Below are positions 1-64,000 of a stretch of 64,000 bases of DNA, piece by piece. This stretch comes from Candidula unifasciata. Lineage: Eukaryota; Mollusca; Gastropoda; Stylommatophora; Geomitridae. The stretch covers positions 1,006,001-1,070,000 of the forward strand of contig CAJHNH020002557.1 in the NCBI GenBank assembly GCA_905116865.2, in the 5' to 3' direction. Position 1 is the stretch's first letter, and each line of letters starts with the position of its first letter. The notes below the pieces were generated by a model. It saw nothing but the letters and a program-made list of their open reading frames with translations. It was not told the origin of the DNA and made no database searches. The position numbers and the translations under genes were made by a program.

Positions 1-305
1 TACACCATCTCCAAAACTTTAATGTACACCATCTCCAGAACTTTAATGTACACCATCTCCAGAACTTTAATGTACACCATCTCCAGAACTTTAATCTAAA
101 CCATCTCCAGAACTTTAATCTATACCATCTCCAGAACTTTAATCTATACCATTTCCAGAACTTTAATGTACACCATCTCTAGAACTTTAATGTACACCAT
201 CTCCAGAACTTTAATCTATACCATCTCCAGAACTTTAATGTACACCATCTCCAGAGCTTTAATGTACACCATCTCCAGAACTTTAATGTACACCATCTCC
301 AGAAC
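1..305. repeat. 24-bp minisatellite, part 1
   Basis: About 13 copies of a 24-bp unit (ACCATCTCCAGAACTTTAAT core) inside the kinesin intron after exon 25. It continues at 614-693; the interruption is a 301-bp inverted-repeat element. Confidence 0.9.
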
Positions 306-312
306 TTTAATC

Positions 313-613
313 GGTTCTTAATTTATAACGTACCCCAAACACGAAATCCCCGTGGGAAATCCACAGCTGACCTGACAGTCCATTATTTCAAGGGGTGGAA
401 GTGTGCTGTTGCGTGGTGCTTTTTTTTTTGAGTGTTCATCTAGTGTCTTCAAATGCTAAACCTAACCCTAACCCTAAACCTAAACCTAAACCTAAACCTA
501 AACTTGGCTGTAGATAAATGGCGAGAAACTACAACCTGGACACCCTAGAATTTATTGGGAATGTCTCCCGTGACGTTGTCGTGACGTCAGGGGTAAGTTA
601 TAAATTAAGTACC
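313..613. mobile_element. MITE-like element with 24-bp terminal inverted repeats
   Basis: Left end 313-336 and right end 590-613 are inverted repeats agreeing at 22 of 24 positions (GGTTCTTAATTTATAAC versus GGTACTTAATTTATAAC, then TACCCC). Both sides are flanked by CTTTAATC, an 8-bp direct repeat that is also part of the host minisatellite unit. No coding capacity. The interior holds a CCTAAA/CCCTAA run. The superfamily cannot be named; an 8-bp target duplication would fit hAT or Merlin type. Confidence 0.75.
456..503. repeat. Telomere-like CCCTAA/CCTAAA run inside the MITE
   Basis: Seven or so tandem 6-mers, two perfect CCCTAA and the rest CCTAAA, within the inverted-repeat element. Best read as an internal microsatellite, not a chromosome end. 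Confidence 0.8.
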
Positions 614-693
614 CTTTAATCTAAACCATCTCCAGAACTTTAATCTATACCATCTCCACAACTTTATTGTACACCATCTCCAGAACTTTAATG
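614..693. repeat. 24-bp minisatellite, part 2
   Basis: Three further copies of the 24-bp unit seen at 1-305, in the same orientation, separated from it by the inserted element. Confidence 0.85.
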
Positions 694-874
694 GATGCCA
701 CTTCTAGACTTCTAGAACATTTTTAAACTTAACTTTTATAAGAGTGATAGTATCAATTTCTACAACTGTCAGACATTTCATTTCTAGAATACACATGCAC
801 ACTACACAAACAGAACAATGAAGTAATAAAAAAACTTAAGCAATATTTAATAGTAAAAGAAAAGTGTGACATAC

Positions 875-1015
875 TTTGTCCTTCCTGCGGCTCTCCTTCT
901 CTTCTGTTCGTTTCTCCATCTCCTCCAGCTCTCCAGTCAACACAGAGTTTTCCTCCTTTAGAGCATCGATCTGTTTCTGGAACTCCTTGATAACTGCTGC
1001 CTTTTCTTGGTTCAC
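875..1015 (-). CDS. KIF16B: kinesin exon 25: coiled coil, last exon in window
   Basis: 141 nt, 47 codons, residues 939-985, phase 0; acceptor ACATTCAG, donor GTATGT. Encodes [20 protein letters not shown] and on. An intact donor shows the gene continues to the left of the window. Confidence 0.92.
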
Positions 1016-4000
1016 CTGAATGTCAAACAAAGTAATAGAGTGGTTCTTAAACTGTTAACATAGTTAACTGTTAATTAATCCGTGTGGATTCTACAGCCCT
1101 ATTGTGGGGAAAATAAGAACAGACTCACCGCCTCATCAAAACAAGCAAGTTGTAGCAGTCGACTAATTGGGAGCATCTTTCGAATGTACACTCAAAACTC
1201 AGGCCTTGGCAAAAAAGTTAAAGTCCAAATAGACAAATAACCAGGACTTTCTGGTAGAGCTTACAGCCGGTGAGCAAAGAAAGGGAAAAAAAAACTGTTT
1301 AACTGATTAATCTATTTGTCTTCTTTACATCTTCTGCTGCAGCTTCTCTCCTCCTCATGTCTTTTCTTCTCCTGGTTGCAGTGTAACTATTCTTTGCTTT
1401 CCTCATGGACCCTAGTAACACATGAGCACTCCACAGGGTGAGCACCAACATTATTCATCTGACAGCATAATCATATGTACAGATCTCGTCTAAGTAGTTC
1501 AACACTGTGCTAGTGTGGGCGGTGTGTACAAACTACAGAACATGTCCTGCAAGAATGTTCCTTGTAAGAAAAGAACACTGGTCCAGTGAGTCAATACTGT
1601 ACTAAAAGTTATAGAGAATTAAAAGAGAACTCCTAACAGTCAAGTTTATCACAAGACCTTGTCTGTTGGTGTCAGAAAGCGATCCAAGAAGAAGAAAACA
1701 CACGGGCAGTTGCTAGATGTTATGTGTTATGCTATGTTACCACAATTGATGTCACTGCAGGGTGGATGTCAGCTTGGTCCTCCAATGCAGCAAACACTCC
1801 AAGGTACCTCTACTGACTGTTCCCATAAGTGGCTGCTTATAATGTCACCTATCTTGGCCTCAAAGGTGGCACAGACGTGCTTCCCTATGCTTTAATCCCA
1901 TGTCATGCAACTATGTTAGTGTCAGAGATTTCCCATTATCCATGAACTTAGTAGACACAGTGTTGATTATATCTGCCCTATCCATGCTTCTTCTCCCATG
2001 TGTTGATGCATTGCTTGCCAGTTCATCTGCTCATTCCCTACCTTTCATCTTGGCAGGCCCAGGTGTATAGATCCAGGTGAGGGAGGTTAAGTGCGATTTC
2101 CAAATGCTTTCTAACCATTCAGAGCATGTATTACCTGTTGCAAGTTTCTGAAACATGTCCATGGAGTCAAACATAAATACTGCATGTGTGGCTGCTGGTT
2201 CTGCCACCCATGCCACTGCTCTGCAAGCAGCTGTTATCTCCACTGTCCATGGTGGCTAGATGCTTGCTGGTCTAAAGGTCCTGGGTTCAGACCTGCATCA
2301 AGGTGGATTTTAAACTGATCTGGGCTCCAAAGTTGACCCAGCCAGAAATTGTTACTGGCAAATGTCCCAAAAGTTGAGCAGCCATCAACTTACATCCACC
2401 ACTGCATTTACAACATGACCAGATATACACAGCCACTTGCGTTGATTCAATTCTATGGCTCCCACACCTTCATTCCTTGCAGACTTCACGTGTCTCATCC
2501 AAGGGCTAAACATAGAATGATTTATGGTCTTCTCACACTTCCAATCACACATTAAATCCCACAAATAATCACAGTAACGTTAAGTTCTTGTCGTGTCTAA
2601 CGCCAGACATGCTAACCCCCATGATTGTCTTTCCTTGTGGCTTGTGGGGTGTATTGCAACCAATCTCCACTGTGAAGACAGCATACAATTAATATTGACA
2701 CAAAGCTGCAAGGTTCCTTTGCACTCCAAGGAAGAAGTGAAAAGGCAAAACAAAAAGATATTTGTTTCAAGTTAGAAGAGGCAAGATAAATGCCATAATT
2801 AAATTGTATCTATTTGCAAAATTATTCTGAAGTCATCTGATGTCTTTGTTTTCACAACTAACTTAATTTTTTTTTAAACTGCTTTAACAAACAAAACATT
2901 AAAACAAACAAAACCAAAACTGGTTTTCCCAATTAGAGAGAACACCTTGTCATGCAAGAACCATACAAGGCATGTACCAAAAAGGGAGCGGGACGTCCTG
3001 CAAATGGAACTTAGACCAAGAAAAATATGGCAAGACAATATCAGAGAAACACTACAACAGTATAATGTGTCTATGGCTCAGGTCGCTAGAACAGCAAGAA
3101 GTAGAGCCTTATATCTCCCTCAACATCCAAAGCAGCAAAACAGCAAGAAGTAGAGCCTTTTATCTCCCTCAACATCCAAAGCAGCAAAACAGCAAGTGAA
3201 GAAAAATAAGAAAAGATGAAGATTTACCTGCATGACTTCATCCTTAGCGTTCACCAGAACTTGCTTCTGCTCCTCAATCTGCTCATCCAGCTGCCTTAAC
3301 TTGTCACTATTCTGCCACAAAAGCTCTCGCCTGGCAAGATGTAGAGCCTCAATTTCTGCTGCCTTCTGTCGCTCCCAAACCTCCAGTTCTGACTCTATCC
3401 TGGCCACTTCTTCCTGCTGGCGCTCAGCAAAGTTTTTCTCTTCTTCTTCAAGTAATTTCCGGGCTTCGGCCAACTGCTGGGTTTCGGCTTCACACTCAAG
3501 TTTCTCTTGAACGCTGGAGAAACTTCTAGAAATATACAATCAGAAGAATTATATGAAGATAAGCATTGATAAGACAGAGGTAATGGTAATAGGAAGACAA
3601 GAAGAAACCATATCAATTAAAGTAAATAACAAAAAAATAAAACAAACAAGCAAATTTAAACATCTAGCGTCATTTTTCACATCAGGTGGAAAAATGGATG
3701 GAGAAATCAATACACGATGTGTGAAAGCAAGTCAGGTAATGGGACAGTTAACACCACTTCTGACCCATAGAAAGATACCTTTGTCAACCAAAGCAAATCT
3801 AATAAGAACAGATTTTTGGCCGACATTGTGCTACCAGTGCCAAACATGGACCCTTACTACATCTAACGAGCGGAAGATCATAACAGTAGAGATGAGATGT
3901 CTTATGAGAGCTGCCGGTGTGACAAGAAAAGATAAAAATCAAGAATGAAGTAATTAGAAGACAAGGACTGAAACCAGTCATATAATTAATTAAAGAACAA

Positions 4001-7000
4001 CAAATGAAATGGTTTGGCCACCTGACGAGAATGTCCTGGTACAGAGAGCCACACTGAAAAAATATAATGAACACAGAGCAAGCGGGAAGACCACACAAGA
4101 GATGGAGCGACACCATCAGGAGCAACCTAATCAGAGGCATTTTCAGATTTGCCATCTATTCTTCGCTTGCAACATTCACTGTATGGAAAAACATCACAGA
4201 AACTGAAAATTCAGTAGCCAGACTATTTAATACATTCTGGCCAAAAAATGTTTTGTAAACCAACACTTCATGCTGTCCAACTCCATATATCACATTATAT
4301 AGGCTCAGTTTTTCTGCTTTTTTTGCTTTGGGTACGAAAACAGCCAGTAGTATCAACTATGTATCTCATAAACAGGTCGCTATAGATGTTAGAAAAGTGG
4401 CATTTATGGGGAATTGGACCTGACCTAAAGTGTCAGTTTTGTGGTTTCTTGGGGTAAAGGGGTTAAATTATTAGCATTTTACCCTATATAGGGTTCTAGT
4501 CTTGTGATTTACTGCTTCCTCTCAATAATGAAAAAAAATAATCATACAATGATTGTAAGCCGGCTACTGTCTTAGTGGGGTGCACAGCGGCTAATACTGT
4601 CGCCCGTTGACCTAGTGGTAATGGGTATGTATCTCTTCTGGGGCAATTCTGAAAACCCTGATCTGGGTAAGAGGAGCAGAACAGAGGACAGCCAGCATAA
4701 AGATGGGCATGGGACACAAGAGAAATCTTCGGCAAGAGTGTGCCTGAGGCGGGAAAGCTGGCAAGAAACCAGTTTCTTTCAAGCATGCAGTTACGGAAGC
4801 GATATTGTGTGAAGGACCAGCTGCCTGTAAATGATAAGTTTTATTTTATCACCATGGTAAGCTAGTGGGAAAACCCCACTATATTACAGTGATGCCGGAG
4901 ACATGACATATGAACTCAGAGACCTCTCCCTGATCAACATACCCTTACCCCACTATATTACAGTGATGCCGGAGACATGACACATAAACTCTCTCCCTGA
5001 TCAACCTACCCTTACCCCACTATATTACAGTGACACCCGGAGACATGACACATAAACTCTCTCCCTGATCAACCTACCCTTACCCCACTATATTACAGTG
5101 ATGCGGGAGACATGACATATGAACTCTCTCCCTGATCAACCTACCCTTACCCCACTATATTACAGTGATGCGGGAGACATGACATATGAACTCAGAGACC
5201 TCTCCCTGATCAACATACCCTTACCCCACTATATTACAGTGATGCGGGAGACATGACACATAAACTCTCTCCCTGATCAACCTACCCTTACCCCACTATA
5301 TACAAGTGATGCGGGAGACATGACATATGAACTCTCTCACTGATCAACCTACCCTTACCCCACTATATTACAGTGATGCGGGAGACATGACATATGAACT
5401 CAGAGACCTCTCCCTGATCAACATACCCTTACCCCACTATATTACAGTGATGCGGGAGACATGACATATGAACTCTCTCCCTGATCAACCTACCCTTACC
5501 CCACTATATTACAGTGACGCCGGAGACATGACACATAAACTCTCTCCCTGATCACCTACCCTTACCCCACTATATTACAGTGATGCCGGAGACATGACAC
5601 ATAAACTCTCTCCCTGATCACCTACCCTTACCCCACTATATTACAGTGATGCCGGAGACATGACATATGTACTCAGAGACCTCTCCCTGATCACCTACCC
5701 TTACCCCACTATATTACAGTGACGCCGGAGACATGACACATAAACTCTCTCCCTGATCACCTACCCTTACCCCACTATATTACAGTGATGCGGGAGACAT
5801 GACATATGAACTCAGAGACCTCTCCCTGATCACCTACCCTTACCCCACTATATTACAGTGACGCCGGAGACATGACACATAAACTCTCTCCCTAATCACC
5901 TACCCTCACCCCACTATATTACAGTGATGCGGGAGACATGACATATGAACTCAGAGACCTCTCCCTGATCACCTAACCTCACCCCACTATATTTCAGTGA
6001 TGCGGGAGACATGACATATGAACTCAGAGACCTCTCCCTGATCACCTACCCTTACCCCACTATATTACAGTGATGCGGGAGACATGACACATAAACTCAG
6101 AGACCTCTCCCTGATCACCTACCCTTACCCCACTATATTACAGTGATGCGGGAGACATGACACATAAACTCAGAGACCTCTCCCTGATCACCTACCCTTA
6201 CCCCACTATATTACAGTGATGCGGGAGACATGACATATAAACTCAGAGACCTCTCCCTGATCACCTACCCTTACCCCACTATATTACAGTGATGCGGGAG
6301 ACATGACACATAAACTCAGAGACCTCTCCCTGATCACCTACCCTTACCCCACTATATTACAGTGATGCGGGAGACATGACACATAAACTCAGAGACCTCT
6401 CCCTAATCACCTACCCTTACCCCACTATATTACAGTGATGCGGGAGACATGACATATGAACTCAGAGACCTCTCCCTAATCACCTACCCTTACCCCACTA
6501 TATTACAGTGACGCGGGAGACATGACACATAAACTCAGAGACCTCTCCCTAATCACCTACCCTTACCCCACTATATTACAGTGATGCGGGAGACATGACA
6601 CATAAACTCTCTCCCTGATCAACCTACCCTTACCCCACTATATTACAGTGATGCGGGAGACATGACACATAAACTCAGAGACCTCTCCCTAATCACCTAC
6701 CCTTACCCCACTATATTACAGTGATGCGGGAGACATGACATATAAACTCAGAGACCTCTCCCTAATCACCTACCCTTACCCCACTATATTACAGTGATGC
6801 GGGAGACATGACATATAAACTCAGAGACCTCTCCCTAATCACCTACCCTTACCCCACTATATTACAGTGATGCGGGAGACATGACATATAAACTCAGAGA
6901 CCTCTCCCTAATCACCTACCCTTACCCCACTATATTACAGTGATGCCGGAGACATGACACATAAACTCAGAGATCTCTCCCTAATCACCTACCCTTACCC

Positions 7001-10000
7001 CACTATATTACAGTGATGCCGGAGACATGACATATAAACTCAGAGACCTCTCCCTAATCACCTACCCTTACCCCACTATATTACAGTGACGCAGGAGACA
7101 TGACACATAAACTCAGAGACCTCTCCCTAATCACCTACCCTTACCCCACTATATTACAGTGACGCCGGGAGACATGACACATAAACCCAGAGACCTCTCC
7201 CTAATCACCTACCCTTACCCCACTATATTACAGTGATGCGGGAGACATGACACATAAACTCAGAGACCTCTCCCTAATCACCTACCCTTACCCCACTATA
7301 TTACAGTGATGCGGGAGACATGACATATAAACTCAGAGACCTCTCCCTAATCACATACCCTTACCCCACTATATTACAGTGATGCGGGAGACATGACATA
7401 TAAACTCAGAGACCTCTCCTTAATCACCTACCCTTACCCCACTATATTACAGTGATGCGGGAGACATGACATATAAACTCAGAGACCTCTCCCTAATCAC
7501 CTACCCTTACCCCACTATATTACAGTGATGCCGGAGACATGACACATAAACTCAGAGACCTCTCCCTAATCACCTACCCTTACCCCACTATATTACAGTG
7601 ATGCCGGAGACATGACATATAAACTCAGAGACCTCTCCCTAATCACCTACCCTTACCCCACTATATTACAGTGACGCAGGAGACATGACACATAAACTCA
7701 GAGACCTCTCCCTAATCACCTACCCTTACCCCACTATATTACAGTGACGCCGGGAGACATGACACATAAACTCAGAGACCTCTCCCTAATCACCTACCCT
7801 TACCCCACTATATTACAGTGATGCGGGAGACATGACATATAAACTCAGAGACCTCTCCCTAATCACCTACCCTTACCCCACTATATTACAGTGATGCGGG
7901 AGACATGACATATAAACTCAGAGACCTCTCCCTAATCACCTACCCTTACCCCACTATATTACAGTGACACGGGAGACATGACACATAAACTCAGAGACCT
8001 CTCCCTAATCACCTACCATTACCCCACTATAATACAGTGACGCGGGAGACATGACATATGAACTCAGAGACCTCTCCCTGATCAACCTACCCTCACCCCA
8101 CTATATTACAGTGATGACGGAGACATGACATATAAACTCAGAGACCTCTCCCTGATCACCTACCCTCACCCCACTATATTACAGTGATGCCGGAGACATG
8201 ACATATGAACTCAGAGACCTCTCCCTGATCACCTACCCTCACCCCACTATATTACAGTGATGCCGGAGACATGACATATGAACTCAGAGACCTCTCCCTG
8301 ATGACCTACCCTCACCCCACTATATTACAGTGATGCGGGAGACATGACATTTAAACTCAGAGACCTCTCCCTGATCACCTACCCTCACCCCACTATATTA
8401 GAGTGATGCCGGAGACATGACACATAAACTCTCTCCCTGATCAACCTACCCTTACCCCACTATATTACAGTGATGCGGGAGACATGACACATAAACTCTC
8501 TCCCTGATCAACCTACCCTTACCCCACTATATTACACTGATGCGGGAGACATGACACATAAACTCTCTCCCTGATCACCTACCCTCACCCCACTATATTA
8601 CACTGATGCGGGAGACATGACACATAAACTCTCTCCCTGATCACCTACCCTTACCCCACTATATTACACTGATGCGGGAGACATGACACATAAACTCTCT
8701 CCCTGATCACCTACCCTTACCCCACTATATTACAGTGATGCCGGAGACATGACATATGAACTCAGAGACCTCTCCCTGATCACCTACCCTCACCCCACTA
8801 TATTACAGTGATGCGGGAGACATGACATTTAAACTCAGAGACCTCTCCCTGATCACCTACCCTCACCCCACTATATTAGAGTGATGCCGGAGACATGACA
8901 CATAAACTCTCTCCCTGATCAACCTACCCTTACCCCACTATATTACAGTGATGCGGGAGACATGACACATAAACTCTCTCCCTGATCAACCTACCCTTAC
9001 CCCACTATATTACACTGATGCGGGAGACATGACACATAAACTCTCTCCCTGATCACCTACCCTTACCCCACTATATTACACTGATGCGGGAGACATGACC
9101 CATATCTCTCTCCCTGATCAACCTACTCTCACCCCACTATATTAGAGTGATGCCGGAGACATGACACATAAACTCTCTCCCTGATCACCTACCCTTACCC
9201 CACTATATTACACTGATGCGGGAGACATGACACATAAACTCAGAGACCTCTCCCTGATCACCTACCCTTACCCCACTATATTACAGTGATGCGGGAGACA
9301 TGACACATAAACTCTCTCCCTGATCAACCTACCCTTACCCCACTATATTACAGTGATGCGGGAGACATGACACATAAACTCTCTCCCTGATCAACCTACC
9401 CTTACCCCACTATATTACAGTGATGCGGGAGACATGACACATAAACTCAGAGACCTCTCCCTGATCACCTACCCTTACCCCACTATATTACAGTGATGCG
9501 GGAGACATGACACATAAACTCTCTCCCTGATCCACCTACCCTTACCCCACTATATTACAGTGATGCGGGAGACATGACACATAAACTCTCTCCCTGATCA
9601 ACCTACCCTTACCCCACTATATTACAGTGATGCGGGAGACATGACACATAAACTCAGAGACCTCTCCCTGATCACCTACCCTTACCCCACTATATTACAG
9701 TGATGCGGGAGACATGACATATAAACTCAGAGACCTCTCCCTAATCACCTACCCTTACCCCACTATATTACAGTGATGCCGGGAGACATGACATATAAAC
9801 TCAGAGACCTCTCCCTAATCACCTACCCTTACCCCACTATATTACAGTGATGCGGGAGACATGACACATAAACTCAGAGACCTCTCCCTAATCACCTACC
9901 CTTACCCCACTATATTACAGTGATGCGGGAGACATGACACATAAACTCTCTCCCTGATCAACCTACCCTTACCCCACTATATTACAGTGATGCGAGAGAC

Positions 10001-13000
10001 ATGACATATAAACTCAGAGACCTCTCCCTGATCACCTACCCTCACCCCACTATATTACAGTGACGTGGGAGACATGACACATAAACTCAGAGACCTCTCC
10101 CTAATCACCTACCCTTTCTGCATCTTCCTCTTCACCCTGGCTTCATTCTCTCCCAGATCATGCCAAGCCTCCTCTATCCTGCTTGTATGTTCATTCAGCT
10201 CGTCCAACACCACCTTCCACTGAGCATTCTTCTCCTCGCTGGCCACCTCGTGCTGGGCCAGGAGGTCCTCCTCTCTGAGGGCCAAATCCTGGACTTCATG
10301 AAGGATGTTCTCACTGGAAGCCAATAGGTCCTTCTTCTCCATCTCATACTGTGACTTTAAAGTCTCCAGTTTCTCTACTTCTGTGGCAACTTTCTCCTGA
10401 AGCTGTGGATGATATAAGTAGTAAAGTGAACAAGTAGCCATCCTGAGACTCCACAAGGGACATAACAGGCTTTAACACCACTTGTGCGTCTTCTTCTTCT
10501 TCTTACCATTCACTGGCTGTAAACTTTAGTGGAAAGTTCTGGCTGTTCGTCCACTTCTGGACTTTGGTCTTGTTCCAGAATCTAAGTGTTACATGCATAT
10601 CCATTTAACAGAAATGAATTTTTTGTCTGCAAACTGTTGGTTCCTTGCCTCTCAGGCAGATGCACTCTGACTTTGAAAGAAGCTCCCAGTCAGTTCACTC
10701 TTATGACCTGATAGTGAGGAGGCAGTCTGTCTATTCTTGTTTCCCTCGCAATAGGGTCCCAGAGTCCACACAGGAAAAGGACCCATCTGAAGCCACTGGT
10801 GCATTAGACATTTGGAGCTAGACCCATACTGACCTCATGCATGGCAGAGACAATTGTTCTGGTCTACACCTGCTCTATTTGAGGACAAACTCTACGGCAA
10901 ACTCCACATAACTGCTGTTGCTTTTTTGTTTTTGTTTTTGTTTATATAAATAAATTTGTGCTGTAGCCTGATAAGAGTAAAACGAAGATAATCTGGAAAG
11001 CAGCAGAAAGATTAGGACAAGTAACACAGAAAGCATTTGAAGAGAGAATACACATAAGGGACTCAAAAGTAAGTAAAGGATCATGTCCATACAAGTGATG
11101 CATTGGGCATATGGTGTTTGACTTATCTTTTTATTTTAAAATCGCCATTCAGTGGGTGATATCACAAACAACACCGGTCTGTCTTTACTTCCTATGACAA
11201 ATCCTGGGACATATTTCCAGTTGAGTTAATTTGGCAGTCAAACTAAATTTTGAACAGAAACACAAGTTAGACTCAATGTGGCTTTGAAACCCTAGACCTT
11301 TGGACCAGCAGGCAAGCATATAACCACTATGCTACTGTGACTCCCACTGATGGGTGGAAGAGAGAGGGAATAGGTGAGTGGATGGGCAGTTTCATGCCGG
11401 CCACTTTAACTTCCCATGACTTTTACCTGGTACCCAACCTAAGAGTCAATGTCATTTTTGAAAAAAGTCAGGCTCTATCAGGACCCAAACTTACGACCTT
11501 CCAATCCAAAAGCGAGCATCTAGCCACTACACCACAGCGGCCCCCAGATGGGCAGGAGAGAGAGGGAATAAGTGAGATGATAGATGGGAGGCAGTGATGA
11601 AATGGATGAGCGCATGAGTTGGGGAGAGAGAGCGATAAAGAATGAATGAATGCAAGGGTGGCAGAGAGAAAAAAATGGGTGATTGCATGGGTAGGAGAGA
11701 CAGAGATGGAATGGGGGAATTAGTAAGTAGATATGTGAGTGCATGGGGAGAGAGAGGGTACAGGGTGAGAGTAAGGATGGGAGAGGGGCTGGGTGAGTGC
11801 CCAGGTTGGAGAGAGAAGAAATGAGTGTGAGAATGTGTGCCTAATGCAAAACAAAATCACTTAAGGCTAATTCAATGCACCACAACAAGAGCAAGAGCAC
11901 TGTAACTTACGCTCTTCTCCTTATCCTCCAGCTGTAACCGGCTGCTTGTTGATGCCCTCCTGACTTGTTGAATCTGCTCATTCTTCTCAGTGATCTGTCG
12001 CTCCAGGTCGTGTATCACCTGAGAGATGGACTCCTCCTCTGTCACTTGGTCCGGGAACCAGGTCAGGTTCTCTATTTCCTGTGGATGTGAGATTTGTGAA
12101 CATCTTATCCCAATGACAACAATCATATTATCCACCTATGTGGTGGGTTCAAATCCACAGGTAGCCAGATTTTTCTTCTTCATTTTTGACCTTGACCCCA
12201 AGAAGACCTAGCCGTAAACAGGTACCAGGTAAAGACCTGGGAAGTCCTGCATGATGGTGACTGCATCACTTATCAAGGGTTGACTGATCTATACAAAAAT
12301 GAGTCTAACCTGATACCCCCAAGACGACCTAGCCTTAAACAGGTACCAGGTAAAGACCTGGGAAGTCTGGCGTGATGGTGACCGCATCACCTATCAAGGG
12401 TTGACTGATCTATACAAAAATGAGTCTAACCTGATACCCCCAAGACGACCTAGCCTTAAACAGGTACCAGGTAAAGTCCTGGGAAGTCTGGCGTGATGGT
12501 GACCGCATCACCTATCCAGGGTTGACTGATCTATACAAATATGAGTCTAACCTGATACCCCCAAGACGACATAGCCTTAAACAGGTACCAGGTAAAGTCC
12601 TGGGAAGTCTGGCGTGATGGTGACCGCATCACTTATAAAATGTTGACTGATCTATACAAATATGAGTCTAACCTGATACCTCCGATGGGCGACTGGCTTG
12701 TAAGGGACCTTCACTTTTTTCTTTGCTCTTCTTCTCCTCCTCCTCTTCCTCCTCTTCTATTTTTATTCTACTTCTCTCAAATCTTCTTCTGCCTTTCTTC
12801 TCCCTATAGAGCACAGACCGTCAACCCAAACAACTCACACATAGCTTTTAGCAGACGTGTTCATGACTAGTTCACTTCTGAGACTAGTATTCAAGAGGAA
12901 CTATTGGAACAACACCTATAATTAAGTTCATTGAAAAAACAAACACTGAAATGGTTTGGTCATATAATGGGAATGAATTCAATGATGCCAGCAACGAAAG

Positions 13001-16000
13001 CTTACAACATGAAGGTAGAAACACCAAGAGGTAGAGGGGTGACCAAGAAGAAGATAGATTGAAGGAGTCACTGATATCTTGAGACTTCACAATATCACAG
13101 TGTTCCGGGCAACTGGGTGTACCATAGCTTGGAAACCTAACATTTGTTAACCTGCAACACCCAGCAGCACAACACAGAAAATGGACAAAAGAAACACAAA
13201 AGAAAGATTCTACAGGAGGGGCTGGCCAAATGGTTCAGAATGCTGGGATCTCATGCTGGAAACAGGTTCAAATCCTCAGTAACATCAGGGATTTTTCTGC
13301 TGGGGACAAAAATAATTTCGTAACCTGCAAAGTCTGTGCCGACTGTACTAGCCATGCAGTCCTAAAATCCTCAGACTCAAAGACCACCACCCCCCCCCCC
13401 CCCCCTTTTCCTCACACACTGCAAAAGTGGTATATTCATCATGCAGTTCTTTAGGAAAAGGTAGTCTGTACTCAAGTCGACTCAAACACCATGTATGTTA
13501 GGAAACAGTGTTACTCTTCCATGCTTCTTCACTGCTTCCTATGTTGGGCCTGTAACTCGCAGGTATTGTATGTATACCAGGTTATGACATATGACACTGG
13601 GATGACTGGTTCTCTTTCTTATATTTTTATGTACACACACATAACATGGTACAATTCAATACAATGAAAAGGACGAATAAACTGTGAGCCCTATGTGACG
13701 GATAACGGCACAACAGGAGAATGAAGATGAGGTGGTAATTCAAATCCATACCAGGACAGATTTTTGTACAATTTGCAGGCAAAATTCAAGTTGTGGAACA
13801 AGACCAAAGTCCAGCGCCAGTTAATGCTAAGAATACTGAGCCAAAACTGATTTTAGCTCCCAGTTGACTACTCTAAATTTTATACCAGGATATGTGATTG
13901 CAAGTCAAGCTAACTGCTGTGACACGGACATCACCCATCAAGTGTGAGAAGGTCTATAATACAAACTTGTTATCTAGCTTCATATGTCTGTAGTCACCGT
14001 GGCGCAGCGGCTAGATGCTCGCGTGCGGATCGGAAGGTCGTGGGTTGGCTTCCTGACAGAGCCGGACTTTTATTCAAAAATGACCTTGACTCCCAGGTCG
14101 AGTGGGTACCGGGTGCAGTCCCGGGAAGTAAAGGTGGCCGGCATGATGCTGACCACATCACCCATCTTGTGCCGATTGGTCTATACAAATATAGGTCTAG
14201 CCCTATATGCCCTATACACCTAAATGGCGTGGAAAACGGACCTTTACTTTTTTAGCATATGTCTGCTGCAGCATGACACTAAAAAGGTCCTTTACTCTTA
14301 TAAAATAATATGCTTATATGGACACAAACAGACCAAATGACTCAGAATAGACAATAACTAGATGACTCAGGGGAGACAATGACGAGCTGACTCAGGGCAC
14401 AAAATAAGTTTTTGACTCAGGACAGCAAATGGCCAGATGACTCAGGACAGACACTGGCCTTCTGACTCAGAACACAAAATGACTAGCTGACTCAGGACAA
14501 TGACCAGCTGACTCAGGACAGACAATGGCCGGATGACTCAGGACAATGGCCGGATGACTCAGGACAGACAATAGCCAGATGACTGAGGACAGACAATAGC
14601 CAGATGACTGAGGACAGACAATAACCAGATGATGCAGGACAGACAATAGCTCGATGATACAGGACAGACAATAGCCAGATGACTCAGGACAGACAATGGC
14701 AACATGACTCAGGACAATGGCCGGATGACTCAGGACAGACAATGGCCAGATGACTGAGGACAAACAATAGCCAGATGATGCAGGACAGACAATAGCTCGA
14801 TGATACAGGACAGACAATAGCCAGATGACTCAGGACAGACAATAGCCAGATGGTGCAGGACAGACAATAGCCAGATGGTGCAGGACAGACAATAGCCTGT
14901 TGATGCAGGACAGACAATAGCCTGATGGTGCAGGACAGACAATAGCCAGATGACTCAGGACAGACAATAGCCTGATGACTCAGGACAGACAATAGCCCGA
15001 TGGTGCAAGACAGACAATAGCCTGATGGTGCAGGACAGACAACAGCCTGATGGTGCAGGACAGACAATAGCCCGATGATACATGACAGACAATAGCCCGA
15101 TGATACAGGACAGACAATAGTCAGATGACTGAGGACAGACAATAGCCCGATGGTGCAGGACAGACAATAGCCAGATGGTGCAGGACAGACAATAACCAGA
15201 TGATACAGGACAGACAATAGCCAGATGGTACAGGACAGATGATAGCCAGATGACAGGACAGACAATGACCAGCTGACTCAGGACAGAAAATGACCAGATG
15301 TCTTGTGACAAACTGTGCAGCCTACCTCGAGCAAGTTCTCCTTTGAGATTCTGAGATCCTCCAACAGCTCCTCTTCCTGTCTGTCCAGCTGCCTTAAGCC
15401 ATCCACGATGCTGTTGTACGGGTTTTTCTGCCAACAGTCAGCGCAAATATTAAATATATGGCTTGACAATATATCAGATGCTTGGCAATATATCAGATAT
15501 CAACTATTAGTACACACAGACAGAATCTTAAATTCAAAAATCAACTTAATATATTTGGTACGGCCATCTAGTGAGGAATGTAGCCAGACCAACAACATAT
15601 GAGAGTCTACAGCAGAACATATGGGAGGAAAGCGAGAGCAAGGCCAAGAAAGAGACGGATAAACAGTGTAGCTGAAACTTGCAGAAACATGAACAAATCC
15701 ATTACCCAAACCACCCGAGAAGCGTAAGATAAATATAGAAAAACCACGACACTGGGCTTAACCTGGTATCAGCCTGGCTCGCTAGCGCAGTTGGTTAAAA
15801 CCCTTTGCGCGGCAACCTGGTGACGACTCCTTGTGGTCCAGGTTCACCCCTGGGGGTAGGAAGAAAAGGCACATTGCTCCCATATTTACGATACCTATCA
15901 TGGAATCAAGGCCGAAGAGTTGTGATATCCATTGTACCAAGCCAAAAGGTTTACAACTCATGGTTTCTGGATACTTTAAAAAAAAAAAACCTGGTATCAG

Positions 16001-19000
16001 TGAGACGATCAAAGAAAAGAACTATATAATGTCTGTATCTCCACCATGGCCAGTCTAAAGCGCAGGTGAGCAAGGAGGTGAGTCAGGCATGGGGCCAGCT
16101 CTCCCAGCCTGTAAGAATTAATCTGCTACAGAAACAAGGACAATCAAGAGAAACTCTAAAATGAACTCTGGTAAGAGATGCCAAAGGTGTTGGAATCTAT
16201 TCCATCAATGATATCAAAACAACTGCACAGGACAGAACAGAATAAAGGACTAGAGTACAAGCACTATGTGACGTATACTGGCAGGACAGAACAGAATAAA
16301 GGACTAGAGTACAAGCACTGGCAGGACAGAACAGAATAAAGGACTAGAGTACAAGCACTGGCAGGACAGAACAGAATAAAGGACTAGAGTATAAGCACTA
16401 TGTGACGTATACTGGCAGGACAGAACAGAATAAAGGACTAGAGTACAAGCACTATGTGACGTATACTGGCAGGACAGAACAGAATAAAGGACTAGAGTAC
16501 AAGCACTGGCAGGACAGAACAGAATAAAGGACTAGAGTATAAGCACTATGTGACGTATACTGGCAGGACAGAACAGAATAAAGGACTAGAGTACAAGCAC
16601 TGGCAGGACAGAACAGAATAAAGGACTAGAGTACAAGCACTATATGACGTATACTGGCAGGACAGAACAGAATAAAGGACTAGAGTACAAGCACTATATG
16701 ACGTATACTGGCAGGACAGAACAGAATAAAGGACTAGAGTACAAGCACTATATGACGTATACTGGCAGGACAGAACAGAATAAAGGACTAGAGTACAAGC
16801 ACTATATGACGTATACTGGCCGGACAGAACAGAATAAAGGACTAGAGTACAAGCACTATATGACGTATACTGCCAGGACAGAACAAAATAAAGGACTAGA
16901 GTACAAGCACTATGTGACGTATACTGGCAGGACAGAACAGAATAAAGGACTAGAGTATAAGCACTATATGACGTATACTGGCAGGACAGAACAAAATAAA
17001 GGACTAGAGTACAAGCACTATGTGACGTATACTGGCAGGACAGAACAGAATAAAGGACTAGAGTATAAGCACTATATGACGTATACTGGCAGGACAGAAC
17101 AGAATAAAGGACTAGAGTACAAGCACTATGTGACGTATACTGCCAGGACAGAACAAAATAAAGGACTAGAGTATAAGCACTATATGACGTATACTGGCAG
17201 GACAGAACAGAATAAAGGACTAGAGTACAAGCACTACGTGACGTATACTGGCAGGACAGAACAGAATAAAGGACTAGAGTACAAGCACTACGTGACGTAT
17301 ACTGGCAGGACAGAACAGAATAAAGGACTAGAGTACAAGCACTACGTGACGTATACTGGCAGGACAGAACAGAATAAAGGACTAGAGTACAAGCACTACG
17401 TGACGTATACTGGCAGGACAGAACAAAATAAAGGACTAGAGTACAAGCACTACGTGACGTATACTGGCAGGACAGAACAGAATAAAGGACTAGAGTACAA
17501 GCATTATGTGACGTATACTGGCAGGACAGAACAGAATAAAGGACTAGAGTATAAGCACTATATGACGTATACTGGCAGGACAGAACAAAATAAAGGACTA
17601 GAGTACAAGCACTATATGACATATACTGGCAGGACAGAACAAAATAAAGGACTAGAGTACAAGCACTATATGACGTATACTGGCAGGACAGAACAGAATA
17701 AAGGACTAGAGTACAAGCACTATGTGACGTATACTGGCAGGACAGAACAGAATAAAGGACTAGAGTACAAGCACTATATGACGTATACTGGCAGGACAGA
17801 ACAGAATGGAAGACAAGTGTGTAAGCAGTGTGTGACGTACATCAGCAGGACGGAATGATGATGATGATGATAGTCCTCTTAAAGAAAATTCACTTAGCCA
17901 TGGATTGGAAAGAATAATAGAGAAGGCATGGTACCAGAAAAAAGTTTAGCCATGGGATAAAGTACATCTGTTTCTGTAGTGAGATGCCTTCACCATATGA
18001 ATGAGTCAGGCTAAATTCCCTGTGTGATAACTAAAGCTTTTGATTTTTATGTTGTCTAGTGTGTCGTCCTATCTGTTCTTCTTTCCTCTACATCTATGAG
18101 TGTAAAACAACACATGTTAATTTGTTATCATGCTGTTACAAAAAAGTTACTTCAGTTCGCTTACCTTGATAAAAAGTTACTTAAGTACACTTAACCTGAG
18201 AAAAAGTTACTTCAGCCTACTGACCTTGATTAAAAAGTTACTTAAGTACACTAGTCCTGAGGAAAAAGTAACTTAAGTATGCTCACCTTGACAAACAGTT
18301 ATTTAAGTACACCTACCTTGACAAAAAGTTACTTCAGTTTGCTTACCTTGACAAAAAGTTACTGAAGTACGCTTCACCTGAGAAAAAGTTACTTCATTCA
18401 GTCTGATTACCTTGATAAAAAGTTACTTAAGTACACTTACCTTGATAAAAAGTTATTAAAGTATGCTTCACCTGAGAAAAAGTTACTTCAGTCTGCTTAC
18501 CTTGCTCCTGACGTACTCAATCTCCTCATTCAAATGCCTCAACTTCTCCATATAATTCTCCAGTTCTTCCTTGATCTGTTCTTCTTCTGCTTGCCGCTCT
18601 TTCTCCCTCTCTGTGTACCTGTTCTCCAGATCCATGATCTCCAGCCTGCAAACATACATACAAACTCTGAAGCACTATTGAGACACACATCGATGAGCGG
18701 GTCGCCCATTGGCTCGCCGGAAGACGACTTTGTCGCCGGTCGGGGCAGTATTTGGGTCTGTCTCCTTTGATCGCATCAAAACTGCAAGAGTCGTTTTCAG
18801 GGCTCTTGGTGGCGTGCAAAGCTAAGCCATTTTGTATGGTGCACATAACCTGGTCACAATTATAACCTAAAGCTCTCCCTTCAGGAATGCTGGTTGAACA
18901 TGGCAGTTTTTTCTCCAGCAAAGTAGTTACCTACCTACCACTGGCGAGAATCCAAGTGACTGTATATCAGAACATAAATGTATAAGACTTCTGGTCAATA

Positions 19001-21931
19001 TGGACGATAGGCAGGTTTACTGTTTTAAGTCGTGGCAAGTTTTTGCTTCTGACAATAGTTGGCTGTTGCATTTTCATCCACATGCAGACTGAAAAGATAT
19101 AGTTTCGTCGCCCAGCTACTGAGTTCAGTGTATGGCACGTTACTGTGCATTTCATCTGGAATGTTATTAGACTGTGACCCAACACAGTTTGTGTTGTTAA
19201 CTGCTGATTCAGAAAATGGTGAGTGGCCTGTTGCCACAGAACTAAGCGGTGGTGCCTTCTGTGTTGATGACATTTCTAGTGTTGGACTGTTTGTGTTAGC
19301 ACTTCTGACGGCTGCTTTATGCATTTAATATGTGTGTTATTGGTTTTGCTGAGAACAGTGCTTGACATTCTGTGTGGTTTTTGTTGGCACAGGAACGGAG
19401 CAGCTATGGGGTGACCTGTTTGCTATGAAGTTGAAACTGTGACTACCTGATAATCTGATTACATGAGTGTATTTCAGAATGTGCTAAGGAAAGGAGGAAC
19501 TTCATCCCGGCCTTTAAAATGTGCACAAGTGGGACAAGAATGATACAGGTACTGAGGTGAATTCATGTGGACAGGATTCGTGGTACATATTGCATGGAGG
19601 TCAAATACATGCGATAGCAGCAATAGTCCTGAAAACCCCTGCTCTAACTGTGGAAGACTTTTTTCAATACGGGCGGGTCTTGCCAGTCACACTCAGCATT
19701 GATCTTGGCCTGTGAGTCCCATGTCTCCCCACAGAACAATATAACAATATCATCTGGAAAGACATTTCAGATGCCAACAACAATGTCTATCAGAAAATGC
19801 ATGCCATAAATAGTTTTTTGTGAGTAGTTTTTTCTAGTTCTGAAATTTAGCCTGGGACATATCCTAATATAGAGCGCTCTTTTAAATTTGAAGTCCCTGG
19901 GGATTTTTTTTTAACAAGTACAATGTTGGTTTCTTCACAGTTTACAAACACAATCTGCATGCTGACATAAAGGGGTCTTTAAATGAAAACATTAAAAGTA
20001 TGATAGACATTAAATAAAAAGGCCACTGTCTAGTAACCCGTCAATATTGTTGTTAAGGAAGTCAGGAGTGTTAAGCACATCACATTATGGTAATTATGGT
20101 ACAGATGAACATGGTGATGTAATAATAAGTTTAAAGATGGCCACCCCACTTCTAACATGCACCAAAGAGAAGCTGTGCTTTGTTATCTGTTCTTTTTTAA
20201 TCATTAAAGAGGTGAAGGCTATAGAAATTCATCAGCAATTGAAGATCCAGTCTGACAATGCATGCCTGTCAGTCCAAGCAAGTCAGCAAGTGTATCAGTG
20301 GAGTAGCAAGTTTCAAAACAACTCTGGGGTCACTACTCGGTGTGCTTGAGCCGGTCATGAACAGGCTACAACAGAAGTCAGACCGCTTTGAAACTTCCTC
20401 TGAAGCTCCCTCATATGAATGAAACTCTGCCTAGTCTGACATGGGTTCAGTTGAATATTCAGTTCACATACACAGATTCAGATGACACACTGATTCTAAC
20501 CAACACTCAAGGAAAACCTCTAAAAATCTAGTTAGTTAGCTGGCAGATTATTCTCATTGCACCTCAAACTGTCAGTAAGTGCTCCGAACCCCTCCTTAGT
20601 AAATCCCACAGCGTGTAGCGACTGACGACACCAGTTCTATGTTCTATTCTTCTTCTTTGGCTCCCTCAGTGCTCTTGTCTCCCCACACCCCTTTTACATT
20701 GCTTTTCTTGCAGTTTGACAGATACTGGTGGCACATTCACAGTTTCCACTTGATTCTGTAAAATGTCTTACTTTTCATACATAGAGAATTTAGTTTATCT
20801 TTTTCTTCTTCTTTTCTTCCACAATTTACCTCAGCGAGGTGTTGGGGAAAGATGTAAGGATCGTTTGTGCACTTTTTCCAATGCATTGTACAAGTTGGTG
20901 TTCATGTCTGTTAGGTTGCTACTGATGATGTCTATCCATCTCTTGCATGGTCTTCCCCTTGCTCTGTGTTCCTTATATTTAGTATATCAGCCTCTTAAAA
21001 TATGACCAAATCTATTAATTTCACTGTGAAGCACAGGTCAGACTCCTCCTGGCATATGCCACGGAACAGCTAGAGACCTTTAAACATTTAGGTAGTTTGT
21101 TTTTTAAACATGCTTGTACCTGGCATATTAATAAAAAGGCCAGAATGTAGCAGTGCCTGTTAATCTTGTCCGATATCAATATTATGGCCAAGCATGCAAA
21201 AATTACCTCTTGTGCTCAAGTTCTTCTTGATCCTCTCTGTAAGTCGTACTGGAAATGTCCATCCTAATTGTGTCAAAACAAAATAATTGGTGTTTTTAAT
21301 GATCAAAAAAGTACAACAAAAAATAATTTCAATTATTGGCACAGAGGTAAAATAAAAGTAGATGTTGTCAATCATTGACAGATGGGTAAAATAATTGTAG
21401 ATGTTTTCAATCACTGAATAATATAGATAAAATAAAGATAGATGATTTTCAATCATTGACGCAGAGGTAAAATAAACATACATGTTTTCAATCCCTAACA
21501 ATAGGTCAAATAAATGTAGATTTTTTCGATCAGTGACACATAGATAAAACAAAGGTGGATGTTTCAATCATTAACAAAGAGGTGAAATAAACACAGATGC
21601 TGACACAAAGACAAAATAAAGATATTCTTCTTGTTCATCTTCGCTCGTTCGCTTGAAATAGATTACCTATATCTGCAATACTATCTCTACTAGGAATTTT
21701 AATGTATAAACATATTAGAACATGTTTGCTGCTAATCCCACCTTCCCCCCAGCAGAGCATAGGCCCTCAACCAACTCACACCAAGTCATCCCATCCTTTG
21801 CTACTGCATGCGTCTCATCCTGGGTCCTTCCCATCTTTTTAACTTACTCTACAACACTTTTCTTGGAGGTGAAAGGAGGTGTGTCAGTGATCTGGTCTCC
21901 TTTTGGCTTTCTCCATACCTTATCATCAATA

Positions 21932-21993
<62 letters not shown>

Positions 21994-24900
21994 GTGTGTA
22001 TTTGTGCATGAGTGCCTGCTTGTCTGGATGCATATCTGTCTGCTCCTAATGCATATATGAAACTCACAAGGATCCATTCAGCGCCAAGCTCTCGTTGGAG
22101 CGGTACAGATCAGACATGGACTGGCTCAGCAGGCTCAGACGAGGGGAGATCATGCTGTTGTGTTCCCCCTGGGGTAAGCTCAGAGCTGACACAGACTGCA
22201 GAACAAATGTTACATCTTACATCCAGTTAGTGCAGACACAGACTGCAGAACAAATGTTACATCTTACATCCTGTTAACTCATTTAACAGAAACCTTAGCT
22301 TTGGTGTTTACTTAAAATGTTAAACACTATAGTCCAATTAGCATACATCTGAGAAGCCACATCGGGACGGGTTCAAATTCCTGAATAGGAACATTTTTTA
22401 ATGGCTCCATGGTCACCTTGCTGCCGTGGCGTATCAGCTAGGCGATCGCCTGCAGATCCAAATGTCATGGGTTTAGGTTCTTTCTTTTAAAAAAAATGAC
22501 CTTGGCTCACAAGTCAACCCAGCCTTAAATGAGTACCTGGTAAAGTCCTAGGAAGTAAAGGTGGCTGGCACAATATTGTCTACATCACCCATCGAGTGCT
22601 GATAGGTCTATAAAATATAGGTCTAGCCCTTTATGTTTAATAAGCCTGAAGGCGTGAAAAAGGGCATCTACCCTGCACTTTAAGGAAGTATATCGGTCTT
22701 ATCTCTCTCTACATCCTAGGGTAGAAGTACAAGACTACAAGGTCTTATTTCCCTCTACATCCTAAGGTATAAGTACGAGACTACAAGCTCTTATCTTTCT
22801 CTACATCCTAAGGTATAAGTACAAGACTACAAGCTCTTATCTCCCTCTACATCCTGGGGTAGAAGTACAAGATTACAAGGTCTTATCTCCCTCTACATCC
22901 TAGGGTAGAAGTACAAGACTACATAGTCTTATTTCCCTCTACATCCTAGGGTAGAAGTACAAGACTACAAGGTCTTATTTCCCTCTACATCCTAAGGTAG
23001 AAGTACAAGACTACAAGCTCTTATCTTTCTCTACATCCTAAGGTAGAAGTACAAAATTACAAGGTCTGATTTCCCTCTACATCCTAAGGTAGAAGTACAA
23101 GACTACAAGATCTTATTTCCCTCTACATCCTAGAAGTACAAGATTACAAGGTCTTATTTCCCTCTACATCCTAGGGTAGAAGTACAAGACTACAAGATCT
23201 TATTTCCCTCTACATCCTAAGGTAGAAGTACAAGACTACAAGCTCTTATCTTCTTCTTCTTCTTTCGTTCGCATGAAATAAATTGTCTATATCTGCAAAG
23301 CTGTCTCTAGTATGAATTTCACTGTCTTTTGTAATTCACTAAGCGGCCCGTAAAGTTTGACTTCCACAAGTGTCTCTTTTGGCCAAAGGTTTTGCCTGAA
23401 AGCGTTGAATCTGGGACAGTCTTGAAGGATGTGATCTGTTGTTTCAGGTGCCAGTCCACAAGTACACATGGCTGATTGGCCAATCTTAAATTTGTTGTAC
23501 ATGTGGGAGCGAAGTCGATTGTGCCCTGTTCTAAGGCGAAGGATAATGACTTGCTCTGGTCTGTCCATAATATGGTAATCATCTTGTGCCAGTTTCGGTG
23601 GCATTCTGATTGATTTGATCATTCTCTTCTTCTGTGGATAAGAGACTGGTATGTTAGGTTGTTCTTCAGTTGCACCTTCCTTAGCTAGTTTATCAGCTTT
23701 TTCGTTTCCGGGAACTCCACAGTGGGAAGGTATCCACTGCATTACTAATTTACAGCGGTTGCCTAGTTCGGATAATAGTGTCCGTATGCTTGGTAATTTT
23801 CCAGACTGAAGTGACTGAACAAGCTCTTATCTTTCTCTACATCCTAAGGTAGAAGTACAAGACTACAAGCTCTTATCTTTCTCTACATCCTAAGGTAGAA
23901 GTACAAGACTACAAGGTCTTATTTTCCTTTAAATCCTAGGGTAGAAGTACAAGACTACAAGATCTTATTTCCCTCTACATCCTAGGGTAGAAGTACAAGA
24001 CTACAAGATCTTATTTCCCTCTACATCCTGGGGTAGAAGTACAAGACTGCAAGATCTTATTTCCCTCTACATCCTAGGGTAGAAGTACAAGACTACGAGG
24101 TCTTATTTCCCTCTACATCCTAGGGTAGAAGTACAAGACTACGAGGTCTTATTTCCCTCTACATCTTAGGGTAGAAGTACAAGACTACAAGATCTTATTT
24201 CCCTCTACATCCTAGGGTAGAAGTACAAGACTACAAGATCTTATTTCCCTCTACATCCTAGGGTAGAAGTACAAGACTGCAAGGTCTTATTTCCCTCTAC
24301 ATCCTAGGGTAGAAGTACAAGACTACAAGGTCTTATTTCCCTCCACATCCTGGGGTAGAAGAACAAGACTACAAAGTCTTATTTCTCTCTACATCCTAGG
24401 GTAGAAGTACAAGACTACAAGATCTTATTTCTCTCTACATCCTAGGGTAGAAGAACAAGACTACAAGGTCTTATTTTCCTCTACATCCTAGGGTAGAAGT
24501 ACAAGACTACAAGATCTTATTTCCCTCTACATCCTAGGGTAGAAGTACAAGATTACAAGATCTTATTTCTCTCTACATCCTAGGGTAGAAGTACAAGACT
24601 ACAAAATCTTATTTCCCTCTACATCCTAGGGTAGAAGTACAAGACTACAAGATCTTATTTCTCTCTACATCCTAGGGTAGAAGTACAAGACTACAAGGTC
24701 TTATTTCCTCCACATCCTAGGGTAGAAGTACAAGACTACAAGGTCTTATTTTCCTCTACATCCTAGGGTAGAAGTACAAGCCTACAAGGTCTTATTTCCC
24801 TCTACATCTTAGGGTAGAAGTACAAGCCTACAAGGTCATTTCCCTCTACATCTTAGGGTAGAAGTACAAGCCTACAAGGTCTTATTTCCCTCTACAGCCT

Positions 24901-27900
24901 TGGGTAGAAGTACAAAACTACAAGGTCTTATTTCCCTCTACATCCTAGGGTGCTAGTACAAGACTACAAGGTCTTATTTCCCTCTACATCCAAGGGTAGA
25001 AGTACAAGACTACAAGGTCTTATTTCCCTCTACATCCGAAGGTACAAGTTCTAGATTACAAGGTCTTATTTCTCTCTACATCCCAGGGTAGAAGTACAAG
25101 ACTACAAGGTCTTATTTCCCTCTACATCCTAGGGTAGAAGTACAAGACTACAAGATCTTATTTCCCTCTACAGCCTTGGGTAGAAGTACAAGACTACAAG
25201 GTCTTATTTTCCTCTACATCCTAGGGTAGAAGTACAAGACTACAAGGTCTTATTTCCCTCTACATCCTAGGGTAGAAGTACAAGACCTTATTTCCCTCTC
25301 CATCCTAGGGTATAAGTACAAGACTACAAGGTCTTATTCTCCTCTACATCCTAGGGTAGAAGTACAAGATTAAAAGGTGTTATTTCCCTCTAAATTAAGA
25401 TACCATAACAGTAAACATATTTCATTTTATCAACTTTTTTCCATTTACTGACTAACCTTTCTGACCTGCATAGACTTTTTCATTTCCCGGGCCTCTTCTG
25501 GATTGTTGTACCGGTACACATTGGTCTGACCCAGCGTGATCAGCATGCCTGTTTGCATGAACACAGAAAATAAAAACAATGCTAGAACTATTATTGATTG
25601 TCCAGTTAATAACTGCAAGTACTGACTACAGTAAATGCTATCAAATTAACATTTATGACTATTTGTATTAATCTACTAATTTTAAATGCTCTCAGTTTAC
25701 TAGATGCTCAGTCTCCAAAGGCTCAGGAGGCTGTGTTACACCTGGAGAGTGGATGATGGTAGAGTCCCATTTTCTAGGTTAATTACAGACGGTTAGAAGA
25801 TGTCAACACTGACCTCTGCTACAATATAAAGATGTGTGCAAATAAGAATTAAAGATATAGGTATCTAGGTAGATTTATGGGAACAAAATGCTCAGGACTT
25901 GGCTGCATAGAGGGGGGGGGGGGGGGGGGAGAAATCAGGAATCAATAGGGAATGACAGAATAAATTATTGCAGATAGGTGATCACTGAGCGTCTGAGAAG
26001 AATCACACTAAATGTTTGTGATGTCAACAACGGCAGTGAAATCTCATGATCTAATTGTGGAAGACTTTTCTTAACGATGGCAGTTCTTGCTAGTCGCACT
26101 CGCCATCACCATGGGCTGTCAGTCCCATGCATCCCCACATCACAATATAACACTATCCTCTGCAATGACAAAAAGGTGCCAACATTACTTTTTTTTTTAA
26201 TAACTACATTTCATAGGCACAATTTGTGAAGGCGAGAATGAATGCATCATGACAATGGGAAAGTCAGAGGGAAAGACAGGCAGAGGAAGACCAAGAGAAA
26301 AGATTTGAGACTGTTTGGCATCATGACATGGAAGAAGATCCGCATCGAATATAACTGACAGAACATGGGACAGCAGGCTGTGGACATACATGTTTACTAA
26401 TACACTTTAGCTTGAACTACAGAAACATTGCACAATGTAGAAGAACTACCCACTGGATGATTATTGGGGGAGGGGGGGGGGGGGGACAGACTTACTGCCC
26501 CAAAACAAGTAGGTCATAAAAGTTGACTAATTAATTAGGGTTTTGCCGAAACTGGATGTGAGAGCTGAAAGGTGCAAATATTGCAGCCTTGCTGTAAACC
26601 ACAACACATCATGCCAAACACCATTGAGAGGGTGAACATGAAAGAAGGATATGAAGAATAACAAACAATGATAATATTGATGATGATGACAACGATGAAG
26701 AAGAAGAAGAAGATGATGATGAATAATTTGCTCAGCTGTTCCTACCCTGAGTCAGTCTGGTTGGTTCCTTCACCACCTGCCCGTTGATAGCACACAAGGA
26801 ACCCTCGATGGGATGAAGGACAACCACACCATCTTTATGTTCTATGACACAATGCTCTGGTTCCACATTAGCTCCAGAAATGGCTGCAGAAGAAGGTAAT
26901 TACGTTTTATTATATCAGCATGTTCTGGTTACAGAAGTGTACATATTTAAATTCTCCTAGTGGGTTCTGGGGCTCATAAGGGGTGGGGGGTGGGTTAAAA
27001 TAAGGGGGGGGGGAGTACACTCGCTGCCTCCCTAACAAGCATGTCATTAGATTCAACTAAGTAGGGGTTTTCTTCAAAGTCAAAGTGCATATACCTGAGA
27101 GGTAAGGAACCAGCAGTCTGCATACTCACAAGCTGGATCTGTAAGAAGGGATGTGCACACAGATCTCAAGTTCTAAAGCAAGACTACAGTTCAGAAGTGG
27201 ATGAACAACCAGGACTTTCCATCAGAGAACAGCTTGTGAACATGATGATGATGATGAAGAAGAAGATATGTTTTAAAATGATGAATGGTCTATCTCCAGA
27301 AGTGGCTGCAGAGGAGGGTGATCAAAGTTTCAATACACTGGGCATGTTCTGACCCTGCTTGTATCAACAGTTATAAGATCAAGAAGACAACAATACACTG
27401 GGCATGTTCTGACCTGGCTTGTATCAACAGTTATAAGAACAAGAAGACAGCAATACACTGGGCATGTTCTGACCATGCTTGTATCAACAGTTATAAGAAC
27501 AAGAAGACAACAATACACTGGCCATGTTCTGACCTTGCTTGTATGAACAGTTATAAGAACAAGAAGACAACAATACACTGGCCATGTTCTGACCTGGCTT
27601 GTATCAACAGTTATAAGAACAAGAAGACAACAATACACTGGGTATGTTGTGACCTGGCTTGTATCAACAGTTATAAGAACAAGAAGACAACAATACACTG
27701 GCCATGTTCTGACCTTGCTTGTATGAACAGTTATAAGAACAAGAAGACAACAATACACTGGGCATGTTCTGATCTTGCTTGTATCAACAGTTATAAGAAC
27801 AAGGAGACAGCAATACACTGGCCATGTTCTGACCTTGCTTGTATCAACAGTTATAAGAACAAGAAGACAACAATCCCTTTGGCATGTTCTGACCTGGCTT

Positions 27901-30900
27901 GTATCAACAGTTATAAGAACAAGAAGACAACAATACACTGGCCATGTTCTGACCTTGCTTGTATCAACAGTTATAAGAACAAGGAGACAGCAATACACTG
28001 GCCATGTTCTGACCTTGCTTGTATCAACAGTTATAAGAACAAGAAGACAACAATCCCTTTGGCATGTTCTGACCATGCTTGTATCAACAGTTATAAGAAC
28101 AAGAAGACAACAATACACTGGCCATGTTCTGACCTTGCTTGTATCAACAGTTATAAGAACAAGGAGACAGCAATACACTGGCCATGTTCTGACCTTGCTT
28201 GTATCAACAGTTATAAGAACAAGAAGACAACAATCCCTTTGGCATGTTCTGACCATGCTTGTATCAACAGTTATAAGAACAAGAAGACAGCAATACACTG
28301 GGCATGTTCTGACCTTGCTTGTATCAACAGTTATAAAAACAAGGAGACAGCAATCCCTTTGGCATGTTCTGACCTGGCTTGTATCAACAGTTATAAGAAC
28401 AAGAAGACAACAATACACTGGCATGTTGTGACCTGGCTTGTATCAACAGTTATAAGAACAAGAAGACAACAATACACTGGCCATGTTCTGACCTGGCTTG
28501 AATCAACAGTTATAAGAACAAGAAGACAACAATACACTGGCCATGTTCTGACCATGCTTGTATCAACAGTTATAAGAACAAGAAGACAACAATACACTGG
28601 GTATGTTGTGACCTGGCTTGTATCAACAGTTATAAGAACAAGAAGACAACAATACACTGGGTATGTTGTGACCTGGCTTGTATCAACAGTTATAAGAACA
28701 AGAAGACAACAATACACTGGGTATGTTGTGACCTGGCTTGTATCAACAGTTATAAGAACAAGAAGACAACAATACACTGGGTATGTTGTGACCAGGCTTG
28801 TATCAACAGTTATAAGAACAAGAAGACAACAATATACTGGCATGTTGTGACCTGGCTTGTATCAACAGTTATAAGAACAAGAAGACAACAATACACTGGC
28901 ATGTTGTGACCTGGCTTGTATCAACAGTTATAAGAACAAGAAGACAACAATACACTGGGTATGTTGTGACCTGCCTTGTATCAACAGTTATAAGAATAAG
29001 AAGACAACAATACACTGGCATGTTGTGACCTGCCTTGTATCAACAGTTATAAGAACAAGAAGACAACAATACACTGGGCATGTTGTGACCTGGCTTGTAT
29101 CAACAGTTATAAGAACAAGAAGACAACAATACACTGGACATGTTGTGACCTGGCTCGTATCAACAGTTATAAGAACAAGAAGACAACAATACACTGGGCA
29201 TGGCCACATCTTGAGGAGAAGCAAGCAGAGAACCATTCTACAGGTACTAAAATGGGAAACAAATGTATGATTTTTTTTTTCAGAGTGGTGGTATACAAGA
29301 GAAGCTCTAAAATAAATGTTTTTAACAGATGTTCAAGCCCTAAGTGTTGTATAACGGAACCATAAGATGATGGTGATGATGATGGTCTGATGTTCTGGCT
29401 TCAAATTTGGCAACAAAAGATTTTACAGTAGTGATAGTTTTTTTTTTGCAGTGAGTGAGTGAGTGAGTGAGTAAGTGAGTGAGTGAGCAAGCGAGCAAGC
29501 GAGTGAGTGAGTGAGTGAGTAAGTGAGTGAGTGAGTGAGTGAATGAGCGAGCTTGCGTAATGCCACACAATGGCAACATACCATGAACAGGAGTGAGTCA
29601 GTGAGTGAGGCAGATGTGTTTGTGTGTGTATGTGCGTGAGAGAGAGTGTGTGTGTGTGTGTGTTAGCATCAGTATATGTTTGAAATAATGTTTGTGTATG
29701 TGTGTGATATGTTAAATATAAACAATAAAAGACTGTGTGTGAAAAAGAGCATATATTGGTGCAGTAGTGTAAAAGAGAACCAAAAAATGCAACACAACTC
29801 AGAATACAGTGGATCGGTAAGCATGATGTGATTTCAATGCGATCTAAAGACACACACACACAAATTTGTCACACAAAATCAAAACCAGACACAATAACTA
29901 CAAAAATGAGAACTCACTGATGTCCTGAGGTTCATCAGACTCATCAGAACCAATCTTGGTGATGCCCTCCTGTAACAAACGTGGTCATGAGAAGCTCTGT
30001 CATTTTACTATCACTTCAGAGACACAGTAAGTTCACATTTCAATATGGCTGGATACAAGGCTGCTAGCTGTGGTATGTGTGGCTCAGGGGCTTAGTTGTG
30101 GGTGATCAATCGACCGATCAGATTATCCTTATGAGGCTGCCATCTAAAAGTTTGCCATACCATCCTGAGATTTTTTTTTTTTTTTTTTAGCATTCACTAA
30201 ACTCTGTTGGAAAGTTCTGGTTGTATGTCCACTTCTAGACTTTGGTCTCTTCCACAACTTGAATATAGCACATATGGTTTAGAGATCTATTTATTTGTAT
30301 GCAGACTGTTGGTTCCCCACCCCTCAAACAGATGCGCTCCGACTTTAGAGGAACAAATCCCTAATAAGTCGCCTTTTATGATATGCTTGATAGATAGTTA
30401 ATCAGTTTATTCTTTGTCTTCCCCCAAAATGGGGCTCCGGAACTCAAATGGGAAATCCTGAGATTTAAAAAAAATCTCAGTCTGGATGGCAGACCAACAA
30501 GGCAGATTCCAGATACCCTGTGCAACCTCAAAAGAGTTATAGTTAGGGCATTCATAGTGGCTGCACCAGACGTGATGAGTTTAGAGTTATTTACAGCAGT
30601 GTTCTGACAGCCACTTCAGGTGGCTTCATCATCATTATATAATGACAGTGATAATGACAGTGATAATGACAGTGATAATGACAGAGATGATGACAGTGAT
30701 AATGACAGTGATGATGACAGTCATAATGACAGTGATAATGACAGTGATAATGACAGAGATGATGACAGTGATGATGACAGTCATAATGACAGTGAGGATG
30801 ACAGTCACAATGACAGTGAGGATGACAGTCACAATGACAGTGAGGATGACAGTCACAATGACAGTCACAATGACAGTGATGATGACAGTCATAATGACAG

Positions 30901-33900
30901 TGAGGATGACAGTCACAATGACAGTGAGGATGACAGTCACAATGACAGTGAGTATGACTGTGATTATGACAGTGATTATGACAGTGAGATGAAAGTCATA
31001 ATGACAGTGAGGATGACAGTCATAATGACAGTGAGGATGACAGTCATAATGACAGTGAGGATGACAGTCATAATGACAGTGAGGATGACAGTGATCCTGA
31101 CAGTGAGGGTGACAGTGATCCTGACAGTGAGGGTGACAGTGATCCTGACAGTGAGGATGACAGTCATAATGACAGTGAGGATGACAGTCATAATGACAGT
31201 GAGGGTGACAGTGATCCTGACAGTGATCCTGACAGTGAGGGTGACAGTGATCCTGACAGTGAGGGTGACAGTGATCCTGACAGTGAGGGTGACAGTGACA
31301 ATGACAGTGAGGATGACAGTAATGATGACAGAAACAGCAATAATGACAATCATTACAATAACAACAGTAGTTTCCCACCTTCAGATGAAACAGCATGACA
31401 CCAGTGCTGAGAAGGTCATCGCTGATGCCAATCAGATGAGGCAAGGTGGAGTCCAGAACCACGCCCACACCTTCATGCCGCAGGGCCAGACTCTTCTCTC
31501 TCATCAAACTGGCAGACTCGTTCCACTTCTCCGCCCACTCTTCAGTCAAAACTTTCACCTGAAATTGGGAGGGGGTGGGGATAGGGGGGGATATTTTGTT
31601 CAGGTAATCACAAGCTAAGATCTCCCACCCTTCTTTTTTTTTTTTCCTTAGCGTTCACGGGCTGTAAACTATGGCAGAAAGTTCTGCTTGTTTGTCCACT
31701 ACTGGACTTTTGTCGTGATTCGGAATTTGAGTTGTGCATGAACATCCATTTTACAAACCTAGCTTATTTGTATGCAGACGGTTCTTTGCCTCTCAGGGTG
31801 ATGCACTCCAACTCTGAAGGAAACGCCCCTAATCAGTCGCCCCCTGTGAAATGCCTGTCAGGGTGGGGGGGGGGGGGGGGGGAGGGGGCAGTGGGTCCAA
31901 TCATTGTTCTCCAAGATGGAACCCCTGGAACCCACCCCAGCCAGGGTCTTTTTTTTTTTTTTCAAAGTGATCTTGACTTCAAGGTCAACCTAACCTAAAG
32001 CTGATACCAGCAAATGTTCTCAGGAGTAAAGTCAATGGAATGAATGAATCAATCGAGAATTGACAACACTGCACTCAGGACAATCCCACATGTGCTCCAT
32101 CCACTTCTTCAGCAGTAAACAAAGAGTCGACATGCTGTCGCAGCTGCCCTTGTTTTCTAATTCTTACTCTATCTTTATTTACCAATGGATAAGATATCAA
32201 GCTCAGTACACGCACAAAACTGCTCCGGCCAGGGAAGAGTCAACGGAAGAGCTGTGGTAGTGCAGCGGCTAAACGCTCACTTGCCGCCCCAATGGCCTTA
32301 GGTTTGAATCCACACCAGGCAGATTTTTTTCATTTTTTTATTTCCTGAAAAGTAAAGGTGTTGGACATAATGCTGACCACATCACCCATCGAGAGCCGAT
32401 TGGCCTATACACTCAGGAGCCTAGCATCATATACCCGATACACCACTGGAGTCAAAGAGTCCTGTTTTCTTCTCAAAGTAACTGGACATGGTAATAATGT
32501 CCACAACACTTAGCAAACGAGGACTGGGGTCTATGGAAATCTTGCACCAGCTCCGTGTATGCGATAAATCTCAAAATATGTTTTACCGAGACCAAAATAT
32601 TGCAATTGTTTTCTTTAATTTCTTTGATTAGGTCCCCTTTCAGTCCTGGCACCTCTAGAACATCTATAATTTTGTTTCCATGGAAAGTCTTTGTATACTT
32701 CCACATCTCCAGGTCTTCAATTGATCTATCCAGTACCTTATTTATTGTCCACGTCTGTGTGCCTCCACAGCAGTAACACTGACAATTCCTATGTTTAATG
32801 TGTTGTTTATCTTTGTAGATGTTTTTCTCGCTTTGAAAATATTAGGAGGGGCATTCATATTTTTTTTTCTATGATTTTTTTTGACTTCTCTCATCATACA
32901 GGACACCTTTCTACACCAGTGGTGCAGCTGACATATGGTGCTAGCCTCATACTTGTATAGACCAATCGGGGCTAGGTGGGTGACGTGGTCAGCATCACCG
33001 CAGCCGCCTTTACTTAAAAGGCTTTATAGCTGGTACCCATTTTAGGCTGGGTCAACCCGGAAGTCAAGGTCATTTTTTAAAAAGAAAATCAGACTCTTTA
33101 CAGATCCGAACCCAAGACCTTCGGGCCAGAGATGAACATCTAGCCACTACACCACTGCAGCTCCCACCATCATACTGATAGACATTTTAACATATGGACT
33201 GGAAGAAGTCAACGTGAGTCTAATATGACCCAGAGGTCAGAACTTGAATCGAACTCAAGTGCGATTTACTAACAACTTTTGACTTCACTTGGAGTATTTT
33301 CTAGCAACTCGTGACTTGACATGCGACTTGTAGTTTCAATGACTTAGTACGACTCATTCTTCATGGCAAGCCACTTTGAAGTTTGATGATAAATGTCATG
33401 GTTTAAAACATATAAAATCAAAATCTAACAACTGTTGGCTATTGTTCTGGTATTATAACAGATTAACTAGTTTAATCAATAAGCACTGTTTCATGCACAA
33501 CTTGCAAATGACTTAATACATGAGGAGACTTGACTCTGAGTCATTCTGGGTGACTTGAGACTTGACTTAGGACATGATGTCAGTGACTTGGGACTCGACT
33601 AGGACCTGAAGGGTGACGACTTGGTTCAACCTCTACTATGAACAGTTGGAAACATTACAAACAACCTCAAGTATGGAGATGGCACCTAATTCTAATGCAT
33701 TTACCCAAAAAAGAATCCATCAGTACCGAACATACTGCCAGACAAGAAGCTCAAAAATATCAAACATTTCACTTACCCTGGCTTCGTTTTCATGCAGCTT
33801 TTCCTGCACTCGCGGAGAGGTATCCTGTAACAAGAAACAAGAGGTCAAGTTTTGTCATTAGTCCACGGTCAATAACTTGACATAGAAAATGGAGCTCACG

Positions 33901-36900
33901 AGTTTTAGAGGAATTGTCAATGTTCTACATTACTTTCTACTACAGGTTTAGAGGCACTGTCATCGTCTTCGGTCTTCGAAGTTATTCCTTTCTCTAAATT
34001 TTCAGCCCTGTTACTCATTCTCATGCAAACTGACTGACTCATTCTAATTCTGCCTCTCTCTGATGCCCTAGGGGTAGAGTAGTGGCTCTCAAACTTCCTA
34101 ATGTCCCGACCCTTTAATACATTGTCTCCTGTTGTGGCGACCTACAAACAATTATTTTCCTTCATAACTTCAATGTGTATGTGTTTTTCTATGGTCTTAG
34201 GCGACCCCTGTGAAAGGATCATTCGACCCCCAGGTTGAGAACCACTGGTGTAGAGGTATGTTAAACTGTCATGGGGTCTAGATTCGTGGTTTGGACACCC
34301 ATGGCCTAGAAGAATTACAGTACTTTAGGATTTAGCTATTTCCACATCTACCCAGAAAGATTACAGTACTTTAAGGTTTAGCTATCTCCACATCTACCCA
34401 GAAAGATTACAGTACTTTAAGGTTTAGCTATTTCCACATCTACCCAGAAAGATTACAGTACTTTGAGGTTTAGCAATTTCCACATCTACCCGGAAAGATT
34501 ACAGTACTTTAGGGTTCAGTTATTTCCGCATCTACCCAAAAAGATTACAGTACTTTAAGGTTTAGCTATTTCCATATCTACCCAGAAAGATTACAGTACT
34601 TTAAAGTTTAGCTATTTCCACAACTACCCAGAAAGGTTACAGTACTTTAAGGTTTAGCTATTTCCACATCTACCCAGAAAAATTACAGTATTTTAGGGTT
34701 TAAGTAATCCCACATTTATGAAGCAGTTTTACAGTACTTTGAGATTTAAGTAATTCCATTTTTCTCCAGCAGTATTACAGTACTTTAGGATTTAAGTAAC
34801 TCTACTTTTACTCAACAGTATTACATTACTTTAGAATTTAAGTAATTCCACTTTTTATCCAACAGTAATACAGTACTTTAGGATTTAAGTAATGGCACTT
34901 TTTATCCACTAGTATTACAGTACTTCAGAATTTCAGTTTTAATTAATTACACTTTTAACAAGAAGTATTAAAGTACTCCTGGACTTTAGTATTTCTAGAT
35001 TTATTCATTCCACCCAAAAGTATTAAAGGACGATACAATTCATTACATATTTCTAGTATAACAGTCCCTAAAGATCTTATTTACTATTTATTTAGTCTTG
35101 TCTTTACTACCCTTGAGAGTAGCAGATAAAGGAGAATGCATACACCATTACAATCTAAGAAAACAAATATTAAATGCTGGACATTTGAAGCTGGTAAGAA
35201 AATGACTTTTACATGGAAATTGCTCCTCGTTGCTGAATATAAGTAGAGAGATTGAAACACTTACCACGTTTCCTTCCAATAAAGATCGGAGTCGTGCAAT
35301 CTCCTCTCTTAATTCTCGTATAAGTTTCACATTTGCATCCTGAAAACAATCAAGAGAAAAATACATCTCAGATTCTCATTTAATCTTCTCACACTGAGAA
35401 CACTAAATCAATGGGTAGGGACCCCGCTGAAACTCCAGAAAAATCCTTTAACAAAAACAATTTTACACAGGTCACTAATAATTTTGTTACAAAATGTATT
35501 TTTCTATTTGCTTTAAATTGTTAGTGTGTTTTTGTTGTTCAAATATACAAAGATCTATGAAGAGGATAATCAATAGACATAAACATCATGAAGTAGTAAA
35601 GGAATACATTCCTCAGGAAATCCCCCCCCCCCCTTATATATATATACATATATGACTCATACCTTGACCTCTACCACTGAGGCCTATGGGAAATTTTGAA
35701 ACTAATGTGGCATTTAACTCTTTCAGGCCCATGAATTTTGACAGACTTGGCCCACATTAATTTCCCTTTACAAAAATGGCAGATGGGTGGGTGTACAAGA
35801 AAGGCTGTAGAGATTGTAATATACTTCTAATCCCTATAAAAGTATATATTTTTTAAAAGAGAAATGAATGTACTTTTTGAATCTGATGATAAGTGTTTGT
35901 TTGATTTCGTTATAGTTAGTGGAAAAGAAGAATTCAGCAGGTGTTAATTTCACAAGGACAACATTTCACAAAAAAATTCTTCACTTACCATGGTTTTGCA
36001 GCCACAAGAATAGTAAATATCCAAATTTGAGAACAAAACTTCAAAGTTTGTTCAATTTCCTAACATATTCTAAAGTTATGATAACTTTCTGGGTTAGTTT
36101 ATCACTCAGGGGGCTCTTAGTTCCCACCGAGTGCTAAGCAAAATTTCAGAGAAAAAATGGCAGAAAAATGAGCATTACACACACACTATTTACTATTCAC
36201 TTTGTACAGTTATTTACAGACTGTAGCTGCGATGATTTCAATGTAGCTTAGCCATAGTATAGTACTTCTCTTTGTTTAGAGCACTTTCCTTCTTTTACAC
36301 CATAAATATGGTAGTATGGGACATTGTGTAATAAACTCGTCAGAATCGCTAGATTCCGAACAGCTGATCGCTCAGCTTCACTGGTGAAAATTCACTGTCC
36401 GAATCACTTTCCGAAAAATCTAAATTTTAATTATCATTATCACAATTAAAAACATCTTACTGAAACAATTTCAGAGCTTCGGCCGCAGAAAGACGCATTC
36501 TGGGACCTGTTCTTGTGGTTAGAACATTGGTATTCAGTGCTCTCAAAAACGAACTTAGAAAATTAACTGTTAAAAAAAATTTGATGTTTTTTTCTCTCAA
36601 ATTATCCACGTGTGGTTTAGTCCAAGAAATGAAACTAAAAGGATTTCGTCAGAGTGACTTTCCCTGAATAGGTTATTTGTACCTCCAAACATTAAAAACT
36701 AGTACGAACGCGCGTGCGAAGCAAAATGTAAGAGATACACAATTAACGATGACACCGTTGTTTGGGCAGAACGGAACTTCTCAAACTACGCTCACACCGT
36801 TGTTTGGGCCTTAAAGAGTTAAAAAACTATTTAGTTCAATCCCCCCCCCCCCCCCAACCCCACTCCCGCATTTTTTGATAACGTTTTTATATCCTGATCT

Positions 36901-39900
36901 CCTAAATGTTTGCGCAGACACAAAAACAGCCAATAGCATTAACTATGTGTCTCGTAAACAGGGCACTGTATGCAAGTCGGAAAAGTGACATTTACAAGGA
37001 ACTGGACCCGACTATAAGTGCTGGTTTGCAGGCTTCTCGGGATAAAAGGGCTGAACACAATAAAAACAAGATAACAATTACAGAAAGAGGTACAAGGAAT
37101 AAGTTTACAAAGAACTTGCCATGATGTGGTTGAGGCTTAAGCATTTGGAGACAAAAGGCAGAAGAAGCGTAACATAATTAACATTGCAGTTATCATTTCT
37201 TCTTTTATCCTCTGCCTTTTATAAAAGAAATTTAAAAATTGACACTTCTGATAACAAAATCTCAACAGAAATACCAGTTAAGTTTTTTTAAAAACCAGAA
37301 TGTTCTCTTTGGTTCACAAAGCAGCAGCACTGACCTCATTCACAGTTGGTCTGTTAATGATGTTCTTGGCTCGATTGGCGTACCTCAAAGTGCTCAAGGT
37401 CTCGCCATAATTCACGTCTGCTGGAGAAATGGCTGAAAACAATCAAGAATATGCACTGATAACAACTTTAAAGAAACCGCTGAACCAATGAAAAAAAAAA
37501 GGAAATACTTGGCATGACCTGTATAAAGTAATGACCCAATCTAAGAAAAGTTGGCTTTCATAATCAAACTTCAACACATTGGATGGTAAATGAACAATAA
37601 ACATATATGTAGGTAGCTCAGATGTTAAAAAAAAAAAAACATTTCAACAAAATATTTATCCATGAATTACCCACTTCATCCCCTTTTTAAATTGCAGGCT
37701 TGTTTATTTTGGTTAAAATCTCACTGTGTGAGTTCCAGGGGGAAGGTGGTGGGGAGGGGGGGGGGGTGTATAGACGCAGTGCCCTCCTAACAAGCATGTT
37801 GTAAGAGAAAACTAATCAGGGCTGTTTCCTTTGAAGTCGGGGTGCATTCTGCCTGAGGATGAGGAACCAACAGTCTGCACATATATTGCAGATCTGTAAA
37901 ATGGATGCGCATGCAAAATTCAAGTTCTGGATCAAGACAAGAAAAGAAGAAGGTTAAAATCTTTGCTTGTTTATGTGTGCAACTTGCCTCTGTTGAGCCA
38001 ATTACTTATAATTTGTGTTAATTTTATTTATTTTTTTCTTTATATCAGCATGACAGTGGCAACCAGGTTAAAAGTAGACCTATTTGTCCCCCTGTATGTT
38101 GAGTTAGTTAGTAAGTAGCGTATCCTTTACAGGATGTTGCAGAACCAACCCAAGCATTTTTCCATGTGGTTTTTTTAAGGAATATTTTACGTTCAGTAGT
38201 TTGCCACTGCTTTTCTGAACGGTCAACTATTAGTACCACTGTTAGAACCAACGCAAGACAAACCGTCCGCAGCTGGGATGGAAACCAGCATCCTGGCATT
38301 ACAAAGCACATTCACAATGCCTAAGCAACAGATGCCGACATATGTTAAGTTTCAAATGTAAACTATCCTTTTTAATCACTGAGTCAGTATAAGCAGGATG
38401 GATACTGTCTGGTCAGGTGTTCTGCTGCACAATTTGACCCAGAGAGCTTTTACCACAGCGCATCATAAAGTAGCTCCCATCTCAGAGGAGCAGCAGCAGT
38501 GAATCCATCAGCTTGCTCACAGCTGAAAAGAGTACGCCCGCGTGTGCACACACACACATCCTGGGAGAAATCCATACATGCTCTTAACCTTAGACCACAT
38601 GACTGACTAGGCTGCAAGTATTTCTGACTTTTTAAAGAGTTCTGAAGCAGCCATTACTCTCTATGCCACCATATGTCTCAGACTACCCTTAGTGGCAAGC
38701 CCAAGCCAACTGAGAAGCAGCTGGCCACATGATTAGGAACATAGGACTCCTGTGGTCTGAATCATTGGTAAGCTTGGGGATTATTTTCTGACAGGGACAC
38801 TAAATACAATCTTAACCTGCACGGTCCATGGCAACAGCACTAGCCATGTGACCTTAAATCCTCAGACCCGCTTTGCCTACACTAAAACAAGTAGTTAATA
38901 CAGGTAGTGATGATAGTGTCTATAAGCTAATCAACAGACACAAAGCCTTTCCTTGACCAACTCAATCTTCCTCTGAACAAAACAACTCACTGGCTATCAT
39001 GACTGTCTTTGCATTGCCTCCCAAACTGTCCTTGAGCAGCCAAGTCAGGACTGAGTCTCGGTAGGGGATGAAAGCATGTCTGCCTTTGGTTCCATTTTCT
39101 GACCTTTCAGCTGAGGATGAACAGGTGAAACCCAGTGTAAAGATTCTGAGAAAACTTGTTAATAACATAACTAGAAGGTTCTTTCTCTAGAACCCGCATG
39201 ACAAAAGAAACAGAAGGAGATCTATAAACACGCGAAGAAGAGAATTAGCAACATAAATTAAACATGGAGAGAAAATGGAATAAGTTACAGAAGACAGTTT
39301 TCAGATTTCATTGTCTGCTTCCATTTCAATTCTCATAAGATATACTTTAACTCTTCTAATATCACTCAAACACTCCACAGGTTTCTTGGCAACTTCAAAG
39401 ACAGAATTATGCTCCTACTCTTTTCTATCAGTGACACATGTTATATCTTCTTCTTCTTCTTCTTCTCTTCCACCATCTCTATCAACTAGTTAAATGTGCA
39501 CTACTAGTTTAACATCGGCCTGCCAGACAGTTGAGGTTGCACAGACAGAGAAACAAAGGCACACTAAAAAGAATCGTACTGCTAATCCCACACTTACTGT
39601 GACTTCCATCTGTTGTCAGCACTGCTGAAGAACTGTCCTGGCTCATACTGGACTAATCAGCCACCTTCATACTCATAATCATTGCTAATTTGGATGAAAG
39701 TGGGCAAACAACAACAATGTACATTACTATTTAACTACTTCTGTCCTTCAAGTGTCTCACCTGAACGCAGATAAACCAAAAGATTTATTAATTTAAAACC
39801 CATCTTCTTGGGACAGCAGGGGATAAAGTAACAACTGCCCGGGAAGACTGTTATGTGAAAACTAAATTCCTAAACAGAAAACCACCAACAAACTCGGGTA

Positions 39901-42900
39901 AAAACTTACCTAATAAAGAAATCACATTTCCCAGACTAACCAGAGATTTATTGATGCTTCCTCCTTCCTTCAGCCTCTGACCGGTGGCTCCAGAAGCATC
40001 AGCACGCTCACTGTAACAATCAACAATAAAAAGGACTTTACCTGGGACCAACAGAAAACTCTTAGAATAAATCTTCTTTTTTCCCATTCACCAGCTGTAA
40101 ACTCCAGCGGAAAGTTACTGCCTATGTTATACCACTTCTGCGGTGTAGGGGGGGGGGGGGGGGGGGGGGGCTTTGAGCCTGACGATTGACGGCCACATAG
40201 CTCATGCTGTCGCCACGGCTGTGCAGGCGAGGATTATATCCCCCCCCCCCCCCCCTCCGACATAAAAATATCTTCAACCTTACCAAGAATTCGAACCTCG
40301 CATGCGATCCAAGCATTTTAACAGTTTGGCCAGCCGTTCCTCGACCTCAACTTACAGATAAGTAATTTTGTGTATTCTTGCAGACAATGAAACAGTTAAT
40401 GTTTCATTGTCTGTTTGCGTCATACGCTAATGACGGCTTTCTACCCACAAAATTCCTAACTGTGACAACGTGAAGCTAACTAATTAGCTCTAGTATATTT
40501 TTATGGTGTTTACTGTTCATCAGTATTTTTACATTTATTCTGCCCATTCATTTATCGTTTGTCAGTTTTTATCACCATAGACAAGCCAGATTTTTGCTTA
40601 CCTTCCTGCTAGATCTACCAAATTAATCTTGCTCTGTCTCTCACTAGGCACTCCATCAAGAAATCTGGCCTGTATGTAGAAAACACAAAGTAGAATTTAA
40701 AAAAAAAAAAAACTGTCAGTCAATTTCTTACAATGACTTCAACAATTAGAAATGCAAACAACAACAACAATAACAACTCCTCCTCCACCTCCTCCTCCTC
40801 CTCCACCTCCTCCTCCTCCTTCTTTTTCTTCTTCTTCTTTTTCTTTACGTTCATCGTCTGTAAACTCCGGAAGAAAGTTTTGGTTGTTCAACCACCTCTT
40901 GACTTTAGTCTTGTTCCAGAACAGAAGTGGTGTGTGTACATCCGTTTTACGAACCTGAAATCTTTGTATGCAGATCATTGGTTTCCTGCCCCTCAGGCAG
41001 ATGCACACTGACTTTGAAGGAAACCTTCAATTAGCTGACTCTTAACGATATGCTTGTCTTCCCCACAGGGCAAAAACATAACAAGAGGCAAACCACAACT
41101 CAGATCAAATATACAAAGTACCCTAAAGTGAATGCACACAGACATAATAATAGTCTGCAGCTGTGGGGACAACAAATAAATAGGTAGAATGAAATGTGGC
41201 AGCAACAGCCCTGGTTAAGAAGTCTGAAAAAGACTGGGGTGGCCAAGAACGGATCTGGATAAAGAATCTGCAGAAGTAGTCTGGAGAGAACAGACCTTGG
41301 TAAACAGCTTGAAAAGACTCTGCATGACATGAACAGGTCAGGGTTCAGAGTTTCATGAAGTCTGGTTGTGGTGTGACAGGACACAACAATGGCTGTGGTG
41401 TGACAGGGCACAACAATGGCTGTGGTGTGACAGGATGCAACAATGGCTGTGGTGTGACAGGACACAACAATGGCTGTGGTGTGACAGGATGCAACAATGG
41501 CTGTGGTGTGACAGGACGCAACAATGGCTGTGGTGTGACAGGACACAACAATGGCTGTGGTGTGACAGGATGCAACAATGGCTGTGGTGTGACAGGACAC
41601 AACAATGGCTGTGGTGTGACAGGTCACAACAATGGCTGTGGTGTGACAGGACACAACAATGGCTGTGGTGTGACAGGACACAACAATGGCTGTGGTGTGA
41701 CAGGACACAACAATGGCTATGTTGTGACAGGACACAACAATGGCTGTGGTGTGACAGGACGCAACAATGGCTGTGGTGTGACAGGACACAACAATGGCTG
41801 TGGTGTGACAGGATGCAACAATGGCTGTGGTGTGACAGGGCACAACAATGGCTGTGGTGTGACAGGATGCTACAATGATTGTGGTGTGACAGGATGCAAC
41901 AACGACTACCATAAAAAACTGCAGTGCAGGCAGAGGAGTCTTTGAGCCTGAGGATTTAGTGCTTTGTGGCTAGAGCTGTTGTCATGGACTGGGCATGTTA
42001 GAGTTTCATTCTCTGCCCATGACAGGAAACAATTCCACAGTTGACGATTCCTTGGGTGGACCCAGAACCAGAGCGCCATGTGCCGGCTCTGCATACATGG
42101 AAGCCTCCTTGGATGGCGGGGAATGCCCATGATCTGCCCCTACCTTCCCTTGAAGGCCAACCGTTCCGCAGGGGGCTGCCCCAAAGGGGTACTCCGGGGG
42201 CAATACCTGCGGAGAAGGAGACAAAGTAGACACCACACAAATCAGGCAACGTCTCGACCCACACAAAACAATGGCCACAGTCAACCTAGAAATAGGCCCG
42301 ACGTCTTCCTTCGAAGTCGGAGTACAGCTGCCCATGAGGCAGGGAACATAAAAACGGTTGTACACGCAAAACTCAGGTCCAGGTAAAAGCCAAAAGTCCA
42401 AGGGGACGATTAACTGTGACCTTCTGCCGGAATTCACAGCCGGTGAACGATAATAAATAAAAATAATTCCACAGTGACTGACCTGGGTAAAGATAATGGT
42501 GAAGATGGCATGTGATCGACTGCTGACATCATTCATGTTGGTGGCCGCTGTGGTTCTGTTGGCATTTCCTTTGTTCATGAGGTTGGCTATGGCTTCATAA
42601 CTAATGACACTGTGCTTGGATAGATCTGCAGTATAAAACATGTACAGTAGTAAATGAAATCTGTTCAAGAAAAATTAAACATTAGTGCACTAGGGATATT
42701 TCCACTGATGCTCCGTCTTAATTTCAAAATGTTGCAAGGTGTTGACCCCGACCATTCAAGCATTATATTGTATAAGCATTTTGTTACACTCATGAGTCTG
42801 TCTATTCTAGACCATACTTAAATCCAAACTTAACAACCCCTCTTCTTTTATTTTCCCTTCTTATCCTAAACTTAATGAACTAACTGCCCACGGACAAGTC

Positions 42901-45900
42901 GGAAAAGATACATTTATGGGGACTAGGGCCTAACCAGGAGTGTTAGTTTTGTCCCTTCTCATGAAAAATAGTTGAGGGCTCTAGTGACACAGTAGTATTA
43001 AATAGGTTATTGTGTTGCTGTTGCTTATATGACTTGTAAGCATCACATCACATCTCTTGTTCATCAAGAGTTGCCAATAACTGGAGTACAGGAAGCCAAA
43101 AGATCTGCTTGCTCACTGCACTGTTCATCAAGAGTTGCCAATAACTGGAGTACAGGAAGTCAAAAGATCTGCTTGCTCACTGCACTGTTCATCAAGAGTT
43201 GCCAATAACTGGAGTACAGGAAGCCAAAAGATATGCCTGCTCACTGCACTGTTCATCAAGAGTTGCCAATAACTGGAGCACAGGAAGCCAAAAGATCTAC
43301 CTGCTCACTGCACTGTTCATCAAGAGTTGCCAATAACTGGAGTACAGGAAGCCAAAAGATCTGCCTGCTCACTGCACTGTTCATCAAGAGTTGCCAATAA
43401 CTGGAGTACAGGAAGTCAAAAGATCTGCTTGCTCACTGCACTGTTCATCAAGAGTTGCCAATAACTGGATTACGGGAAGCCAAAAGATCTGCTTGCTCAC
43501 TGCACTGTTCATCAAGAGTTGCCAATAACTGGAGTACAGGAAGCCAAAAGATCTATCTGCTCACTGCACTGTTCATCAAGAGTTGCCAATAACTGGAGTA
43601 CAGGAAGCCAAAAGATCTGCTTGCTCACTGCACTGTTCATCAAGAGTTGCCAATAACTGGAGTACAGGAAGCCAAAAGATCTACCTGCTCACTGCACTGT
43701 TCATCAAGAGTTCCCAATAACTGGAGTACAGGAAGCCAAAAGATATGCTTGCTCACTGCACTGTTCATCAAGAATTGCCGATTGCTGGAGTACAGGAAGC
43801 CAAAAGATCTACCTGCTCACTGCACTGTTCATCAAGAGTTCCCAATAACTGGAGTACAGGAAGCCAAAAGATATGCTTGCTCACTGCACTGTTCATCAAG
43901 AATTGCCGATTGTTGGAGTACAGGAAGCCAAAAGATCTGCTTGCTCACTGCACTGTTCATCAAGAGTTGCCAATAACTGGAGTACAGGAAGTCAAAAGAT
44001 CTGCTTGCTCACTGCACTGTTCATCAAGAGTTGCCAATAACTGGAGTACAGGAAGCCAAAAGTTCTGCCTGCTCACTGCACTGTTCATCAAGAGTTGCCA
44101 ATAACTGGAGTACAGGAAGCCAAAAGATCTACCTGCTCACTGCACTGTTCATCAAGAGTTGCCAATAACTGGAGTACAGGAAGCCAAAAGATCTACCTGC
44201 TCACTGCACTGTTCATCAAGAGTTCCCTATAACTGGAGTACAGGAAGTCAAAAGATCTGCCTGCTCACTGCACTGTTCATCAAGAGTTCCCTATAACTGG
44301 AGTACAGGAAGTCAAAAGATCTACCTGCTCACTGCACTGTTCATCAAGAGTTCCCTATAACTGGAGTACAGGAAGTCAAAACGTGACCCAGATAGTGGGT
44401 AATTGTCTTTTTCTTCTTCTACTTTCTATCCCCCCAACCATAGGGCCTCAACCAACTCACACCAAGTTGTTTTATCTTTCACTACTGCATGCAGCTCTCC
44501 CCATGTCCTCCCCATCTTTTTACTGGACTCTCTAGCCCCCTTCTCCATGTGTATGTACTTGTAGTATCGGGTCGATATTCTCAACGCTCTTAAGGAGGTA
44601 GGATGAGTAAATAATTCAGGAGATGAAACTTAAGTCAATAACAATGACAAGTTTACAAGATCTTCAGGTCAAAAGAGATGATGCCAGACATGAACACTGT
44701 ACAGGTAGCCAAAGAAGAATAGTAAACCAACACAGAACTGGTGTTATCAGTCGCCACACAATGAGGGATATACTGAAGATAGGATCCAAGTGCTTATGGA
44801 CTTGTCTAATGTGCAATGTAGATAATCTGTCGAATAACTAACTTGTAATTAATAATAATTAATCAATCTCAGCAACAGGACCCATCTGGATAAATTTTGT
44901 TATCATAATAACTTTGATTACATTATTATCATCATTTCGTTGTTGTCTCATATGTCACTTGGGCCTCGCACTCTAGTCCTCCATTATATCTTGTGCAATC
45001 CATTCGATATCATGGATGGAATCCAGTCGAGCCCCTTTGGCCTTTCTCAACCATGTTTATTTTATGGTTTCTTTTGTTTCCCATTTTCAGTGCTTGTTTT
45101 TTCATTCTAACTGAGCACTTACCTTGGACATAAGGCCCATCCCTGGGATGTTCCCTGACCCTGAGGTTATGGACAGATTTGTTGGAGTCCAGGCTGGAGC
45201 CTCGAAGTAGATCCCGCACCTTCTCATTGTAGATCTCCAGGTAGCTGTGTTCAAAGTTTAAAACATACAGGTCATTCAAATGAACACAAATACATCTTCT
45301 TCTTCTGCTTTATCCCTCTTTACCTCTTCTTTTCTTTCTTCTTCTCCTCTTTCTTTAACTCCTCCTTTTTTTTTCCAGCTCCTACTTGTATACCTAAATC
45401 CTTCTTCTTTCTGCCTCCTCCCCCATTTCCTCATCCTACTTCTCCTCCTCCTTCTTTACCTTCTTATTATTCTCCACCTCCTCTTTCTTCTTTTCCTTTT
45501 TCATTTTTCTTCTTCTCTTTTACCTCTTCTTTATTCTTCTCCTCCTTCTCATTCTTCACATCCTCCTTTTTCTTCACCTCCTCCTCTTCCTTCTTCGCCT
45601 CGTTATTCTTATTCTCCTCCTTTTTCTCCCTTTCTCATTTCCTCCTCCTCCTTCTTCTATGACAATATTTTACAGGTTTAGACAGTCTCACTCCCACCCA
45701 GCCTTGTAAGGGGGATATGTTTGAATTCTCTGAGTAAGCATATATGGTAAGCAAGGGAGCTGGTCATCTCACCGCATTCATCACGCATTCATCTACAGAA
45801 GAATATCTGGCGCTTCTTTGAATCGTTCCCCAAAATGGCGGCTTTAATATGATGGCGTTCAAAAAGGAGCTAAATTGGCCAATTTCTGACCATAAAATAT

Positions 45901-48900
45901 CAAAAAATAACCAAATGCGGAGTCAGTTCTATTAAAAATATATGTGCTGGCACCGAATAACGAAACAAATGCTCTGACAGGGTCTCGGCGATACGTTGCT
46001 TGCCGACCTGCTTCTGCGAGTGTGCCTCACCGCCGAGCGTATCCCCCGCGCCGCTACGCGCGGCGCGGATGGGGGCTAAACTAGATGGCTGGGACTCACG
46101 AGTGGCAGCTACCGCATCTCCTGCAACTTCCTCCAATTACTGTACTCGTGAGTCCCAGGCACCTAGATACACTCGGCGATGAGTTTAATCGCGTTTGGCG
46201 CATGCCGACAAGTCTGACATCTACCGCTGCTAAATCCTCCAATCGGAAGAACACAGTATTGCTTATCGTTTTCATCGTCTGTAATGTCTCGAAATTGGTC
46301 AACGGTCGCTAATATCATCTGCTAGTATCGTCGTCACAGAAACGCTAGAAATTTTTGTCAACGGTCGGTATTTATCGTCTGCTACTAGTACCGTGTGCAA
46401 TGTTGATAGTGATTGTCAAGTAATCCTAGTTTTGCCGCGATTTGTCCCTTGGCAGACAGTCCGTATTTTAGATATATGGGAACACCGTCGTTCGGATAAT
46501 TTTGGATATTTTATGGCCAGAATGTGGCATGCCGCCATTTTAGGGAATTGATCAAAGGAGTGCCGAATATCTGTCATATGATTACCTTTACTGTTCAACC
46601 CTGTCATCTCAATACTTTTTTTTCCCTAGGTGGGTTCAGCGGCATCGTTAGGCGGGAGAAAAGAAATACTGCCCTCTCGATAAGCCTGTAGGAGGAGATG
46701 ACTCATTACGGGTGTTTTTCACAAAGTCAGAGTGCAACTGCCTATAAGGTGAGAAACCAACAGTCTGCATACAAACAAGCCAGATCTGTTAAAAAACAGA
46801 TGTGCATACAAAAGTCAAATTCTGGAAAAAGACCAAAATCCAGAAGTGGACAAACAACCAGGACTTTTAGTCAGAGTTTACAGCTGGTGAACATAAAAAT
46901 TAAAATAAGAAGATTAATCATTATTTAAATCCCTGTGTAGGGTTTTCTCTAGAGGAAATCAGAAAGCACCCATTGCCCTCCGAATAAGCAAGCCGTAGAA
47001 GGAAAATTACTCAAATCAAATGTGTTGGGCTAAACGGCGCAAATACCACAGTCATGCTGTAAACAACAACATAACGTACAACTGTTTAAGGCAGGCCAAA
47101 TGTAGAAGTAGTAAAAAAAAAAAAGTAAAGGACCCTTTTCCCCGCCTTAAGGCGTATAGGGCATATAGGGCTAGACCTATATTTTTATAGACCAATCGGC
47201 ACAAGATTGGTGATGTGGTCAGTATCATGCCGGCCGCCTTCACTTTCCCGGGACTGCACCCGGTACCCACTCAAGGCTGGGTCGACCTGGGAGCCAGGGT
47301 CATTATTTTAAAAAAGTCAGGGAGCGAACCCACAACCTTCTGACCCGCGGCGAGCATCTAGCCACTCGGCCACGGCGACTCTCAATATAGAAGTAGAAGA
47401 AGAAAAATTACTTAAAACATAGAGAAACAAGTACCTGACATGGATCTGGTAAGACGCTGAGCTGTTGTCATGAAGTCGACAGAACAATGCCTGTTGACAC
47501 AAACAACGAGGGGGTTGCAGTCTTCATTGCAAATCAAACATAGAATCTGAGCTTACAAGGGGTTTTAAAAATAATATTGTAATTTAACTCTTTATAGTTG
47601 AGGTGCTCTGACCAGCCAAGACAGGGGTTAGGGTTCTTCTTCTTCTTTTTTCTTAGTGTTCACCAGCTGTAAACTCCAGTGGAACGTTCTGGTTGTTTGT
47701 TCGCTGTTGGATATGGTCTTGTCCCAGAGCTTGAGTTCTGTATGCACATCCACTTGAAAGATCCGGTTGTTTGTATGCAGGCTGTTGGTTCCTCACCTGT
47801 CAGACAGATGCACTATAACTTCAAAGGAAACACTCCTTTTACAACATGCTTTGGGGAGGGGAAGAGTGGGTCTAATAACCCCCCCCCCCCCCCACCACCT
47901 TCCCATCAAATAGGGCTCTGGAACACTTACAGGAAACTTGGGTATAACTGTAGTCTTTATCTTTGTGTCTTTCTTTTCTTGATTATTTCTTTGCCACAAT
48001 GGCAGATTTGTACTTCTGCTAGCCATGTCTGTCATGGTCCTGGGCTGTGAGATCTCTGCTGCTGCTGCCGTGGCAGTCCTGACAAGATCTAGTTCTTGAA
48101 GGCCTCAGGTTGGTTGTCATCCCTCATTGCTCGTCCTGCCCTTGGTGTCATCTAGTGAGTGCGTGCATGCGTGGGCGGGCGCGTGGGCGGGCGCGTGGGC
48201 GGGCCGGCGGGCGGAGGGTGGGTGGGTGTGTGTGCGTGCGTGAGTGGGCGGGCCGGCGGGCGGAGGGTGGGTGGGTGTGTGTGCGTGCATGCGTGGGCGG
48301 GCCGGCAGGTGGGTGGGTGTGTGTGCGTACGTGAGTGCATATGTGTGTGTTTGAGTGTAGGTGTGTGTATATGTAAATAAACATCTCTAGTGATTACAAT
48401 CCCAGTTAAGAGTTGAACAAGGTAGTTGATTATTCAGGCGGGTGTCAGACTTTTAATTCAATCAAAACATCGACTTATAACACAATAGATACACAAAAAT
48501 CTCTTCTTCTTCTTCTTTGCGTTCACCAGCTGTAAACTCCAGTGGCAGGTTCTGGTTGCCTGTCCACTTCTGGACTGCAGTCCTATTTCAGAACCTGAGT
48601 GTTGTGTGTGCATCCGTTTGACAGATCTAACTTATTTGTGTACCGACTGTTGGTTCCTTGCCTCTCAGGCAGATGCACTGTTACTTCAAAAGAAGCTCCC
48701 AATTAGTCGACTCTTACGACATGCTTTTGGGTAGGCAGTGGGTCTATTCTTGTTTTCCCTATGATAGCGATATGGCCCTGAAACCCACACAGGGAATATA
48801 TACTCAAAATACATTGTTAACAAATGTGGTAGACTTTTTCTTCTTTACCGTTTACCCTTAAGAGGAATGTTGGCACACTGTGTTGTGGTTTTCAGCTAGG

Positions 48901-51900
48901 CTGCAATATCTGTGCCTTTTGACCCAACACATCCAATGTCATTAAATTCCTAATGGGTTGCCTTTTACGACATGTTTGTTAGGGAGCAGTCAGTCTATTC
49001 TCTCTCCCCCCACCCCCCCCCCCCCAACCTCCCAAATGGGGTCTGCGACCCACACTGGAAAAATGTGTACAATATTTTGGTTGTTAATAAAGACAGAAGG
49101 AACAACCTAGCTAATTTTACACGTTTTAGGAAGAAAATAGAAAAGTAAAAGAAAAAGTAAAGGACCCTTTTCCATGCCTTTAGGCATATAGGGCTAGACC
49201 TATATTTTTATAGACCAATCGGCACAAGATGGGTGATGTGGTCAGCATCACGCCGGCTGCCTTTACTTTCCCGGGACTGCACCCGGTACCCACTCAAGGC
49301 TGGGTCGACCTGGGAGCCAAGGTCATTTCTGAAAAAAGTCCAGCTCCGCCAGGGAGCCAAACCATGACCTTCCGATCCGCGACGAGCGTCTAGCCGCTCG
49401 GCCACGGCAACTCCCTGGAAGAATAATACTTGTCATAAAAAACATGCGACAGTCAACTTACGTTGCAGAATCTTGGTATAAGTCCTGGATCATCCTGTTT
49501 GAAAATGTGTTTACAGAAATTATCTAAATCAACACAGATATTAAAACATAATTAGTATTGTAATAGCAATGTCGGTGTCTGCGACTTGGGCGTTGCGACC
49601 GTGCTTTCATAATGCGACGCGCTGAGTTCGATTCCAGCTGCTGTAGTACTGTATTATTTTCACTGATGTTGTGGCAGTAATGACAGTGTTAAACTGCAGG
49701 CAGTGCCCATGCCCCAGGCAAAATTTAAATTTAAAAACTGAGAAAACAGAGATGATGATGATGATTATGATTATCTGGGTAATGATGACTGTAGTGGTGG
49801 TTGTAGTGATGGTGATGATGACTGTAGTGGTGGTTGTAGTGATGGTGATGATGACTGTAGTGGTGGTTGTAGTGATGGTGATGATGACTGTAGTGGTGGT
49901 TGTAGTGATGGTGATGATGACTGTAGTGGTGGTTGTAGTGATGGTGATGATGACTGTAGTGGTGGTTGTAGTGATGGTGATGATGACTGTAGTGGTGGTT
50001 GTAGTGATGGTGATGATGACTGTAGTGGTGGTTGTAGTGATGGTGATGATGACTGTAGTGGTGGTTGTAGTGATGGTGATGATGACTGTAGTGGTGGTTG
50101 TAGTGATGGTGATGATGACTGTAGTGGTGGTTGTAGTGATGGTGATGATGATGGTGGTAGAGATCAAGATGATCATGACCTAAGGTGAAAACACTGGGCT
50201 AACTAAAAATTAAACAACAAAATAATTTCAGCAGCCCTCTCCTAACCCCATCACTGTCCTATGATTTGTCAAAATCTTTCACTTTCAGTTAGGAAAGTTC
50301 ATACAAATGAACGCCCTTTATTTATAAAGGGTTACAAATTGGGCACGCAGGCCTATTTTAATTCACTGTTTTCAAACACCCATCTTTCACACTCACTGTG
50401 TACTTTTTAAGCAACAAAGCATGTTATGTTTCTGTAACAAAATACACAATAAGAGTATAAGGTAAAAACACAAAGCGTGAACAGCTACAACATAAGCCAT
50501 AAGTCATCTTTTTTTTGGGTCAATATCTGCCTTGTGCTGCTAGGCATCACAGTTTAACAGATGAGAGCCAGGGCGTGCTCTGTCACTTGGTGTGTTGTGA
50601 TGATATCTTCTGGTTCTTCCTCTGCCACTTGGTGTGATGTGATGATATCTTCTGGGTCTTCTTCTGCCACTTGGTGTGTTGTGATGATATCTTCTGGTTC
50701 TTCCTCTGCCACTTGGTGTGATGTGATATCTTCTGGGTCTTCCTCTGCCTCTTGGTGTGTTGTGATGATATCTTCTGGGTCTTCCTCTGCCTCTTGGTGT
50801 GATGTGATGATATCTTCTGGGTCTTCCTCTGCCTCTTGGTGTGATGTGATGATATCTTCTGGGTCTTCCTCTGCCTCTTGGTGTGTTGTGATGATATCTT
50901 CTGGGTCTTCCTCTGCCTCTTGGTGTGTTGTAATGATATCTTCTGGGTCTTCTTCTGCCTCTTGGTGTGTTGTGATGATATCTTCTGGGTCTTCTTCTGC
51001 CTCTTGGTGTGTTGTGATGATATCTTCTTGGTTTTCCTCTGCCACTTGGTGTGTTGTGATGATATCTTCTGGGTCTTCCTCTGCCACTTGGTGTGTTGTG
51101 ATGGTTATCTTCTGGGTCTTCCTCTGCCTCTTGGTGTGTTGTGATGATATTTTCTGGGTCTTCCTCTGCCTCTTGGTGTGTTGTGATGATATCTTCTGGT
51201 TCTTCCTCTGCCACTTGGTGTGATGTGATGATATCTTCTGGGTCTTCCTCTGCCTCTTGGTGTGTTGTGATGATATCTTCTGGGTCTTCCTCTGCCTCTT
51301 GGTGTGATGTGATGATATCTTCTGGGTCTTCCTCTGCCTCTTGGTGTAATGTGATGATATCTTCTGGGTCTTCCTCTGCCTCTTGGTGTGTTGTGATGAT
51401 ATCTTCTGGGTCTTCCTCTGCCTCTTGGTGTGATGTAATGATATCTTCTGGGTCTTCTTCTGCCTCTTGGTGTGTTGTGATGATATCTTCTGGGTCTTCC
51501 TCTGCCTCTTGGTGTGTTGTAATGATATCTTCTGGGTCTTCTTCTGCCTCGGTGTGTTGTGATGATATCTTCTGGGTCTTCTTCTGCCACTTGGTGTGTT
51601 GTGATGATATCTTCTGGGTCTTCCTCTGCCACTTGGTGTGTTGTGATGGTTATCTTCTGGGTCTTCCTCTGCCTCTTGGTGTGTTGTGATGATATTTTCT
51701 GGGTCTTCCTCTGCCTCTTGGTGTGTTGTGATAATATCTTCTGGGTCTTCCTCTGCCACTTGTTGTGTTGTGATGATATCTTCTGGGTCTTCCTCTGCCT
51801 CTTGGTGTGTTGTGATGGTATCTTCTGGGTCTTCCTCTGCCACTTGGTGTGTTGTGATGATATCTTCTGGGTCTTCTTCTGCCTCTTGATGTGATGTGAT

Positions 51901-54900
51901 GATATCTTCTGGGTCTTCCTATGCCTCTTGGTGTGTTGTGATGATATCTTCTGGGTCTTCCTCTGCCACTTGGTGTGTTGTGATGATATCTTCTGGGTCT
52001 TCCTCTGCCACTTGGTGTGTTGTGATGGTTATCTTCTGGGTCTTCCTCTGCCTCTTGGTGTGTTGTGATGATATTTTCTGGGTCTTCCTCTGCCTCTTGG
52101 TGTGTTGTGATGATATCTTCTGGGTCTTCCTCTGCCAATTGGTGTGTTGTGATGATATCTTCTGGGTCTTCTTCTGCCTCTTGGTGTGTTGTGATGGTAT
52201 CTTCTGGGTCTTCCTCTGCCACTTGGTGTGTTGTGATGATATCTTCTGGGTCTTCTTCTGCCTCTTGATGTGATGTGATGATATCTTCTGGGTCTTCCTT
52301 TGCCTCTTGGTGTGTTGTGATGATATCTTCTGGGTCTTCCTCTGCCACTTGGTGTGTTGTGATGATATCTTCTGGGTCTTCCTCTGCCACTTGGTGTGTT
52401 GTGATGATATCTTCTGGGTCTTCCTCTGCCACTTGGTGTGTTGTGATGATATCTTCTGGGTCTTCTTCTGCCTCTTGATGTGATGTGATGATATCTTCTG
52501 GGTCTTCCTTTGCCACTTGGTGTGTTGTGATATCTTCTTGGTCTTCCTCTGCCAATTGGTGTGTTGTGATGATATCTTCTGGGTCTTCCTCTGCCTCTTG
52601 GTGTTTCCATTTTCCTGTTGTTAGCTCTTGCAGCCAGCATCTTTGGATTCCATTCTCACTTCATGGCTGAATCATTGCAATCTTTGCTCCCCAAGAAATA
52701 TAACAATGGGTAAATACTCCAGTAGTTGTTCTAATCTCCTTATTTCTCACAAGACCTTTTTTTTGGTTTTGTTCGCAGCCTTTCTTGAACATCTCTTTTC
52801 ACAGGCGGTTAGTTCTCTTTCATGTTCTTGAATCCCAGTGTGACACTGGTTACCTAGAGCTGGAATAAATACTGTATTTATAATTTGTCTTTTTATCTCT
52901 GCTGGAATAGTTGGGTCTTGCCAGATTTGGGTAGGGTGATAAGTACCATTGCTGGCTTGTTGAATTCATGTTTCAATCTCTCTGTCTAGTCTAAAATTTT
53001 TGGTTTTTTGAATGCTTGTTTCAACCTCTCTGTCAAGTCTACCATTGCTAGCTTGTTGAATGCTTGTTTCAACCTCTCTGTCAAGTCTACCATTGCTAGC
53101 TTGTTGAATGCTTGTTTCAACCTCTCTGCCTAGTCTACCATTGCTCGCTTGTTAAATGCTTATTTCAACCTCTCTGCCTAGTCTACCATTGCTCGCTTGT
53201 TAAATGCTTGTTTCAACCTCTGTCAAGTCTACCATTGCTAGCTTGTTGAATGCTTGTTTCAACCTTTCTGCCTAGTCTACCATTGCTCGCTTGTTGAATG
53301 CTTGTTTCAACCTCTCTGCCTAGTCTACCATTGCTAGCTTGTTGAATGCTTGTTTCAACCTCTCTGCCTAGTCTACCATTGCTCGCTTGTTAAATGCTTA
53401 TTTCAACCTCTCTGTCTAGTCTACCATTGCTCGCTAGTTAAATACTTGTTTCAACCTCTCTGCCTAGTCTACCATTGCTCGCTTGTTAAATGCTTATTTC
53501 AACCTCTCTGCCTAGTCTACCATTGCTCGCTTGTTAAATGCTTGTTTCAACCTCTCTGTCTAGTCTACCATTATGAGTCATGCGTGACTTAGAAACAAAA
53601 GGACTTACCTCATAGCCCATCATGGTATGAGTCTTCCCAGAGCCTGTCTGTCCATAGGCAAAGATGCAAACATTGTATCCGTCAAAGGCTGAGGACACAA
53701 CATCCTCGCCCAGGGCAGCAAACACCTGGAAAACATCATCAGCATCAACTGGTATCGCTTATTGGGTCAACATATATTTATTTACATTTTCCTAGTTACT
53801 AACAGCCATAGTAGCACAATAGTTAGTGCATTCACTTGCAGGATCAAGGATCTTCTACCAGTCTGCCATGTGGCATTGGGAGTCATCTCTATCTACAACC
53901 TTCTATCTTATGTAATTTTAATCGGTTTTGACACATATGATCGTCCATGCAATGTCAAACTGTCCAGCATCTTCTCTCAGTCTCCATCTGCCTCTTTCCC
54001 CTTCCAACTCTCCCACCACCACCATGTACTCCAGTTTTCTTCTTCTCATTACATGAACCAAAGAATGTAGATAGTCTTCTTCAGGTGTGGGCAATCAGTT
54101 CTTTTTGTGAGGACTAGGTTTAACCCCCAACAAAAAGACAGAACAGCTCTGGGTAGGACTGACCCAGCCTCATAACATGAATACACAAGGCAAATTACAG
54201 AAATTATGTAGGAAAGACAATGGGGAAAGGAACTGTCCAGCCTACTTTATTCTGAAGTGAACTAGAATATATGAAGAGCTGACAATATTGATTAATTAAG
54301 AATTGACATCACAGCACACTGGACATTCTCACAAGCCCTCCATCCCCATCTTCAGTAATAAGAGAAGAGTTCCAATTCCGATGGTACCAGTAAAAGTCTG
54401 ATTGTATATCTGTTTCGCCTTTCCCTTAAGTGTTGATCAATTGCAAGATTCCCTGGTCACTCCTCGCAGCACCTTTCTCCTCAGACCGTGATGATCCATC
54501 TGTGCCTCCACACTGATTACTCACCCCCCCCCCCCCCACTCGTTGTGTAGAACTAGCCAGTTTATCCACCTGTTCATTTCCTAATACATCGGCATACCCA
54601 CAGAAAATATCCAAAGGACACTAACTACCCAGGACCTCGACGCTGATGCTTGCCACTCTTCAGGCTGCATACTGGTCTCCAACTTTCTCAACATGTTCTG
54701 TGAGTCTGTTACAAATACAACATGTGTACACAGTTGATTCTCAAGCCAGCAGAAAGCTGCAGTGACTGTCTCCACCTCTATTATCTAACTAGAAGTTGTG
54801 GCGTCATAGCCAGGCTTTGTTGCACTAAGCGACATCCGTTCACTTTTGCTATAAACCCTGGGGGTTCTCGTCAGAGCTACAGGGTTCATGCTTTGTTCAG

Positions 54901-57900
54901 CATTCTCAGCAGAAGGCTGGCAGTTATGTGGAGAGAGACAGCCACAGAGGATAAAACCTAGCACAAAGAAGTAGATCTCACATTTAACCTTTACTTAACA
55001 CCTAAGGAATGCCTGATGCCTAATTTAAGCTGTGATGATCTCAAACTGCTTTCTTTAAACCAGAATTCTTTAGGATTCTAATAAATGACCACTAAGCTGG
55101 CATGCAAGCTTGCTAGTTACTGTACAGAAATGATTATGCAAGCATGAGAGTGCAAGATCTTATTTCTCCCCACACCTTAGGGTAGAAGTACAAGATTACA
55201 AGATCTTATTTCTCCCCACACCTTAGGGTAGAAGTACAAGATTACAAAATCTTATTTCTCCCCACACCTTAGGGTAGAAGTACAAGATTACAAGATCTTA
55301 TTTCTCCCCACACCTTAGGGTAGAAGTACAAGATTACAAGATCTTATTTCTCCCCACACCTTAGGGTAGAAGTACAAGATTACAAGATCTTATTTCTCCC
55401 CACACCTTAGGGTTGAAGTACAAGATTACAAGATCTTATTTCTCCCCACACCTTAGGGTAGAAGTACAAGATTACAAGATCTTATTTCTCCCAACACCTT
55501 AGGGTAGAAGTACAAGATTACAAGATCTTATTTCTCCCTACACCTTAGGGTAGACGTACAAGATTACAAGATCTTATTTCTCCCTACACCTTAGGGTAGA
55601 AGTAAAATATTACAAGATCTTATTTCTCCCCACACCTTAGGGTTGAAGTACAAGATTACAAGATCTTATTTCTCCCAACACCTTAGGGTAAAAGTACAAG
55701 ATTACAAGATCTTATTTCTCCCAACACCTTAGGGTAGAAGTACAAGATTACAAGATCTTATTTCTCCCCACACATTAGGGTAGAAGTACAAGATTACAAG
55801 ATCTTATTTCTTCCCACACCTTAGGGTAGAAGTACAAGATTACAAGATCTTATTTCTCCCCACACCTTAGGGTAGAAGTACAAGATTACAAGATCTTATT
55901 TCTCCCCACACCTTAGGGTAGAAGTACAAGATTACAAGATCTTATTTCTCCCCACACCTTAGGGTAGAAGTACAAGATTACAAGATCTTATTTCTCCCCA
56001 CACCTTAGGGTAGAAGTACAAGATTACAAGATCTTATTTCTCCCAACACCTTAGGGTAGAAGTACAAGATTACAAGATCTTATTTCTCCCTACACCTTAG
56101 GGTAGACGTACAAGATTACAAGATCTTATTTCTCCCTACACCTTAGGGTAGAAGTAAAATATTACAAGATCTTATTTCTCCCCACACCTTAGGGTTGAAG
56201 TACAAGATTACAAGATCTTATTTCTCCCAACACCTTAGGGTAAAAGTACAAGATTACAAGATCTTATTTCTCCCAACACCTTAGGGTAGAAGTACAAGAT
56301 TACAAGATCTTATTTCTCCCCACACTTTAGGGTAGAAGTACAAGATTACAAGATCTTATTTCTTCCCACACCTTAGGGTAGAAGTACAAGATTACAAGAT
56401 CTTATTTCTCCCCACACCTTAGGGTAGAAGTACAAGATTACAAGATCTTATTTCTCCCCACACCTTAGGGTAGAAGTACAAGATTACAAGATCTTATTTC
56501 TCCCCACACCTTAGGGTAGAAGTACAAGATTACAAGATCTTATTTCTCCCCACACCTTAGGGTAGAAGTACAAGATTACAAGATCTTATTTCTCCCAACA
56601 CCTTAGGGTAGAAGTACAAGATTACAAGATCTTATTTCTTCCCACACCTTAGGGTAGAAGTACAAGATTACAAGATCTTATTTCTCCCCACACCTTAGGG
56701 TAGAAGTACAAGATTACAAGATCTTATTTCTCCCCACACCTTAGGGTAGAAGTACAAGATTACAAGATCTTATTTCTCCCCACACCTTAGGGTAGAAGTA
56801 CAAGATTACAAGATCTTATTTCTCCCCACACCTTAGGGTAGAAGTACAAGATTACAAGATCTTATTTCTCCCCACACCTTAGGGTAGAAGTACAAGATTA
56901 CAAGATCTTATTTCTCCCCACACCTTAGGGTAGAAGTACAAGATTACAAGATCTTATTTCTCCCCACACCTTAGGGTAGAAGTACAAGAGTACAAGATTA
57001 CAAGACCTAATTTCTCCCGACACCTTATACTAGAAGTATAAAACTACAAGATCTTATTTCTCCCTACACCTTAGGGTAGACTTACAAGACTACAAGACCA
57101 TATTTTTCTTCAAACCCTAAACCTTCTTCTATAATTGTAATTTTCAAATAATGTGATCAGGAAAATCAACACAAAGAAACATATGAGGACGGGGGGGGGG
57201 GGGGGGGGGGGGGTTAAATAGTCTAGAGGTGAAAAGGGAGGGGGGTTTCACTCACACCTAAAAATTATGTAGAAGGGGGAAGGATTGAGTACTGGCACCC
57301 GTAAGTGCAAAAGTCAGTTGGCTGCAGCAAGTGGCACATAAAAAACATCTGTCGTTTCTCTAAACATACAGTAGCAAAAGGTCAATAAGCCTGACCTTTT
57401 CTTGTGATGCAAAATTGCTATCATCCTCATCCAGTGACCAGAAGGAATGATCAAAGGTGAACTCCCGAATCTTCAGCTGTTCTCGGGCACTGTCCCCCTC
57501 ACCTCTGTGATCTGGAACCTGTGAGTTGCAGTGAATGTTGGAGGGTAGAGATTGAAACTGACAGAACAAAAATCAACAGGCACATCCTGATAACATGAGA
57601 ATTCTTTTCACTGTCAATGATTATCAATGGACCCTTCTGACAATATTCTTCTTCTTCTTCTTCTTCTTCTTCTTAGCGTTTATTGGCTGTAAACTCTGGC
57701 AGAAAGTTCTGGTTATTTGTCCAATAATGGATCTTTTTTTTGTTCCAGAAAGTGAGTTTTTCACGCATATCCGTTTTACAGATCTGCTTTATTCGCATGC
57801 GGACTGTTAGTTCCTTGCCTTCCGGGCAGATGCACTCCAACTTCACAGGAAACACCCCTAATTAGTCATCTTTTACTAAATGCCTGTTTGCATGCAGTGG

Positions 57901-59996: not shown

Positions 59997-60100
59997 CTGT
60001 AGAAGAAAATTCACAACTCTAGTTAGACTCACATTTTCCATGACCAACTGCCAAAGAAAGGCCAGTATACGTTCAGTAAAATATCTGAGTATGTGATTAG

Positions 60101-60152
60101 TGACGGCATCTGTGGCTAAGGCGTTGCGAAATTGCTCCGTAATGTCAGGATG
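60101..60152 (+). repeat. SINE head fragment (subfamily of 58849)
   Basis: GACGGCATCTGTGGCTAAGG CGTTGCGA matches the head of the 58849 copy; no body. Confidence 0.6.
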
Positions 60153-60177
60153 CCATATAATACTCATATAATCACAT

Positions 60178-60925
60178 GCGATCAGTATACTGTCTGCATG
60201 TGGTTTGTATGTAGTAAGTATACTGTCTGCATGTGGTTTGTATGTAGTAAGTATACTGTATGCATGTGGTCTGTATGTAGTAAATATACTGTCTGCATGT
60301 GGTCTGTATGTAGTAAGTATACTGTCTGCATGTGGTCTGTATGTAGTAAATATACTGTCTGCATGTGGTCTGTATGTAGTAAGTATACTGTCTGCATGTG
60401 GTCTGTATGTAGTAAGTATACTGTCTGCATGTGGTCTGTATGTAGTAAGTATACTGTCTGCATGGTTTGTATGTTGTCTGTCTGTTGTCTACATGTGGTC
60501 TGTATGTTATCTGTATGTTGTATGTCTGTTATCTGTATGTGGTCTGTATGTTATCTGTATGTGGTCTGTATGTTGTCTGTCTGATGTCTGCATGTGGTCT
60601 GTATGTTGTATGTCTGTTATCTGTATGTTGTATGTCTGTTATCTGTATGTTGTATGTCTGTTATCTGTATGTTGTATGTCTGTTATCTGTATGTTGTCTG
60701 CATGTGGTCTGTATGTTGTCTGACTGTTATCTGCATGTGGTCTGTATGTTGTCTGTATGTTGTATGTCTGTTATCTGTATGTTGTCTGTCTGTTGTCTGC
60801 ATGTGGTCTGTATGTTGTGTGTCTGTTACCTGTATGTGGTCTGTATGTTGTCTGTCTGTTGTCTGCATGTGGTCTGTATGTTGTCTGTATCCAGTTAGTA
60901 TGGTGTCTGTAGTTTACATGTAGTC
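60178..60925. repeat. 33-bp minisatellite grading into TGTATGTTGTCTG repeats
   Basis: Nine regular units ACTGTCTGCATGTGGTCTGT / ATGTAGTAAGTAT to about 60470, then shorter irregular units. Long Cys/Val/Leu ORFs across it are artefacts. Confidence 0.94.
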
Positions 60926-60949
60926 AGTATGTGTGATGATGATGATGAA

Positions 60950-61186
60950 TCTTTTCTTTCTTCCTCCTGGACGTTCACTGACTGTTAACCACGGCAGAAA
61001 GTTCGTTTTTTTTCGTCTATTTCTGGGCTCTGGTCTTAGCCTGGAACTTGAGTTGTGCATGCCCATTTGTTTTACAGATCTGGCATATTTTTATGCAAAC
61101 TATTGGTTCCTCGCCTCTCAGACAGATGCACTCCAACCTATGTTGTGCTTGTTAGGGGGGCAGTGGATCTATCCCCCCCCCCCCCC
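60950..61186 (-). repeat. Dispersed repeat family D with poly-C
   Basis: TTTCTTTCTTCCTCCTGGAC, GTTCACTGACTGTTAACCAC, TTCCTCGCCTCTCAGACAGA; truncated by a C14 run at 61172-61185. Confidence 0.8.
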
Positions 61187-61419
61187 TGGAATCTAAAAGA
61201 GGAGATGATGAAAAATCTACTTTCTATCAAACCCCACACCACCAGGCTGAAAGGTAGTGCCCAAATGTAGACCCAACTACACCACCTCCCTGTCCCCATG
61301 CACCCACACCCAGCCCCCATGTATTCCCTTTGTTGTGATAAAACTTTGTTGTGCTAAGAACCACCCAGACTCGGCAGTTATCACAGCAGCAAAACATTCA
61401 CTCATTTTCCTGAAAGCAG

Positions 61420-61850
61420 AGGGGGAGAATGGAAGGGGGACAATTAGTCAGAGATGTCATAACATGTGTGACACCGTTTAAAAACGGGTGACGCCCACTC
61501 TATTGACTCCTGCCTTCTCTCTCCCGCTCCCCGAATTTCTTCTTACACCATTGATTTATTATGCATATGGTCGTAAACTCCTAATTTGCTTTTTTTTTAT
61601 AGACTAATTGGCTCGTCGGGTGATGTGGCCAACGTCAATCCAGCTGCCTTGACTTCCCAGGGCATCTCCTGCTTCCCATTTCAGGTTGGGTCAAGGTTGA
61701 AGCCAACATTAATTACCACACATTTATGCCGATTTTGATTCGAACTGAAGAGAGGGAGCTCATTAGTCATCAGAGATGTAACTGCAGACGTGACTCATTT
61801 AGACACGGGCGACACCCAACACAATGATTTCTCCCTACGCCACTATTATT
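61420..61850. repeat. Two diverged copies of an unknown repeat flanking a SINE fragment
   Basis: AATTAGTCAGAGATGTCATA ... AAACGGGTGACGCCCACTC (about 61440-61500) resembles CATTAGTCATCAGAGATGTA ... GACACGGGCGACACCCAACA (about 61760-61825). Between them, 61595-61745 is a minus-strand SINE body (TATAGACTAATTGGCTCGTC). Confidence 0.55.
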
Positions 61851-61861
61851 ATTATATATAA

Positions 61862-62186
61862 TACAGTTAACCATAAGGGACGGTCAACAAGTAATGTCTC
61901 CTATTTTTTAATCTACGCAATTACTAAAGACAGTTAACTATGAGGGACAGTCAACAAGTTATGCTCCTATTTATTATCTACGCAATTACTAAATACAGTT
62001 AACTATGAGGGACGGTCAACAAGTAATGTCTCCTAATTATTATCTACGCAATTACTAAATACAGTTAACTATGAGGGACAGTCAACAAGTAATGTCTCCT
62101 ATTTATTATCTACGCAATTACTAAATACAGTTAACCATGAGGGACGGTCAACAAGTAATGTCGCCTAATTATTATCTGCGCAATTA
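61862..62186. repeat. 65-66-bp tandem repeat resembling a mariner end
   Basis: Five units of CAGTTAACTATGAGGGACAG / TCAACAAGTAATGTCTCCTA / TTATTATCTACGCAATTACT / AAATA. GGGACGGTCAACAAGTAATG is the style of mariner terminal repeats. Confidence 0.8.
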
Positions 62187-62193
62187 CTAAATA

Positions 62194-62858
62194 AACGGAA
62201 GTAATGGTTATATCAAAGAAGAAGATAACTCCACATTGTGATGTCTCAACTGTAGGAAAAAGACCTAATCAAGTCAATAAATTCAAATATCTGGGAACAA
62301 TCATATCATCAGATGGAAAATGTGTGACACAGAATAAAAGCAGAATAGGTCAAGCGAAGGCAACATTTCAGAAAACAAAAAATATGCAATAAATCGCTCT
62401 CATTTAAAGTCAGAAAGAGGGTGCTAAAATGTTACACAGAACCTGTTCTGGTGTATGGTAAAAAATCTTGGAATGTCAGTGAACAAATTAAGAAGAATTT
62501 GGGAGTAACAGAGATGTGGTTTCTGAGACGATTATTACGACTACCTTGAACGGCCAGAGTAACTAACAACGATTTTTTGAAAGAAGATAATAAAAGTAGA
62601 TCTCTTTATACAACAATAAGAAAGAGACAAACACTGTTCTTTGGTCACATAATGAGAAGAGAGACATTGGAGTTGGAGAACATCGTGACAACTGGACAGG
62701 TCAGCGGAAAAAGGGGTAGAGGCAGACCAAGAGAGAAGATACTTGATGGGCTGAAACGATGGTATGAAGGGATATCATCAAGAGAGCTGTTCCAGGCAAC
62801 CGAGGATCGCTATCTGTAGAGATGCATGAGCCAGTAGGCAGGGCACGTGATGATAATG
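62194..62858 (+). mobile_element. 5'-truncated LINE insertion, reverse-transcriptase C-terminus
   Basis: 665 bp. Readings [60 protein letters not shown] and SSRELFQATEDRYL, stop, then a TGATGATAAT-type tail. Frameshifts separate the pieces. Flanked by AATTACTAAATA at 62182-62193 and 62859-62870, a 12-bp target-site duplication. Confidence 0.9.
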
Positions 62859-62870
62859 AATTACTAAATA

Positions 62871-63250
62871 CTGTATTCATGTGTTATTTGTAATTGTGGC
62901 AGGATTCCTCAGACAGTCTTCTGCACTGGTCTGGAGTATGGACACTGCCTTTAGAAAACAGGGCAATATGGAGAACAGTTCCTCCAGTGTTACCCGATGG
63001 TCAGCACGGATGATGCATCAAGTCGATGATCGCTGTGTGGAGTAACTGCGATAGACGGACGGAAGGTCCACTTGAGGACTGGCCTACTTCAGCTTGTTCA
63101 TAACGATGTATCCAGTGTTCAACCGTGCTAACATCTACTGCAGAATCTCCACGAACATTCCTCAAACACTCGTGCCTTAAGCATTGAGGAATTCTATAAC
63201 ATTATGTTGCTTTAACCTAATGTCTCAGACAGCCATTTTCAAACCGTCAC
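62871..63250 (-). pseudogene. Mariner-type transposase N-terminal remnant
   Basis: Minus strand reads, across frames, IEFLNA, then CLRNVRGDSAVDVSTVEHWI, HRYEQAEVGQSSS and VTLEE-like stretches, the helix-turn-helix region of mariner transposases, with stops and frameshifts. The LINE at 62194 is inserted between it and the tandem repeat at 61862. Confidence 0.6.
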
Positions 63251-63349
63251 AGTGGTGCCCCCTGTTACTGAAAAAAGGGTGGTGAGGTTATATTGTGTAG
63301 AATATTGGGGAACCCTCAGTGGGCTATGATACTAAAGCAACAAGGGGAA

Positions 63350-63565
63350 TTCTAAGCACTAGCACCTAACTGATATCAGGAGGAGAGTCGGCACAGAACC
63401 AATGCTGAACTTTATAGGTAGACAACAAATCAAATGGTTTGGCCATGTAACGAGATTGGTATCAGACCTGGCACCACAGAGAGCAATGATAGATAGTTAC
63501 AACGGTAACAGACGCCGAGGTCGACCACGCAGAACATGGACAGCAGAAATATTTCGAAGGAAACT
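63350..63565 (+). pseudogene. LINE reverse-transcriptase C-terminal fragment
   Basis: Reading MLNFIGRQQIKWFGHVTRLV then GNRRRGRPRRTWTAEIFRR is the characteristic tail motif. Confidence 0.75.
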
Positions 63566-63668
63566 ACCAATAGTCGATTCTTACGACATGCTTGTTGGGG
63601 AGGCAGTGGGTCTGTTTTTCTCGTTTTCCCCACAATGGGGCCCCGGAACACACACAGGAAAGGCCCGT
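63566..63668 (-). repeat. Dispersed repeat family D, end fragment
   Basis: AGTCGATTCTTACGACATGC, TTGTTGGGGAGGCAGTGGGT and CCCCACAATGGGGCCCCGGA are the least diverged version of this end seen here. Confidence 0.75.
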
Positions 63669-63919
63669 AGACCAAATGTGACCCCGCAGAGGCACAGCAA
63701 GTGGCCGGCGGATTATTGACAGTTGTAGGGTATTATTGATGTTTCTACGCTGTCGCAAAGTGACCAGTTCGTCTTGTCCCTATCCGAACGTCCGATTCAG
63801 TGCAGCAGGGGAAGATCGAGGCCTGGCGTCATGACCCAGGTCGGTCCACATTCCCAGATGGTCTAGGAAGTAATGGGCAGAAACAATCGTCTGCGGTGTG
63901 TGTATAGTGCTAAAATTAC
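63669..63919. other. Unassigned sequence
   Basis: No feature recognised; moderately GC-rich around 63780-63860. Confidence 0.45.
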
Positions 63920-64000
63920 TTAAAGTAAAGGTCCCTTTTCCACGCCTTTAGGCATATAGGGCTAGACCTATATTTTTATAGACCAATCGGCACAAGATGG
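63920..64000 (-). repeat. tRNA-headed SINE, cut by window edge
   Basis: 3' half of the 47113/49150 family (AAAGTAAAGGTCCCTTTTCC, TATAGACCAATCGGCACAAG); the head lies beyond the window. Confidence 0.88.

Follow-up and report, generated by a model that had tools for sequence, protein, structure and literature searches.

The KIF16B locus

The window, by which we mean the whole 64,000-nt stretch of DNA that was analysed, carries the KIF16B gene of Candidula unifasciata on the minus strand, and 25 of its exons could be placed there. Exon numbers throughout the text follow the window (1–25). Exact-word searches found no start-codon exon in the window, so the exon called 23 here is probably number 24 in the whole gene; the number given to it in the preliminary description is thus right for the window, where it is the 23rd of 25, but probably one short for the gene.

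Joining the window exons and scoring the best 7,988 candidates gave seven homologues, from Candidula unifasciata, Bradybaena, Aplysia, Biomphalaria, Bulinus, Babylonia and, weakly, Haliotis. P0001, a predicted Candidula unifasciata protein, matched the rough join at 3.6e-192 and 95%, and the identity to the joined exons was 79% for Bradybaena and 47% for Aplysia. Kinesin motor, FHA and PX domains all exceed their Pfam cut-offs in P0001. In tblastn searches, P0001 matched exon 24 in 101 of 101 residues (3524 to 3222, two codons beyond the exon end), and its mismatches to the remaining exons lay chiefly at the ends of the matches, that is, at the splice junctions. The 5' ends of exons were taken from the protein matches and are 0–3 nt off, about 8 nt in the case of exon 6, an error that affects acceptor distances and acceptor words and leaves donor distances unaffected. 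The features around exon 23 are as follows (a slash marks a splice junction):

10113..10402, minus strand: exon 23 of KIF16B, 290 nt, LQEKVATEV...KRKMQKG, matching P0001 at all 97 of 97 residues (tblastn)
10107..10116, minus strand: real 5' splice site AAGG/GTAGGT, the first array copy, placed by the P0001 junction KRKMQKG/SFSS, the aligned junctions of P0002 and P0003, the frame and the stop
4873..10116, minus strand: donor-spanning tandem array 1, 74 whole units, mean pairwise identity 0.90
3526..10112, minus strand: intron 23, 6587 nt, 5240 of them array
3228..3525, minus strand: exon 24, acceptor TTTCTAG/A AGT TTC

A tandem array that includes the end of exon 23

The preliminary description had reported a satellite of about 5.2 kb at 4870..10120, made of roughly 70–75 units and touching the exon without a gap. 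The array found here runs from 4873 to 10116, and its 74 units (41 of 73 nt, 15 of 67, 10 of 66, 7 of 74 and 1 of 68) together cover all 5244 bases; 44 of them are distinct, and a 7-nt stretch is missing from the 26 units of 66–68 nt. The gapless contact was confirmed: the last exon base is +10113, and unit 1 begins with AAGGGTAGGTGATTAGGG... at +10116, 4 nt inside exon 23, so that the exon bases AAGG are part of unit 1 too. On the side away from the exon, the array breaks off at GGGGT in its last unit, and unrelated sequence, TTTCCCACTAGC, takes over. Counted from the exon, the array thus consists of a whole number of units with zero remainder. Of 19 window arrays, 5 come out at a whole number of units to within 2 nt: both donor-spanning arrays and 3 of the 17 others, these three without donor copies. 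The 4-base overlap with the exon is short, and the whole-unit ending is less telling than it appears.

One claim, that every unit holds a motif containing the four exon bases, held only in part. The exact 18-mer AAGGGTAGGTGATYAGGG occurs 40 times, once in unit 1, against 0 in 100 shuffles, and all 40 copies of the window fall within array 1; the units without it differ from it in various ways, such as an added T behind AGGT or G in place of the first A. The repeated donor itself stands: of the 73 units downstream of the first, 66 contain its 9-nt sequence AGG/GTAGGT unchanged. Large block duplications within the array were considered and rejected: identical units form runs of 3 at most, never of 4 or more, and runs of 3 also arose in 500 shuffles. 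The satellite word of the array had 0 matches in viral contigs.

One donor among identical competitors

The proteins align across the border of exons 23 and 24 as KRKMQKG/SFSSVQEKL in P0001, KRKLHKG/NFSSAQEKL in Bradybaena and KARLQNG/GFSSAQEKL in Aplysia. Because these junctions fix the border, the donor is AAAGG/GTAGGT, joined to TTTCTAG/A. The donor in use would accordingly be the first, exon-touching copy, as judged from the predicted protein and the same junction in relatives.

To rank the competing sites, as had been proposed as a check, we scored them with a donor matrix built from the gene's 24 other donors, which places the exon 23 donor at 8.98 in a gene whose donors range from 1.3 to 13.6. 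Array 1 contains 696 GT sites, 66 of which equal the real donor and none of which exceeds it. A second donor-like site had also been described; it is GGG/GTAAGG, occurs 60 times in the array and is weaker than the real donor, both by score (6.65 vs 8.98) and by pairing with U1 (−9.7 vs −10.5 kcal/mol). In U1 pairing, estimated from the RNA duplex, 49 sites of the array match or beat the real donor.

As previously pointed out, TAG is the second extra codon, the frame after the real donor reading GGG TAG. Any use of a downstream copy would therefore include an in-frame TAG and truncate KIF16B in the coiled coil. We also considered selection on the decoy donors and discarded it: in intactness, the donor 9-mer ranks 13th of 65 unit windows, which gives no sign that the decoys were weeded out or preferentially preserved. 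In experiments with duplicated splice sites, exon-proximal donors are favoured. The choice of one donor among 67 that share nine bases is a natural counterpart of such experiments, and the in-frame stop makes any donor error readable, so array 1 offers a large, clean case for how splicing selects among identical sites.

A second donor-spanning array at exon 20

The same gene holds a second array at the donor of exon 20, the units of which were cut by eye:

18501..18645, minus strand: exon 20 of KIF16B, acceptor GTTTGCAG/GCTGG, end GGAGCAAG/GTAAGC
18138..18504, minus strand: donor-spanning array 2, 12 units of 30–34 nt, mean pairwise identity 0.75 (18141..18504 in TRF)

Array 2 starts 4 nt inside exon 20, its units begin with CAAGGT or CAGG, and the 14-nt donor word recurs in it 6 times with at most 3 mismatches. 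It is a second, older case in KIF16B of the anatomy seen in array 1. Five of its 34 downstream GT sites score at least as high as the real exon 20 donor, the best being AAG/GTAAGT at 13.7, which means that at exon 20 nearness alone would have to win. Past this donor, the frame meets a TAA within the first unit. The residues S-K at the exon 20 junction are common to P0001–P0005 and absent in Babylonia and Haliotis; from their presence in the five proteins, the exon 20 end looks older than array 2 within the heterobranch snails.

Scanning the 600 nt that follow each of the 25 donors and 25 acceptors for near copies set these two donors apart. Exon 23 has 8 copies and exon 20 has 6, one other donor has 1 and the remaining 22 have 0; no cluster was seen at any of the 25 acceptors, three of which have a single match.

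Relation to known systems

Tandem repeats that lie over exon-intron borders have been described in amphioxus as mirages, in Adh3, the globins BflGb6 and BflGb9 and troponin C, with PGBD5 compared; in the cited parts of these reports, the units measure 10–72 bp in Adh3 and about 150–160 bp in the globins, and normal mRNA is reported. The literature drawn on overall comprises PMC8496239, PMC3087553, PMC3902484, PMC4526556, PMC2572611, PMC12783039, PMC4039745 and PMC3862624, each as far as the parts cited go. The KIF16B arrays belong to the mirage kind by anatomy, and with the lancelet precedent the kind is not new. Both arrays cross the boundary, with 4 exon bases in unit 1; their copies bear the splice signal, as exact 9-mers in array 1 and as donor-word matches in array 2; and their units of 66–74 nt and 30–34 nt lie within the minisatellite range of mirages (10 to about 160 bp). 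Mirages are further characterised by undisturbed splicing and by copy numbers that vary between haplotypes or tissues; in the snail gene the predicted protein P0001 uses the first donor, and the copy numbers come from one assembled sequence. They differ in that amphioxus mirages occupy both boundaries, whereas the snail arrays occupy donors only, and in copy number, which is 74 in array 1 and is reported as 3 and 6 for BflGb6. Also unlike the amphioxus cases, the snail gene is a mollusc gene, has two such arrays and has further arrays clustered on the donor side.

Human IFI6 (6-16, G1P3) resembles the snail gene in having, according to the cited part of PMC4526556, a minisatellite that offers several donors; two downstream repeat units are reportedly used there, whereas in the snail downstream use would run into TAG. 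For potato RdRp, the part of PMC4974935 cited describes an intron gained when sequence containing AGGT was duplicated in tandem. This is alike in that the duplication occurs round a splice-like sequence, but it yields a new intron, whereas in snail KIF16B an existing intron is lengthened. The view of the locus as a natural test of competing donors is fair, but it has precedents in the amphioxus mirages and human IFI6, as far as the cited parts of those reports describe them. Among the matches listed in the open-licence full-text literature, titles and abstract openings mention no mollusc case; a paper on Conus introns (PMC3862624) discusses microsatellites in the part cited.

Donor-side clustering of tandem arrays

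The window is rich in tandem arrays, its 58 TRF rows merging by hand into 32 arrays. Setting aside five that lie outside the 24 introns and six that are microsatellite or pyrimidine tracts gives the 21 arrays analysed, among them one of 2.2 copies and one of 2. Besides arrays 1 and 2, the following start within 75 nt of a donor:

14333..15300, minus strand: 25-nt array, starting 25 nt past the exon 21 donor
3090..3196, minus strand: 49-nt repeat, 2.2 copies, starting 31 nt past the exon 24 donor
52944..53572, minus strand: 48-nt array, starting 36 nt past the exon 3 donor
30642..31331, minus strand: 12-nt array, starting 47 nt past the exon 14 donor
59620..59875, minus strand: 37-nt array, starting 51 nt past the exon 1 donor
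23819..25392, minus strand: 46-nt array, starting 64 nt past the exon 17 donor

Arrays were placed at random within the same introns, with the last 40 nt barred and the first 6 nt allowed; the edge of intron 23 was set at 3525, one base off. At a distance of 75 nt or less, 8 of the 21 intronic arrays start from a donor, against 1.33 expected, and 0 of 20,000 random placements reached 8, while on the acceptor side 2 of 21 end that close, against 1.34 expected. The counts at 50 nt are 6 on the donor side and 1 on the acceptor side (0.90 and 0.91 expected), and at 25 nt there are 3 on the donor side (0.47 expected, P 0.01). Leaving out the two donor-spanning arrays reduces the set to 19, with 4 at 50 nt or less (P 0.005) and 6 at 75 nt or less (P 0.0005); a further requirement of at least 4 copies reduces it to 17, with 3 (P 0.03) and 5 (P 0.002) at these distances. 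This clustering is the unexpected part of the analysis; it concerns one gene only, and the test is post hoc, the pattern having been noticed beforehand. A donor excess over random placement would not follow from mere avoidance of acceptors.

The six other donor-proximal arrays have no copy of their own donor in the next 600 nt. Older copies hidden between donor and array were sought and rejected, as one unit of flank on the donor side matched the array units no better than shuffled flank (P 0.21 to 1.00). With no donor copies, and no decayed units toward the donor, these six arrays support the clustering and not a shared origin. G-richness or R-loops as a common cause of the donor-side arrays were likewise rejected on GC skew: the sense-strand skew is +0.41 in array 1, +0.15 in array 2 (GC 0.33) and negative in two of the six others, so that G-richness fails to explain the set.

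Origin of the arrays

The two donor-spanning arrays point to duplication in place. We propose, with a probability of roughly three in four, that array 1 arose by tandem duplication over the exon-intron border, was amplified where it stands and has its exon-proximal copy spliced. A single-copy ancestor, made up of the last 4 bases of exon 23 and about the first 69 of intron 23, would have been duplicated in tandem, and since this stretch spans the border, each copy would hold a 5' splice site, exact or slightly altered. Amplification to 74 copies may then have proceeded by unequal exchange or slippage. The spliceosome most likely takes only the exon-touching copy, in our proposal because exon definition and nearness outweigh the identical downstream sites, and the downstream donor copies would be silent and drifting. 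An origin by duplication across the border, put forward in the preliminary description, is supported by the AAGG in unit 1, the whole units, the age of the exon residues and the second case at exon 20. As to the residues, K-G at the exon 23 junction is common to Bradybaena, and the G to Aplysia and Babylonia, though neither pattern extends to Biomphalaria or Bulinus; on the aligned proteins, the end of exon 23 appears older than array 1.

The array might instead have been born deeper in the intron, or imported, and the donor-like site of one of its units might have come into use once a later deletion had joined that unit to exon 23. The abundance of tandem arrays in the window, the several GT sites per unit and the whole-number ends of three unrelated arrays all speak for such a course, but the fusion would also have had to match AAGG and coding residues common to some relatives, with exon 20 requiring a comparable coincidence, and we consider it unlikely. 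Appreciable splicing from the downstream copies, of the kind reported for human IFI6, with the stop two codons on leading to nonsense-mediated decay and the array acting as a leaky or regulated off-switch of KIF16B, is in our view quite unlikely. The 66 identical donors downstream would suit it, but a coiled-coil truncation should be selected against if common, and in the reports on amphioxus, as far as cited, splicing is reportedly undisturbed by mirages.

A role for the donor copies themselves, as a docking bank for U1 or as G-rich intronic enhancers that aid splicing of the 6.6-kb intron or block premature polyadenylation, agrees with the 49 array sites that equal or surpass the real donor in estimated U1 pairing. 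Set against the unexceptional conservation of the copies (13th of 65 windows) and the 23 of 25 donors that have no copy cluster, it seems very improbable. The least probable reading is an assembly artefact, in which the copy number or the exon junction would be wrong. The published Candidula assembly, according to the cited part of its description, was made with wtdbg2 from about 25.6x PacBio data with a read N50 of 9.9 kb, and such data can mis-size arrays; the 5.2-kb array is, however, below the read N50, 44 of its 74 units can be told apart, and the identity in array 2 is only 75%.

The presence of two arrays of differing age in one gene, together with the clustering on the donor side, suggests that the starts of introns may be preferred birthplaces of minisatellites. 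Tentatively, and with the odds in our judgement against so broad a claim, 5' splice sites in the snail lineage could seed minisatellites, donor-proximal DNA being repeatedly duplicated, sometimes with the donor included, so that introns would grow from the exon edge and fill with ignored decoys. If this were true, splice-site position and the growth of introns would be linked in large snail genomes. For the main proposal, border duplication with the exon-proximal copy spliced, the comparisons beyond the window point both ways. Biomphalaria and Bulinus, without K-G at exon 23, and Babylonia and Haliotis, without S-K at exon 20, count against; the amphioxus mirages, which in the cited parts of the reports are said to leave splicing intact, count for.

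Tandem arrays near the splice donors of KIF16B

Among the 21 tandem arrays in KIF16B introns between 1018 and 59927, which were tested against random placement after the pattern had been noticed, eight start no more than 75 nt past a donor, against 1.3 expected; the same 21 arrays show no clustering on the acceptor side (2/21). The gene contains a second donor-spanning minisatellite, in which some downstream donors outscore the real donor:

18138..18504, second donor-spanning minisatellite, first unit starting 4 nt inside exon 20

Its 75% identity indicates that this array is older than the other donor-spanning minisatellite of KIF16B.

Other repeats and exons

22695..23249, array of 46-nt consensus units
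23819..25392, array of 46-nt consensus units
55153..57105, array of 46-nt consensus units
23290..23826, minus strand, fragment matching RNase H (PF00075) at 7.7e-6
27285..28850, plus strand, 60-nt array with an open frame of 521 codons
3513..3525, in-frame exon 24 acceptor pair spaced 12 nt apart, TTTCTAG/AAGTTTCTCCAG/C
49462..49494, micro-exon of 33 nt

The consensus units of the three 46-nt arrays, located in two introns, resemble one another when compared by eye, which suggests that they belong to one minisatellite family, either dispersed or transferred. Such arrays flank the RNase H fragment, perhaps a LINE remnant, on both sides. The 521-codon frame, on the strand opposite to KIF16B, is unsurprising because the unit length is divisible by three. 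The upstream exon 24 acceptor is the one used in P0001, the predicted KIF16B protein, and the micro-exon encodes DDPGLIPRFCN, part of the kinesin motor domain.
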